Below, piece after piece: positions 1-64,000 of a stretch of 64,000 bases of DNA (position 1 is its first letter; each line of letters opens with the position of its first letter). Source of the stretch: Pyropia yezoensis (lineage: Eukaryota > Rhodophyta > Bangiophyceae > Bangiales > Bangiaceae); NCBI GenBank assembly GCA_009829735.1, contig CM020620.1, forward strand, positions 20,248,020 through 20,312,019, in the 5' to 3' direction. A program made the translations under genes and the position numbers. The notes under the pieces are model-generated. The model did not search any database, was not told the DNA's origin, and worked only from the letters and a program-made list of their open reading frames with translations.

Positions 1-3000
1 GGTTGGCGTGGGCTGGGGCTTGGCATGCCCTCGTGGAAAGATGGCGACACGCGAACAGCTGGCTCGCTTCCCAAGCCATCCGACCAATCCGTGTGCCTTG
101 AGTGGAAAGGAGTAGCGGGCACAGGGACACGGATCTCGGTCCTGAGAATTTTTCGATGCACTGTCTGTGCATCGGGAGCGCCCCTGTCTGTTGAAAGCCC
201 CCGCTTGGGGAGGTGGGACGTCCAGAAGACCAGAGTCGTGTGAGATGCCCGACCGCCTCCCGTCGTTCCGCCACCCCATGCCAAACAGCCTTGGAAGGAC
301 GGCGAAGGCGTGTCGACATGCGGTATGCAGGCAACCTCTGGGCCCCTTGTCACATTCCTGGTCGATCTGTTATTTTGGACAGCTGGCTGCACGGACATTC
401 TGCTTCACGAAGCGCGGCTCTCTCTCGGCCGGCATTTAAAGAAGTGCCACCACTCGAGGGATGACTTCCAACCGCACCCGGTGAACTGGTAGGTAACCAC
501 GGAGCTCCCCCCAGCGCCGTTGGGCGACGTGCCCAGCACACTCAAAATCAAGGGCCTCTGGCATCGTTGGGCGAGCTTGATTTCTTCAGCCCCATACTCT
601 GATATCGATGTGTCACCTCTGGATGAGTGCCGCCGTGAGAACGCGTTGCCGGCGGTCTGCTTCCCCCACGGCAAGCGTGGCTGCTCACCACTGAGACACT
701 GAACACATTCGCTCCCAGTGTGTGGGTGTGAAGGTGCTTGCACCGGGTGCCCCGGCTCACGCGTCTACCGCCAAGGTCGTCATGCATCATGCGTCTCGCG
801 TGTCGTCTCGTGCCTGAGCGAAAGGAGGCGCCAATGACGACAGACACTACACGAGGTTGGTGTGTTTTCATACTCGATATATTCATTATTCATAATTGAC
901 ACGGTTCATGACACTTTCAGGTTTGACTGATTAGTTCTATGTGCATGTGTCATCTAGGACGGCCTCACAGATGGTTCTGTCGTATCATGACATGCATACA
1001 TACTAAAACAGGGCGCTCAAAGGACGCAGCTTCACCGAGAGCTGTCACAGCGGCATTGCTTTGATAAATGAAATTTACAGCAATCCTTCTTTTAGTGGCG
1101 CCGGCGGCGGCGGTGGTGGCGGTGGTGGTCACAGTGGCATTGCTCGACATGGTCCGGAAGGACTTTCGTTGAAGCCGGTCTCTGACATGCAGATGAAGGA
1201 AGAAATTCTTCTACAGCTCTGATAGTGTTACGAAAGAAGCATATTATGCCGAGTTGGCAATTCAATCGTTTAGATATTATCTAAGCGATTGAATTGCCAA
1301 CTCGGGTGTTGACGGTCACTGCCACTGTCAACTCAAACGAGACCTGCTCCCCCAAGTCATGGTTCTCAGCATCCATGGTTGAAATCTGGTGAGAGTGACA
1401 TTTTGCGTAACTAATTGATTGGATCTCTCGTTTGCGCATTGCGGCCCTGACGGGGTGGGAGAAGGCCCCACCGTGGGGCTGTCCTGAGGCTGCCATCCGC
1501 GCCCCACTCGTCATGAAGACGATGCGATCGGTCCCCTGCTTGCATGCCCACCTGCCTCGCCAACTGCTGATCTCTTCCACATTGCCCGCCGCCCCACGTG
1601 CTGCCCAGTCCCCGCGTGAGAGCGTCGTGCCCGCCCCCAAACAGCCGCTGTTCTCAAACCCCGACCCCACCCCGCCCCCCCTCAACCGCACGCATTCGGG
1701 TGACCGCCTGAGACGGGGGGGAGAGCGTGGGCGCGTGGGGGGTCACCCAGCCCGCCCCTGCCCCTCATCTGGTCGCGGCCGCCCAGAGCCCCCAAGCTGC
1801 TGGCCGGCGGTGGCAACACGGTCTGGCCCAGTCCTTGAGCCGCTGCTGCTGCCCAAGGGCCGCCCCCCAGACAAGTCGTTTGGCGGCCGCCGTCGCTCGC
1901 CGGCCGTGGAACTCGAGAGGTGGCCACAGTGTGGGCGGGGGGGGGGGGGTGGCAGGGACAGGGGGACTCTAGGCCAGCCACCGCCGAGACACGGCCCGAG
2001 TCGGGGGGGTGCCCAGGCAGCGCCCTCTTGTTCGGTCTCGCGGCCGGCGCACCCCCCACCCACCCGCCCCTCCTGGGCTCCCCTCTGCTGCCAGCGTTGG
2101 CCGCCGCGAGTCAGCGCCCACCGCCAGACGCTGTGGCTAGGGCCGAGAAGAGCGGCGGTTGGGGGGTGGGGGGGGGGCGCCCGGCTGGGTGCCTTGCCGC
2201 GTCGGCCCCGAGTCACGCCGCCTCTGGCCAGGCGTGCGCGTGCGCGGGCTGCGGCGGGGCACACGACGGCGCCTGCCGGCGGCGCCTGGCGCCGCCGCCC
2301 CGCGCGCGGCGCCTGTGGGGTCAGTGTCGTTTGGGCGTGCCCCCGCCCGCCGTAGGCGCATGGGGGGGGCGTTGGGGTACGGGGGGGGGGGAGGCGTAAT
2401 CGCGCTGCTGGCGGCTTGCCAAGGGCCACACCTGGGCGGTCTTGGGGGGGGGGAGGCGGGGAAGCGGCGCCAGTTCGGGGGTGTGCCTGAGGGCCGTCAC
2501 GGCCGGGTCCCGCCGCCTGCCACGCGCGCGCTTGCTGCGAGGGGGAGGGGGCGTTGGGCCGCCGCCCGCCCGCCGACGGCCTCCCCACTATATCAAGGCC
2601 TGCGCGCGTGCGCGGGCCCCAATGCAAGCAGCAATCGTGGTCGATCACGAGCAGCAGCCAAGAGCACGCTGCCAGCCACCGTCCACCAGCACGCGCTGGC
2701 GGTCCTTCATCCTCCCTCCCACAGTCTACGACGGCCCCGTCTACGTGTCCCTGCCCCCCCCCCCCAGCCCCCTCGCGCACGTGCAGCCCTTTCGGGCTCG
2801 CCCATCCTCTCTGTGGCTCCCTTCGACGACCTTCGACCTTCTCCGTTTGCGACGGCCTGACGCCGGTGACTCGTGCGCTTGTGCGTACCAAGGAGCTTCT
2901 ACTCTAGTCTCCTCGTCGGTGGTCACCGTCTTCCGCTCTTCCGTCCCCCCCACGCCCGTCTCCCCCCCCCACGCCCCTCCTATCCTCGGCTATCTCATTC

Positions 3001-3046
3001 CTGCGAACCACGAACAGCGACTGCTGACTGCGGTGGCGTCGACACC
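1..3046. other. Intergenic, no supportable gene
   Basis: Open frames here are low-complexity products of GC-rich sequence and shift frame freely. I see no conserved domain on either strand. The AT-richer stretch at about 850-1440 holds the long hairpin listed separately. From about 1640 onward the sequence is C- and G-run rich and leads into the promoter side of the gene starting at 3047; a TATATC string lies near 2590 but I cannot assign it to a start site. Confidence 0.5.
1249..1305. repeat. Near-perfect 27-bp inverted repeat, 3-nt loop
   Basis: Arms at 1249-1275 and 1279-1305 are reverse complements apart from one position that would be a G-U wobble in RNA; the loop is ATT. The hairpin is AT-richer than its surroundings. 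It could be a cruciform, a small-RNA precursor or a palindromic remnant of a mobile element. No flanking gene explains it. Confidence 0.85.
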
Positions 3047-3661
3047 ATGGCTCCCTACCTCTGCGCTAATTGCCGGCGGTCCCACTTTTCCCCCACGGGA
3101 GCTGTGATGGACTCGGCGTCTCGCACGTGCTTTTGTTCCGTCGAGTGTGCGTGGACGCTGCGCTTTCGCCAACAGACCGCAGCGGCGCTCGCCGCGCGGG
3201 CGGCCGCCGCCCAGAGGGTGGCAGCCGCCCAAGAGGCCGCAGCCGCCCCGCAGCCCGCCCCCCGCGGTGACCACCGTCCCCACCACGGGCACGCGACATA
3301 CGGAGCGGCAGCTGGCGGTGGTGGGGACCGGTCGGCCGACCGGGGTGCGGGTGCCAACGACGATTCTTGTGGTGCGGCGTATGCCGACCCGTTCCCGGAT
3401 GCCAGGAGGGAGGACGGGGATGAAGGGAAGGATGATGTCAGGGGGGCCGCACTGCAGCAGACGGCCAACCTCCGTCGTAATGGTGGGCTGGGCAGCCACG
3501 TCCGCTGTGACGACCGGGTGCCCGTTGAGGGAGCGGTCGACTCAGAATCGGACAGCAGCAGTCCCAGCTGGGATGGGGACGACTCGCGCCATCACGCCAT
3601 GTTTGACTGGCAGGCGCTGGACAAGGACAAGCCGTTTGGCACCTTTAGCCGCATGCGGTGA
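3047..3661 (+). CDS. FCS-like zinc-finger protein, 204 aa
   Basis: The start ATG at 3047 follows a C/T-rich leader and gives MAPYLCANCRRSHF. Residues about 6-40 contain a C-x2-C pair followed about 20 residues later by CFCSVEC, which resembles the FCS-like zinc finger (C-x2-C ... FCS-x2-C) known mainly from plant FLZ proteins, where it mediates protein-protein contacts such as with SnRK1. After this come an alanine/glutamine-rich helix (about residues 45-75), a low-complexity linker rich in D, G and R, and an acidic serine-rich segment before the end FGTFSRMR. The single exon is complete and ends with TGA. Assignment rests on the spacing of the cysteines only; another treble-clef finger (for example MYM-type) is possible. 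Confidence 0.6.
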   Translation: MAPYLCANCRRSHFSPTGAVMDSASRTCFCSVECAWTLRFRQQTAAALAARAAAAQRVAAAQEAAAAPQPAPRGDHRPHHGHATYGAAAGGGGDRSADRGAGANDDSCGAAYADPFPDARREDGDEGKDDVRGAALQQTANLRRNGGLGSHVRCDDRVPVEGAVDSESDSSSPSWDGDDSRHHAMFDWQALDKDKPFGTFSRMR

Positions 3662-4662
3662 GCTGACGGTTGCCTTATGTTTTTGCATTGTTTTGTTGCG
3701 TGTAAGTCTTTTAGTGTGCGTTGTGTCTTTGTCTTGTTCTCTTTCTCGCTTCTCGCTGTTTGGTTGTTCTGTGCATATTTCTTTCTTCCTGCTGAAAAAG
3801 GTCTTTCCGTTTCCTGTTCATCTGGCGGGCCCGTAAGCCCTCCTCAGCGACTTGGCAACGTCGCGAGCATGTAACAGGCGTTCCCACCACCGGTGCACCG
3901 GTGCATGCAACTGTGCTCTGTTATCTCCGCACACACATCACCATTGAGGATACTCATGCTACCACGACTGACCGATCGACCGCCAGAGTTGTAAACATCA
4001 TTGCGCGGTGCGCCTCTTCTCGCAGAGTGTGTGCTTGCTACAAGATGGGTGCTTCGTTTGTGTGAGCTCCTCCTCATGCCAGCACTCCTTTCTTAGTCCT
4101 CTCTTTGGACTCGCCCACCGCAGCAACGTTGCCCGTGCTTGTTCTCCTTGCCGCTATTCTAGGCGTAGGGTCGCACCAGACCCCGCCGACGATGGCACCG
4201 CGCCCGCGCATGCCACGAGCGAGCGCGGAACGGAGGGCCGCCCCTGCAGCAAGCCCACCTGCGTCTGCGGCACAGCGGCTTTCACACCCCCTGCCGCGCC
4301 CCACGCGGGGAGGTGGTCGCGCGCGACGCCCAACGCTCCTTCCCCCCCTCCGCCCCCCTCTCCCCCTCCCGCGTCAACAAGCCGACCAGGTCACCTTCCC
4401 CCCCTCCCCCCCTCTCCCCCCCCCCCCCTCCCCCCCCCCCTGCCAGCCACGACGGCGACACGCTCGCGCGCGCGCCTTCCGCCACTGGCGGCACGTGCAG
4501 AGAGTCGGCCGGCCGGGGGTGGGGAGTTCGAGGGGAGGGTTTGGAAAATAAGAACCACTGCAGTGGGCCAGCTGGCGGCCGCTGTCACCACGCCCCTCCC
4601 CCCCCCGCCGCCGCCTCGGCCCGAGCGCCGCCTCACCGGCCGGCGTCGGCCGCGGCCATTGC

Positions 4663-4666
<4 letters not shown>

Positions 4667-4713
<47 letters not shown>
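4667..4713. repeat. (CCG)n microsatellite
   Basis: About fifteen uninterrupted CCG units in non-coding GC-rich DNA. Confidence 0.9.
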
Positions 4714-5565
4714 AGATGCTTCGCACGCAGACCGCCGGTGGGGGGCGGCGCACTGCTCGAGAGCAACGAGGAGGGGGGGCTCGGAGGGGAGCGGTGAAGG
4801 GGGGCGGCGGAGGGGAGTGGTGGAGGGGGGTGGCGGAGGGGAGCGTTGGGGGGGGGCGACCTACGTGAGCGTTGGGGGGGGGGGTGCGGCCGACGGGAGC
4901 GGTGGAGGGGGGGGGGGCGACGGCCCCGACCCCCGCCCCGACTCGCCCCGACACCCGACACGCCCACGGCACCCGCCCCCAGGCGCAGACGTGGGACCCT
5001 GTCATACCGCCGGTGGTGGGGGGCTGCCTCCTCCCTGTATGGACGGTGGGGGGGGGGGGGCAACGGGGAGAGCCGCGTCGCCGGGCGAGACACTCCTCGC
5101 CGCGCGAGCACGCGAGTGGATGGTGGTGGCCCTCCCGCAGAGAGCAACAGGGGGCCGGCCCCACGGCTGGCACCGCGTGCAGGCGTGGGAGGAGGTGGCA
5201 GCAGGTTTGGAAAAGAGCGGAGAGGGAGGGGACGGTGGGAGGGGGGAGCGCGGAGGGGACGACTGCATGCGGCATGAAGGCCCTATGTATCTTGACGGGA
5301 GTCGGAAAAGTGCACATGTCTGCCGAGACACAAGGTTAACTCCGTGTTTTCGTGTCCGTGCACAGGGGCCGTCTTGACGGCCAGGCGCAAAGCACACGCA
5401 CGTGTTCGTGCCTGGAGGGCGCAGGGGAAATTTCACCGCCCATTGTAGGCTACATTCAGTGCACGCCGTCCGTTGGCTGGATCTATCTGGTGACATCTTC
5501 GCTGGAAGCTGTGAGCCACTCATTTGCTCTCTTGAGCGGAGATCGGGTGCTCAAGGCGTGCTTCA

Positions 5566-5602
5566 GAGTGGTCGGAAAAACACGGTGTTTCTCCGACCAC
5601 TC
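5566..5602. repeat. 18-bp inverted repeat with 1-nt loop
   Basis: Arms 5566-5583 and 5585-5602 are reverse complements with one mismatch and only one base between them, so the site is practically a continuous palindrome. Outer arm GAGTGGTCGG pairs with CCGACCACTC. No gene is adjacent. Confidence 0.85.
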
Positions 5603-6408
5603 GCCGGGCGTTTCGGGCGTGTCTGGACATCTATTTTAATTCTTGTGTTACAGAGTAATTTTGCTGTGCCCCACAATATGCTTCCGAGGTGTGCTCGCGG
5701 CACGCCTGTGGGTCCGGCCAATGGGAGGGCTCCCTGGTTGTGCTTTGTGTCTGAGACACTTCTGGACGCTGCCGTCAAGATAGCACGTGCTGGCGGAATG
5801 TTGACCAATACGTCACCTGCCGTCGTCGACCTTGTCGCTGTGAAGGTCAAAAAACACCATAAAAACGCTCTCGCTGTGAGCATCACAACGCATTTTTTTC
5901 TCTCGGAGTTGTTGCTCTGGCCGAGACGCATGCACGAGAAGGTGCTGAATGTGAAAGCGGCAATGTCGACCAGTTGTACGCCAATGACATGGGAGTATTC
6001 CGGCGTAGCACCAATCATACGCGGAGGAGAAAGCATTGGAAATACCCTTCTCATCGTTGGGTGACTGGGGGACCTTCTCAGCCCCTGAAAAAGGATAATT
6101 CTGGGCATAAAACTGACACGGAAGGCAAGAAGCACACGCTTGCTGGCCACAGTTTTTTGTACACGAGGTGAAGACTCTGTTCTTCGCCGTCTGTGAGAAG
6201 CTGATGGTTGTAGCATAGATAGTGCGTGTGTTGCACTACGTGGAAGAAAGCAAGGATAACGCTGTGTCCAAGGCAATCTGCCTCCACGGGGTCACCGTGC
6301 GCAATCCGGGCCCGGTCAACATTGAAAGCATTGGTTAACATTCTACCACCACGTGCTAGGGCCTCACGGCCGCCATCCGCGCCGTAGGAGTCTGGGGCCG
6401 GTCACAGC

Positions 6409-6508
6409 ACCTCTCGACACTTCTCGGCACTTCTCGGCACTTCTCGGCACTTCTCGACACTTCTCGACACCTCGGCACCTCTCGGCACCTCTCGGCATCT
6501 CTCGGCCA
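6409..6508. repeat. 10-bp minisatellite, about ten units
   Basis: Tandem copies of a unit close to ACTTCTCGGC, with A/G variants (CTCGAC) in the middle and a shortened ACCTCTCGGC form at the right end. The block is non-coding. Confidence 0.9.
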
Positions 6509-7188
6509 GGAAGCGCCTGCATCCAAGAGGACTCATTGAGAAGAAATTCCCACAACTTTGGTCGTTGTCGTCCACAATTTTTCACTGCCAGTACACACGC
6601 GCGCCGAGGCGGTGTGCTTGGTGTTGATGGCGCCACGCAGCACGGCTGTGCCGCCGCGCCAGTGCCAGTCGCCCACCCGCGCCAAGGTGGCGTAGGGTGG
6701 GGCAACGCGTCGCCACGCTCCTCTGTGGCACACCCTGCCGCCTATCAGACCCCCCCCCCCCCCCCGCCCCCCCTCTCCCACCCCCCTCCCTCCCCCCTCT
6801 CTCTCCATCCACGCGCCGTCCATCGGCTGCTGGGCGCCCCGGCGTGGCCACACCCCCTCCCCCCCTCTGGCGGTGGCGGCGGCGGCGGCGGCGGCGGTTG
6901 GTGCTCTCTTCTTTTTTCTGGCTGACTGGCCCCTCACGCCGCCGCCCGTCGCGCCCCGCGCCGCCCCGGTGGGCGGGCGGGCGGGGACGCGCCCGCGAGG
7001 AGGGGGGGAGGGCTCGTTCAACCCACGCTGGCTGGCTGCCGCCGCGTGGGTGCCGCCATACCGCCACTGCCGGTCGCCACGCCGCGTCCACACCCGTACC
7101 GCGGCTGCGGGGCGCCTCGGCGGGAAGCGCGTCGCGGCGTGCCCTGTCGTCTTGTCTCACCCCCCTGTGGGAAGCGTGCACTGTCCGC

Positions 7189-7219
<31 letters not shown>

Positions 7220-7364
7220 GCGCTCTCCTTCCCCGCCTACTCCCACTTCCTCGCCGTTCGCCCATCTCTTTCGTCCCCTCCCCCTTTCCCCCCCCCGCCC
7301 CCCCCCCCCCCTCCCCGGTTCCCTGTTCCCTGCTGCCGCCCCCGCTGTGGGCTTCCGCCCGGCC

Positions 7365-8461
7365 ATGTCGTCCATCCAACAGCGCATCCGGGCGCTGCAA
7401 GACGAGGCCGCCGCCGCCGCCGACGGCGCCCCCCCCCCGGGCGCCGTTTCGGCCGCCGCCCGCCGCTTTGGCGCCCCCGACGCGGCCGCCCCCGACGCGG
7501 CCGCCGCGACCGCGGCGGCCGCCGGCGCGCGCGTCAACGCGACGGTAGCGGCCGCGCGGGCCCGCCTCGACGCTGCCGACCGCGCCGGGCCGGGCGCGAC
7601 CGCGGCGGTCGCGGCCGCCCGGGCACGCCTTGACGGCGACGCGGCCGCGGCCGCGGCCGCAGACGCGGATGCCGTAGCGCCCCTGTCGGGGACGGCGGCG
7701 GCTGCGGCACAGGCGACAGAGGCGGTGCCGGCGTCGGCGCCGGCCGCGCCGCCCCCGCCTTCGGTCCGGTCTCGGACGGTGGCGCTGGATGTGGGCGAGC
7801 AGTCGGCCGCGGCGGGCGCCGGCGGGGGCGTCCGTGACGCCCACCGGCGGTTTGAAGCGACCGCCGCCGCCGCCGCCGCCGCTGCCGGCACGGGCGGGGC
7901 GGGCAACGTCGTGTCGCGCGCGGCGGGCCTGGACGCGCCCGCCGGCGCGGCGGAGGCCCTGCCGGGGGCGGCCCGCTGGTGCTTGGGCGGCGCGTTGAGA
8001 CCTGGGGGTGTGGACGCGCCCGCCGCCGCGCCCGCTGCGGGCGCCACCCCCGAGGCGGGGGCCACCGCGCGGCCGGGGGCGGCGGCGACAGACGGGGGCA
8101 CGGCCGCCGCCGTCTCGGGCCTGCGGGCTCGCTGGAGCGAGTCGCCGACCGTCGCAGCGTCAACGGCACCAGCGGCGGCGGGCGCCCCCGCCGCGCCGCC
8201 CGTCACCAATGGGGGCACGGCCGCCGTATCGGGCCTGCGGGCGCGGTGGGGGGAGCCGTCCTCTGCGGCGGCCGCCGCGCCCCCTGCACCAGTGGGCGCG
8301 GCGGGGGGCGTCACCAGTGGCGCCCTTCCCGGCGCTGGCGCGTGGGCCGTATCGGGCCTGCGCGCACGGTGGGGAGAGGGCCCCACTTTGGGTGATGCCG
8401 CCCCTCCCGCGCCGCCGCCACCGCCTGCCGGCGGTACGAGCCGGCCTCAGACGGCGCCTCA

Positions 8462-8497
<36 letters not shown>

Positions 8498-10166
8498 TTC
8501 TGTCGAGGACAACACGGTGGTAGCGGCAGACGTGGCCGACGCGGCGGCGGGGTCGTCCGCTCCTGGTCGGAATTTGGGGGCGTGGCGGCGGGATGCGCCG
8601 CCGCCCGAGGACAGTGCCACGGCGGCAGGGACGACGACGACGGCGTCTTCAGTGACGACGGCGGCGGCGGCCGTCCCGTCGACCGCTGGCGTGCGGGAGG
8701 CGCAGCGGCGGCTGGCAGTCGCGGCCGAGGCGGCAGCAGCGGGCGGCGGCGGCGGGCCCGCTGCGCCCCCCCCCCTTTCTGTCTCTGCTCGCGCGGCGTG
8801 GCTGGCCGGCGGTGACCCCTCCCCCACCGACGCGGCGGCCGCCGACGCAGACACAGCCGTGTCGTCGGGGGTGGGCGTCAAAGAGGTGCAGCGGCGGTTG
8901 GCGGCCGCTGCCGAGGCGGCGGCAGCGGGTGGTGGCGGGCCCGCCGCCCCCCCCCCCCCCTCCGTCTCTGCTCGTGCGGCGTGGCTGGCCGGCGGTGACC
9001 CCTCCCCCGCCGACGCGGCGGCCGCCGACGCAGACGCAGCCGCGTCGTCGGGGGTGGGCGTCAAAGAGGCGCAGCGACGGTTGGCGGCCGCCGCCGAGGC
9101 GGCGGCAGCGGGTGGTGGCGGGCCAGCTGCGCCCCCCCCCCCCTCTGTCTCTGCTCGCGCGGCGTGGCTGGCCGGCGGTGACCCCTCCCTTGCCGACGCG
9201 GCGGCCGCTGACGCCGACACGGCCACGTCTTCTGGGCTGGGCGTCAAGGAGGCGCAGCGGCGGCTGGCCGCGGCCTCCGCGGCGGGCCCCCCCGCCGCCC
9301 CCACCGCCACCCCCGACGGCATCCTGGCGCGCATCGAGCGGCTGCGGACGGCGGGGGAGCGGGCGGCGGCGGAAAAGGCCGAGGCGGCGGGCCGCGCAAC
9401 GCTCGCAACGACCGTCAAGCGGTTTGAGGCGGGCACCCCCGCCGACGACGCGGCGGCGGTCGTGGCCGAGGTGGAAGCCGCGGGCCTGTCTGACGTGGAC
9501 CGGGACGCGCTGCTGGGCCGCCTCGCGCGGGGCGACGAGGCGGGCGTGGCCGACGTGCGCGCCGCCCTGCTGCGGCGGCAGGTGGTGGGCGCGTCGGCGG
9601 GGTCGGGGCTGGGCGCCAAGGCGCCGGCGGGGGGGGTGTGGGAGCTGCTCGGGCGTGCCAAGGCGCGCCACGCGGGGGTGGAGGAGGCGGGCAAGCGGCG
9701 GCTCGGCTGGGAGGGCGCCACCCGCAAGGGGGTGGCGGTGCTGGAGCGGGAGATGCTCGCCACCATGGCCGCCTGGGCGGCAGCGTCGCCGGCGGGCGGC
9801 GACGGCCCGCCGGTGGCTGGCGGGGCAGGCCCCAGTGGCAGCGGCGGTGGGGGGGGGGGGGGGGGCGGCACCTCCTCGGCCGGCGACATTGACGGCGACG
9901 GCGGGCGGCCGCCGTTTGACGCTGCCGCTTTTTTCGCCACTGCCCTCCAGTCCCCGACGGCGGTCGCGGCGACGGCGGCGGCGGCCGAGCGGGACGCCGC
10001 GTCGGGGGTCGTGGTGGACGCGGACACGCGGCTGGGGCGGGTTGCAGAGCTGACCGCCGCCAACCGGGAGGTGCTTGTCAGGATGCGCGGCACGGTGGCG
10101 TTGCTGGCGCGCGCCGAGGCGTCGCGGGCGGCGGTGGAGGAGCGGTTGCAACAGCTGGGCTTGTAG
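7365..10166 (+). CDS. Alanine-rich repeat protein, 933 aa, function unknown
   Basis: The start ATG at 7365 (MSSIQQRIRALQDE) follows two long C-runs (near 7196-7219 and 7290-7315). No known domain is recognised. Three copies of a VSGLRARW-type motif occur around residues 245-345. Then come four copies of a 61-62-residue unit that begins with V(K/R)E(A/V)QRRLA and contains SVSARAAWLAGGDPS, separated by alanine, glycine and proline linkers. The last 290 residues are more complex and helical, and the C-terminus (about 895-933, ELTAANREVLVRMRG to the end) looks like a short coiled coil. The repeats suggest a scaffold or linear-motif protein. It is convergent with the histidine-rich gene to the right, leaving about 360 bp between stops. 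No intron is needed to keep the frame. Confidence 0.6.
8691..9290 (+). repeat. 183-bp in-frame coding repeat
   Basis: Unit starts at 8691, 8877, 9060 and 9243 (spacing 186, 183 and 183 bp), each coding V-x-E-x-QRRLA. The second to fourth copies are nearly identical, so expansion is recent. Confidence 0.9.
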
Positions 10167-10524
10167 GCACGGGTCGGGGGGGGCGCGGAGGCAAAACAGG
10201 GCAGGCCTGGGGGGTGGGCGTGGGCTGGACCGTTTCGTTGCGAGGGGCTGAGGGGTTCGGGGCGTGGCGGGTGGCGGCGGGGAATGAAGATGTTCACTGG
10301 CGTGTTGGGTTGGGAGTGGGGGAGACAGACGGGACCGCCACCCCCACCGCCACACACACGCCGGCCGGTGGGGGGGACAGCTGTGCACGGCGGTATGTCT
10401 ATTGGGAGGGCCAGCCGCCGCAGCTCCACAAGAATAACGGCAAGAGAAGAGAGAAGAAATCGGCGCCACCCGGGCAGGCGCCCTCACCAGGGCTCCCCTC
10501 CCCGCCCCGCGCCCGCGCGCCCAC
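10167..10524. other. Short convergent intergenic spacer
   Basis: It lies between the stop codons of two convergent genes. It must hold both 3' ends, but I see no clear polyadenylation signal. Confidence 0.5.
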
Positions 10525-12204
10525 TCACTCGTCCTCGTCAATATCACTCCACGACCGGTCCCAGCCGCTGGCCGACTGGCAAAGCCCCGCCTCGGCCGCC
10601 ACCGCCGCTGCCGCCGGCGGCGGCGGCGCGCACCCCCACCGCCGCGGCTCGCCGCCGCCGCCGCCGCCGACAGCGGCCACGCCGCCCACTCGCAGGCCCG
10701 CCGGCGGCAGCGGCGGCGCCTTGCGTAACGGCAACGCTGTCGTTGTAGTCGTCGCCGCTGCCGCCGCAGCTGCAGCCGCGGCGGGCGCCCCCGGCGCCGT
10801 CCGCCTCCCCTCAAAGCGCCCAGCAACACCCCCCCCCCACCGCCGCCGTGTTGACAGCCGCGGCGCCCCGGTGGGCGCTCCCGCGGCGAGCGCGGCCGCC
10901 AGCGTCGGCGGCCGCCCCGCACGGCGCCATGCGGCGGCCGCCGCCGACGCGGCGGCGGCGAGCGCCACATGCACCGCCACCGCGTACGCAACGACGGTGA
11001 GTGCAAAGAGGGGGGACCACCCGCGGGCGGGGGCCGCGGGAGGGGGGGGGGGCGCCACCGCGGACGACGCCGACAAGGACGGCGCCGCGGCGGGAGAGGT
11101 GGGGACCACACCCGGCGCGGCGGCATCAACAGACGGGCCGCTACCGCTGACGCCATTATCGCCGTCATGGTGGCCGCTGCCCGTCTGCGCCAGCCCACCG
11201 GGGTGGTGGCCCGGCGCGCCGTTGTCCCCCGCGGCCTGCCCGCCCGCGGCGGGGTGGCCTCCGCGGCTGCCGCCGTGGGCGTGGTGGCCACCATGTCCGC
11301 CGTGGCCATGTCGAGCGATGCCGTGCGCGTCGCCGGCGTGCGACACGTGGTGCACATGGTGGTTGGCGTGCCCGTGACGTTTCCCATCATGTGCGTGCCC
11401 GTGGTGAGCGCGGTGCCCGCGATGGGCGTGCCCGTGGTGGGCGGCGCCGCGGTGGTGGACGTGCTTGTGGTGGGCGTGCCCGTGGTGGTGCGCGTGTCCG
11501 TGGGGGTGGTTACGGTGACCCCTGCCACCGCCGTGGTGCCCGAGTCGATGCACTGCGCCGTGCGGGGGCCCTGCAGCGACGGTAGCCTCCTCAATGGCAG
11601 CCAACTCACCTGCGGGGAGCCTACCACCAACGGTGGCCGCCTCTCCAGGCGACCCGTCAGCCGGTGGGCTGCCGCCGGCAAGGCGGCTCGCCAGCGGCAC
11701 CGCCGGCAGAGGCGGTGGCGGCCCGGCGAGGCCGCTGCCATCGTCATCCGCCGGCACGGCCGACGCGGCGCCCGCCCGCCGCAGCCCGCCGCCGACGTGG
11801 CGGCGGGCGCCGCGACGCGGGTAGCCTTCCCCACCCGCCCCGACAGCCGAAGAGAGCGCCCGGCCGTGGCGGGAAAGCCCCTCGGCGGCCGCGGCCGCCG
11901 CCGCGGGGGGCGCCCCCCCGGCGGGAGGTGGTTCCGCTGCGTGGGCGCCGCCGGCCGCTGCCGCCACTGGCAGGGGCTCCGTCGCCACCACCACCACTTG
12001 GACCACCGGCGGTGAAGCGGCGGCGGCGGCGGCGACGACGGCAGCGGCAGCCTGAGTGGCGACGGTCGACGGCGGCACCCCTACATCCTGTCCCGCCGCG
12101 CCTACGCCCACCCGCGTCGCGGTGGCAGCCGCTGCGGCAGTGTCAACCGCCGACAATGGGGTGACGGCGGCCGCTTGGCCCTCCCCCGGGCTGTCGTCGA
12201 CGCT

Positions 12205-12236
<32 letters not shown>

Positions 12237-12414
12237 TGCCGCCGCTGCCGCCGCTTCTACCGCCATCACCATCACCCCCATTGGTAGTTGCCATGTCGCC
12301 TCCGCCCTGCAGCACGGGGCTGGCATCAGCAGCCAGCACTCCCGCCGCGACGGCGGCCACCGCCACGGCCGCAGCAGGGACTAGCCACCGCTGCGGTCGC
12401 CGGTGGCGGGCCAT
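10525..12414 (-). CDS. Histidine-rich single-pass membrane or secretory protein, 629 aa
   Basis: The start ATG at 12414 gives MARHRRPQRW followed by a long alanine/valine core ending near residue 30, a convincing signal peptide or anchor. Residues about 300-375 hold a dense His/Gly/Ala segment (many HGHAHH-type repeats), typical of metal-binding linkers. Around residues 465-493 is a second hydrophobic stretch (LFALTVVAYAVAVHVALAAA) suitable as a transmembrane helix, followed by a basic, then low-complexity tail ending in the acidic SWSDIDEDE. The arrangement fits a type I protein with a luminal or extracellular His-rich domain that could bind zinc, copper or nickel. It lacks the multiple helices of ZIP or CDF transporters, so I do not call it a transporter. 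The upstream sense strand is pyrimidine-rich. Confidence 0.55.
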
Positions 12415-14696
12415 GGTGCGGCTGGAAAAGGAAGAGGGGAGGAGGACGGAGGTGAAGGGATGAGTCAAGGGCGTCACGGGCGGGGGGCGGGGCGACGGAG
12501 GGGGGCCCGCCGGCAGGTAGAGTGGGAGCACCGGAATGGGGGGAAGTGGAGACAAGGAGGGGGGATCCACGCAACAAAGACGGCGGTGGCACGCTGGTGC
12601 TCCCCCCCGCGCGGCGGGCGGCACAGCGACAGCGCCCGCGGCGGTCGCCGGTTGCTCGTTCGTGGTCCCTGCGCAGCGTCGCCACCGCCCAGCCCCCCAC
12701 CGCCCCCGCGCCTATGCACGCCCCAAATACCCCGCCCCCTCACCCCGCACGCCCCCCCTCCGCTGGTGCACAATGAAAGCGTTGCCAAGAGAAGAGGTAC
12801 AGTGGGGAAAGGGCGGACTGGCGGTGGCGCCGAGGCACCGCCCCCTCGGCGGCGCGCGCACTCCTGCCCACCTCCCCGGCAGCCAGCGGGCGTGGGTGGC
12901 AACCCTGTTCCAGCCTCGCGGCGGCGCGGCGGCCGGCGGCTGCGCGTAGCCCCTCTTGCCCGTCGCCCCCCTCCGCCCCCTACCCTGCGAGCGCACCGGC
13001 GGTCAGAGGGCGGCGGACGGTGGCGGCGGCGCGCCGACGGGGTGTGGCCGGCGGGCCCGACAGCAGCAGCAGCAGCAGGAGCAGGAGCAGCAGCAGCAGC
13101 GGAAGACGGGGGTGGGGGTGGGGGTGGCCGCAAGTCGCCAGCGGCATGCGCCCGTCTAACCCTCCCTCCCCCCCCCCCCACCACCAAACACACGCACCCA
13201 GCAGCAGACCGGGGAAGCGGGGGGGGGTTGGGGGGGGGGGGGGGGGGGGTTGGGCGGCGGCAGCTCCCGGCCCGTCACCGCGGGCCGGCACCGCGGCACG
13301 GCCGTGCGGTCGTGGCCGTGGGCGGCGGAAAAAGGGGGGCGGGGAGGGGGGCGGAGCCGTGGCGGTGCTGGCGGCCAGGCGGTCGTGGCCGCCGTGGGGG
13401 AGAGAGAGGGGGGTTGTTGAAGTGGGCAGTGGCGGGGTAGGGGGGGGGGGGAGGGTGGGAGCCGCCGCAGCGGCGGCCGGGCGGCGGGCGAGCGGCCGGG
13501 CGGGCCGGCGGCACCGCGTGGGGGCGGGGGGGGGGGGGGGGGGGGGGACGGGACATCGCGGGACGCCCTTCCCCCCCCCTTCCGCCCGCGACGTCCCATG
13601 CCGCTTCGGCGGCCGACGGCTGACGGGGACGAGGGGCGGGAGGGAAGGGAGGGAGGGAGCGATGTTGTTGGGAAGAGGGGAGGGGCGGGCGGGCGGGTGG
13701 GCGGGCGGGTGGGGGGGTGGGCGGGTGGGGGAGTGGGCGTGAGGGGGAGGGAGGGAGCGGCGGGCCGCAGCAGCCCCGCGCAGGCACCGCGGGCGGGCGT
13801 GGCCCAGCGGGGCGGGGACGCCAGATCCGGGCCGGGCCGTCCCTCCGTCGCGCCCCGACGGTGGCCGCCGTGACCGTGTGGTGACGACCACGTCCGCGCT
13901 CGAATTCCAGGCGCCACCCATGTGACAGATATGGACGGGGGGGAGGGGCGGCGACGCGGGCGGACGGTGGGGGCCACGTCCAGCCACCGCGGCGGGTGGT
14001 GGGTGGGTGACGGTACGGCTGCAGCGGCGGCCGGCGGTGGAGCAGCCGTGGGGGTCGCTGTCCGTGGGGGGGGGCATCGACGACCGGCCGGTCGCCACTG
14101 GCGCGTGGGGAGGTGTCCCAACCGCTGTCTGGGTTGTGCTCAGTCTGCGGGCACGGCGAGGCGGGGGGGGGGGGTGACGGGAGAGGGGAGCTGCGGCGGT
14201 GGGGTCCGGGGTGAAGTGGAGAAGGGGAATCCACAGGCGGGGGCGCTGGTGGTGGTGGTGGTGGTGGTGGTGGTGGTGGTGGTGGTGGTGGTGGTGGTGG
14301 TGGTGGTGGTGGCGGTGGTGGTGGTGGTGATGGTCGCGGAGTGTGGGTCACAACGCTGCCGCGTCGTCGCCGCCCGCTAACCACCGGCGCGGCAGCCGCG
14401 CGCGTTCGTGGGCAGCCACGGCTGCACAGCGGCGGGGAAGCCACAGCGGACGCGCGCGTTCCTCCCCCCCCCCCCCCGCCCCCCCCTCCAAAAAATAAAC
14501 AATGAGCAGCCATCGACGCCGCGACGTTCCCGTCTTTAATGTACAAGACAACCACGCACACGCCAGTCCGTGCAGAGGCGGAGCGGGGGGGAAAGAAGGG
14601 TGGCGGGAATGCGGGGGATGGGGTGGTGGAGGGGAAAAGCTCGGGGAGGGAAGGAGAACGTTTGGGGGGGTGGGTTGGGGGGGAGAGGGAGAGCGG
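12415..14696. other. Intergenic, GC-rich, no supportable gene
   Basis: Long G- and C-runs, a GGT microsatellite and poly-proline/glycine frames in every reading direction. No frame shows a domain or stable composition, so the many long frames here are best read as artefacts of stop-poor GC-rich DNA. Confidence 0.5.
14248..14329. repeat. (GGT)n microsatellite
   Basis: About 27 GGT units with a few GGC/GAT interruptions near the right end. Confidence 0.9.
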
Positions 14697-16349
14697 CTAG
14701 GATGGCCCACCCGGCGGGGGTGCCCCCTCCCCCCCGCCCGGGCGGGGGCGGCCGCTCAGCTCGAGCTGGTCGTCCTCGGAAAAGCCGAGCAGGTAGAGCA
14801 CCGCGCCCAGGCTGCGCTGGTTAATCCGAAACGACGCTGCCGCCTGCACCGCGGGCTTGGCGTTGAACGCAATGCCCAGTCCCGCGACGGCGAGCATGGG
14901 CAGGTCGTTGGCGCCGTCCCCCACCGCAATGACCTGGTTGAGCGAAATCCGCTCCTGCTGCGCAATCGTCATGAGCAGGTCCGCCTTGCGCTGCGCATTC
15001 ACCACCGGCCCGACGGTGCGGCCGGTGAAGCAGCCGTCGGCGCCCACCTCCAGCTGGTTGGCGTAGTCGTAATGGAGGCCCAGCTCCTTGCGCACGTGCT
15101 CGGTGATGGCGGTGAAGCCGCCCGAGATGACGGCGAGGCGGTAGCCCAGCTTTTTGAGCGACCGACACAGCTCGTGCGCGCCGTCCGTGTAGACCAGGTT
15201 GTCAATGACGTGGCGGAAGGCGGTGGCGGGGGTGCCCGCCAGCAGCGCCACCCGCTGGCGGAGGGACTCGTTAAAGTCGAGGCCGCCGCCCATGGCCGCG
15301 TGCGTAATGTCCCGCACCGCCTCGTAGACGCCCGCATGGCGGGCCAGCTCGTCAATCACCTCCTGCTGAATGAGCGTCGAGTCCATGTCCATCACCACCA
15401 GCCGCTTGGACCGCCGCAGCACCGACTCGGTCTGGAGCGCCACGTCCACCCCTTGGCTCTTGCCAAAGGTGTAGAGGGCGGAGCGGAACTCGGCCATCGC
15501 CTCCCCGTCATCGTCATAGGCGCTGTCGCCAGCGCCGTCGGCGCCGTCGATGCCGCGGCCCGCCGCCACCGCCGCCGCCGCCGCCGCCGCTGCCGCCGCG
15601 GGCGAGCGGGAGATGGTGAGCTCCAGGCTCCGCAGCTGCCGCCGGCTCAGCCGCGTGATCTTGTCGGTGGAGAAGCCCCGCGCCTCGAGGAGGTCGCCCA
15701 GCGCTTCCAGGAAACGGGGCGGCACCGCCTCGGCACTCAGCAGCGTCAGCACATAGTTGGTGGGCGTCACGCCCGGCGTCAGCCGTGGCACCGCCGCCCC
15801 CGGTGCCAGCCCCGTGGACGGCGCGCTGGCAGCACGCGCCTTTCTCCCCTCCTCCTTCTCCCCCCCAGCCCCCTCATCACCACAAGGACTGTCCACAGCG
15901 GCAGGCCCCGACGGTGGCGACGACGAAGACGGCAGCGGTGGCGGTGGGAGGGAGCGCCCCCCCTCGGGGATGTCAAAGTCAATCTTGCAGCCGACCCGCT
16001 TGGCGGCCAGCAGCAGCTCCCGGAACACCGACTGCGAGCGAGCGTCCATCCCCACCTCCAGCTCCACCGCCAGCGTCAGTCGCCGCCGCACCGAAGTCTG
16101 GCGAACGTCCAGGATGTCTACTCCCGCCCGCGCCACGGCCTCCATGATGGCCGACGTGATGCCCGGGTGGTCCTTGCCGCTCACCACAATCACCACCCGC
16201 TCCCGGTCGGCGGCGGTCGGCGGCGGCGGTGGTGGCGACGCCGCCATTGCGGCCGGCACGGCTGCGGTGACGTCGACCGGGCCAGCGTCCATGGACGCGG
16301 ATGTTTCCGGGGCGTCGTCGCACCCTGTTGGCCTGTCGGTGGCGGCCAT
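14697..16349 (-). CDS. serB: Phosphoserine phosphatase with ACT domains, 550 aa
   Basis: Catalyses the last step of serine synthesis, O-phosphoserine to serine plus phosphate (EC 3.1.3.3). The HAD catalytic part has the nucleophile motif MDMDSTLIQQEVIDELA near residue 320, SGGF near 407, a conserved lysine (KADLL) and GDGANDLPML near 477. N-terminal to it are an ACT domain (about 47-125, starting RVVIVVSGKDHPGITSAIME) and a second ACT-like segment (about 170-260), as in bacterial SerB proteins with two ACT domains; these usually bind serine or other amino acids. The ATG at 16349 is chosen because no upstream in-frame ATG gives a sensible N-terminus; ATGs for MDAGPV and MAASPP lie slightly downstream. 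The N-terminus could hold an organelle-targeting peptide but is low complexity. A poly-alanine insert interrupts the linker. Divergent from the gene at 16830. Confidence 0.93.
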   Translation of the reverse strand: MAATDRPTGCDDAPETSASMDAGPVDVTAAVPAAMAASPPPPPPTAADRERVVIVVSGKDHPGITSAIMEAVARAGVDILDVRQTSVRRRLTLAVELEVGMDARSQSVFRELLLAAKRVGCKIDFDIPEGGRSLPPPPLPSSSSPPSGPAAVDSPCGDEGAGGEKEEGRKARAASAPSTGLAPGAAVPRLTPGVTPTNYVLTLLSAEAVPPRFLEALGDLLEARGFSTDKITRLSRRQLRSLELTISRSPAAAAAAAAAAVAAGRGIDGADGAGDSAYDDDGEAMAEFRSALYTFGKSQGVDVALQTESVLRRSKRLVVMDMDSTLIQQEVIDELARHAGVYEAVRDITHAAMGGGLDFNESLRQRVALLAGTPATAFRHVIDNLVYTDGAHELCRSLKKLGYRLAVISGGFTAITEHVRKELGLHYDYANQLEVGADGCFTGRTVGPVVNAQRKADLLMTIAQQERISLNQVIAVGDGANDLPMLAVAGLGIAFNAKPAVQAAASFRINQRSLGAVLYLLGFSEDDQLELSGRPRPGGGEGAPPPGGPS

Positions 16350-16829
16350 GCTGGCGGGTGGTAGGGTCGAGGCGGGCGGCAGGCACCGTGCGCAGCGGTA
16401 GGCGCCCCCAGTCTTGGCGGGCCACCAGGGCGTGGCCGACAGCTGCCGCCGCGCCCGTCGCCTGTCGTCCGTCCCCCAGCCGCCGCTGACGAGCCGCTGC
16501 TGTCGACGTGCCCGCTGCCGATGCCGACCTGTCGCTGCCGTCGCCAGGGAGAGAGAGAGGGCGGCGCACACACGATCTGCGTGGTGGACCGGGTTGAAAA
16601 GAAATTGACCTGCGGCTGGCAGACAATTCCCCAAGCGGGATCGCGGTACAGACGAGGGCGTCCTGACACATCCCTTGCTCTTGGCATCGCTCGCCCGGCG
16701 CTATGATACCACCGCCCCCCCCCCCACGCGACACTGCGGCACAACCTTCCTCTGTCCTTGCACCCCCCTGCCCCCCCGCCCGATCGCCTCCAGCTGCCCC
16801 CCCCGCCCTCCTCCCCCCAAGCTCCGCCC
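16350..16829. promoter_or_regulatory. Divergent intergenic region serB / 16830 gene
   Basis: A 480-bp spacer between two genes facing away from each other, so it must contain both promoters. The side next to 16830 carries several C-runs on its sense strand. No defined element is recognised. Confidence 0.4.
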
Positions 16830-17145
16830 ATGGAATCGTCCGATGATGAGGACCTAGCCGCCTTGGCGGCGGAGCTTGCGGCGTCCCCCCCCCCCTCGCC
16901 GCCGCACAAACGGCCCGCCCTGCCCGCGGCGGCTGTGACGGCGACGGCGGCCCGCAAGCCTACCCCCGCTGCCGCCCCCACGGCGGCGGCCACCACCGCC
17001 GCTCCCCCCCCGTCGGCCCGGTCCATGCTGTCGCCCGCCGCGCCCGCAGCCAACACCGACGCAGCCGCGTCGCTAGGCCTGTCGGCGCCCGCCACCGCCC
17101 GCCTCCGCGCGCTGCTCGCAGCCGACGCTCGAAGGGCTAGCGCGG

Positions 17146-17178
<33 letters not shown>

Positions 17179-17535
17179 CTAACCGCCGCCTACCGGGGGA
17201 TCCCCGCGGCCGCGGTGCTGGGCGCCCGCGGGGACGGAGGGAGCGAGCATGATGGCGGCAGCGGCAGCAGCAGCAGCAGCGGGCCTGGGGGCCTGGACGC
17301 GGCGACCGCCGCGGGCCTCGCCGTCGCCGCCGCCCGTTCTGCGTGTGGACGGTCAGCCGTCCCTGCGGCCGCCGTGGACGTGCTGCTGGCTGGCCTGGCA
17401 GCCCCTGGCGGCGTTGGGGAGGCGTACGAGGCCGAGGTCGTCAAGGCGCTGGGCGCGCGGGTGGGAAGTGGGGGGGGGGATTGGGCCCGCTGCCCGCGGG
17501 CGGTGGCCCGGTTTGGTCGCGCCGCGGGGATGTGA
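16830..17535 (+). CDS. Unknown protein, frame broken at a poly-G run
   Basis: The ATG at 16830 gives MESSDDEDLAALAAELAAS, an acidic N-terminus seen in many nuclear proteins, followed by an Ala/Pro-rich stretch and the helical SLGLSAPATARLRALLAADARR. At about 17146-17178 there is an uninterrupted poly-G tract over 30 bases long. The starting frame then runs into Arg/Gly-rich filler and stops near 17253, whereas another frame continues with protein-like sequence (LTAAYRGIPAAAVLGARGDG, then an alanine-rich helical region and AYEAEVVKALGARV) to a TGA at 17535. The simplest reading is one gene with a miscounted homopolymer, coding roughly 230 residues. No domain is recognised, and further downstream exons cannot be excluded. 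Confidence 0.45.
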
Positions 17536-18108
17536 GGCGGGCGTGAGGGCGGACCAGAGTGGGTGGGGGGTTACGGCTAGGAGGGCCATGCACGGAAGCT
17601 TGGGAGTGGTGGTGATGGGGAGGAGCGCTGTTGGCGGTTCTGGGAAGCGACCTGGGCGGGGTGGGTAGTGACAAGTCTGCTGATTTCATGGGGGTTGTTT
17701 CATGCAGAGGATGCTGGCGACCACGCGGTCTTGGGTCGGCTGTGAGCAGTGTGCGCTGGGTGTGGATAGATCAGCTGCCAGCCGCTGCGACCGCAGTTTT
17801 TGCCCACCTGAGGGCCGACGCGAGCCAGGCACGCATACATTTGGAAGCTGGCCCTTGTGCGGCGTTCCGTGATTCTCTTGGCCTACGAGCGTGTTGCCTA
17901 CAGCACCAGTTTGAAGAGACGAACCATAGTGTGTAGACGTTCTTTCACGCGCCACTCCTCGTCGCGCCTACCCATCTATCCATGTCTCTGTTGCTGCGTG
18001 GCAGTCGGCTGGGCCTCCATTGTTGCCACACGGTTGTAAGAACTAAAAATACGTGATGTATTACATAAGTTTGAGTCACACTACCAACATGGAGACAAAA
18101 AAGTCATC

Positions 18109-18193
18109 TTCCGCGTCCGGGAATTGAACCCGGGCCACCTGTGTGAGAGACAGGTATCCTGCAAGGTAAACTTAACCACTAGACTAACGCGGA
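18109..18193 (-). tRNA. trnE-CUC: tRNA-Glu (CUC) with 13-nt D-loop insert
   Basis: The acceptor arms TCCGCGT and ACGCGGA pair perfectly. The T-arm is CCGGG-TTCAATT-CCCGG, and the anticodon arm is CCTGT-CTCTCAC-ACAGG with anticodon CTC. T6 on the sense strand lies seven bases past the discriminator (18097-18102), a normal Pol III terminator, and the B-box is canonical. The D-arm starts GTCTAGTGGTTA and should continue directly with GGATAC, but 13 extra bases (AGTTTACCTTGCA, or the same shifted by one) lie between. Removing them leaves a standard 72-nt tRNA-Glu. D-loop introns are documented in nuclear tRNAs of the red alga Cyanidioschyzon merolae, so an ectopic intron is the best reading; a disabled tRNA with an insertion is the alternative. 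Confidence 0.85.
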
Positions 18194-18270
18194 ATACTTG
18201 CAAGACGGTGAACTTGATTGTTTTTACGTAACGCGGAATTCTTGCAAGACAGCGAACGTGATTCTTTTTG
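18187..18270. repeat. 44-bp tandem duplication at tRNA 5' end
   Basis: The segment starting ACGCGGAAT at 18187 (5' acceptor strand of the tRNA plus upstream flank) recurs at 18231 with about 85-90% identity, so a second copy of the tRNA 5' end and its upstream flank sits immediately upstream. Confidence 0.75.
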
Positions 18271-18275
18271 TTCTT

Positions 18276-18358
18276 GTAGGTATCTATTGATTTCCTGGTC
18301 ACTAGCGACGGAGCTCCTTTGCGGGGGCCCCCTGCCCCCTTCTCCAATAGATACCTAC
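18276..18358. repeat. 14-bp perfect inverted repeat, 55-bp centre
   Basis: GTAGGTATCTATTG at 18276-18289 is the exact reverse complement of 18345-18358. The centre contains G/C blocks that can also pair (near 18322-18340). It may be the ends of a very small inverted-repeat element or a structured RNA upstream of the tRNA. Confidence 0.8.
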
Positions 18359-20242
18359 CACCGCTACCATAGCTGCCAATGCACCCCCCCCCCCTCCGCC
18401 CAGCAGCGCCCGTCCTCTCCCCCTACTGTTACTCTTCCCTTCCCCCGCCGTTTCTATTACTAATGCGTCTGTCCCAATCGTACCGCTCCGCCTTTTGGCG
18501 CCTGTGAGGGAGCTGCCTCTGCGCGCTGCCGACGCTGCTGCAGTGCCCGTCCCCCACCTACCCTCGTCACGCCCAGTTAAGGCCTGCTTTACGGGTCGGA
18601 TGCTTTACACAGCTTTCAACTTATGTGGCGCCCGCACAGTGGCTGAGACGTGATTCGCGACCATATATCTTTGCCAATCCGTCACCAATTATCACCACGC
18701 CCAGGGCACACTCTGGAGCGCGGTCGCCGACAGACCAGGTTTGGAATTGTCGTCGAATTGATCCTCATTGCACGCTGTGGCGCCTTCCGCCACCTGCCCT
18801 CGCCGTTCCCACCGGTGATGCACCCGTGATGCACCACCCCTCACCTGTCCCATCCTTTTTATACCGACCTTGTGCCCCTCCATGAAGCTATCCCAGCAGT
18901 ACAGCACAAGCAGCCGTGTGAACTGCTTCCCTTCCCTTCCGCGGAGCTACTCATTCTATCCGTGTGCGACTCGACTGAGGAGCAGGCGGTCAAGGAGGGC
19001 GAGAAGTGGGCTGGCTCTCAGTTTGAAGAGGCCGATCGAATTGCGTCTTCTCTTCTCGGCCGCATTGCTCGTTCCATGTAGGAAACATACCAACCTTCTT
19101 GCTTTCTCGAACCATTGGCTCGAAAAACCCACCACAGCGTGTCACCAGAGCTGTCCTGGCCGGGGTAGGCTCCTACACGTGGCAAGACTTTTCATACACA
19201 TGAGCTTCTTGCATATGAAAATAGAAACATACTGACAAAGGGATGTGCAGCCACTCACACAAGAGAATTACCGCGCGATATCGAACCAGAGCAAACCTAA
19301 GACCTCGAAACCCGTAAGGCAAGGAACGGCCTCTGTTAACTGGCCGTGTACAGTTTACAGGCTTGTCACTGCATCAAGTTTTGCCCCAAGAAGGCGCAGT
19401 CAAACGGCCCCAGACCCCTACAAACGAAAAAGACGACACATTAAACGATACACTTCTTCGGTGGCCCCTGCTGTGCCCACCATACATCCGTTGGCAACCG
19501 GTTTTTCAGCGCAGAGCCTCACAGGTACTTCATGGAAGCCCATGACACAGAGAGGGCCTCTTTGTGCATATGCGGGTCTTCCCGTTTTCATCTGGTTTGT
19601 ACTGTTGGCGGGGTGTCCCAGGGAGAGCCTCTGGCCACGTACTGGAACACCGAGAGCACCACATACGCACTCTGCGAGGCACAAAGGGATGCTGAGGTAC
19701 AATATGGACCACAACAGTGCTCATTGTTCGCCTTTCTTCATAGTAGGAGGGACGTTCCCCAAAGATAAATGCTGTTCCCAGTAAGACCAACAGAAAATAC
19801 GCTCTCTGGGGCTACCAACCAGATAAACACACCGCTTTTTTTGCACATATGAAAGGAAGGTGTGTTGTGGAAGCTGCTGCTATGGTTAGTTCTCCTTACA
19901 GGAAGCTGATGAGGATGGGACCTCGGGGCAACCGACGGATCCGCGAGTACCATGAATGGCAACGGCTGAGGCCACCACATGGCCCATATATGTTTTTCCT
20001 ATAGAAAAGACACATAGATGAGGAGCACATAATGTGGTGAGCACAACGAAGTGCAGCATGTAGCACAAAGATGTGCCGCTCCCGTGCCAAGAGCGTCCCG
20101 TCTACTCGCGGAGAGACCTGGGGCGGACGACTAAATGTGCGAATTTACACCCCCAGATGCGAATTTATCACCGTGTCTCCATGGGACTGAGCTCACTCTC
20201 CTCTCTCCAGTGGTGTTTTTATTTCTTTAAGGAGCCGTAGAG

Positions 20243-20267
20243 AACCACCTCGTCTGATGAGGTGGTT
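20243..20267. repeat. 9-bp hairpin
   Basis: AACCACCTC and GAGGTGGTT are separated by 7 bases. Function unknown. Confidence 0.7.
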
Positions 20268-21170
20268 AGTTATTGGGGCAGACAGGCTACGCCTCACCCC
20301 GCCTTAAGCCCATCACGCATTGTCCCGTCGGCCCACGTAGCGTGGCGCGGCGTGGCCGATCGCGCCGCCCCTGCCTCTCAGCGCAGAGCGAGGGGGGAGG
20401 GGCGACGACTTCGACCATCGGCACCGCGTACGCAAGGCAGCGGCCGGGAGAGGGGGTACTCTCCCGTCGGCGGGAGGCCGTGGCGAAGCAGTGGCTCCCC
20501 GCCGTGGCGCGTCCACCGCCGCCGCTGCCGAGGGGTTCTTCCCCTGGACCGGTGCTCACCCCCTTCACACACCCCCACATCGCCGCCCGCCACATCGCCC
20601 CCCCCCCTGCCGTCCACCGTGCTCGCGGCGAGACGACACCAAACGCCAGTGTCTACCGATGGAGGGGGGGAATCGCCAGAGTAGTCCGCCGAGGCGTGGG
20701 GCGAAACTTCGCACCCCCCCCCCCGCCCCCGCCCCGGGCTCTCCGCGTTGCCGCCGCGGTGCGCTGGCGGGCGCGGCGGGACTGAGCGCAGCGGGGTGGG
20801 CGCACGCGCCCCGGCGTTGTGCATGGGAGAAGAGGGGTACAGCGGCGGGAGACGCCTTCTTCCCTAAACGTCCAGATGGCACTTCCCCTCTCATCGGCCA
20901 CTGGCCGGGCGGGGGTGAGGGGGGGAACGTGGTGGGGTGCGTGTTGTTACATCGGCCAAGGGGGGAGGAGGTGAGGGCGCGGATCGCTGGGATGCTTGTT
21001 ACTCTCTTTCTCTTCACCGCACGTAGTGGTGGGGGAGGGGCAAGTCAGGGGTTCGCGATGCCCCTGGCAAAGACAGAGCAAATAGGGCCACCTAGTACTG
21101 TGTACTGTACACCGGCCCTCACCCGGGGCACGCACCTGTGCATGAGCGCCAACCCACTCTCAGTATCTCC

Positions 21171-22196
21171 CTACAAGTCCACTAACAGCTGCTCTCGCAC
21201 AGACGACACTACCTTGGGATCCACCCCCACCGCCCCCGCCACCGCAAGCCCAAACTCAATCGCCGTGGCGGGGCCTTGGGAGGTCACCACACGGGCGCCC
21301 TCGTCGATGACGACGCGAGTGGTACCGCGCTTGGTGTCGCCGAGGGTGTCACCCACCGACGGGTACCACGTAGCCGTGGGGGGAAGCAGCCCGTGCGCGG
21401 CGAGGACTACTGGTGGGGATGCGCAGATGGCGCCAATCCACTTGCCGGCGGCCGACTGGGGGAGGAGCGTGCCATGAGCGGGGAGGGGTCAGAACGGAGG
21501 GCAGAGCCGCGAGAGGAGTCAAGGAAACAATAAAGGCCGGTAACACTAGCATGTGAGAATGGCTCATGGGTGAAACGTGAAGAGACACGCTCACAATGAA
21601 AGGCGAGATGTCAATCGGTCCCTGCCCTTGAGCCCTCCACAAACCAGCAAAAGACGTGTCCCCAAACGTACCTGCTCCTTCAAGCGAGAAATGAGCTCGG
21701 GGGTATCCGACAGCGTCTGAGCACCTGCGCACATTAATGAGCAACAAATGGGGCAGCCAAATAGCGCCGGCGAAGGCACAGGGGGTCGCAGCCACACCAT
21801 CCACAAATACAACGGGGAGAAACAGATGCCCTGACCGTCAGGCACTGGCCAACAATGCAGCCTCGTACAAAGAAGCAAGAGGAAAGGAGCAGCACCACTA
21901 CGCGCTCGCAGCACCAGACAAGGGGGGTTCCCCGCGGGCAGCAAGGCGCCCCGCGTACCCGGCAGTCCCCCCGCGAGGGCGATGGCGTCCCACGACACGC
22001 GGTCAGCCTCGGCTAGGGTCCCATCACACACCACGCGGGTGCCACGGGAGCCCTTGACGATGGGGGCGCCGCCAAGGGTGTCCCCCTCCACCGACGCGAG
22101 CGTCACGTCCACCCCACAGCGGCGGAGGACATTGACTAGCGAGACCGCTTCCAGCTCCTCGCTCCCGTTGGCCAGCGGCACCAGCACCGACGGCAT
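21171..22196 (-). CDS. DJ1: DJ-1/PfpI family protein, three exons, 191 aa
   Basis: Exons are 22196-21959, 21724-21672 and 21455-21171 with GT-AG introns (donors GTACGC and GTACGT, acceptors GCGCAG and CCCCAG). Joining gives a 191-residue protein, the usual DJ-1 length. Exon 1 holds the strand VLVPLANGSEELEAVS with the conserved glutamate of the active site and ends in GGLPG. Exon 2 continues AQTLSDTPELISRLKEQ. Exon 3 contains the nucleophile elbow GAICASP with the reactive cysteine and later TSQGPATAIEFGLA. The family has redox-sensing, chaperone, and glyoxalase or protein/nucleotide deglycase activities. The stretch where human DJ-1 has THPLA reads TWYPSV, so the histidine there is a tyrosine. 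Divergent from the DNL zinc-finger gene. Confidence 0.93.
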
Positions 22197-23470
22197 GGTG
22201 ACTGGAATAGAAAACGCCTTGCGGAGGGACAGATGGGGGTGGGGGTGCACGGCGAGAGCGGCAGGATGCGGCTGTGCCGGGAAGGTACTGTACTGTACAG
22301 TACATACGTATACACACAGCAGGGCGTCGACAAGGTGGCGCAGCGAGCAGAAGATGTACAGGCTGGGGTGGATCCAGGTGCCACAGACACAGAACCCCCC
22401 TTCTCAAAGCGTGTGTGTCTTTCCGCTTCCAACATTTTTTCACATTGGTTTTGTGCCAATCCCGTGGAGTTCCGCCACGTGGAACATACAACTGCAGAAC
22501 TGTCACCCCGAGCTCCTTGCCTCCTCCGGTCACCACGCATGGCTCACGGCAACGGCACGAGCATCATAACGCTCTATGTGCCGGTGGCGTGTCGGCGGTT
22601 TGCCGCGCTCGAGGCGACTCCCGTCGGTGAAACCGGCAAGTTCGGGGGGCCCTGGCATCCTCCGGCGACACAGGCGTCGCCGCAGTCTAAATATGTTTCC
22701 GAGTGATGGAGTCCACTAAGACTGGCTCGATGATGTTGTACATGCAATGTGATGGCTTGGAGGGGGGGCCGGGTGGGCGGAGGCGGGGGACGGCTGGGCT
22801 CACAAAGCATGTACGGGCCACCCACGAGCCTACTTGGCACCCAGCCCGTAAAGAGGGGAGACCGAGAGTGACTCGCGGGGCTGGAGGGAGCGGCGGTCCG
22901 TCCTCGACCCCTCAGTCCGCGAGACGCGACATTCTAGTCCGCGCCAGGGCATTGAAGCGGGTGGCTGCGCCGGCGGTGGTGAGACTTTTCTGAGCTGGAG
23001 GCGAGGACGTGTGCTACGTGTATCCGTCGAGTTTTATTTTTCGCCAAACGTTCTACACATTGACTTCTGCACAATTATTTTGACACGCTTCCGGTCTGAA
23101 CACAAAAATCGAATATTCTCTTTCGCCGGGCACAATTTTTGTACACACGTGTACATCCTTGGCGAGTTTCCCTGGATCATGCCTGGTCAAGATTGACCCT
23201 GGAACCCCCATCCAGACACCTGCATCTGCCATGGTCATCGCCTACATCTCCGGAGGTGCGAACCACGCTGGTTATCTTGCTCCGCCCTGAATACCACATG
23301 ACCACGTGCTTTCTCTTGCTCACGCCCACCACGCGACAACGCTTACTATACGCGCACCCCTCCTGTGTGCTACAACCTTCGTTGACCACTGGGCCGTGGC
23401 GTTCACGCCCATCTCCGGCCTGCGTCGACAGGTGCGGTGCCTCTCGCCCTTCCCCCCCTCCCCCTCCGCG
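22197..23470. promoter_or_regulatory. Divergent intergenic region DJ-1 / DNL protein
   Basis: About 1.27 kb separates two start codons facing away from each other. On the DJ-1 side the sense strand has C-runs 38-50 bases upstream of ATG (22234-22246); on the DNL side a CT-rich tract ends just before ATG. No other gene is evident. Confidence 0.4.
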
Positions 23471-24322
23471 ATGGCCACCGCCGCTTTTCTAGGCCTTGTC
23501 AGCCTGCCGTTGCGCCCTCGCGGTCGCGCCGGCGGGGGATGCCGGTCGGGACGGCGACCCCCCGCCGCTCCCCCCTCCTCCTCCCCCGCGCCCGCCGTCG
23601 TCATTGTCACTGCCGCGACGGGCGGCGACGACAAGAACCGGGCGCTCCCGGCGGCCAAGGGCTTTGGCGCCCCCACCCCGGGGGGGGCCGGCCGCCGCGG
23701 CCGCGGCGGCGGCGGCGCGGACGCGCGCCGCGCCGACGCGTCGGCTGCGGGCGCGTCGGTGGGCGCGGCTGGCGGTGGCGACGGGACGCTGGGCTTTGTG
23801 GGCGCCGACACGATGGGCATCGTCTTTACGTGTGGGGTGTGCGACACTCGCATTTCCAAGTCTATCTCCCGCACCAGCTACGAGCGGGGTGTTGTTCTCA
23901 TCCAGTGCCCTGGATGTGAAAAGTGCGTGGCGTCGTCGCCTCCCCCCCCCCCCTATCCGTTATCGTCCTGACGTTGCGCTTCTCTTTGTTTTTTTTGTTT
24001 CTTTTCGTGCGTGCGTGGGTGGGCCCGACCCAGCTGCCGGTTGGGGTGCCGCGAGGCACTTGCGGGAGACCCGGTCCCTGGCCAGACCACGCCACTGACA
24101 TCACGACCTAGCGTTGACGGCCATGGGGCGCGTGTTGGTTTGTTCCTTTGTTGGCGGCCTCTGGTCTAACTCTGCAGGCGGCACGTCATCGCTGACAACC
24201 TGGGACACTTCTCGCAACTCACCGGTGGGAAGAAGAATGTCGAGGAGATGGTGGGTGAGGAGGTGACCCGTGTGTCGACTGACGTGTACAAAGCGAGTTT
24301 GAGAGTCTTAACTATCGGTTAA
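23471..24322 (+). CDS. DNLZ: DNL zinc-finger protein (Zim17/Hep1-like Hsp70 escort), two exons
   Basis: Exon 1 is 23471-23922 and exon 2 is 24178-24322, with a GTGCGT donor and TCTGCAG acceptor splitting a lysine codon; the product is 198 aa. The DNL domain is complete: FTCGVCDTR and IQCPGCEK supply the two CxxC zinc pairs, and exon 2 supplies RHVIADNLGHFSQL with the signature D-N-L. Family members keep mitochondrial or plastid Hsp70 (Ssc1/HSC70 type) soluble and active. The first 110 residues are Arg/Ala/Gly/Pro-rich and consistent with an organelle transit peptide plus linker; mitochondrion versus plastid cannot be decided. The Fanzor gene begins its 3' flank only about 170 bp after the stop, tail to tail. 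Confidence 0.93.
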
Positions 24323-24491
24323 ACCCCTCCGGGAAACATCCGACTCATCCTGGGAAAGGTCCCCGGGAAAAGCCGGCGTCTAACCTACTAGTGAACGGCC
24401 GACAATTACCCATAATTGGCTCGTCGGCGAAAAAGGGGGCGGCTGACGCACCCCGTGGTAGGTGAGGGTCACGGGCAAGATGTGCGCTGTC
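24323..24491. other. Fanzor 3' flank with hairpin at 24398-24428
   Basis: A 169-bp spacer between two convergent stops. GCCGAC-AATTA at 24398-24408 pairs with TAATT (24413-24417) and GTCGGC (24423-24428). In Fanzor and TnpB loci the guide RNA scaffold usually spans the nuclease 3' end and the element's right end, so this is where one would look; that function is inference. Confidence 0.4.
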
Positions 24492-27400
24492 TTAGCGTCT
24501 TGCAGTGTCCACCAGACCACGGGGCGCGTCTGTCGCCCCCGTCTCCGCCCGACGTACCCCGTCCATGGCACTGCCGGCCGCCGCCACCTGTTCCCCACCA
24601 GGAGCACCGCGTCGCGTCGTACAGGACGCCGCCGTCGCGTCGCCGTCGACAACCCCCCTACCGCCACCGCCACCGCCACCGCCACCGCCACCGCCACCAC
24701 CACCGTCGACGACAGTGTCCACTGCAGCCAGTACGGGCCATACATCGACCCGCGTAGTCGCACGGGTGCGACGTACAGGCGGGACGGGAACACCACTGGG
24801 AGGACGCTTGGTCGTCCAGGCCCACCTCATACCAAACGGGCGCTTGAAAGGCCACACGTTGGTACCCGTGAGACGACGAGCGGCCACCCACGCAATGTTG
24901 CGGGCCGCAACGTCGTCCCGATTGCGAATCACGGGCGGGTGTGGCGCTGGGTGACCGGGGCCTTGTGGGGCCGCGAGAGAGCACGTGTAGCAGCCCTTGG
25001 CCGCCCACTCGCTCAGCCGCCTCGGGTCGGCATAGACGGCGCGGTCCTCGACGGCACAGGCGGCCAGCGCGGCCGCGCGCCGCGCCACAGCAGCAGCACG
25101 GGCAGTGGCTCGGACGGCCTCCCGGTAGGCGTCGGGGTCTGGCCCTCGGCGCGTCACGTGGGTAGCAGAGGGGAGGGCCCGCTTTGGCCGCCCCCGACGC
25201 GAACCCGCCGCCATCCGCACACGCCGTGTCGACGGCAGAGGGCCGGCCGGCGGCCCATACAGCTCTCTTGGAATCTTGGGGGGGGAGTTGCCCGTCGAGT
25301 AGATGAGCACCATCTTGTCGTGACACTCGGAGCACGCCTGGCTGGTGTTGAACTCGTCCTGGTCGACAAACCAGCACAGCCGTCGGAGGTGGCGGCGGAG
25401 CCAGGCGTCCCCCCCGCGCACGCGCTCGGTGCCCATGGCCACGACGACCGCGCCGCCGCCACGGACCTGGCGAAGGAGGCCGCCGGTCAGGTCCCGCGCC
25501 ACCGAGGCAGCAAAGCGGCCGCGTTGGATGGCCTTGCGCACACGCGCTGCCCGCAGGTGTCGCGTGGCTTGCGCGCCAAATCGCTGGCCGTACGCGGCCG
25601 TGTCGCGACGGGCGGCCCACTCGAGCGTTGCCTGCAGGTGCTTGCCGTCGTCGCCGGTACGCATCGTGCCGTGTGCTGCTGCCAAGTCGACGGGTGGTAG
25701 GTGGCCAGCGACGCCGCCTCCGTCACCCGCCGCCGCCGCCACCAGTCCCGCCACCGCCGCCGCCACCGGTCCCGCCTCAGTACCGCTGCGTGCCCGCCAC
25801 TGCTTCCACGCACGGGCCAAAAAGTTACCGCCGCTGGCCTCGCGAAAGTGGGCGGCACTCAGGCTGTAGCAAAGGCCGGGGACGGGTGCCAGTCGACGAC
25901 ACCCCTTGCGCCGGGGCAGCGCGTCCACCCGGTCCTGCAGCGGCGCGTCTGGGGTGGTGCCGCTGTCACTGTCGCCCGCCGCGGCAGTGGGGTCCACCAG
26001 CCACCGTGCCACCTTTTCCGCCTCGTGACGGGGCACAGTCCACCGGGACAGGCGCGTGCGACGCAGCACACGCCGCACCGAGGTGGCGAGCTGGGTGCGG
26101 CGGGCCCGTCGGATGGACGCCTGCGGCCCACGCCGCACGCGCCCGTGGCCACCGCCGGGGCTCGCCGTCTGGTAGGTCTTTGCCTCGGGGGGCGTCGTCG
26201 CACCCGCCGCCGCCGGGGCCACCGCCGCCGCATCATCGTCGCTCCCGTCGGGTAACAACCGCCGCGCTTGTCGCTTGGAGCGCCCCCCCCCTGTGCCCGC
26301 CCCTGCAGCCGGGGCGCCCGCCGCCGCCCGCTTCCTAGACCCCCCCGGTGGGTGGCCGTCGGGCACGGTGGCGGCTGCCGCCACCCCGTCTTGGACGCCC
26401 GCCCCACGCAGGAGCGCCACGGCCGCCCGGTTGAGCGCGTCCAAGCCCATGTGGCGGGACCACGCGGCGCGCATCGCGGCTACAGCGGGGCGGGCGGGGA
26501 GGTCTGCCGTCGCCACGCGCTCACCCGGTGCTGCCGACAGTACGGCAGACCGTCCCGGGTCTCCGCCGACCATCTGGAGCCACCGGACGCGCGCCAACGG
26601 CAGGCCAGCCCGCTCCAGCTGCGTCAGTACCCCCGCCCGGGACGCAAAGCCTTTGCCGCCGCGGTCCCGCGCACGTCCACCGCCGTCCAGCTTCTTGGCC
26701 CAGGCCACCGCCCGCGCCTCGGCCTCTGCGGCCGTGTCGGGTCGAGACAGAAAAAACGTCACCGCCACGCCGTCGGTAGACAGCTGGGAGGCGGCCCGGT
26801 TGGCGCGGCCACCGACACCCGCCATGGCGGCCAGCACCGCTGCACCGCCCGTTCGCAGCTCTGGCCATGCCCGAAGACTGGGGTGGCCACGCACCCCCAC
26901 GCCAGTGGCGGCCGAAACTGCCCGCAACAGGGCGAGCATCTTGTCCGGCACCAGCGTGCCGTGCCCGTGGAGCACCGCTCGGGCGCCAGGGATGAGGGCG
27001 TACGGGCTCCCCACACCCACATTCAGGACGTGGAGGAGAAACGGCACGTACGCCCACCAGCGGCGCTTCTTCACAGGCGTTGCTGGAAAGAGGCCCGCCA
27101 CAGAGGGTGGCATGGCCGCCCGCATGACAGCCACCCGTTGCGCCAGCGCCTGGACCAGGTGCTGGGGGACGCCGTCGAGGCCCCGCCGGCCCGGCGTTGC
27201 CTTGTCCGCGGTACCCGCGCGGAAGCGCGCGGCCGCCCACCGCGTCAGCCGCCGCTCCGTGTCCCAGGCAGAGCCGCCCGCTGGAGCAGCCGTGGCAGGG
27301 GGGGAGGTGGCCAGCGTGTCCTTGGCCGCCTTGGCGCCCAGCTTGCGACACGCCGCGTCCACACACCGCCCGGCGTGGGTGGCCACGATGGTGGCGACGG

Positions 27401-28688
27401 GCTCCCATCGTGCCGTGTTGTTGCTCGCCGGAAGATACCGGTCGCACGCAGCTGCCGTGACGGCCATCACCTGCGTCAGGGCGTAGGAGAGCGCCTCTGC
27501 CAGCAGTGGGTGGCTCGTCGTCACCACAGAGCGGGCGCGCGCCATCCGCGTGTTGGCCCGCCCCTTGCCACACCCCGCACACACGGTGCCCGCTTGCAGG
27601 GGACTGCCAGACACACCCTCGCAGCCGCAGGCGTAGGCCAACCACAGCCAGACGGGCGCCCAGTTTGCGGGCACGGCCCCCGTCCAGTCGGCGTCCTCGG
27701 CGGCTGCGTCCGCGACGGTCGACGCCAGGCGGCGCAATGCCACGTCGAGGACGCGGAGCATGAGGAAGCGGAGCTTTGTAGCCGCCCCAGAGAGGTCCTC
27801 CAGCTCTGCTTGCAGCGCCGTCTCTACCGCCGCGCGCGTGTCGGCGTCGTCCTTGTCGTCCCCAAACAACGCCCTTGCCAGGACGCCCATCGGCACGGTA
27901 CACGCCCGCGTCTGCCGTCCAGTGCTCTGAAGCGGGTCCTTGCAGTCGGGGTCGACGCCGCGGTCGTAGGCCGCTGACACACCCCCACAGTGCCGCTGCA
28001 CCGGGCAGGCGGCGTCCCCGCTGCTGTGGCCCCCTCCCAGGCAGTCGCGACACTTGGGCGCGGCCGCCGCCGCCGCCGCCGGGACGGCGGCGGCAGCGGC
28101 AGCGGCGGCGGCAGCGGCTGCCGGCCCTGCACCAGCCGGGGCCTTGCAAGAGGTGACCTTGTGCCCGGGCTCGCCACATCCGCTACACTTTTGCGTCCGC
28201 CCCTTGCGGGCGGGCGGTGCGTCCGTGGCAGCCTCGCGCCGGGACAAGCCCGCGGCGGCCACGCCAATCAGCCCAGCGGCCGTCTTGGCGCGTGCGGCGA
28301 GTTCCACCTCGGCCTCGCTTGCCTCCGCCCGACCACCACAGTACACGCTGACCGCCTGTGCCGCGCCGGTGATGGCCGCGACGAGGTCCTCGCCGGCGCC
28401 GTCGAGGGGGCCCGCCGCCTCCTCATCCTTGGCCGCCTGCTGCACCTGCGCGACGGCGGCAGACCAGCCGGCCGACGAGGCCGCGTCGCCCCCTGGGGGT
28501 GCAGACACGCCCTGCAGGCGGCTCAGGTTGGCGGCGAGCACCGCCCGCTTGAGCGTCACCACGTTGCGTGCGTCTTGAACGTACGCCTGCTCTTGTACCG
28601 GGTCCCACTCCTCGTCCGAGGTGGTGTCGCCGTCCAGCCCGTCGACGCCAATGTTTTGGTCGCTGCCGTCGTCGTCATCATCGTTCAT
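24492..28688 (-). CDS. Fanzor (TnpB-like) RNA-guided nuclease with zinc knuckles, 1,398 aa
   Basis: The start ATG at 28688 gives an acidic N-terminus (MNDDDDDGSDQN); the stop is TAA. Two CCHC-type knuckles lie near residues 165-181 (CSGCGEPGHKVTSC) and 208-226 (CRDCLGGGHSSGDAAC). The C-terminal half has the split RuvC arrangement of TnpB/Fanzor: RuvC-I in GGDPGRSAVLSAA (Asp near 709), a candidate RuvC-II in VVVAMGTERV (Glu near 1086), zinc-ribbon pairs in TSQACSEC (near 1118) and CYTC (near 1233), and RuvC-III in NRDDVAARNIA (Asp near 1253). Such proteins are guided by RNA from their own locus to cut DNA. This one is much longer than usual, with a long disordered insert after RuvC-I and the extra knuckles. 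All catalytic positions and the frame are intact, so it may be active. A poly-C tract precedes the ATG. Which glutamate acts in RuvC-II is uncertain. Confidence 0.85.
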   Translation of the reverse strand: MNDDDDDGSDQNIGVDGLDGDTTSDEEWDPVQEQAYVQDARNVVTLKRAVLAANLSRLQGVSAPPGGDAASSAGWSAAVAQVQQAAKDEEAAGPLDGAGEDLVAAITGAAQAVSVYCGGRAEASEAEVELAARAKTAAGLIGVAAAGLSRREAATDAPPARKGRTQKCSGCGEPGHKVTSCKAPAGAGPAAAAAAAAAAAAVPAAAAAAAPKCRDCLGGGHSSGDAACPVQRHCGGVSAAYDRGVDPDCKDPLQSTGRQTRACTVPMGVLARALFGDDKDDADTRAAVETALQAELEDLSGAATKLRFLMLRVLDVALRRLASTVADAAAEDADWTGAVPANWAPVWLWLAYACGCEGVSGSPLQAGTVCAGCGKGRANTRMARARSVVTTSHPLLAEALSYALTQVMAVTAAACDRYLPASNNTARWEPVATIVATHAGRCVDAACRKLGAKAAKDTLATSPPATAAPAGGSAWDTERRLTRWAAARFRAGTADKATPGRRGLDGVPQHLVQALAQRVAVMRAAMPPSVAGLFPATPVKKRRWWAYVPFLLHVLNVGVGSPYALIPGARAVLHGHGTLVPDKMLALLRAVSAATGVGVRGHPSLRAWPELRTGGAAVLAAMAGVGGRANRAASQLSTDGVAVTFFLSRPDTAAEAEARAVAWAKKLDGGGRARDRGGKGFASRAGVLTQLERAGLPLARVRWLQMVGGDPGRSAVLSAAPGERVATADLPARPAVAAMRAAWSRHMGLDALNRAAVALLRGAGVQDGVAAAATVPDGHPPGGSRKRAAAGAPAAGAGTGGGRSKRQARRLLPDGSDDDAAAVAPAAAGATTPPEAKTYQTASPGGGHGRVRRGPQASIRRARRTQLATSVRRVLRRTRLSRWTVPRHEAEKVARWLVDPTAAAGDSDSGTTPDAPLQDRVDALPRRKGCRRLAPVPGLCYSLSAAHFREASGGNFLARAWKQWRARSGTEAGPVAAAVAGLVAAAAGDGGGVAGHLPPVDLAAAHGTMRTGDDGKHLQATLEWAARRDTAAYGQRFGAQATRHLRAARVRKAIQRGRFAASVARDLTGGLLRQVRGGGAVVVAMGTERVRGGDAWLRRHLRRLCWFVDQDEFNTSQACSECHDKMVLIYSTGNSPPKIPRELYGPPAGPLPSTRRVRMAAGSRRGRPKRALPSATHVTRRGPDPDAYREAVRATARAAAVARRAAALAACAVEDRAVYADPRRLSEWAAKGCYTCSLAAPQGPGHPAPHPPVIRNRDDVAARNIAWVAARRLTGTNVWPFKRPFGMRWAWTTKRPPSGVPVPPVRRTRATTRVDVWPVLAAVDTVVDGGGGGGGGGGGGGGGRGVVDGDATAASCTTRRGAPGGEQVAAAGSAMDGVRRAETGATDAPRGLVDTARR

Positions 28689-28705
28689 CGTGAAGCTGGG
28701 GCGGG

Positions 28706-28744
28706 GGGGTGGGGGGGGGGGGGGGGGAGGGGGGGGGGGGGGGG
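28706..28744. repeat. Poly-G tract upstream of Fanzor ATG
   Basis: G-runs with single interruptions, poly-C on the sense strand of the Fanzor gene and 18-56 bases before its start codon. The length is likely unreliable in the assembly. Confidence 0.8.
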
Positions 28745-29990
28745 CGGAGGCGGATGAGCGGGTTGTGTGTGTGGGAACGACTGTGAGGAGGGTGGGTGGG
28801 AGGGATTGTCGACGGTGGCTGACGGGGTTGGCAAAGATGGGGAACCTCGGGGCACCACCTACCGCCCTATTTATTGTCTGGCAAGGCACCATCCGGGCCG
28901 GGGTCCTCACTCGATGCCGTACGCGTGCTGTAGACGCTGGCGATGGGCGGCACGGGCCGTCAGGAGGCCGGCGGTCCAGGTCCTCCCAACGCCCTCCCGC
29001 CCCCCCCCTCCCCCCCCTCTCCGCCCGCCCCCCGCCACCCCCCAACCGACGCTACCTCTCTGGCAGGGGGCAGAGCGGAGGATGCTCGCACCGCCACGTG
29101 CCCCTGTGGGCTGTCGCGTGGCCTGAGCTCGCCGCCCCGGAAATGAAAGGTCCTTCTCATCTCTGCGGCACCCGTGGCCGACGGTGGCTGCCGTGAGAGT
29201 GTCCTGTGGCGCGGCGGCGGTGGTGGCGGAGGGGCTCGCGGTGGCGGTGGTGGGGCTGGCGGTGGTGGTGTGGCGGCGGCGGTGGTGGTGATGGGGTTGG
29301 CGGCCCAATTGCAGACCGCGCACAGACGCTGTGCTCATGGCAGCCGCCAGTAGCACGACGGTGGGTGCGGGACGGAGTGCACCGCACGCACTGCGGCATT
29401 TGAGCCGACTGACACGCCCGCTTCCGTGCGGCTCGCCCAACCATGGCGAGCGAGCGCCCCCCCCCCCCCCCCCCCTCCCCCCCCCCCCCTCCCCCCCTCC
29501 CGACGGCACGTAATGGGAGAGTGACCGCCACCGTGCTGCGGGGCAATAACAACACTGCAATTGAACCCACCCTCGGCACTGCCTGCTCGCCACGGTGCAT
29601 GCGGAGCGGGCGTGTTGGGACGCGGGCACCCAGCCTTTTGGTGCTTCCGGGAGGCCCCGTCCGTTTGCAATGCACTACGAGCACCGTTTGGGAAAAATGT
29701 CATCCTGGACGTCTTGGTGGGGGGGGAGGGGGGGCAGTCGTGTAATGCAAACCCACCGCCACAGACGGCATTGCCATGCTGCGAGCTCACCGCGCGGTGC
29801 ATCCAAATGGCCTGTCACCAGCACACGACACCACGCGGGCCGCGTGGACCTACGGCTCGCGTCAGACCCGGGGGCGCCGAGGGAAGCGACTGACCTGACC
29901 TGCATGTGGCTGAACGTGCGGCCGACGGATGAGAGCACCCATCCCGGACACCCCCGTCACTGTCCAATTCAACATCATCTCGCGCCGCCG
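28741..29990 (+). repeat. Left copy of 1.25-kb duplicated segment
   Basis: This stretch matches 30522-31766 almost base for base; differences are mostly single-base indels in homopolymers. It ends exactly at the N-run. No gene is supportable in it; it contains the Fanzor upstream flank, GGT/GGC repeats and C-runs. Confidence 0.9.
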
Positions 29991-30490
29991 NNNNNNNNNN
30001 NNNNNNNNNNNNNNNNNNNNNNNNNNNNNNNNNNNNNNNNNNNNNNNNNNNNNNNNNNNNNNNNNNNNNNNNNNNNNNNNNNNNNNNNNNNNNNNNNNNN
30101 NNNNNNNNNNNNNNNNNNNNNNNNNNNNNNNNNNNNNNNNNNNNNNNNNNNNNNNNNNNNNNNNNNNNNNNNNNNNNNNNNNNNNNNNNNNNNNNNNNNN
30201 NNNNNNNNNNNNNNNNNNNNNNNNNNNNNNNNNNNNNNNNNNNNNNNNNNNNNNNNNNNNNNNNNNNNNNNNNNNNNNNNNNNNNNNNNNNNNNNNNNNN
30301 NNNNNNNNNNNNNNNNNNNNNNNNNNNNNNNNNNNNNNNNNNNNNNNNNNNNNNNNNNNNNNNNNNNNNNNNNNNNNNNNNNNNNNNNNNNNNNNNNNNN
30401 NNNNNNNNNNNNNNNNNNNNNNNNNNNNNNNNNNNNNNNNNNNNNNNNNNNNNNNNNNNNNNNNNNNNNNNNNNNNNNNNNNNNNNNNNN
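29991..30490. other. Assembly gap, 500 N
   Basis: Exactly 500 N, a conventional unknown-size gap. The flanks overlap each other, so no real sequence may be missing. Confidence 0.98.
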
Positions 30491-31766
30491 GGGGGGGGGG
30501 GGGGGGGGGGGCGGGGGGGGGGGGGCGGAGGCGGATGAGCGGGTTTGTGTGTGGGAACGACTGTGAGGAGGGTGGGTGGGAGGGATTGTCGACGGTGGCT
30601 GACGGGTTGGCAAAGATGGGGAACCTCGGGGCACCACCTACCGCCCTATTTATTGTCTGGCAAGGCACCATCCGGGCCGGGGTCCTCACTCGATGCCGTA
30701 CGCGTGCTGTAGACGCTGGCGATGGGCGGCACGGGCCGTCAGGAGGCCGGCGGTCCAGGTCCTCCCAACGCCCTCCCGCCCCCCCTCCCCCCCCTCCCCC
30801 CCGCCCCCCGCCACCCCCCAACCGACGCTACCTCTCTGGCAGGGGGCAGAGCGGAGGATGCTCGCACCGCCACGTGCCCCTGTGGGCTGTCGCGTGGCCT
30901 GGCTCGCCGCCCCGGAAATGAAAGGTCCTTCTCATCTCTGCGGCACCCGTGGCCGACGGTGGCTGCCGTGAGAGTGTCCTGTGGCGCGGCGGCGGTGGTG
31001 GCGGAGGGGCTCGCGGTGGCGGTGGTGGGGCTGGCGGTGGTGGTGTGGCGGCGGCGGTGGTGGTGATGGGGTTGGCGGCCCAATTGCAGACCGCGCACAG
31101 ACGCTGTGCTCATGGCAGCCGCCAGTAGCACGACGGTGGGGTGCGGGACGGAGTGCACCGCACGCACTGCGGCATTTGAGCCGACTGACACGCCCGCTTC
31201 CGTGCGGCTCGCCCAACCATGGCGAGCGAGCGCCCCCCCCCCCCCCCCCTCCCCCCCCCCCCCCTCCCCCCCTCCGACGGCACGTAATGGGAGAGTGACC
31301 GCCACCGTGCTGCGGGGCAATAACAACACTGCAATTGAACCCACCCTCGGCACTGCCTGCTCGCCACGGTGCATGCGGAGCGGCGTGTTGGGACGCGGGC
31401 ACCCAGCCTTTTGGTGCTTCCGGAGGCCCCCGTCCGTTTGCAATGCACTACGAGCACCGTTTGGGGAAAAATGTCATCCTGGACGTCTTGGTGGGGGGGG
31501 AGGGGGGGCAGTCGTGTAATGCAAACCCACCGCCACAGACGGCATTGCCATGCTGCGAGCTCACCGCGCGGTGCATCCAAATGGCCTGTCACCAGCACAC
31601 GACACCACGCGGGCCGCGTGGACCTACGGCTCGCGTCAGACCCGGGGGCGCCGAGGGAAGCGACTGACCTGACCTGCATGTGGCTGAACGTGCGGCCGAC
31701 GGATGAGAGCACCCATCCCCGGACACCCCCGTCACTGTCCAATTCAACATCATCTCGCGCCGCCGC
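30491..31766 (+). repeat. Right copy of 1.25-kb duplicated segment
   Basis: It starts at the gap edge with poly-G and repeats the sequence left of the gap until CGCGCCGCCG, then continues into new sequence. This is the layout of two contigs with overlapping ends. Confidence 0.9.
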
Positions 31767-31793
31767 CCAAATCCCCTCCCCTCCCGTTGATCC

Positions 31794-31998
31794 GCGTCGG
31801 TGTCAGCCGGTGATCGGGCTCCTCGGAATTCGAAATTCAATTCGTCCCCCCTCCCCCGCCCGTCGCCCTCTCTTCATGGTTTCCCCCCCACTCCCTCCCA
31901 CCTGCCCCTCTTGACAAAGACGGCCCTCCCACCCTATCTATTTAGCGTCGGTGTCGGCCGGTGATCGGGCTCCTCGGAATTCGAAATTCAATTCGTCC
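31794..31998. repeat. 54-bp direct repeat, two copies 151 bp apart
   Basis: Copies at 31794-31847 and 31945-31998 differ at one base; the core contains GGAATTCGAAATTCAATTC. The spacing suggests a small element flanked by direct repeats or an internal duplication. 31999-32576 shows nothing further that I can assign. Confidence 0.85.
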
Positions 31999-32576
31999 GG
32001 GGGGCGCGCCCATTGAGGGGTCGATTAGATGTATAATGGCCTATGGACCTTTTCATGAGCGAATGGTGGGTCCTGCGTGTGTCCGAGTCATTTTTGTGTC
32101 ACTGAGTGGTGGGTTTAATGACCCTAATTTTCATCGCAGACCAAGCCACCACCTGCTGAGCAGTGGCGCGTCACCACCCTGGTGATGTGCGCCTTGTGGG
32201 CTGTTTGAGAGGCAGTGACGCGGGAGTGCGTGTGTGAGTGTTTGAGGGGCAGTGAGGCGTGAGTGAGGCGTCAGTGCAAGTCCTTTGGCGGCAGGAGGGT
32301 GCGGGGGGGGGGGGGCCAAGTCGCTCGGTGGCAGCTCGGTGGCAGCCCACACCATTGCCGACGAGGTCAAACGATCACATGTCTGGCAACGGCACCGCAC
32401 CCGACTGGTGAATGGTAAACAGGTAAGTTCAACTTCTCGCCCCAAACGACCCCCCATTTCGTCGTGAAAGTAGTGAATTTGCCGAAAAGAAATTAACAAA
32501 TACCATCAAAATCATGACGCAATCAGAAAACACTTATTCACCCGTCGACACATAACAATCTCGACAAGGATCCGAA

Positions 32577-32953
32577 GAGCGTTATGTACATAACGCTCTA
32601 CGGTCCGCCTGACAAGCCACGACTCCCAGATTCTCCAATGGCTCGCCTGTCGCGTTATGTACATAACGCGACACGATCAGCTCTGGCCAACTATCTCGAC
32701 AAACATCAGAAGAGCGTTATGTACATAACGCGCCACGGTCTGTCTACCGTACCACACCTACCAGATTCTAAAAAAGGCTCACCTCACGCGTTATGTACTT
32801 AACGCCACACGGTCAGCCTCGGCAATCTGTCGGGACGGTGCCAAGTGCTCGCCAGACGCGTTATGTACATAACACGACTCGGTCTGCCTTGGCCAAGTCC
32901 CCGCCAATATCCGACCATGGAACGTACCCATCTGTTGCGTTATGCACACAACA
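32577..32953. repeat. Array of six GTTATGTACATAAC palindromes
   Basis: Palindrome centres (GT|AC) lie at 32587/8, 32660/1, 32722/3, 32796/7, 32866/7 and 32945/6, spacing 62-79 bp. The first three and the fifth keep GTTATGTACATAA; the first two extend to 22 and 24 bp. The fourth has one change and the last is strongly diverged. Spacers share a weak CACGGTCNGCC-like motif after each palindrome, so the array looks like a degenerate tandem of about 70 bp in which the palindrome is the conserved part. It lies 0.2-0.6 kb past the helicase stop codon. Confidence 0.9.
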
Positions 32954-33160
32954 TGGCATGACTCAAGACTGGTGGTGGTACCATGGGCCACACACGCAAA
33001 TCAAGACGTCAACTATACCAGTTGTCATCTACACTGGGGAACAACCGGACACCACATGAAAAGTGACACCTTCAAAGCATAAAACAGAGGGGGGGCCGTA
33101 CAGTCCCACCCCCCGCCCCACCCGCCCCGCCCCTCCCCCCCCCCCCCCATAAGCTCTCGT

Positions 33161-36100
33161 CTAGTACATCCTGTCGGGAGCCACAATGTTGATGTGCTCG
33201 CGGCCCGGTAGACCTGGCTGCCTCCACCTACGGCGGACGTTGTCCCACCAGCTCTTCCAGACACCTCCAGAGCTTGAAAGGTAGTCCATGTCACCAATCA
33301 CGTGGAGATGGCTCTGTGCCCGCGACATCATGACGTTCACGCGCCGCTCGTCGGACAAAAAGTCGGTGTTCCCGCCGGGTGGCGCCCCAGGCTCTGACCG
33401 CACGAGGGAGAGTATGACGCAATCCACAGAAGCGCCTTGGCAGCCATCCACGGTGGACACCCTGACGTCGGCACATGGTCTGCGGGGCAGCCGCCTGCTG
33501 TCTCTCACCGACTGCACCACTTCCTTCAGCTTGTTCCGCTGCGCAGTGTACGGGGTGATGAGCATCACCTTGAGCTCGGTAGCCCCGCTGGACGTCGCCC
33601 ACGCCAGCAGTAGATCCGTAAGAGCCATCTCGACCAACCGAAGCTCTGCAACGTTCATCAGGCTCTTGTTGTTGGAGGTGGTGGAACCCGACTTGTGCGC
33701 CCGATCGTTGGCCGGCAGGCGGGAAGTGTCTGTCACTTGCAGCCCGCCAAAGCGAATACGCCGACTCGGATGGTTTAGCCACGCGGGTGTTCCAAACCCC
33801 TCCTCATGGCGGGCCTTGGGCCCGCGCCCGTCCGACCATAGGCCAATGTGCCGGTAAAAGATTTGTCGGAGGAGGGACCATAACAGCGGCCGCATGCGGT
33901 ACTGCACGGAGAGGATGACGCAAGCGGACAGAAACCGGGCGAGCCGCTCAAAAACGCTGGACGTCATTGGCCGTGTCTCGCCCCTGTACTCCATGCCGGC
34001 GCTCGGCCTCAGCTGGGCATTGTCGCCAACAAGGACAATGCACTTGGTCCGCTCTGCCGGATGACCGTCCTCTTCTTCATCTGACGAGCCACCCGCACGC
34101 CCGGCCCGCTTCTGGGCGCGAACAATGGCGGCGACAGACGCAGGGACGCTTGTTGCCGCACCCTCGTCAATGATAATGGCGTCAAAGCCTTGACCGCCCA
34201 CAAGCGCCCCCGTCGACGTTGACGTGGTAGTGACAATGACGGACGCGCCGCCCACGATGCGCTTGCGGAGCTCCCGTTCCGCACGCTGCTGGCGACGCAA
34301 GGCAGCCTCCAGGGCTTGCTCCGCATCGGCACATTCCTCGAGGAGGTTTTGTGACCCACCTGAGCCCAGCTCTGCACCCTGGGCGCGGGAACGATCATCC
34401 ACACGACCGCCCACATCGGCCACCCGTGCCCTTGCCCGTTCCACCGCGGCTGTCACGGACGGGTAGGCGAAGGGGAGGCGCTCATCCACCACGGCGTCAA
34501 TGTGCGTTGTCCTGGCACGGTGGCCATCCGGAGGGGGCTCACCCACACGGAGGAGCGTCACGGCGTCGGTTTCCGCGCCACCATGTCGACTCGCAGCCCC
34601 CGGCGAACAGAAAAACTCGTGCACTGCGTCCAACAGCTCGTCACACGCCGTGTTTGTGCGCGACGTCAGCAGCACCCGCCCATCGGGCAGCGTCTCAAGG
34701 ACCATGTCCACCATGGACACAATGGCGCGTGTCTTGCCCGTCCCAGGGGGGCCCGCCACCAGCTGCACGTCACACTCGTCCGACAACAGCCCCCGGCGCA
34801 TGCAATCGACTGCGCGCCACTGGAACTCGTCCAGGTGGGCGTAGCGTGGAGGAGCACTCTGCAGGGGGGGGGGGGCCGGTGCCGGTACAGGTACCACCTG
34901 CTGTCCCCCGTGCGGAGGCGTTGCTTCGATGGCGAGCGCCCTCTGCATGACTGGCGGAAGAAGGCCCCAGTGGCCGAGGCCGCCAAACTCGCGGCTGTCC
35001 GACAGGACACTATGAGACAGGGTGACGACCACATTCGCCGTCCGGCGATGGAGCATCCGCTGCACGTCTGAACGACGCACCGCAAACCACCACCGCCGGG
35101 GGGGACCGGATGCGCCACCGTGGCGCGCCGTGCCGGCGTCATTGTCCTGCTCGTCCAGCCCCGGGCCAGGCGTCTTGTCCACCCACCACTCGCCTGCCCC
35201 CGTGGGCGGTGGGCCACCAACCCCCCCGCCGGGCTGCCCCTCCTTGTCCCCGCAGCGGCCAATAAACACCGCGTCCACGGGGGTGCTGCACACCGAGCCG
35301 ACGGGTTCCGGTACCCAAAAGGCACACAAATCACCCGGGGTGGCGTCTGTGGGGTCCACTTGACACTCTCCCCCGCGGTCCTTGTGGCGGCGGTGGTGGC
35401 GGCCGCCCCCACCGGGGGGACCACCCCGGGGGGCGGGCATACGCACGAGCACGTTGCACATGCGACACGCCCGCGGGTCGTCCAGTATGGAGCCCCCCAC
35501 CTGCGGCGACGACAGGGTGATGGGCGCGTCGATGCGAGCCACGCCAAAGCGGGAGCACAATGACGACGTGGTCACGCGCCCACTGCGGCCGCCGCCGCCG
35601 CCATGGCCCTTGTTGCTGCTGCCTTCGATAGACTGCGCCACCGCGTCTGTACCGCGGGCGGCGAGCTGGCACAAGGTGGCCACAACGATGGCCTGCCAGT
35701 GGCCCCCAGGTCCTCTTGCGTACAACGGGGACGGGCGCAGGTGGGTTGGGACACCCTTCCACCCCGACTCGGACGTACAGAGCGTCAACTGACCGAGCGC
35801 CACCCGATCGCCATCCGCGCCACACAGTGTGGGAGGACTGGCCTGGCTGGCACCACCCCCCGCCGCCGCCGCCGCCGCCGCGGGCAGAGGTGCAGCAGTG
35901 GGAGACGCGTCCCCCCCACCAGCCGGGGAACCGATACAAGGGCCTCCTACGCCGGCAGTCCAACCTCCGACAACTGCCGCACCCGCGTCTGCAACTGCAG
36001 GCAAAGCGGGAGAGGGCTCCTCCCCCCGAGCCACTGCCGTGCCCACCGCAGCCACCCCCGCCGTGTCGGTTGCTGCAGCAGTACCCGGTTCAGCAGGTGC

Positions 36101-39100
36101 ACCTCCGCCAACACCCGCGTCGGCCACGGCCGCCGTGCCCGCAGAAGCCCCACCAACGCCAGGAGCACCCACAGCCACAGCATCCACCGCGCCTGTGGCT
36201 ACACCCGCCGCCGATGGAGCATCGGGGGCAGCAGCAGCGGTAAAAGCAACCTCGGGCGTAGAGGGCCCGCCTGGGACGGCTGCCGTCGCGGAGGAGGTGG
36301 CAGCTACAGTCGCGACAGAGGTGGCAGCCACTGCCACACGGGGGGCCGCCCCAGTGGCGGAGGACGTACGCCGCTGCCCGACCAGTTGGCCGGCCCGGAC
36401 CACCCGGGCCACACTGACGACAGTCACATCATCGTTCTCTGCGTCATTCCAGTCATCGTCGTCGTCTATGAACATAATGACGTCACAGGGTTCTGCATTG
36501 TAGACAGGGGAAACTGCCTGCCCAGCCAACACATTGTCTGGGACCGCCACTGCGGGTAGGTAGCACACAAACTCGACTTCGCCCCCCGCGTCGTCGCCAA
36601 TGGAAAAGGCGTCTGGGTCACCGTCACCGGACGGAATCGCCATGGTCGCATCGGGCGCTGGGGGAGGCCGCCCATCTTTGTCGGCACCTGACCCGGCACC
36701 AACCTCATCGGCAGGCGCAGCCCCCGCCCCTGCGTCGTCTGGCGCAGCTGCCCCCGCCCCTGCGTCTTCTGGCGCAGCACCCGCCCCAGTGTCGTCTGGC
36801 GCAGCAGACCCGCCGAGTAATTCGTCGATGCGCTGACGTAGTCGTACGACCAGTGGGCTGGCCCGCTTGCCAGGCTTGGCCGGCGGACAGAGCGCACCCT
36901 TCAGCGCGTGGAGGGCCTCCGAATAGGTCGTACCACCGATTTCTCCGACCCAGGGCCGCAGGCCCAACGGTGACGCCAACCAATCCAACGTTGACTGGGC
37001 CAACACCCGCCGAGATGCCCACACGCCAACCGCAAGAGGCGTCCGCACCAGGTTATGGACGGCCGCGAAGTACAACCAGTTGTATAGTGACAGTGACCTG
37101 TCCGCCTCCACGTGCACGATAAGAACCTCCCAAAGCCACGGGAGCGCCTCCATCCACTCGTTGACAACGGGGGCCAGGTTTGCCACGTCCATGATATCAA
37201 AGTGCGTGCAGAAGTGCTTGTGCTCGGAGAGTAGGATGAGGCACGAGTCCAAGGCCTTTTGGACGACACCCCGTGTGCCCTTCACGTCTCGGTGGATGTT
37301 CAGCCGCATGAGCAGGTGCAAGACACGGGCGAGCGCTCCGCTCGCCCACAGCTTAACCGACTCGCCGGGTGAGTCCGCAGGCGGGCGCCCCGCGCCCACG
37401 TCCGCCAACACTTGCCGGCTGCTCCGCACAAACGCCGTACATACGGCAAACTGCTGCAGGGGCACACCCTTCCAGGCACGATCATCACGATCTTCCCCGC
37501 GAGCGCGCACAGAGACGTCTAGCAAGTGCAGGGCGTTTTCGACGACGCGCAGGGCGTCAAAAGGCCTTGGGGGGGGGCCACTCGACGACAGACCCGGGGC
37601 GGGAGCGCTGGTGGTCTCGCGGGCGGACACAGCGCGCCCCCCCTCATCGGACGGGACGGGTGCACACCCATCCAACAGGTCCGTGATGGACCACGAGTCA
37701 GCCCCACCGCCCCCCCGCTCACCCACACCGGACAGGCAGCGGATGACCTGCCGGGCGGTCCGTCGGAAGTGTGAACTGGGGGCTACCAGCCACCCGACGC
37801 CAGTGTCCGAGGCAGTGACGCTCGCAACACGTGAAAACAGGGCCGCAGCCGGCGCGACAGCAGTAGCAGCACCCGGAGAGCCAAGGACGGACGAAAACAG
37901 CAACGCCGTCATGTCGCATAGGGCGGTTTTCCATGCGTCGACCTCTTTAAAGGCGACGAAGAAGTCTGTCGGCAACATCGCCAATGACCCGGGCATGGAC
38001 ATCAGCAGGGCCACGTCGTCGGGGCTGCCTGCGCCTTCCGGGACAGGCTCGTCGTCACCGCCACCCCGCCCCAGGGCGGAAGGGTTGCGGCCAGACTCGA
38101 CCAAATGCGACCACAGGCGGGTGTGTAGATTCAACGGCTTCGGCTGCAGCACCTCAGCACCTCCCTTGCCCGCCTGCACCGCCCGGTGGACGATGGCAGT
38201 GTCTGCGCTACACGCGCTCCGTAGGAACCTCTGGGCCTCGGGGGGCCAGACACCCATGGACCAGGCGGTGCGAAAAAACGTCACTTGGTGCGGCCAGGAG
38301 GGAGAATCGGCCAGCGACCCGTGATCGTGCAACAGCTTTGAGCAGGCGGCGCCGACGGCAGCGACCATCTCGCGGCTGAAGTGGGCGAGCTCCGGACCAC
38401 CCCCACTGCCAGCGTCTGCTGCACGCGCACCTTGCGCGGGAAGCGTCGCCGGCGGCGCGTCCGCCTCAGGTCGACGACCGGCCGCGCGGGGGGGGGTTAG
38501 GGCCAGAGAACGGGGAGACAGCGCCGCAGCCGGACCCGCGGGGCCACCAGGACCACCGGGCGCGGTGAGACGCGCAGCCGGACCCGCGGGGCCACCAGGA
38601 CCACCGGGCGCGGTGAGACGCAGCCGCTTTTGCCCCGACCGGCCGGTGATCATCATCCGGGTGGGCGCTGCCGCCACCGCCGCCGCCGCCCGAAAAGACA
38701 GGTCGTCGATTGCCTTTCTTGCCCGCCACACGTTCGGAACCATGATGGGGATGACAAACATGTCCACGAGTGCCTCGAGGTTGGCGCGCGGCAGGCTGGC
38801 CAAGCCCGGGCCGCGAAGGGCGTGCCTCACAGTGGTTGCCATCTCACGTACCACGACCGGGTCACTCGCGTGCGGCTGGTACAGACGCGACAGGTGGGCA
38901 ACAGCGGCTTTGGCAACCCGTACACCCGGGTCGCAACGAAGAAGGGCCGACGTGGTCTGGATGACACACAAGGCGTCGGCCTGGGACGCCGCCTGCGGGC
39001 CCATGCGAGCAAAGAGGGTGTCACAAGCATGCACCAGTCCGAGGGCACTCGTCGTGTCACCCCGCGTGGCCATGGCACCCCCCGCCGGGTCGGTACCAAC

Positions 39101-39745
39101 GGCCGCCGTTCCCGTCACCGCGGACCTCACCACCGGGTGCGTGACGTCCAGCATGGTCTCCGCCGGCTCGTCTGCCACTACAGGCGCATACCCGCCCGGT
39201 CGCACCGGCACAATCTCGTCGACGTCACAGTCCATCTCCTTCAGCCGCTCCGACGGATCGGTCGCCCGCACTGGTGACCCCATCAGCTGGGCCACGCCCG
39301 ACATTTGCACGTCCGCCTCGACCACCGGGTCAGTCTGTGACGCCTCATGCACCACACCCACCGAGTTGGCGACCGGCATCGCAGCCGCCGACACACCCAC
39401 CGAGGCTGCCGTGCACTTGCCCGCCGACGCCGCCTCCAACGACTCTGCCGGTGGCGCCGCTGCAGCCGAGACCGTCGGCTCCGCCGGCGCCACGCCGGCC
39501 GGCTCGGCCACCACGTCTGCCGCGGCCGACGCCGCCTCCAACGACTCTGCCGGTGGCGCCGCAGCAGCCGCAGCAGCCGAGACCGTCGGCTCCGCCGGCG
39601 CCACACCGGCCGGCTCGGCCACCACGTCTGCCGCGGCCGACGCCGCCTCCAACGACTCTGCCGGTGGCGCCGCAGCAGCCGAGACCGTCGGCTCCGCCAC
39701 CGCCGACGCCGCAGCCGGGTCAGCCACCGGTGGCGTGACCGCCAT
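33161..39745 (-). CDS. Very large protein with C-terminal SF1 Upf1/Sen1-type helicase, 2,194 aa
   Basis: The ATG at 39745 (MAVTPPVADPAAAS) is the first in-frame ATG; the stop is TAG. The helicase occupies about residues 1640-2180: Walker A GPPGTGKT (near 1665), IIIDEGAATS (near 1855) in place of the usual DEAA/DEAS, VGDNAQLRPS (near 1905), SVQYRMRP (near 1947), LITPYTAQRNKL, STVDGCQGASVD (near 2098) and DERRVNVMMSRAQ (near 2138). All motifs for ATP hydrolysis are present. These helicases unwind RNA or DNA in decay, termination or repair. There is no Upf1 cysteine/histidine domain that I recognise. The first 120 residues are a 34-37-residue Ala/Glu/Pro repeat (three copies), and residues 130-1600 are unrecognised. 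Intron-free over 6.6 kb, which is unusual for a host gene and would fit a mobile-element or lineage-specific gene. Confidence 0.88.
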   Translation of the reverse strand: MAVTPPVADPAAASAVAEPTVSAAAAPPAESLEAASAAADVVAEPAGVAPAEPTVSAAAAAAAPPAESLEAASAAADVVAEPAGVAPAEPTVSAAAAPPAESLEAASAGKCTAASVGVSAAAMPVANSVGVVHEASQTDPVVEADVQMSGVAQLMGSPVRATDPSERLKEMDCDVDEIVPVRPGGYAPVVADEPAETMLDVTHPVVRSAVTGTAAVGTDPAGGAMATRGDTTSALGLVHACDTLFARMGPQAASQADALCVIQTTSALLRCDPGVRVAKAAVAHLSRLYQPHASDPVVVREMATTVRHALRGPGLASLPRANLEALVDMFVIPIMVPNVWRARKAIDDLSFRAAAAVAAAPTRMMITGRSGQKRLRLTAPGGPGGPAGPAARLTAPGGPGGPAGPAAALSPRSLALTPPRAAGRRPEADAPPATLPAQGARAADAGSGGGPELAHFSREMVAAVGAACSKLLHDHGSLADSPSWPHQVTFFRTAWSMGVWPPEAQRFLRSACSADTAIVHRAVQAGKGGAEVLQPKPLNLHTRLWSHLVESGRNPSALGRGGGDDEPVPEGAGSPDDVALLMSMPGSLAMLPTDFFVAFKEVDAWKTALCDMTALLFSSVLGSPGAATAVAPAAALFSRVASVTASDTGVGWLVAPSSHFRRTARQVIRCLSGVGERGGGGADSWSITDLLDGCAPVPSDEGGRAVSARETTSAPAPGLSSSGPPPRPFDALRVVENALHLLDVSVRARGEDRDDRAWKGVPLQQFAVCTAFVRSSRQVLADVGAGRPPADSPGESVKLWASGALARVLHLLMRLNIHRDVKGTRGVVQKALDSCLILLSEHKHFCTHFDIMDVANLAPVVNEWMEALPWLWEVLIVHVEADRSLSLYNWLYFAAVHNLVRTPLAVGVWASRRVLAQSTLDWLASPLGLRPWVGEIGGTTYSEALHALKGALCPPAKPGKRASPLVVRLRQRIDELLGGSAAPDDTGAGAAPEDAGAGAAAPDDAGAGAAPADEVGAGSGADKDGRPPPAPDATMAIPSGDGDPDAFSIGDDAGGEVEFVCYLPAVAVPDNVLAGQAVSPVYNAEPCDVIMFIDDDDDWNDAENDDVTVVSVARVVRAGQLVGQRRTSSATGAAPRVAVAATSVATVAATSSATAAVPGGPSTPEVAFTAAAAPDAPSAAGVATGAVDAVAVGAPGVGGASAGTAAVADAGVGGGAPAEPGTAAATDTAGVAAVGTAVARGEEPSPALPAVADAGAAVVGGWTAGVGGPCIGSPAGGGDASPTAAPLPAAAAAAAGGGASQASPPTLCGADGDRVALGQLTLCTSESGWKGVPTHLRPSPLYARGPGGHWQAIVVATLCQLAARGTDAVAQSIEGSSNKGHGGGGGRSGRVTTSSLCSRFGVARIDAPITLSSPQVGGSILDDPRACRMCNVLVRMPAPRGGPPGGGGRHHRRHKDRGGECQVDPTDATPGDLCAFWVPEPVGSVCSTPVDAVFIGRCGDKEGQPGGGVGGPPPTGAGEWWVDKTPGPGLDEQDNDAGTARHGGASGPPRRWWFAVRRSDVQRMLHRRTANVVVTLSHSVLSDSREFGGLGHWGLLPPVMQRALAIEATPPHGGQQVVPVPAPAPPPLQSAPPRYAHLDEFQWRAVDCMRRGLLSDECDVQLVAGPPGTGKTRAIVSMVDMVLETLPDGRVLLTSRTNTACDELLDAVHEFFCSPGAASRHGGAETDAVTLLRVGEPPPDGHRARTTHIDAVVDERLPFAYPSVTAAVERARARVADVGGRVDDRSRAQGAELGSGGSQNLLEECADAEQALEAALRRQQRAERELRKRIVGGASVIVTTTSTSTGALVGGQGFDAIIIDEGAATSVPASVAAIVRAQKRAGRAGGSSDEEEDGHPAERTKCIVLVGDNAQLRPSAGMEYRGETRPMTSSVFERLARFLSACVILSVQYRMRPLLWSLLRQIFYRHIGLWSDGRGPKARHEEGFGTPAWLNHPSRRIRFGGLQVTDTSRLPANDRAHKSGSTTSNNKSLMNVAELRLVEMALTDLLLAWATSSGATELKVMLITPYTAQRNKLKEVVQSVRDSRRLPRRPCADVRVSTVDGCQGASVDCVILSLVRSEPGAPPGGNTDFLSDERRVNVMMSRAQSHLHVIGDMDYLSSSGGVWKSWWDNVRRRWRQPGLPGREHINIVAPDRMY
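39423..39740 (-). repeat. 102-111-bp in-frame coding repeat
   Basis: Copies begin at 39423, 39525 and 39636 on the plus strand (spacing 102 and 111 bp) and encode the N-terminal repeat containing PPAESLEAAS and EPTVSAAAA. Confidence 0.9.
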
Positions 39746-39833
39746 CCCCACCAGCGGACCCACCGGCCTCGTTGCCGCCCCAACACCCGCAGGCTGGGCC
39801 GCCAGACACAGCACCACCACCCAGCCCGCCGCC

Positions 39834-40585
39834 TAGGCCGCTACCACCTGCGGAAGGAGGGGGAGGGGGAGGGGTGGGGGGGAAGAGGGGAAAAGGGCAC
39901 GGCAGAGAATCAGCGGCCGTGGGGTGGGGGCGCGGCTTGGGGGCAGCACACCAGCAGCGGCGGCGGCGCGGCTAGAAGAAACCGCGCCGCCGGTGCTGGC
40001 GCGACCTGCCCCCCTCCCCCAACAGAGCCGCCGCGCCCGTGCTCCCCCCCGGCCGGCCGCCGATCCTCCACCCCACCCCTCCCACACTCTCCCCCCCTCC
40101 TCCTCACGCCCCCTCCTCACGCCCCCCCCCCCCCCCACAACAAACGCACCGTTCCGGCCGCCGCAACCGCCACACAACCCGCCGCCTTGGCCGCTGCCAC
40201 CTGCGGGGGGAGGGGGTGGGGAGAGGGGGTGGGGGAGAAGAGGCAAAAGGGGCACGGCAGGGAATCAGCGGCCGTGGGGTGGGGGCGCGGCTTGGGGGCA
40301 GCACGCCAGCAGCGGCGGCGGCGCGGTTTGAAAACCCGCGCCGCCGGTGCTAGCGCGACCTGCCCCCCTCCCCCAACAGAGCCGCCGCGCCCGTGCTCCC
40401 CCCCGGCCGGCCGCCGATCCTCCACCCCGCCCCTCCCACACTCTCCCCCCTCCTCACCCCCCCTCCTCACGCCCCCCCCCCCCTCACGCCCCCCCCACCC
40501 CCACGCCCCCCCCACAACAAACGCACCGGTCCGGTCGCCGCAATCGCGACACAACCCGCCGCCTTGGCCGCCACCAGCAGCGGGG
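39834..40585. repeat. About 355-375-bp tandem repeat upstream of the helicase
   Basis: GGCCGCTACCACCTGCGG at 39836 recurs as GGCCGCTGCCACCTGCGG at 40189 and in weaker form at 40566. Each unit contains CGCGGCTTGGGGGCAGCAC and CCCCCAACAGAGCCGCCGCG. The first unit abuts the 5' end of the helicase gene, so its promoter lies in or next to this repeat. Confidence 0.85.
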
Positions 40586-40599
40586 GGAGGGGTGGGGGA

Positions 40600-40850
40600 A
40601 GGGAGGGGGCGCGGCACACCGTGGAGAGGGTGGTTGGGAATGGGGGAGAGGGCGCGGCACAACCGGGAAAGGGAGGGTGGGGGAAGGGAGGGGGCGCGGC
40701 ACACCGTCGAGAGGGTGGTTGGGAGAGGGCGCGGCACAACCGGAGAGGGAGGGCGGTGGGGGAAGGGAGGCGGCGCGGCACACCGTGGAGAAGGTGAGGG
40801 GGAGAGGGCGCGGCACGGCCGGGAAAGCGAGGGTGGGGGGTGGGACGCAC
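40600..40850. repeat. About 78-bp G-rich minisatellite
   Basis: Three imperfect units containing GGGCGCGGCACACCGT followed by GAGGGCGCGGCACAACCG. Confidence 0.75.
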
Positions 40851-42531
40851 AGAGCGCGGCGGGGAGGGCGGTGGGGGGACGGGGCGGCGCGTGCATGCAT
40901 GCGCGCGTGCATGCCCGTTCAACGGGCGCCGCGCGCATGCATGCGCGCGTGTGTGGGTGCACGAATGCGTGCGCGTCACAGCACCCCGTTTCGAAATCAG
41001 AGCGGCAAATTAATAAATGGTCGAGGAAAAACGACCGTACGTACAGAGGTTGTTTTAGGACATGTTTTCCTCTTGACGCGATAAATTCCACTCTGCTCGT
41101 CTGTGCCCGCCAGGTGGTGGGTCAGTCAACACTCCTTGCACTGCCTGGCGATATTATTGGCATCCTGCATTGCTGTGGACCATGAACGCAGAAATGCAAG
41201 CGGGCCTTTGCGCTCCGTAGGCTACCCCCCCGCTTGGAACCCTCTTCACGCTGTCCCCCTGCGCGCGCCCACACCCGCACGCGCGTGTGCATGTGCCCAA
41301 CGCACGCGTGTGCATGTGCCCAACGCAATTCGAACCCCACCCCACCCCCCCCCCCGCGTCCCCCCCCCCCCACGCGAAAATATGCGGGGCACACAATTGC
41401 GGGAAGGCTCCGGGTGACGACTTCGCGAGCATTAACCGATAAAAACTCAGCACGCGGTCTGGTCTCAATGACTGGGTGAGTATCAGACAGCCAGCACTCT
41501 TTATCGTCCAGCACCCCCAGCTGAGAAATGCGTGTTCATAGCCCTTCCATAGCGGGTTTCCCGTTTCCACAGTACAATGCGGGTCCGTTTTGACAGCGGC
41601 TGTGGGGCGCACATGCAGGGGACGGTCGGGAGACAGAGGTACGCCCTCCGCGTCATATGCTTTTGTAAATAAATAGCACAGCGCATGATGCCTCACATGA
41701 TGGTCGTATCTATATATGCAGCGCGTGCGTGCGTCGGCCGACGAAACGTCAACAGAAAGTACACAAAAAAATAGAGAAAGCTGGGGCGGACGGTACCGCG
41801 AGAGGGGTTTCGCCATCGCATCCGCAACCCGCAAACCCGATTGAGGGCGTCTCTGCACCTTTAGGATGTGCTGGCGACAAAAAAAAACAAAACAAAAACT
41901 CTGCGCATACCCCTCGACAAGGTTGTCCTCATGCTCCTCACAAAAATGGGGTCTCGCCGGCGCTTCCCCTTCTGGGGGGGGTCCGTAGCGGGGCAAGCGT
42001 GTAGTACATGAACGAGTAGAAGGGCGTTCACACGCAGACGGTCTGGCGGGAGCGGAATGCGAGGCGACGCGCGCGGTCGCACGCCGGGCGGGAGTTGGAC
42101 GCGCGCGGTCGCAGGCCGGGCGGGAGTTCAAGACTGCCCGGCGATACGCTTAATGTGTGCGCGTGCACGAGTGCCAAGTTCTTTGCGGTGGTTCATCCGT
42201 GAAAAACCGGGCCTCTCCCGCCCGACAGTCACCACCAGCGTGACGTGGGCAGGGCGTACACCCTGACACGGTCATAGCCCACGCCAGCCTTGCACTCGCC
42301 AATCAACTCAATGGTAAAGTGTGGGCCCCCCGCGCACTTCATTTACGCTTTGGGACCCAACACCTGCCGCCCCCCTCGCACGCCCGCCCGACACCCACGC
42401 CCCAGCAGACCACCCCCGCCGGTGCAATGCAACGTGCTCCATGGATTGGGTGGGGCAGGCCAAGTACTTGCACCTGCACAGCCCCATTCCACGACCCGCC
42501 CGGTGACGGCGACACAAGGTCATGCAAGCGG
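40851..42531. other. Intergenic, no supportable gene
   Basis: Contains GC-rich alternating purine-pyrimidine DNA (about 40880-40975), a short CATGTGCCCAACGCA duplication (about 41285-41328), AT-rich stretches, and a 31-bp tandem duplication. A 325-codon minus-strand frame at 41154-42131 shows no domain and crosses the repeats, so it is not called. Confidence 0.45.
42067..42128. repeat. 31-bp tandem duplication
   Basis: Two copies containing GCGCGGTCGCA(C/G)GCCGGGCG and GGAGTT. Confidence 0.8.
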
Positions 42532-43629
42532 CTACTCACTCCCCGTAAAGCGCTCAGAGGAGCCGAGGTACTCAACCACGGTCCGCATGACATGCACAGG
42601 GCAGTTGCCCTTGTGTGACAACCACTCTTCAATCTCGCCGCTGTGAAACACGCACATACACGGCAGGCGGCGCACCTTGTCCCCAGCCACGACATGCACA
42701 GGGCAGTTGCCCTTGTGTGACAACCACTCTTCAATCTCGCCGCTGTGAAACACGCACATACACGGCAGGCGGCGCACCTTGTCCCCAGCCTGAAACTCTT
42801 CCAAACAGATGCTGCACGGGTCCTCAGCACCAGCCGCGTCTGCAGCCTGCAGTGTGAACGACGGGAGCATAGACATTGCCCATGCGGGCACCGGGCACAT
42901 GCCACCGGCCCCGCCGCCAGCGCCCCCCACGGGCACGCGCAGACCCGCTGGCAGTGCCGGCCTCGGCCCGCGCACCACAGGGGCGTTGGCCACCGGCCCA
43001 GACGGGGGGGCAGTCGCCACAGAAGCCGCACGCATCGTACCCACATCAGGCACCGGGGACATGCCCGGAAGCGAGACATCGACGTGCATCACGGGCACGC
43101 GCAGACCCGCTGGCAGTGCCGGCCACGGCCCGTGCGCCACAGGGGCGTTGGCCACCAGCCCAGACGGGGGGGCAGTCGCCACCACCCCCGCCGCAGACCC
43201 CCCCTGTGGGATAGAGCCCGCCTGTGGTACACGGCCCATCACAAAGACAACCTGGCCCCGCGAGCCATGGGGCGTCGTCGCCGCCGTGCTGAGGTTGTCG
43301 AGCGCGGCGCTCAGAGTGCCGGCGGGCGCCGTCGCGGCTGTGGATGACCCCGGCATGGCCGCTGCACCCTGGGAGGCATCGACAGGATCTGTGGCCGTGT
43401 CATCGGTCAAATCGATGATGGGCGGGGGGACAGGAGCCCCCCCGTGGACCCCCGCCGAGTACCCCACCGCTCCGCTACCCGTCAAGAGCGCGATATCCGC
43501 CTCCGCTCTTTCCGATGAGCGCCCAGTCCGCTCGGCCAACCGAGAGGACCGCCGGGGGGGCCGGCGCCCGTGCCGCTCCCCCGTGTCGTCATCCGAGCTG
43601 CGCCGCTGGTAGTTGCGGTCAGCCGACAT
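42532..43629 (-). CDS. Degenerate RING-H2-like protein with duplicated finger half, 365 aa
   Basis: The ATG at 43629 gives MSADRNYQRRSSDDD; poly-C on the sense strand (43707-43734) lies about 80 bases upstream. The N-terminal 80 residues are basic and Ser/Arg-rich, the middle is Pro/Ala-rich with two related GPXPALPAGLRVPV repeats, and the C-terminus carries DPCSICLEEFQAGDKVRRLPC, the start of a RING-H2 finger. In the second half the usual H-x-FH-x2-C is replaced by CMCVFHSGEIEEWL and the last CPxC by CPVH, so two or three zinc ligands are changed. A segment of 34 residues covering this half (AGDKVRRLPC to CPVHV) is repeated once exactly. RING-H2 proteins are ubiquitin E3 ligases; whether this one binds zinc is doubtful. 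Confidence 0.7.
   Translation of the reverse strand: MSADRNYQRRSSDDDTGERHGRRPPRRSSRLAERTGRSSERAEADIALLTGSGAVGYSAGVHGGAPVPPPIIDLTDDTATDPVDASQGAAAMPGSSTAATAPAGTLSAALDNLSTAATTPHGSRGQVVFVMGRVPQAGSIPQGGSAAGVVATAPPSGLVANAPVAHGPWPALPAGLRVPVMHVDVSLPGMSPVPDVGTMRAASVATAPPSGPVANAPVVRGPRPALPAGLRVPVGGAGGGAGGMCPVPAWAMSMLPSFTLQAADAAGAEDPCSICLEEFQAGDKVRRLPCMCVFHSGEIEEWLSHKGNCPVHVVAGDKVRRLPCMCVFHSGEIEEWLSHKGNCPVHVMRTVVEYLGSSERFTGSE
42589..42792 (-). repeat. Identical 102-bp tandem duplication inside the RING-like gene
   Basis: CATGCACAGGGCAGTTGCCC at 42591 recurs at 42693; the two 102-bp copies look identical and in frame (34 codons), so the event is very recent or an assembly error. Confidence 0.9.
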
Positions 43630-43701
43630 GATCCAGGCCCGGCTGGGGTTTGGGACGGGCGAGGCGGGTGCAAAAAAACAGTTTGTGGAGGGCCACGAGG
43701 G

Positions 43702-43736
<35 letters not shown>

Positions 43737-46299
43737 GAGCGGGAAGGCTGGCGGAGAGCCCACACAGGCCGACGCGCATCCGTCCTGGGAAGGGGGCCGC
43801 CCGCGGGGGAACGGTACTGTGGTGCTGGCAAAGAGGCTACAGGCCCCACGCGTCTCCTCCCTGGTAATCCGAGAGGCGCCTTGCACGAGGCAGATCAGGT
43901 CCGGTCTCAATACAATAGATTGGGAGCCTGTGATACCATGCCCAGGCCCAAGCACGTCCCGTGTTTCTTGTGCTGGGCCGACAGGACCGACCTCACTCAA
44001 ACACAGGGTGGAAAGGCGTGCTTGACCACATTCGTGATTGCGTCAGGAGAGGGGGTGTCACACTCCCAAACTGCGCCCTATCCCCTCGACGAATGCTGTG
44101 TGGCCACTGCGCTGTGGGGCACGGCGTGTGCCGTCCGCGCAGTGATCCTTGAGCCGGGATCCTTGCCAAGCCTGTTTTTCAGCCGTTACGCCACTCCGCG
44201 ACTTGTCAAGTGGCCCCCTGAACCCCCCTCCACACCCCCGTGCGGGCCGACTGTTTATTTTTGTCTTCGTCTATGAGGCGCGTTAATTGCCTATAGATGT
44301 CGCCTTCCCACCATTTTTTATGAGGGTAAGCCAAGACGCACAGCGACGGTGCGTACCACAAGATGGAAGAAAAGGTGGGTTTTTGCCGTCGTTCAGGCGG
44401 GGTATGGCCGGCGGGGACGGCCGCTGGGGATGGCCGGCGAGGACAGCCGGAGGGGCTTACCTGTGGCGATTGCCTGCGGCAATTACCGGCGGGGACGGCC
44501 GGAGGGGCCTGCCCGCGGCGATTGCCCGCGGGGGCGGCCTGCAGGAGTGGCGTGCGGTAGCGGCCGAATGGGGCGGCGTGCGGCAGTGGCCGGCCGCCGC
44601 CGTGGCGAGCGGCGGGGCGGGTCGGGGGGGGGGGGGGGGGGGGGGGGGTGCCGGTGGAGGTGGCTTGTGGCGATTGTACACTACGGTGGCCGGCTGCAGG
44701 GGCCGGCGGTAATGCACTGCGGTGGTGGGCCGCTGCAGGGGGCCGCCTTCGTGGCCGGCGACAGGGGCCAGCGGTGGGGGCCAGCTGTGACGCCTGGCGG
44801 CAGCGGTCCATGCGGGGTGTCCTGTGGCGGTGGGTAGCGGCGGTCTGGGGCTTGAGGAAGTTAACAAGAGCAACTAAGAAGCTCTTTCAGATGGGCCACG
44901 CCTCTCCGCATCACTTTATCCGTTTACTTCCGCCGTGCAAAAGAAGTCTCCATATAACAACTCTCGGTGCCAGGTTCATCGTTAGATGCCTGGTAACGGG
45001 GGGGGAGGGCCCGTTTCAAAAGTTTGACCACTCGAGGAGCCATTATAGAGCCAGCTGAGAGCCCAGAGTGTGCCAGTCCCTGCACGCGTCGTGCTCGCAG
45101 GCGGCAGAGGCGAGCTGCCGCACCGCACCCCAGGTGCAACCGGGAGGAGTGGTGCGAGAAGATGGCGGGCAGCAGCAGCCTGTGGCAGTGGCCGGCGAGT
45201 GTGCCTTGTGGCGGGGGCAGGTGAGGGTGGCCGACATGGGTAACCGGCGGAGATTGCCTGCGGTGGTGGCCTGCGGCGGCTGCGGAGGCGGTGGCCTGCT
45301 GGGGTGGCCGGTGGGGGTGGCCGGCGGCGGCGCTCGACGGCTTTTGCATGCGGCAGTGGCCTTGGGGATGGCTGGCGTGGTTGGCCGGCGGTGGTGGCTG
45401 GCGGCGGCGGGGACAGGAGGCTGCGGCCGGCGGCAGTGGCCTCCGGGATGGCTGGCGTGGTTGGCCAGCGGTGGTGGCTGGCGGCAGTGGCGTGGGGTGG
45501 CTGCTGGCAGTGGCGTGGGGTGGCTGCCGGCGGGGGGGACAGGAGGCTGTGGCCGGCGGGGGTGGCTGGCGGCGATGGTGAGCGGTGGCGATGGCGACCT
45601 GAGGTTTCGACCTGAGGTTTCATGCGGCGGTAACCGGTGCGGATGGTCGGTGAGGGTTGCTGGCCAGGATGGCCGGTGGTTGCGGCGGGAAGCGGCTGAT
45701 GTAGCAGGGAAAGAGCGGCTGCTACCGGCGTGGGTGCGGCTGGTACCGGCATAGAGCGGCGTCTGCTGTGGCCGGGGCGGCGGCTGCTGCTGAGGGGGGG
45801 GGGGCGGTGGCTAACACTGGCGGGGGAGGGGGGTCGGTGGGTGCCACCGGGGGTGGGTAGCTGCTTCCGGTGGTGGGCCGTTGCTACTGAGGGCGAGGCG
45901 GCTCCTCCCGCTGCTGCAGCCGGGGAGGGGGGGGGGGGGGGGGGGGGGCTGTTGGTACGCGTGTGGAGTGACTGCTACCGATGGGGGGCCGCTGGTACCG
46001 GCGGAGGGTGCGGCTGCTGCAGTCAGGCGGGTGGCACAGTGCTTGGGTTAGGGCTAGGGGCAGTTGTTGCCTACACGACCCGGGAAGGCCCTCCGGCTGG
46101 AGCAGCGTCGAGGTGGGGAAGCAAAGTTAGGTTGACGGCAAGGGGGGGCAGAGATGAATCAAACAAAGACGCCCAGTCCGAGTTGTACAGCGCGTACAGG
46201 GCAGTCGCCATCGCCCAAACGGGCGCGTCGGGTGGTCAATGTATAGAAAACACATCGTACCAGAGTAGAATCGAATGAGATTTGGGGGCCCCTACCACA
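43630..46299. other. Intergenic with degenerate GC minisatellite
   Basis: 43707-43734 is poly-G. From about 44390 to 45620 the sequence is a degenerate repeat of short units such as GTGGCCGGCGG and GGTGGCTGGCGG, which yields repetitive open frames in all phases. A poly-G run lies at about 44626-44648. No gene is supportable. Confidence 0.5.
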
Positions 46300-46903
46300 A
46301 CAGAAACGCTGTACCAGCGACCAGCCTCTGCAATGTGTTAAGGCGATGAGAGCTAAGGGCGGTGAGAGCCGTCCACCACAGGAAAAGCATGGTCGTGGGC
46401 GGGCGCACTGTCCGCCCCCACCAGCATACGCCGCAGCGTGTACAGACGATGAGAGCCGTCCACCACAGGAAAGGCATGGTCGTGGGCGGGCGCACTGTCC
46501 GCCCCCACCAGCATACGCCGCAGCGTGTACAGGCGATGAGAGCCGTCCACCACAGGAAAGGCATGGTCGTGGGCGGAGCGACCAAACTCTCGATGCACGC
46601 ACATCCGTGTCAATCGAGGCCGCGTAGCCAGCTCCATGGAACGACAAGAGAGGAGGGACGTCGCGGTCCACGTTGCCCAACGTTGCGATCACCGCCATAG
46701 GACGGACGGTGGCGGCGCCCTTCGCCGGTACCACTACCAGATCCACCCCCGTTGCGGTCATCACCGCCACCACCGCCGCTGACACCGACACGAGGGCATC
46801 CGCCGTATGGACCACCGTCGTGACCAACACGGCCGCATCCAGAGCTACCGGTGCTGTCGTCGTCGAGTTCGTGGTCATGATGGCCACCACCATTGGCGTC
46901 CAT
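46300..46903 (-). pseudogene. Probable decayed gene with ParB/DGQHR-like motif
   Basis: No single frame spans the locus. Going along the minus strand, an ATG at 46903 opens MDANGGGHHDHELDDDSTGS. A second frame then carries GVDLVVVPAKGAATVRPM followed by AVIATLGNVDRDVPPLL, which reads like a conserved strand-helix pattern, and a third frame carries HDHAFPVVDGSHRLYTLRRM, similar to the DGxHR motif of ParB-like and DGQHR-domain proteins. The last piece is repeated by an 87-bp tandem array. Two frame changes (near 46770 and 46600) plus the array suggest a broken gene; hidden introns or base errors are possible alternatives. Confidence 0.35.
46367..46585. repeat. 87-bp tandem repeat, 2.5 copies
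   Basis: GGAAAAGCATGGTCGTGGGC at 46381 recurs at 46468 and 46555. The unit is 29 codons long, so it preserves every frame it passes through. Confidence 0.92.
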
Positions 46904-47076
46904 CACAGTCGATATGCCCCCGAACCGCCCAGAGGTCTCAGGTTGCCGTCGAGGACTACAGGGAATCGGGAAGGATTGTTCTTCGGCTGGAAAAAAATCG
47001 GCAGCCGGAAAAGGCGGTGTGGAAAGGCGGGGGACGTCCGTCGAGTCGAGGGGGAACTGGCCGGCAGGACGACGGC

Positions 47077-47235
47077 GGTTGGCGGGAGTGAACAGGAACG
47101 GGACGCGCACAACTGTACGTGTGACTCAGCGCCCTCATCACAAGACCCGCCACCGCGCGGTTGGTGGGAGTGAACAGGAACGGGACGCGCACAACTGTAC
47201 GTGTCACTCAGCGCCCTGTTCACAAGACCCGCCCA
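47077..47235. repeat. 82-bp tandem duplication
   Basis: GGGAGTGAACAGGAACGGGA at 47084 recurs at 47166, followed by CGCGCACAACTGTACGTGT in both copies. Confidence 0.9.
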
Positions 47236-47407
47236 GCGCCTCCGACAAACGATTTGTGGGGTGTGAAAAAAATCAACAACAAACAAAGCTGCCTCATGCC
47301 ATTACACAACCATTTCAGGGGGTATTTAACGGTAACAAGTATCGCGACTTACACTGACGAGTGTGACGGGGAGGAAGCCGTCAAGATCAGGGGGGGGGGG
47401 GGGTGCT

Positions 47408-47421
47408 GTTATGTACATAAC
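47408..47421. repeat. Dispersed palindrome GTTATGTACATAAC
   Basis: Same 14-bp palindrome as the 32.6-kb array, here single, right after a poly-G run. Confidence 0.9.
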
Positions 47422-47737
47422 GCGACACAGATCGAGTGGCCCCCAACCCCAAGACTTGTCAACACAGCGGATCGGGCACTCGATCACATGAATGTGGTTC
47501 AGAGGCGGCTTGACCGTTTATTCGGTGGCAAATCACGCGGACTGATCTTGCGAACGAAATCGACAGACATAAAATATACGGACGATCGTGCCCATTTTTG
47601 CAGTCGATGACGATGGTGCATGATGCGGCACGGGATTTCTGCGCGGTTTGATGAAGAACGATTCATGTGGTTGTGTTTTGTACAAAACGAGTGCGGCCGC
47701 AAAAGAGCGACCTGGAGGACCAACACGCACTGGTGTC

Positions 47738-47751
47738 GTTATGTACATAAC
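47738..47751. repeat. Dispersed palindrome GTTATGTACATAAC
   Basis: Second single copy in this neighbourhood, 330 bp from the first. Confidence 0.9.
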
Positions 47752-48229
47752 ACGGACCCGCCCTGGTTCCCTGTCTTGGAGAACGTCGGAACACGTAGTA
47801 ATTGATCGTGGTATGCATTTCATGCCACGTGGCGTCCAACGTGAGTACTTGAATGCTGGACGCGTACCTGGATCACTTGTGCTCACTGAGCAAGAACGAA
47901 GCAGCGGCATCATTAACCATCCGACATTTCTACCCGGTGTGTGTCTGTGTGGATACGCGGGCCGCGCCCCACACAGTTGTAGCAGGAGGTGCATGGCCAG
48001 TGCACTGGACGAGGTACCACGCCCGCCGTGGACAGAACCGTGAGAGCATAGGTCGCTTGGGTGGAGAGTGTCCACGCACCAGTCCTGTCTGTTCTGTGCA
48101 CAAGTTACCTCGTGATTGGTGCACAACGCCACCTGCTCACACGTCCCCTGTAGGATACGAGCGAGGTACACCAGCGGATGCGTTGGGGAAAGCCCAGCAG
48201 TCTTGCAGCGTCGACCGGCGACGGAGTTC

Positions 48230-48945
48230 GTCCATGGCTTCTGCCATGCACACCTGCCAAGCACGCCTGCGCACGCGCCGCGACCCGCCGGGAGGCCAAG
48301 GACGCGCGCGCACCCGCCACGACCGGGCGGGCGGGATGCCAGATACGGCCGAGTACTCCGCGGCGACCCGACCACCAGCCAAACGCGGCGGCGCACCAGC
48401 GGCGGCCCATCGGCGGGGAACCAGCGGCGACCAGCCGGGTGGCGAAATGCACCGGCTCAACCGCTACGACCGGGCGGGAGCCAGGAGCGGCCGAGCACCC
48501 GTGGCAGACTGCCAGACAGAACAGCCAGGCCGAGAACCCGCCGCGACCACCCAGAAGGTGAAGCGCGGCCAGGCACGCACCGCTACCCGCCGCAACCAGA
48601 CGGCCGCCCAAAAAGGAGTCGTGGAATGATCCGCGAGGAACCAACGGCCGTCCAATAGCGGTGGGGCATCAGCAGTTACCCGACGGCCAGCCAAAAGCAC
48701 CAGCGCACCTGCGGCGACCAGACGAGAGACCACAAGCGGCCGAGCACCCGCGGCCACCCGACCGCCGGCCGAAAGTGGCCGAGCACCCGCCCGACGCGGC
48801 GGACAGCCAAAACGCGACGGCGCACCAGTGGCGAGCCGCCGGCAATGCAGCTCAAAGCGCCCGCGCGCGCAACGGTCCCGTTCCGGCGGGCGGCAGAGGA
48901 CGCCCGCACGCGCGCCGGCACCCACCCAGCCCGCGACGGTGAGCA
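48230..48945. repeat. Degenerate GC-rich minisatellite
   Basis: Short irregular units rich in CGGCGAC, ACCAGCGGC and GCACCCGC give repetitive frames (for example runs of RRVAAGA on the minus strand). Similar in style to 44390-45620. Confidence 0.6.
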
Positions 48946-49574
48946 CACATCGGGTGCCCCCATTGGCCCCAAGACGTGGTCGACTTTGGGGAGCACATAA
49001 CTGACGGTACTTTTGCCTTTCCTCCTCATAGTTTAGAGAGAACAAGTGGCTTCAGAAAATGAAAAATACCATCTGACTCCCTCCCAGTCTCCTCTACAAA
49101 GTGGTATGTCGTACATCTCATGCAGTACACAGAGACCAAGGATCGCATCGAGAGTGGTCGACATTAGGTCCAGACTGGCTACGCTACAAAGTGCGTGGAC
49201 ACGCTGAGCGCTGAGCAGCACACGTGGCCTGCCTAATCGAGGGATCTTGGACGCCGTCCGGCCCTGCTGTAAGCGCGGTCGGGTCGCCCATGGAAACTGC
49301 GGACACGTCTCGCATTGGCAAGATGCGACACTCGTTCCGGCCCCCTGCCCTGCCAGCGATGTCTGTATATTGAAGCGGCCCGCACGCACGCCGCCCCCTC
49401 ACCGTGAAGCCGCATCACCACGCGCCATTGTCGGGACGCCCGCCCACCCACGCCGTCGCGCCACCACGACCCTCCTTTGCGACTTGCCCGATCGTCGTCT
49501 GGGCTGGGTTGGTGACCAGGGTTGGTCGGGGCGGGGGGGGGGAGGCGGGGGGGGGGGAAGGGGGAAGGGCGTCG

Positions 49575-49805
49575 CCAGGGAGGTGGATCGGCGGCTTGGC
49601 CGTAGGGGGGAGCACGGGCGCGGCGGCTCTGTTGGGGGAGGGGGGCGGATCGCGCCAGCACGGTCGGCGCGGTTTTTCAAACGGCGCCGGCACCGCTGCT
49701 GGCGTGCCGCCCCCGAGCCGCGCCCCGCCCCACAGCCGCGTGGCCTCTTCGTTGCTCCTTGCCCCCCCCCTCGCCCGCCTCCCGGGGTGGTGGCCAAGTC
49801 GGCGG
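49575..49805 (-). repeat. Inverted copy of the helicase-upstream repeat
   Basis: Reverse-complemented, this stretch aligns with 40189-40430: it keeps GGGGCGCGGCTCGGGGGC, CACGCCAGCAGCGG and CCCCCAACAGAGCCGCCGCG in the same order. It is a dispersed, more diverged copy. Confidence 0.8.
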
Positions 49806-50030
49806 GTGGTGGTGGCGGTGCGGTGCGTGTGTCGCCTGTGAGACGGGTTTTCGAGAGCAGCAGCCCCCCCCGGGGAACGTTGCCGTCATGCCGGGGCATG
49901 CGGCGCACAGCCTTCATGGTGGGGCGGCTCACTTTGCTGTCGATGTGTTTGTAGACTACTTACGCTTTTTGGCTTGCTCACGGGTGCCCCCGGCGCCGCC
50001 GCTTCCCGTATCAGCGAGGACGCCGCGGCA

Positions 50031-50331
50031 ATGTGTCACGGCGGAATGGCCCTAGCAGCGGTGGCCGTGGCTGTCCAGTGGGAGAACCTGTACTGTGTGG
50101 CTGCCCGTGCGAGTGTCGGGCGCCCTCCGGCTCGGGAGCAGCCGGTGGCCTGCGAGCACGTGCCCACGGCCTTGCTCATTGCGTGTCGCGCCGTCTGTCG
50201 GCGGCTGCAGAGTTGTGGCCTGGCGGCGGACGCGGCGGAAGCCGATCAAGAGCCCGTGCGGCTGATCTACTCTCTGATGGCGTTCAACGAGGCTGAGGGG
50301 CTGTCCGTCGCCATTGCCGAGCTGGCCCTCC
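50031..50331 (+). CDS. Possible truncated gene ending in the gap
   Basis: An ATG at 50031 (MCHGGMALAAVAVAVQWENL) opens a frame that continues without stop for 100 codons into the N-run, with a balanced helical composition (ALLIACRAVCRRLQSCGL, SLMAFNEAEGLSVAIAELAL) unlike the poly-proline noise around it. No domain is recognised. It could be the 5' part of a host gene interrupted by the retrotransposon, or an exon whose splice acceptor lies just upstream. Confidence 0.35.
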
Positions 50332-50831
50332 NNNNNNNNNNNNNNNNNNNNNNNNNNNNNNNNNNNNNNNNNNNNNNNNNNNNNNNNNNNNNNNNNNNNN
50401 NNNNNNNNNNNNNNNNNNNNNNNNNNNNNNNNNNNNNNNNNNNNNNNNNNNNNNNNNNNNNNNNNNNNNNNNNNNNNNNNNNNNNNNNNNNNNNNNNNNN
50501 NNNNNNNNNNNNNNNNNNNNNNNNNNNNNNNNNNNNNNNNNNNNNNNNNNNNNNNNNNNNNNNNNNNNNNNNNNNNNNNNNNNNNNNNNNNNNNNNNNNN
50601 NNNNNNNNNNNNNNNNNNNNNNNNNNNNNNNNNNNNNNNNNNNNNNNNNNNNNNNNNNNNNNNNNNNNNNNNNNNNNNNNNNNNNNNNNNNNNNNNNNNN
50701 NNNNNNNNNNNNNNNNNNNNNNNNNNNNNNNNNNNNNNNNNNNNNNNNNNNNNNNNNNNNNNNNNNNNNNNNNNNNNNNNNNNNNNNNNNNNNNNNNNNN
50801 NNNNNNNNNNNNNNNNNNNNNNNNNNNNNNN
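50332..50831. other. Assembly gap, 500 N
   Basis: Exactly 500 N, flanks unrelated. It probably hides the retrotransposon 5' LTR and leader. Confidence 0.98.
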
Positions 50832-50843
50832 AGAGGCACCGCT

Positions 50844-52223
50844 ATGACTGGTTCTACGGGTCTTCCTGAGACTTCGACTCCTGGGACCGGCCAAGCTTTT
50901 CCTCCCCTTGCGTCCTATGGGGCGGGGAGCTCCAAGACCGGTGACCGGAGCAGCCGTAGGCGTCGGCGTCGTCGCCGCCGCTCTAGCACCAGCGAGACCA
51001 GTTCCTCCAGCTCTGAGGAGGGATATGACTGGGATGCATCTCCCGGTCCTACCCGGCGCAGGCTAGTCGAGTTCGACTTCCCTGCCCACCAAGTGGGAGA
51101 TGCCACCCTGAACAAGGTCACGTATTGGGGTAACTACCGGCTGGAGAACCAAGACCAAGGTTACACCCGGAAAATGGCCAAGAAGATGGCATCCCTGAAC
51201 CGGCGAATGCAGCCGAGCTTTGGGGGACATCCTAAGTTTTCCGGGAAGAGACCGGCGCTTATCTTTGCCTTCCTGCGCCGGTTTGTCAAGGCATGCAATG
51301 ACAACGATGTGTCCGAGGGCAAGGCTCTCTATCTCCTGGTTAACTTCATGACCGGAGAAGCGGAACAGCGGTTCGCACAGGTTCTACCAGACTCTGCCGG
51401 GCACATTGTTGGACGTACCGTCGCGAGTTATCCGGAGGCGGTCAACTGGCTCCTGTCCAACTACGCAGACGCGGACTCCCTGCGTAAGGCAGTCGGTAGG
51501 CTGAACCGGGCAACCATGGAGAGACAAGAGACTCCAGAGGCGTTCGCCCGTCGTGTCCGGGAGATGAGCGATGCTTGTGGCAACGTTTACCCTGAGGACA
51601 GGCTCAAGATGATCTTCTCGGAGGGGCTTCCTGAATATCTTCAAGTGGATGCGGAGAACTACAACCAGGAACATCAAGAACATACCTTCCAGCAGTTGAT
51701 GGCCTACACCCAGGGCAAGCACCGGCAAGCCAAGGCCCTCCAGGCTCCTATGGTATCAACTCCCAAGCCGTTGTCGCGAGTTCGTCCCGGACCCGACAAG
51801 TATAAGGGAGGTGATAACCCTGTACCGGTACTCGCAGTTGGCGAGGCCTCACCCATGGAGTCAAGGGACAAGTGGGGCGGCTTCGTTTCTAAGGAGCAAC
51901 CTTCCCTGGTCGCCCCCAAGCAGATCAGGAACCAGCGGTTCCGGTCTTGCTGGCTGTGCCAGAAGGAGGATCATATGTCCTACCAGTGCCCGACCATTCC
52001 CGAGGATCTCCAGGAGAAACTCAAGCGTCAAGGACTGGTGTTTGCAAAGGCGGTCAACTGGGCTGACCGGCGGGCACCCTCCAAGATGGACAAGGCACAG
52101 GTACATGCCATCCGAGTGGCAACCTTACAGAGCATCACGGAGGCTCTGGCAAGGGAAGCTCCTACGGACTTTGACCTGGAGACCGAAACCTCTAAGGACT
52201 CCTCGGACCCGGGAAACGAGTAG
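50844..52223 (+). CDS. gag: Gag polyprotein of the retrotransposon, 459 aa
   Basis: The ATG at 50844 lies 13 bases after the gap and starts a Ser/Arg-rich basic head (an R9 run near residue 35). A central capsid-like region follows (about 130-300), with the retrotransposon Gag pattern around FAFLRRFVKACNDND, NFMTGEAEQRFAQV and RQETPEAFARRVREMSD. One CCHC zinc knuckle (CWLCQKEDHMSYQC) sits near residue 370 for RNA packaging. The stop TAG at 52221 is preceded by the slippery heptamer. Intact frame. Confidence 0.88.
   Translation: MTGSTGLPETSTPGTGQAFPPLASYGAGSSKTGDRSSRRRRRRRRRSSTSETSSSSSEEGYDWDASPGPTRRRLVEFDFPAHQVGDATLNKVTYWGNYRLENQDQGYTRKMAKKMASLNRRMQPSFGGHPKFSGKRPALIFAFLRRFVKACNDNDVSEGKALYLLVNFMTGEAEQRFAQVLPDSAGHIVGRTVASYPEAVNWLLSNYADADSLRKAVGRLNRATMERQETPEAFARRVREMSDACGNVYPEDRLKMIFSEGLPEYLQVDAENYNQEHQEHTFQQLMAYTQGKHRQAKALQAPMVSTPKPLSRVRPGPDKYKGGDNPVPVLAVGEASPMESRDKWGGFVSKEQPSLVAPKQIRNQRFRSCWLCQKEDHMSYQCPTIPEDLQEKLKRQGLVFAKAVNWADRRAPSKMDKAQVHAIRVATLQSITEALAREAPTDFDLETETSKDSSDPGNE
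52211..52217 (+). promoter_or_regulatory. GGGAAAC slippery heptamer, candidate -1 frameshift site
   Basis: In the gag frame the bases read as G GGA AAC, the X XXY YYZ form required for -1 ribosomal frameshifting, one codon before the gag stop. The pol frame is the -1 frame and is open from 52196 (after a TAA at 52193), so gag and pol overlap by 28 bases exactly around the site. The first pol-frame ATG is far inside (52409). No strong stem-loop is obvious within 10 bases downstream. Confidence 0.8.
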
Positions 52224-55200
52224 GGCAGGCGCTCTCCCCAAGTGTCTTCCCGAATCTCCAACGGCAGGGTACTTCTACCTGTTCTCCCCTTGCGTGCCGG
52301 GAGAAAGGACGGCAGTTACCTGCTCAACCGGTAGCCGCCTGGACACCCTGTTTGTTCAAGGGGACCTTGCTCGTCCTGCGTAAGGAAAACCTCAAGATTA
52401 ATGCTCGTATGCGTGTGGGGGATAGCCTCCCCCAAGCTGTTACGCCGGTGGTCGACACGGGAGCCGGACCAAGCGTCATCACTGAGAACCTGTTACCTCC
52501 GGGCTGGCGTCGACATGCCTGGAGAGCGCCTACCAGAACCCATATTGTAGACGCATCAGGTCAAACCCTACGACCGCTTGGCCGTCTTCCCGTCGCCATC
52601 TATGTCAACAATGAACCAATGCTTTTTCCCTTTCTAGTAGTCAAGACCTTATCAGTCCCCCTCATCCTAGGCTGGGACTTCCAGAAGCAGCATGTCAAGA
52701 GCATCCTACCCGGAGAAGGAAAGGTGCAGTTCAACCATGGGTTTGTGTCACCAGTGCTGGAGCACCTGGACACCAAGGTTCGTGTGGCCAAGAACCAGAA
52801 GGAACGCATCCCACCCTCTACCTTGACCCTCATCAAACCGGTGCTCCTACCTCCTCGCTCGGAGACCAAGGTTCAAGTCACGACCCGGACTGCAGGTCAA
52901 TGCCTGATCTATGGACGCAAGGAATTTCTGGCGAAACACCGATTATACCTAGCCCATGGACATCACAAGAAGGTGGAGAGGCACACCCCGTTCTCGGTGC
53001 TGATCGTCAACGTGAGCCGGAAGCCAATAACCCTCGCCAAGGGCACTCGAGTTGGTACAGCAGAGCCTTACCGGGGGTCCGCCCGCGCTATGAGCAAGGA
53101 AGACCTCTTCAACCTGCAACAAGAGCTGGCATCCAACTTGACGGCCTTAGACGTATCTCCGGAACAAGAGCAGGCTGGCCGTACTACTCCGAAGCCCGAA
53201 CAAGCACCGCCCGGGATGCCGAAGGTCAACCAAGAAAACGTCCCTCCCGACTTGAAGGAGGCACTGGAGAAGCTTCTCCAGGAATATCGGCACCTGTGGT
53301 CCGGAGAGCTGGGCAAGATGGACGCCACCCTACACCGGATTCAACTCAAGCCAGATGCCAAACCAGTGCACATGCAACCATACCGGGCTGGATCTCATCG
53401 CCGGGATGAGATTGAGAAGCAGGTTAACAAGATGCTCAAGATGGATGTTATCGAGCCGTCTGATGGCGAGTGGGCTTTCCCGGTGGTAGTCGTCCCGAAA
53501 CCTGGCGGTCACTTCCGTTTCTGCGTTGACTACAGACGCCTGAACGAGATGACAGTCAAGGATGTATACCCGATACCCCGGATGGATGATTGCCTCGACT
53601 ATCTTGGTGATGCCACCCTCTTCTCGACGCTGGATTGTAATGCCGGTTACTGGCAGATCCCTCTGGCTGACGAGGACAAGGACAAGACTACCTTCACGTG
53701 CCACATGGGACTATTCCGGTGCAAGCGTCTCCCTTTTGGTCTCACTAATGCTCCGGCAACCTTCCAGAGAGCCATCGACATCATCCTGTCGGGGCTAAGG
53801 TGGAGAACATGTTTGGTCTACCTGGACGACATCATCGTTTTCTCCAAGACCCCAGCGGAACACCTGGAGCACCTTCGAGAGGTCCTGGCCCTCCTGTCCA
53901 AGGCTGGAGTTACCCTCAAGGCCGAGAAGTGCCACCTGTTTGAGACTGAGGTGGAGTACCTGGGGCACGTGTTGAGTCCGGGGGAGCTCCGAGTCAATGA
54001 GAAGAATATCAAGGCCCTCCGGCATGCACGGCAACCTAAAACCCAGACGGAACTCAAGAGCTTCCTGGGTATGTGCAACGTCTACCGCCGGTTCGTACGG
54101 GACTACGCTCTGATTGCCCGGCCCTTGACCAAGCTTACTAGCAAGAAGCTTCCAGCACAACTCCCGGTGTTCGACGAGAAGCAGACAGCAGCCTTCGAAG
54201 AGCTCAAGAAGCGCCTGACCACCACTCCAGTACTGGCGTTACCCAAGCGGGAGGGCCAGTTTGTTCTGGAGACTGATGCCTGTGGCGTCCAGGTGGGGTG
54301 CTCACTACTCCAGCAGCAACCTGATGGGCACTTCCTCCCGATAGGCTACTACAGTCGCGTCTTGACTCCAGCCGAGAAGAACTATTCGACGACCGAGCGC
54401 GAGTGCTTGGCGGTCGTCTGGGCTTGCTTCCTGTTACGTCCATATCTTGAAGGACAAGAGTTCCTCATCCGGACGGACCACGCCAGTCTAAGGTGGCTGC
54501 TATGCATGGACAGCAGTCAAGGAAGGGTCGCCCGGTGGCGCCTACGCCTTTCGGAGTTCAAGTACAAGGTGTGCACCAGAGCAGGGAGGGAGCACCACTG
54601 CGCCGACACCATGTCCCGGCTGGAGACTCCTGCAGCCGATACCGGTCCTATCCCGGAGGAAATACCTTGCTTCATCCTCCCGAATGTCGGACGTGGCTGG
54701 CACGCTCCCCTGTACGAGACACCTGAAGCTCATCAACCGGTAACCATTCACCGGATGCTGGAGGCACAACTGACGGACCCTCAATGCTTGGAGCTTCGCC
54801 ACCAAATGGACCTGAACCGGAACAGTCGCTTCTCCGAGTCTACAGACGGACTCCTAGTACGGGTGTCACCCTTCGATGGGGCAACTCAAGTCTACGTACC
54901 CCGGAGCCTACGGACTGACATCCTACGCCTGGAGCACTCGTCTCCCCAGGCCGGACATCCTGGTATCAATCGGATGTATGCTTCCATGAGACGACACTAT
55001 TACTGGGAAACCATGGCCAGTGACGTCCATAAGTGCCTGGAGGCTTGTATTTCTTGTGCAAGGAACCGGTTGTCCCAGAGGAAGAAGACTTCTAAGCTAC
55101 GCCTATTCCCTGCGGCGGAGCCCTTTGCAAGCTTAAGCATGGACATCCTGGGGCCCCTACCTGAAACATCCAGTGGCAACATATACCTGCTCATCATTTG

Positions 55201-56311
55201 TGACCGGTTCTCCAAGTTCACTCGAGCAATCCCGCTGAGGACCATCACGGCTCTGGATGTCACGTCAGCCTTCTGCGAGTACTGGATAGCTGCCTATGGC
55301 CCTCCAGACTCCGTCTTAACCGACAACGGTCCCCAGTTTGCATCCCTGTTCTTCCAAGGAGTCTGTGACCTGATGGGCATCAAGAACTTGTACACCACGA
55401 CGTACCACCCTCAAACGAACGGCCAGGTGGAACGATTCAACCGGACCCTAGTGGACATGCTACGGCACTACGTGGAGGAGCACCAAGAAGACTGGGACGA
55501 GCTCCTGGCTGTCCTCACTCTAGCCTATAACTCCCGAGTTCACCGGACAACGGGAGTCGCTCCACTCGACTTTGTCACCCCAAGGCGGCTGACCAACTTC
55601 TCCCTGGAAAGAATACCGGATGGTCTCCAGCCTGCACTGAAGTCAGGTCCCAAGGCAAAGGATGAGTTCCTGGAACAACTAAAGCTCCTGCTCCCAAGAG
55701 TCAAGGAGTCAATCTCAAAGACCCAGGAGCGATACAAGCGGGACTATGACAAGGGTGTCCGGGAAAAGAACAAGGAACTGGGTGGTGGCGACTGGGTTTT
55801 TGTGGACAACCATAGCAAGACCCGGGGGAAGCTGGACTCTAAGACGGATGGACCTTATGAGATTCTCAATACGGATGGCTGGACCTTCCTTCTAGACGTG
55901 GATGGCTCTCCGTACCGGGTGAGCAGCGACCATGTCACCCGAGCTCCACCGCCAAGCCAACGGGACTTGACCCGGCGTAAGCGGACTGCGATACCCTTGC
56001 TATCCCAAGAAGAAGGTCGGGAATTTGTCTACGTCAAGTTTGTCGACCATGCCTGGAGAGATGGACGCCTGTACCTGCGAGTACGCTGGTTCGGTTTCAA
56101 CCCGGCAGATGATACCTGGGAACCCTCAAACCGGCTACCCATCGCGGACGTCTGTGCCTACACGCGACGGAACGGGATTGAGGGCACTCCCGTGGCCAGA
56201 GCCGGCAAGATTCTGGAGTCGGACACGGAGGAGGACCAAGAGGACGGGGCCAACCAAGACCCTCGGGACGAGACGAGCTCACCCGCAACGGATGCGGAAC
56301 AAGAGGATTGA
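52217..56311 (+). CDS. pol: Pol polyprotein: PR-RT-RNase H-IN-chromodomain
   Basis: Read in the -1 frame relative to gag, probably by frameshift rather than its own start. Protease has the VVDTGAG active site (about 52450). Reverse transcriptase (about 53400-53900) has LPFGLTNAPATFQ and the YLDD catalytic motif near 53820. RNase H (about 54240-54500) has ETDACG and RTDHASLRWL. Integrase has the HHCC finger (about 54940-55070) and the DDE core: Asp in MDILGP (about 55140), Asp in TDNGPQF (about 55320) and Glu in GQVERFNRT (about 55430). A GPY-like module follows (DGPYEIL), then a chromodomain-like segment (about 56030-56110, LRVRWFGFNPADDTWEP), which in chromoviruses steers integration to particular chromatin. 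No internal stop or frameshift seen. The protein is encoded by a retroelement, not a host gene. Confidence 0.92.
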   Translation, partial: RVGQALSPSVFPNLQRQGTSTCSPLACREKGRQLPAQPVAAWTPCLFKGTLLVLRKENLKINARMRVGDSLPQAVTPVVDTGAGPSVITENLLPPGWRRHAWRAPTRTHIVDASGQTLRPLGRLPVAIYVNNEPMLFPFLVVKTLSVPLILGWDFQKQHVKSILPGEGKVQFNHGFVSPVLEHLDTKVRVAKNQKERIPPSTLTLIKPVLLPPRSETKVQVTTRTAGQCLIYGRKEFLAKHRLYLAHGHHKKVERHTPFSVLIVNVSRKPITLAKGTRVGTAEPYRGSARAMSKEDLFNLQQELASNLTALDVSPEQEQAGRTTPKPEQAPPGMPKVNQENVPPDLKEALEKLLQEYRHLWSGELGKMDATLHRIQLKPDAKPVHMQPYRAGSHRRDEIEKQVNKMLKMDVIEPSDGEWAFPVVVVPKPGGHFRFCVDYRRLNEMTVKDVYPIPRMDDCLDYLGDATLFSTLDCNAGYWQIPLADEDKDKTTFTCHMGLFRCKRLPFGLTNAPATFQRAIDIILSGLRWRTCLVYLDDIIVFSKTPAEHLEHLREVLALLSKAGVTLKAEKCHLFETEVEYLGHVLSPGELRVNEKNIKALRHARQPKTQTELKSFLGMCNVYRRFVRDYALIARPLTKLTSKKLPAQLPVFDEKQTAAFEELKKRLTTTPVLALPKREGQFVLETDACGVQVGCSLLQQQPDGHFLPIGYYSRVLTPAEKNYSTTERECLAVVWACFLLRPYLEGQEFLIRTDHASLRWLLCMDSSQGRVARWRLRLSEFKYKVCTRAGREHHCADTMSRLETPAADTGPIPEEIPCFILPNVGRGWHAPLYETPEAHQPVTIHRMLEAQLTDPQCLELRHQMDLNRNSRFSESTDGLLVRVSPFDGATQVYVPRSLRTDILRLEHSSPQAGHPGINRMYASMRRHYYWETMASDVHKCLEACISCARNRLSQRKKTSKLRLFPAAEPFASLSMDILGPLPETSSGNIYLLIICDRFSKFTRAIPLRTITALDVTSAFCEYWIAAYGPPDSVLTDNGPQFASLFFQGVCDLMGIKNLYTTTYHPQTNGQVERFNRTLVDMLRHYVEEHQEDWDELLAVLTLAYNSRVHRTTGVAPLDFVTPRRLTNFSLERIPDGLQPALKSGPKAKDEFLEQLKLLLPRVKESISKTQERYKRDYDKGVREKNKELGGGDWVFVDNHSKTRGKLDSKTDGPYEILNTDGWTFLLDVDGSPYRVSSDHVTRAPPPSQRDLTRRKRTAIPLLSQEEGREFVYVKFVDHAWRDGRLYLRVRWFGFNPADDTWEPSNRLPIADVCAYTRRNGIEGTPVARAGKILESDTEEDQEDGANQDPRDETSSPATDAEQED

Positions 56312-56456
56312 GAAGAAGGGAACGGGTATATCAAGGATAACACGCAACGCAAGCATGGAACAATCAAGGAAAACAAGCACCCGCTCGAGCAACCCTTCTC
56401 TCCGCCTCTTCCCTCCTCGCTTCTCCCAAGACCCTCACCCTCCCTGCCTCCAACTA

Positions 56457-58574
56457 CTACTCTCGGCGCGGACGCTGAGCCGCGGGAGTGTCCTCCGGCG
56501 CTATCTCCGCGGTACGACGGGAACCGGAGGAAGACGGGATGACGTAGTGCGGTGGACGCGGCGCATCCCGGTATGACGCCATCGGAGTAGTACCAGTAGT
56601 TGCCGGTGGCTCCCGCTCATCCAGATATGTCCGTCGGCGCCGCTGGAAGCCCGTGAAGGTCTCTGACCACTGCTGGGCCAGGCCATGCCGCGTCAAAGTC
56701 GCCAGAAGTTCGCCAACCACCGGGTTGTTCGACATCTGGCCGCTGTCCGCGCAAGCAAACACCCGGTCGACCACGTCGTTCAAGACACTGGCGTAAGTGC
56801 CCAGCACCAGAGAAGACCCGACGCCTTCAACCTGCACCGGAAGACGACCCAGCTGGTCTTCAATCATACCGACGTCGTACTGGTCGCATGTTGGACCACC
56901 TTGGTTCAGGTACCAGTCAGGCACCCGGAAGCGGGTAAGGCGCAGAGTCGGCGCCGGAATCTCGAACCGGCCTGAGGATGACACTACCGGACGGTCCACA
57001 ACGGCCCCCGAGACCGGAGTGCCCAACTCCAGCGGAGGCACAGCGCCGCCGGCGTTGGAAGAAGGCGTCCGGGGTAGAGCGGCCGGAGTAATCGGCGACC
57101 GCACGGCCACTCCCAGACTCGCCGCAGACAAGCGCGGTGCCGGAGGAGCTTGAAGTACTGGCACAGCCGGAACAGGGCGCGGACGTGCCGGTGACGGTTC
57201 AGGCGAGGCGACCGGGGCGACAGGGGCAACCGGAGGAAGCGGAGCCGCCGCAGACGCCCGACCGACCGCCGCGGCCCATCCCGACTCCTGCACCGGCGGC
57301 CCAACTGGCAGAAGATCAAGGGCGGCCGGAGCAGGAAAGCTACCTAGCTGCGGCCACGCCGGAAGCGGCGTCGCCAGCTGCACCTTGGCCGGAGAAGACT
57401 GGTAGACCACCTGCGCCCAACCGAAGCCATCCCGACGCGGGCGGTTCTGGTCGGCAATCGCGTTCAAGAAGTTCCGGTCATGCACCGGCACCAGACGCCG
57501 GAAGTCGATCATCGCCTGGAAGAGCTCCTTGTACTCCTCGTCCTGGCTGCACAGGAAGTCGACGGTCAACTTGTCGACAATCCAGACCATCAGGAGGTCA
57601 GGGAGAAACCAAAGCCGGTTGGACACCAAGACCTCATGAAGCCAGTGGTTGGCCGCCAAGACTGTCATCTCGGACGTGTACATCATGTACGGGATTGAGT
57701 GGAAGAAGCCCTTGATCGACGCCTGAGTCAAGGCGTCCAAGAAGTACCAGGTGCAAGGGATGCTGGAAGGAGCAAACCCGACCGGGATCTCGACTTCCTG
57801 CTGCTGCGGGATGACCTTGGGGTAGTATGCCGCCCGGTTAGCCTTGTCCAGCTTCCAGAACTCCTGGTGGTTGCAGCTCACAAGGAAGTCACGCTGACGC
57901 CCGCGTCGCTCACCCTGCTCCCGTGCCGGCGACAACTTGGAGTATTTCCGGGTCAAGAAAGGCGGCTCCAGAGCGACCATGCTCGGACGGGGGTCGCAGT
58001 TCAAGCTTCCCGACCCCTTGAGCGCCTCGTCCCAGACCTTGAGCGCCCGGTGGACGTACCCTTCCTCCTCCGGCCACCGGAGAACGGACGCGGACACGCG
58101 ACGCTCGGTCAAGGGTAGATCCAGTACCAGCGCGAAGGGGAGATCCTCCAGACGAGCAGCCCAAGAGGAACCCGAGAAGCTCTGGGAGCGGTCTTGTGCC
58201 AGGCGCATCTGGTCCGCCGTATGAAGACGTGCCTTGTCCATCTCGGTCAAGACCCCGCGCTGGAGTTCCTTGCGCCAGAGGTCCATGCAATCCTGCTGGC
58301 ACTGGGCCGCGCCGGCGTTGCCAACCACCGTGGAGTAACGCCGGGCCGCCAGAGGGTCCTGCCCAAGGAGCATCTCCGGGAGACCCTCCGGGGGGGCCTC
58401 GACCGGGTGCATCGCGGAAGCCGGGGGAACTCGATCCGTCCCCGCCGTGGCGACCGGCGCCGGCACCGACATCCGAGGAACCGGAGGCAGGAGAGGGGCA
58501 CGACGACCCGAGTTCTCCTCCGCAACACTCGCCGCCGGAACCACGGGCCCAGCTTGGATCTCGGAACTGGACAT
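56457..58574 (-). CDS. Antisense ORF of the retrotransposon, 705 aa, unknown
   Basis: It starts with ATG (MSSSEIQAGPVVPAAS) and lies between pol and the presumed 3' LTR on the opposite strand; stop codons of pol and this ORF are 145 bp apart, tail to tail. Its codon use and GC level match gag/pol, not the host genes. No domain is recognised. Residues about 80-410 are complex and globular-looking, with aromatic and helical stretches (PCTWYFLDALTQASIKGFFH, ANHWLHEVLVSNRLWFLPDL). About 410-540 is Pro/Ala linker. About 540-650 is a second compact region, and the tail is Arg/Ser-rich. Plant Tat-lineage Ty3 elements are known to carry extra, sometimes antisense ORFs; no similarity to these can be asserted. 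It could instead be a captured host gene. Confidence 0.75.
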   Translation of the reverse strand: MSSSEIQAGPVVPAASVAEENSGRRAPLLPPVPRMSVPAPVATAGTDRVPPASAMHPVEAPPEGLPEMLLGQDPLAARRYSTVVGNAGAAQCQQDCMDLWRKELQRGVLTEMDKARLHTADQMRLAQDRSQSFSGSSWAARLEDLPFALVLDLPLTERRVSASVLRWPEEEGYVHRALKVWDEALKGSGSLNCDPRPSMVALEPPFLTRKYSKLSPAREQGERRGRQRDFLVSCNHQEFWKLDKANRAAYYPKVIPQQQEVEIPVGFAPSSIPCTWYFLDALTQASIKGFFHSIPYMMYTSEMTVLAANHWLHEVLVSNRLWFLPDLLMVWIVDKLTVDFLCSQDEEYKELFQAMIDFRRLVPVHDRNFLNAIADQNRPRRDGFGWAQVVYQSSPAKVQLATPLPAWPQLGSFPAPAALDLLPVGPPVQESGWAAAVGRASAAAPLPPVAPVAPVASPEPSPARPRPVPAVPVLQAPPAPRLSAASLGVAVRSPITPAALPRTPSSNAGGAVPPLELGTPVSGAVVDRPVVSSSGRFEIPAPTLRLTRFRVPDWYLNQGGPTCDQYDVGMIEDQLGRLPVQVEGVGSSLVLGTYASVLNDVVDRVFACADSGQMSNNPVVGELLATLTRHGLAQQWSETFTGFQRRRRTYLDEREPPATTGTTPMASYRDAPRPPHYVIPSSSGSRRTAEIAPEDTPAAQRPRRE

Positions 58575-58608
58575 ACCGTCCAGACTCCGGGGAACGAGAG
58601 GGCCAAGG

Positions 58609-58646
58609 TGAAGGAGCGGAGGGGGGGGGCAGAATCGGGGCAGGTG
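58609..58646 (+). other. Candidate polypurine tract
   Basis: A purine-rich stretch (AAGGAGCGGAGGGGGGGGG and following) on the gag/pol strand just beyond the antisense ORF, the position where plus-strand priming next to the 3' LTR would occur. The LTR start next to it (TG) is not proven. Confidence 0.4.
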
Positions 58647-59004
58647 ATCGTGACCGGGTGAAGACGCTCGACCTCGGCACCGGTGTGGACGTGCTCGAGG
58701 CTGTGCACGGTGGCACCTGGTTCGGCCCGAGGACGTGCCGGACTAGGGAGGGAGCTATGTAGCATCCCTGGCCCCGACTTGGCGCCGACCCGGGACTACA
58801 ACCAGAGGGCACCAGGTGCCAGAACACGCCCGCCGTGTGGCGATGGTTGGCGGCCGTGGCCCGTGCCCGGCACTGGGATGCGGTGGACTACGCTATCCAC
58901 ACGCGAGAGAGGGATTTCTGATGTGTTTTTGCATATTTGTGAGGGACTTGATTTGAGAGAATTTGAGTGTGAGATTAGTGAGTGGGAATAGAATTAGTAG
59001 TGAT

Positions 59005-59048
59005 AGTGGCCCCCGACCTGACGAGGTTAGACTCGGGTCGGGGCCACT
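59005..59048. repeat. Hairpin near the element's right end
   Basis: AGTGGCCCCCGACCTGA pairs with TCGGGTCGGGGCCACT, with one bulged C. It may be an RNA structure of the 3' LTR. Confidence 0.65.
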
Positions 59049-59186
59049 CGGGGTTATGGGGGGGCTACCGGGCCAACGTGCCGGGGTTCCCCCAGATGCA
59101 CGTTAAGAGGGACAGCGAGGCGCCCTCGGCCCGCGCCCTCAGGGAAAAAGACAACTGCGCGTTTGCTTTCCTCTTCCCCGTGTGCA

Positions 59187-61460
59187 CTACCGTGCGTATC
59201 TGTTTGCCCTGCAAGCAGGCACGTGAGGCAACAGGCATACCATTCTCGTAGTTCCCCTTTCTGCGTTACCTGTCCCTTTCCCCCGAGGGATATTGACACG
59301 TGTCTGAGAGGATCGAGTTTTATACCACACCAGCACGCCCCAGGCTTCCCCCAGGTCAGCCTGCGGAGCATCACCGGGGCCGTCGGGCCGCTGAGGCTGC
59401 TGACACGGCCGGTCCTGCCGGCCATCCCCACACAGCAACGCCGCCCATCGGCCAATTGACAGCCCGGATTGACACCCTCCCACCACCTGCTGCTCTGCTA
59501 TCAAGCCAGCCACTCTGCAGTCAGCACGAAACGCCAACTCAATCGTTCTGGCGGAAGATGCACAACGGTCGGGCGCAGGTGACCGCCCCCGACGAGCGAC
59601 GGTAGACGCCGTCGCCCACGCAGGCGCCGTACCCCCGCGGCCAGCGGGGGGGGGGCTTGAAAACGCAGTCAGCCCCGCCAAGACGCTGCGCAGTACTCTA
59701 GGCACATTGCCAGACAGGCGGTCCCACTCTGGGTGCCTGTAGTCCTCCACGGTCAAGAAGCCCACGACCTTGCGCTGCTTACGACGCCGCTGTCCAGTGT
59801 GGGCTGCGTCGTCACCGTCGCCCGCAGGGGTCGCGGCGCTCGCGTCACCCCGACCTCCACGGCCCAGCAGGCCGCGCGTCACCGTAATGCCCAGGCGGTC
59901 TGCGCCGGTGCACACGTGTACGTGCTCAAGCATGGTGCCAGCGGCCGCACGGAGCTGAGCATCTGCAAGCGGCGTCAGCCTCCCCACCGCCCTCTGCTCA
60001 TCATCTTGTCCATCCGACTGCTGGCCTGACACTGCCCTCTGCCGTTGTACCGGGACAGTGCCACCACGGACCGGCCCTTTGCTGGTGTGCAGGTCCACTG
60101 CCTGTCCGTCGGGCGATGTGAGGTTGTCCTCTGCGTCCAATGGCCGCCCCAGCGCCACGAAGAAGCCCACAGACGGGCACCAGAGCATGTGCGTAGACAG
60201 CATCACCTCGGCGGAGCGAAAACCCCGACTGCGCGCCACGACATCCCAACCAGAAACGACGTCGCGAACAATAGTCCGAATTCGGGCTGCCACGCCGTCC
60301 AAACAGCCGGCTAGACGCTCCTCGTACTGCCGTTCCTGCTCGCCCGTGTGTGGAGTCCATGTGGACCGGGATGCCCGCCGGAGATGTTGCTCAAGACAGT
60401 AGTAACACGACATGGACAAAACGTGCTCAAATGCACGAAAGGTGGACAGGTCGTCGTCGTCGTCGTCCACAGTGTCTGACGGGGTACGGCGACCACCCAC
60501 ACCCAGCACGTCGCGAAGCAGTAGGTGTTGCGCTAGCCCGGGACACGCGCGCCAACTTCCCCTTACAGGGCGATCTGGGGCGTCCTCCTCTTCCGTCTGA
60601 CACCGTCGGCGGGACGCCCAACGACAGAGCTCGGCAACGCCATCAACCTCGCCGCCCAGTACAAGCAGCAGTTGCCACACCCTCAGGTCAACATCCTCGT
60701 CCGCGGGGACGGGCACCAGCCTAACGTTCCGCTGCTGGTGCATGTCCTCGTCATCCGAGGGGTCTTCGGCCCCAGCACGGGGGACAGTACCGCTCGCGGT
60801 TGCCACTGTGTGCCACCGCGACCCGGATGCAAAGCGCAGTACCCGACCACGACTGAAGGAAGCACGCGGTACTGCTACAAACCGCTTCAGTACCCACACG
60901 GCTTCATAGACCCCGTGCGGGATGCTATCGTGCAGCCAGCGAGTGCGGGAATGTAGCCTGGGTTGGCCCACTCTGTCCCACAGATAGACCGGATCCATGT
61001 CAACCATAGGCCGGCAATGGTGCTCGCACCAGTCGACAAGATCAGCCCATGTCCCAGAGCGTAGCAAGAGCCCTCCCCTGCCCTCCAGGGAATGGAGGAC
61101 AAATAGATCGCGCAAAGACCCAAGGACGTAGACGACAACCCCACAAGGATACGGCAAAGGTGGTGAAGACGTCTCTGCTCGCGCTACCGCCAACGCGGCA
61201 CGCTCTGCGAAGATTGTGACAAGGTTGACCACCTCTACAGAATCACTTGACGGCATGGTGGTGACGCAGAGAAGGGGCCACAAACCGGGGAAGAGAACGC
61301 AGCCTAGGTCGCACCGTGCCGACAGTAGACGTGGAGAGGAACGGCGATGACGGTGCCGAGAGGAGACCGGCAAGGAGACTGACACTGGTCGTATCTTAAG
61401 TACAAATGAAATTGCTTCCAGTACAGGGAACGCCTCGTCCGAGTTGTCCATTACCAACAT
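59187..61460 (-). CDS. Unrecognised protein, up to 757 aa
   Basis: One frame is open from an ATG at 61460 (MLVMDNSDEAFPVL) or, more conservatively, an ATG at 61256 (MPSSDSVEVVNLVTIF) to TAG at 59187. No domain is recognised. Features seen are a hydrophobic helical N-terminus, an acidic DDDDDD run in the middle, Cys-rich SMSCYYCLEQH, and a basic RRRKQRK cluster near the end. After a 10-G run at 59646-59655 the composition changes to filler, while another frame reads GYGACVGDGVYRR and stops shortly after, so the true C-terminus may differ. Three copies of the dispersed palindrome lie directly upstream (61507-61745). Confidence 0.45.
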   Translation of the reverse strand: MLVMDNSDEAFPVLEAISFVLKIRPVSVSLPVSSRHRHRRSSPRLLSARCDLGCVLFPGLWPLLCVTTMPSSDSVEVVNLVTIFAERAALAVARAETSSPPLPYPCGVVVYVLGSLRDLFVLHSLEGRGGLLLRSGTWADLVDWCEHHCRPMVDMDPVYLWDRVGQPRLHSRTRWLHDSIPHGVYEAVWVLKRFVAVPRASFSRGRVLRFASGSRWHTVATASGTVPRAGAEDPSDDEDMHQQRNVRLVPVPADEDVDLRVWQLLLVLGGEVDGVAELCRWASRRRCQTEEEDAPDRPVRGSWRACPGLAQHLLLRDVLGVGGRRTPSDTVDDDDDDLSTFRAFEHVLSMSCYYCLEQHLRRASRSTWTPHTGEQERQYEERLAGCLDGVAARIRTIVRDVVSGWDVVARSRGFRSAEVMLSTHMLWCPSVGFFVALGRPLDAEDNLTSPDGQAVDLHTSKGPVRGGTVPVQRQRAVSGQQSDGQDDEQRAVGRLTPLADAQLRAAAGTMLEHVHVCTGADRLGITVTRGLLGRGGRGDASAATPAGDGDDAAHTGQRRRKQRKVVGFLTVEDYRHPEWDRLSGNVPRVLRSVLAGLTAFSSPPPAGRGGTAPAWATASTVARRGRSPAPDRCASSARTIELAFRADCRVAGLIAEQQVVGGCQSGLSIGRWAALLCGDGRQDRPCQQPQRPDGPGDAPQADLGEAWGVLVWYKTRSSQTRVNIPRGKGTGNAERGTTRMVCLLPHVPACRANRYAR

Positions 61461-61506
61461 ATCTAACAATCATTTAAAAGAATTACAGCATCGGAACCAT
61501 GAGTTT

Positions 61507-61745
61507 GTTATGTACATAACATCGCGAGGTGTCAGAGCACCCGCGCCGAGCCCGTGCTCGCGTTATGTACATAACGCGTCTCACCGGATTGCAATGCAGT
61601 CGGGCCCCGGAGGGGCGATTTCGCGCAACGACACAGCGGCGGGCTTGTCCACCCTTCCTTGCTGAGCAAATGTAATCCTGCCAGATGTTTCTTGCCCCCC
61701 GTCGTACGAGCGCCCGTCCAGTGGTCGCGTTATGTACATAACGCG
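61507..61745. repeat. Three dispersed palindromes GTTATGTACATAAC
   Basis: Copies at 61507-61520, 61560-61577 (GCGTTATGTACATAACGC) and 61726-61745 (CGCGTTATGTACATAACGCG). They lie between the start of the 59187-61460 gene and the end of the next gene. Confidence 0.9.
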
Positions 61746-62006
61746 AACCAAAGGTTGTGCCCAAAGACAAGAGGCACACACGCCGACTAAGTCGTCTCAT
61801 CAGCAGCGTGATTGTGTCGTGGACAGTTAGGCGAGCCGTGGAGAGTTCTCGTTATGAAAATCGACACCTGGAGACTGGGCGTGAACACCTCGCCGAGACA
61901 TTATCACATGACAAAGCCAACGGGCCACGTCCTCCACCTTTCCACAAACGACAGAAAACAACACTACCAAAGCAGTCGTAGACAAGAGAGACACCGCTGT
62001 TAAGTA

Positions 62007-64000
62007 CTACACAACCCTCGGCGGCCCTCGAGGATCGTAGTCTTCATCCGACGAGCTAGACTGCTGAGAGTCGTCTGCATCATCTTCATCATCCTTGTCC
62101 CGGGACGAGGTGTCTGATACGTCCGCCCCTTCGGCAGGGTGGGCATCTTTCACGTCACTGGCGTACACCATTTCGCCACAATTCTTGCACTTGCTCGGCT
62201 CGAGACACGGGGCGCCAGTGCCCTCACCAAACAACCACCCAGGGACCCTGTATATGGCGTCTCGCAGCGGCTCGTCAAAACGTTGTAGGTAGAGGTGCAG
62301 CCGGATGGAGTGCGAGTAGGACAGCAATGCCGGCGCGGCGCGCAGTCGCCAGAGATCGTCCTCGTGACCGGCACCACAGTGTGCAACGTCCGCGCGGACG
62401 ACGAGGAGACCACCCGCAGGCACAACCACCCTCTCAGGTCTCACCAGATGCGGGACATCCAGCTTCTTCTCCAGGCGATGGACAACGTGAAAGCTGCCGG
62501 GATACACAACCACAGTGAACCCATCCTTACCGGCCGCCATGGCAAAGTAGTTGTGGCTGCGCGGGCGCGAGAACGTCTGCAGCGGCGCTCGGCGGCTGTC
62601 GTCGGCATTCTGGTCAGTAGGGGGGTCTGGTTTCCCAGCACGGACAGTGGCGTCCACGTGTGGCTGTTGCCGCAGCGCTCGAGAGGTGGTCAGCAATACC
62701 CGGGCGCCAGACTTGGGCACCCGCACCAGTGGGCGCTCATTAAGCTGCTGCGCCGTCTGTGCACCGACCAGCACTTGGTGAGCCATGGCAGCCATCAGCA
62801 TGTCACAGTGCAGCTTGGTCTTGTACAAGTCGTCCGCGTCCTTATCGTCCCCATTGGCGGCCAGAGCCAACTGTCGCACGGTGAGCCGCCCCTGACCACG
62901 TTTCATTGCGGTTTCGTCGACCTTGCCAAGGTCGACGTTGTGGATGGGCGTCCACATCGGGTCGTCGTCCTTGAGCGCGGCTTCACCCGGAAACTTGTTG
63001 ATCACAGATTGAAGAAAATCGCCGACGGGGTCCATCTTGGTCGGGGGTGTGGATGATCCAGACGAGACGGCAGCGCCGTCGACGCCGACTTCCGCGCCAC
63101 CACCACCCTCCACACGGGTCATGCAGGTCATCGCGTGCTTGACCACCGTCCAGCCTCGCTCGACAAGCTCGGTCCCGTACTGGATCCGCGCTAGGTTGGC
63201 CAGCAGCAAACGGGTGTCGGGGATATGTCGATTGCGTTCCACCGCGGCGGGGGGGGCGCTGGGCACGTCCAGGGCCAGGTATGTGTAGTCAAGGAGCGCC
63301 AAGCCACGGTCGCACATGAGCGTCTCGGCTGCATTACCCATTGCGTCCCATGTGGACCGTGGAACAAAGTCGCGGCTCTGGTGCTCCAGGGGCAGCAGGA
63401 GAGCAAAGGGCGGCAGCGGCGTCCGCACAGCAGTATCACGGGGCCCGGAAGAGAGGTCCAATGCCCGGCGATTCTCCTTGGCCGCCTCCTTCATACTGTC
63501 AGGGATGTCGGGTACGGTATCCTCATAGGCCTGGTCGTCTTCCTCCGGAGAGCCTCCTGGAACACTTGGACGCCCTAGTGTGACAGTGCGCTTGCGTGCA
63601 AACGCCCCATGACCGCCACCTTGTCCACGGCCACCCCCTCCACTGCCAGCGCTTCCGCGGCCACCGGGAGCTCCAGCACCACTCTTCCCCTTCTTTCGCG
63701 GCGCCGTCCGGCGACGCTTCTTTTTGGGCGGTGCCACAGGCGCTCCGCCACTAGCATCAGAAGCGTTCTCTTCCGAAGGTGGCTTGCGCGGGCGCGTGAG
63801 TCGGTTTGACTTGCGAACGCCCCCGTCGCCGACGGCACCGTCGCCACCGTTGGCCGGCTCCTCGGGGCCGGCTGTGCCCGCAACGTCAGGCACAGCGGGT
63901 GCCTCGTCCCCGCCCTCACCACCGTCACCATCGCCCCCACCGCCCCCGCCGTCGCCGCCGTCACCACCACCTCCGCCGTCGCCACCACCTCCACCGTCGC
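62007..64000 (-). CDS. HxD...H dioxygenase-like (beta-helix) protein, 5' end outside window
   Basis: The frame is open through the window edge, where it codes an Asp/Gly repeat; the start is not in view. The N-terminal part has KSNRLTRPRKPP and basic clusters (PPKKKRRRTAPRKKGKSG) typical of nuclear localisation. The C-terminal third resembles a 2-oxoglutarate/Fe(II) oxygenase-type double-stranded beta-helix: PHVD (His codon at 62658-62660) supplies HxD, then GFTVVVYPGSFHVVHRL, VVPAGGLLVVRADVAHCGAG with the distal His (62379-62381), and SIRLHLYLQRF with the conserved-type Arg. A CKNCGEM pair and an acidic Ser-rich tail end the protein. Substrate unknown. A cupin-like fold without 2-oxoglutarate use is the alternative. 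Confidence 0.6.
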   Translation of the reverse strand, partial: DGGGGGDGGGGGDGGDGGGGGGDGDGGEGGDEAPAVPDVAGTAGPEEPANGGDGAVGDGGVRKSNRLTRPRKPPSEENASDASGGAPVAPPKKKRRRTAPRKKGKSGAGAPGGRGSAGSGGGGRGQGGGHGAFARKRTVTLGRPSVPGGSPEEDDQAYEDTVPDIPDSMKEAAKENRRALDLSSGPRDTAVRTPLPPFALLLPLEHQSRDFVPRSTWDAMGNAAETLMCDRGLALLDYTYLALDVPSAPPAAVERNRHIPDTRLLLANLARIQYGTELVERGWTVVKHAMTCMTRVEGGGGAEVGVDGAAVSSGSSTPPTKMDPVGDFLQSVINKFPGEAALKDDDPMWTPIHNVDLGKVDETAMKRGQGRLTVRQLALAANGDDKDADDLYKTKLHCDMLMAAMAHQVLVGAQTAQQLNERPLVRVPKSGARVLLTTSRALRQQPHVDATVRAGKPDPPTDQNADDSRRAPLQTFSRPRSHNYFAMAAGKDGFTVVVYPGSFHVVHRLEKKLDVPHLVRPERVVVPAGGLLVVRADVAHCGAGHEDDLWRLRAAPALLSYSHSIRLHLYLQRFDEPLRDAIYRVPGWLFGEGTGAPCLEPSKCKNCGEMVYASDVKDAHPAEGADVSDTSSRDKDDEDDADDSQQSSSSDEDYDPRGPPRVV

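Follow-up and report, generated by a model that had tools for sequence, protein, structure and literature searches.

The window, a stretch of 64,000 nucleotides of Pyropia yezoensis DNA, contains an open reading frame that probably encodes a divergent Fanzor-like RNA-guided endonuclease, carried by a multi-copy mobile element of this red alga. The first-pass annotation had described an intact, uninterrupted frame of 1,398 codons at this position, and we confirmed it on the minus strand. The frame stays open back to 29051, giving 1519 codons from stop to stop, a length with a chance probability of about 2e-11 at the local base composition. The ATG at 28688 was present in all 20 genomic copies examined, and in a protein alignment the start of the relative P0003 aligned with that of the Fanzor-like ORF. 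The ORF and its catalytic signatures are positioned as follows:

24492..28688, minus strand: Fanzor-like ORF, 1398 aa, ATG to TAA
26553..26561, minus strand: RuvC-I DPG of the Fanzor fingerprint, residues 710-712, with D710
25323..25355, minus strand: relocated RuvC-II Glu E1112 and first CxxC (1119/1122), from the fingerprint and the profile comparison
24981..24992, minus strand: second CxxC (CYTC) of the TNB cysteines, residues 1233-1236
24915..24923, minus strand: RuvC-III NRD of the fingerprint, residues 1256-1258, with D1258

The Fanzor fingerprint, which includes DPG at RuvC-I (PMC10711439), was found in the protein as DPG, a Glu six residues before a CxxC, a second CxxC and RD. The RuvC-I, zinc-ribbon and RuvC-III signatures named by the first-pass annotation all lie in one frame, at residues 710-712, 1119-1236 and 1256-1258; DEFNTSQACSEC corresponds to residues 1111-1122. 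E1112 precedes C1119 by six residues, and the C4 zinc finger (C1119/C1122/C1233/C1236) is followed within 5-50 residues by R1257-D1258. Among the 13 uninterrupted copies of the ORF, D710, E1112, D1258 and the four TNB cysteines were invariant (13/13), as was the Pro of the DPG, while its Gly was kept in 12. The E1112 Glu codon was retained at 64 of 66 genomic sites, counted by eye with a pattern allowing two mismatches. The Asp/Glu/Asp set is also kept in P0003, where C1236, the last TNB cysteine, is replaced by Ala, and the Glu is replaced in the fragment P0009. The fingerprint pattern, in a form widened after the protein had been seen, matched 1 of the 106 window frames of at least 200 aa and was matched once in 200,000 shuffles of the Fanzor-like protein. 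The published spacings D-X(125,275)-[TS][TS] (PMC3627910) and CxxC-x(12,18)-CxxC (PMC10711439) are both exceeded, with 404 residues from D710 to T1115 and 110 from CxxC to CxxC. Because the printed SpuFz1 and PpFz1 segments likewise do not fit CxxC-x(12,18)-CxxC, we read these spacings as descriptive; even so, we make no formal assignment of the protein to either Fanzor1 or Fanzor2.

The first-pass annotation had named the lack of a significant TnpB/Fanzor hit as evidence that would refute its reading, and indeed no family model reached its cut-off in Pfam or NCBIfam. The Pfam TNB model (OrfB_Zn_ribbon, PF07282) gave E=0.0073 and 16.9 bits, below the cut-off of 26.3, and 18.9 bits against the same cut-off for the C-terminal piece; this model did not match P0003 or P0002 in Pfam, and NCBIfam returned no model at cut-off for the Fanzor-like protein. 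Sequence searches started from the Fanzor-like family itself found no solved Fanzor. Comparison by hhalign of the family profile (7 members, 5 kept by the hhalign filter) with segments of SpuFz1, GtFz1 and PpFz1 gave a score of 37.6, with E 1.4e-5 when counted as a single comparison; 200 shuffles of the columns reached at most 20.0. This alignment covers 38 columns in the RuvC-II/first-CxxC stretch only; the three Fanzor1 segments, picked with a hand-written bait consensus, comprise only the RuvC-II/TNB part of the solved proteins, so that the similarity concerns the sole part compared. When 97 frames were compared one by one with the Fanzor1 segments, that of the window ranked first (29.8 vs 18.5). 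The TnpB/Fanzor reading is partly supported, by the fingerprint, the profile similarity and the mobile-element setting.

Protein searches matched only Pyropia yezoensis proteins together with P0003, P0008 and P0009, among the 7984 and 7985 candidates with the most words in common and a further set of 125 candidates, and for this reason no deep alignment was possible. AlphaFold2 models made with 3 and 10 aligned sequences had pLDDT values of 31.6 and 31.7, too low to give a fold. Fanzor/TnpB motif patterns had a single match in the viral contigs, in L001, and no frame of at least 100 aa on that strand contains it; the genome contigs gave none. The low pLDDT, the sub-threshold Pfam match and the low-complexity composition would all fit a chance resemblance, in which an ORF rich in GC and in Ala/Arg encodes an unrelated transposon protein, but the profile score lies beyond all 200 shuffles and the 96 other frames, the fingerprint is complete and the catalytic residues and TNB cysteines do not vary among the uninterrupted copies; this reading is already disfavoured and we regard it as very improbable.

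The Fanzor-like ORF is part of a mobile repeat present in dozens of copies in the 107-Mb genome. The description of the window ORF as intact is correct, yet this state is not unique to it, since 13 of the 20 copies examined are uninterrupted, with 1387-1414 codons. Among them dN/dS was about 0.47, with 0.28 in the RuvC-I segment and 0.71, on few changes, in the RuvC-II segment. An accessory transposon protein that has kept a RuvC-like fold and lost RNA-guided cutting, and that the element uses to bind DNA or RNA or as a structural nuclease, would have inherited both the constraint and the motifs. The strong divergence, the insertions in RuvC and TNB, the family models left below cut-off, the incomplete C4 site of P0003, the replaced Glu of P0009 and the RuvC-II value are in line with such a protein. 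It is nevertheless an unlikely explanation when set against the invariant D710, E1112, D1258 and TNB cysteines, the Asp/Glu/Asp of P0003, the low RuvC-I value and the candidate structured RNA in place at the right end of the element.

Upstream of the nuclease signatures, the acidic N-terminal head noted by the first-pass annotation was present, and we located three putative or canonical zinc sites:

28146..28187, minus strand: zinc knuckle 1, residues 168-181, canonical CCHC, CX2CX4HX4C
28005..28052, minus strand: variant knuckle 2, residues 213-228, CX2CX4HX6C, outside the strict CCHC spacing
27570..27629, minus strand: possible extra zinc site C354-x-C356...C370-x2-C373, proposed from cysteine conservation

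The two CCHC knuckles reported earlier are therefore one canonical knuckle and one variant. P0002 and P0003 have the same residues at all eight knuckle ligands (3/3 aligned proteins), and those of knuckle 1 are kept in 12-13 of the 13 uninterrupted copies; the four cysteines of the candidate extra site are conserved in 3/3 proteins and 13/13 uninterrupted copies. The Pfam knuckle models gave no match for the window protein (P0001) up to E 1 or for P0003 up to E 5, and P0002 matched zf-CCHC_6 at E 4.8.

Comparison of the 20 copies by eye fixed the right end of the element at 24310, 182 nt past the Fanzor-like stop codon:

24310..24329, plus strand: terminal 20-mer of the element, followed by unrelated flanks in 20/20 copies

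The terminal 20-mer occurs at 80 genomic sites, compared with 0 for the reversed control. No inverted partner of the right-end sequence was found in the loci examined, where the left end was not located, and none of the 20-mer within 150 kb (genome list, by eye). No target-site duplication stood out above mismatched controls, either at 6 breakpoints or in 7 copies taken without a defined left end. Two other readings of the element ends were rejected: 5′ truncation of the LINE type, since L004 only looks truncated owing to an N gap, and a Helitron-type end at a CTAG some 78 nt short of the right end, since the copies keep matching to 24310.

A long hairpin lies between the ORF and this end:

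24422..24554, minus strand: hairpin of 133 nt spanning the stop codon, a candidate scaffold for an omega-RNA, from the fold scan and 20 copies
24310..24421, minus strand: rest of the 3′ region to the right end, with a closing stem predicted to finish exactly there

The hairpin (folding z -8.4) was the strongest fold of a window-wide scan, ranking first of 1252 stretches by z, and 51-53 of its 53 pairs are kept in 20/20 copies. It overlaps the last 20 codons of the ORF and is placed where omega-RNAs can lie, which makes it a candidate scaffold: in the available text of the sources, the GtFz1 omega-RNA overlaps the last 17 codons of its ORF (Saito 2023) and that of ISDra2 TnpB likewise overlaps the ORF end. 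Its non-coding part diverges by 0.012 and 0.018, compared with 0.047 at synonymous sites; the coding arm diverges by 0.032, close to the 0.030 of the whole ORF, indicating no extra constraint on this arm. Two-sided pair changes were absent among the 20 copies, so that covariation is uninformative, and Rfam gave two matches far below the cut-off (E 0.18 and 0.72).

It is also possible, with less probability than we give the favoured reading, that the protein is correctly interpreted and the hairpin acts in DNA as part of a transposon end (Helitron- or IS605-like) or an RNA 3′-processing signal; this alternative shares its protein part with the favoured explanation, and the likelihoods of the two overlap. 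The hairpin is perfect and folds on both strands, which rank first and second in the scan; 112 nt separate it from the right end, and the conservation of its coding arm does not exceed that of the ORF. No inverted partner of the right end was seen within 150 kb in the genome list (by eye), a trait of elements with hairpins at their ends. Folded alone, the last 112 nt are little better than shuffles, 21 of 200 being as good, which is not significant. Against this stand the overlap with the last codons, as described for the GtFz1 and ISDra2 TnpB omega-RNAs, and the whole 245 nt (24310-24554), which fold with z -6.3 and with the predicted closing stem reaching the end.

Further upstream, the repeat contains a second ORF and several structural features:

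33161..39832, minus strand: second ORF, 2223 codons between stops, with a UPF1/SEN1-type SF1 helicase at the C-terminus
39813..40950: tandem array on the upstream side of the helicase ORF, of variable length among copies
32554..32900: block of palindromes within the repeat, with the core GCGTTATGTACATAACGC and variants of it
28711..31765: stretch of 1.28 kb that occurs twice in the assembly, on either side of a 500-N gap (29991-30490)

Helicase-homologous DNA was found upstream of the Fanzor-like ORF in all 6 copies examined in that region; in both copies examined at full length besides that of the window, the helicase frame is interrupted. The 1.28-kb stretch occurs only once in each of the 6 other copies examined at this place; we rejected a true duplication and read it as an assembly artefact. 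A block at 47899-50331 recurs in L016, but beside 500 N, and was not counted as part of the element. The copy family, the right end, the hairpin and the helicase partner go beyond the first-pass annotation.

In the favoured, Fanzor-like reading we infer RNA expression, a guide, binding, cutting and a role in mobility. Transcription of the ORF's 3′ end together with the following 182 nt would yield a structured right-end (omega) RNA, whose guide would be the host sequence directly past the right end; the protein would bind this RNA, open matching DNA and cut it with a RuvC centre formed by D710/E1112/D1258. The acidic head, the CCHC knuckle, the variant knuckle and the C354/C356/C370/C373 site may be add-on nucleic-acid-binding parts, which would most simply hold the long hairpin or single-stranded transposon DNA, and the element would additionally carry the helicase frame.

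The protein resembles Fanzor1 (SpuFz1, GtFz1, PpFz1; PMC10432273, PMC11423790) in the DPG-type RuvC-I, the relocated Glu before CxxC, the TNB cysteines and the RD of RuvC-III; known members also lie in mobile elements and have a structured RNA beside or overlapping the ORF 3′ end. It differs in its 1398 aa, most Fz1 proteins having 600-700 aa according to the available text of PMC11423790, in its zinc knuckles and acidic head, and in long RuvC and TNB insertions, although the ~100-aa Fanzor RuvC Insertion (FRI) of PpFz1 indicates that a Fanzor1 is able to carry a large insertion in RuvC. As described in the available text of PMC3627910, the Fanzor1 element CMe-1A of Cyanidioschyzon merolae is likewise red-algal and multi-copy; it lacks TIRs and is about 3 kb long with no second ORF mentioned, whereas the repeat studied here, compared by description, spans at least 10 kb and includes helicase DNA. 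The Mucor MCi-2 Fanzor1 elements, in the same text, are also long, with a constant Fanzor-bearing 3′ part and variable 5′ parts, and have no recognizable TIRs; their TSDs are 11-12 bp, whereas none were found here, where the left end was not located. That this is a new kind of eukaryotic mobile element, with an oversized RNA-guided nuclease bearing a zinc-knuckle RNA/DNA-binding head, a UPF1/SEN1-type helicase, no inverted repeats and a long right-end RNA, about 245 nt at most, overlapping the nuclease gene, is a rather doubtful proposal. A family of twice the usual Fz1 size, in which the added zinc-binding sites are conserved, many copies are uninterrupted and one end of the element is defined, offers a test bed for two questions: what role Fanzors play for the transposons that carry them, and how additional domains alter guide or DNA handling; the hairpin is a concrete candidate RNA to look for.

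At 17 of the 66 sites with hairpin and right end, the RuvC-II pattern was absent within 3 kb. The 6 of these that we inspected all keep about 210-1150 bp of the element end, adjoining other DNA, which in L037 and L039 had no match among the sequences compared. In L035, L036 and L038 the adjoining DNA is one other repeat, and the last 365 bp of L040 recur in L035 and L038. Because this DNA is a shared repeat, nested or adjacent repeats are likely in these 4 of the 6 loci, and an interpretation as "ghost" omega-RNA loci was dropped.

The Fanzor-like gene is real, uninterrupted, multi-copy and divergent. As the first-pass annotation had stated, a frame of 1,398 codons without interruption occupies 24492-28688; it lies on the minus strand and stays stop-free upstream to 29051, and the chance of a 1519-codon stop-free run is about 2e-11 at the local base composition. 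Homologous proteins of Pyropia yezoensis (assembly of 107.5 Mb, 11 contigs) showed 86-97% identity in protein searches; the window spans 20248020-20312019 of one of these contigs. The sites discussed are the following, with residues numbered on the product.

24492-28688 (-): Fanzor-like ORF, ATG to TAA, 1398 codons (reading-frame analysis)
N-terminal part: acidic head
C168/C171/H176/C181: knuckle 1, canonical CCHC
C213/C216/H221/C228: knuckle 2, CX2CX4HX6C
C354/C356/C370/C373: further conserved cysteines
Residues 710-712: RuvC-I DPG (D710)
C1119/C1122: first CxxC, six residues after E1112
C1233/C1236: second CxxC
Residues 1256-1258: RuvC-III NRD (D1258)

The TnpB/Fanzor identity had been claimed outright; it is partly supported, by the fingerprint, by a profile similarity and by the setting in a mobile element. 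DPG with a Glu six residues ahead of the zinc finger is described as the Fanzor molecular fingerprint in an excerpt of PMC10711439. A relaxed pattern of the whole fingerprint, widened after the protein had been inspected, matched one of the 106 window frames of at least 200 aa, the Fanzor-like ORF, and 1 of 200,000 shuffles of its protein. The RuvC-II/zinc-ribbon (TNB) segments of SpuFz1, GtFz1 and PpFz1, solved Fanzor1 proteins retrieved with a hand-written bait consensus, were aligned by hhalign with seven family members (the filter kept five), giving a score of 37.6 (E 1.4e-5, probability 80%, 38 columns), compared with a top score of 20.0 in 200 column shuffles. The alignment pairs DEFNTSQACSEC of the family with DEYKTSSVCPRC of SpuFz1; the three segments tested singly scored 26.3, 30.1 and 32.7, and the frame as a single sequence ranked first of 97 frames (29.8; runner-up 18.5). 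The family models, in contrast, were not reached: the HMM search gave PF07282 16.9 bits against a cut-off of 26.3 (18.9 for the C-terminal piece alone), the NCBIfam models gave no match, the homologous protein P0003 had no PF07282 match in the Pfam search, and sequence searches started from family members returned no Fanzor among PDB matches. Published spacings are also exceeded, with 404 residues from D710 to T1115 versus 125-275 in the excerpted PMC3627910, and the protein has 1398 aa whereas Fz1s are mostly 600-700 aa in the excerpts of PMC11423790, which also describe a RuvC insertion of about 100 aa as tolerated in a Fanzor1, PpFz1; the two CxxC lie 110 residues apart here. Two AlphaFold2 models were of low confidence (pLDDT 31.6 and 31.7). 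Because of the sub-cut-off models, the excess spacings and the failed AlphaFold2 models, and despite the profile similarity, we call the protein, judged by its sequence, divergent Fanzor-like and place it in neither Fanzor1 nor Fanzor2.

The zinc-knuckle head is conserved and its role putative. Of the two CCHC knuckles first described, C168-C181 is canonical, but C213-C228 is not strict CCHC. P0003 (1347 aa, encoded on a 5.2-kb contig; 61% identity across residues 480-1310) retains every knuckle ligand, D710, E1112 and the RD, and not C1236; identity to it is 75% in RuvC-I, 77% in RuvC-II, 50% from the second CxxC to RuvC-III, 48% in the knuckle region, 46% in the head and 35% in the linker 771-845.

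The genome search for paralogs yielded at least 33 copies (42 matched pieces), a lower bound in which the best candidates alone were scored. Thirteen of the 20 copies examined are uninterrupted (1387-1414 codons); stops occur in L006, L007, L008, L009, L012, L015 and L019, and in L020 the ORF is open but the frame of the final codons is shifted. The 13 uninterrupted copies are on average 97.0% identical in nucleotide sequence, with pS 0.047, pN 0.023 and dN/dS 0.47 (0.33-0.72, 300-codon bootstrap, 60 draws); by segment dN/dS is 0.28 in RuvC-I, 0.30 in 236-400, 0.36 in the knuckles, 0.62 in the head, 0.67 in 846-1066, 0.71 in RuvC-II (few changes) and 0.82 in the linker; the 1.2 of the last 20 codons is inflated by the shifted L020 tail. 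D710, E1112, D1258 and the four TNB cysteines are present in 13/13, as are the knuckle ligands save C181 and C213 (12/13 each). Patterns allowing up to two mismatches located 66 RuvC-II sites genome-wide (Glu codon intact in 64 by eye), 84 hairpin cores and 80 right ends, with 0 for each reversed control.

The match to the window ends 181-186 nt beyond the stop in all 19 other copies; this right end reads ...GGAGGGGTTTAACCGATAGT(T), at 24310, and the flanks past it are unlike one another in 20/20 copies (by eye). Directly in front of it lies a split gene, 23306-24300 (+), which we take by eye, from its motifs (CGVCDTRISKSIS..., followed by RHVIADNLGHF...), to resemble a DNL-type zinc-finger protein targeted to the plastid.

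The right-end hairpin, like the helicase partner of the nuclease, is a new lead. Folds were scored for 1252 stretches of 150 nt, taken from both strands and each compared with 30 shuffles; 24401-24550 had the two lowest z-scores, -7.9 and -7.7, one per strand, and with the start moved 19 nt the identical script gave a weaker -6.2. The next-strongest fold of the window, 1201-1350 (z -7.5/-6.8 on the two strands), contains an inverted repeat, 1246-1275/1279-1308. The hairpin at 24422-24554 (-87.2 kcal/mol, z -8.4, 0/200 shuffles equal, folded as 24420-24556) spans the final 20 codons and stop of the ORF, compared with an overlap of 17 C-terminal codons for the GtFz1 omega-RNA in the excerpted PMC10432273. 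Between 51 and 53 of its 53 pairs are kept in 20/20 copies and 38 are invariant; the pair list holds no pair altered on both sides among the 20 copies, so covariation is uninformative. Pairwise divergence is 0.012 in the non-coding half and 0.018 between that half and the right end (20 copies), both exceeded by the ORF synonymous divergence of 0.047 (13 copies), a comparison between different sets in which hypermutable sites may inflate the synonymous value. The coding arm diverges by 0.032, close to the level of the whole ORF (0.030), and is thus without extra constraint. The C-terminal tail APRGLVD[TA]AR, coded by the inner arm, is conserved in the homologous proteins P0003, P0005 and P0008, where the preceding Gly-rich stretch is not, and L010, L017 and L018 deviate from it. 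The 112 nt from hairpin to right end fold weakly (z -1.4, 21/200 shuffles as good); the entire 245 nt reach z -6.3, and the stem predicted for them closes exactly at the terminus. A candidate RNA of 245 nt would be long, since the excerpted PMC11423790 gives 75-150 nt for three solved Fz1s; SpuFz1 benefited from a 275-nt 5' extension, according to an excerpt of PMC10432273. On balance we somewhat favor an RNA-guided endonuclease of a mobile element, with a structured right-end omega-RNA and the flank as guide, a full mechanism that seemed distinctly probable before the coding arm was found without extra constraint.

Upstream, all six copies read near the ORF (L003, L004, L005, L006, L016, L018) share sequence with the window that continues into the helicase ORF, 33161-39832 (-), the main blocks being 95-98% identical at the DNA level; over the stretches read, the repeat extends for about 10 kb in each of the six and for more than 14 kb in L018. 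Runs of exactly 500 N lie at 29991-30490 and 50332-50831, and the sequence of 28711-29990 is found again, 98.5% identical, at 30492-31765. A true duplication was rejected in favor of an assembly artefact because the stretch occurs once in 6/6 other copies examined there; the Fanzor-like ORF lies outside it.

The 2223-codon helicase frame carries AAA_11/AAA_12 domains, and its C-terminal part matches structures of UPF1 (E 2e-20), DNA2, SMUBP-2 and SEN1; the whole frame as query against structures gave nothing at E 1e-20. The frame is not intact in either other copy read at full length: L018 aligns end to end in a single frame, its longest stop-free run being 2049 codons and starting ahead of the match, and the L016 match is scattered across three frames. 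Comparing pieces 9-15 kb upstream at >86% match, we found the tandem array in L006 and L007 and no matches in L003 (which holds another repeat) or L004 (N gap). In L008/L034 the distance from the Fanzor ORF up to the helicase DNA is 12-15 kb, about 9 kb more than in other copies, which implies an insertion between the two. The L018 match runs on to the tandem array, at about 40.6-40.95 kb, past which the copies diverge: L006 and L018 have in common 3.1 kb (96.7%) absent from the window. This stretch is located upstream, 11.5-15.9 kb from the Fanzor ORF, and by eye its L018 frames look like a DNA methylase, with LDTFAGTCVTAAAC, and like a SET-like protein. The left end was not located, no target-site duplication was found in the copies and breakpoints compared, and the right end showed no inverted counterpart in the loci compared or, by eye, within 150 kb in the genome list.

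The helicase by itself would not move the element. A new kind of element, combining an oversized zinc-knuckle nuclease with a UPF1/SEN1-type helicase, a long right-end RNA and no inverted repeats, appears unlikely, slightly more so than before since neither other copy read at full length has an unbroken helicase frame. Full-text literature searches, covering mostly non-subscription papers, returned no paper on a Fanzor with zinc knuckle, Pyropia, Porphyra or Sen1 helicase and listed three for TnpB with CCHC; for red algae, the excerpted table of PMC3627910 lists one species and one family, CMe-1A, of about 3 kb.

Inside the element, at 32554-32900, repeated near-palindromes GCGTTATGTACATAACGC, matched in the copies read, form a possible binding site or origin. 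Another repeat is present in L035, L036, L038, L020, L030 and L034; in L035 and L036 its end ...GTGGTTTTTGCCACA abuts a broken Fanzor element or comes to within 2 nt of one, and the breakpoints of the two differ. Elsewhere in the window we observed a tandem array in a GC-rich region at 8697-9285 (183-bp unit, 3.2 copies), a phosphoserine phosphatase-like frame with ACT and HAD domains at 14697-16700 (-), and a Ty3/gypsy-type retrotransposon ORF at 52196-56311 (+), whose 1371 aa between stops include RT, RNase H, integrase and a weak chromo domain.
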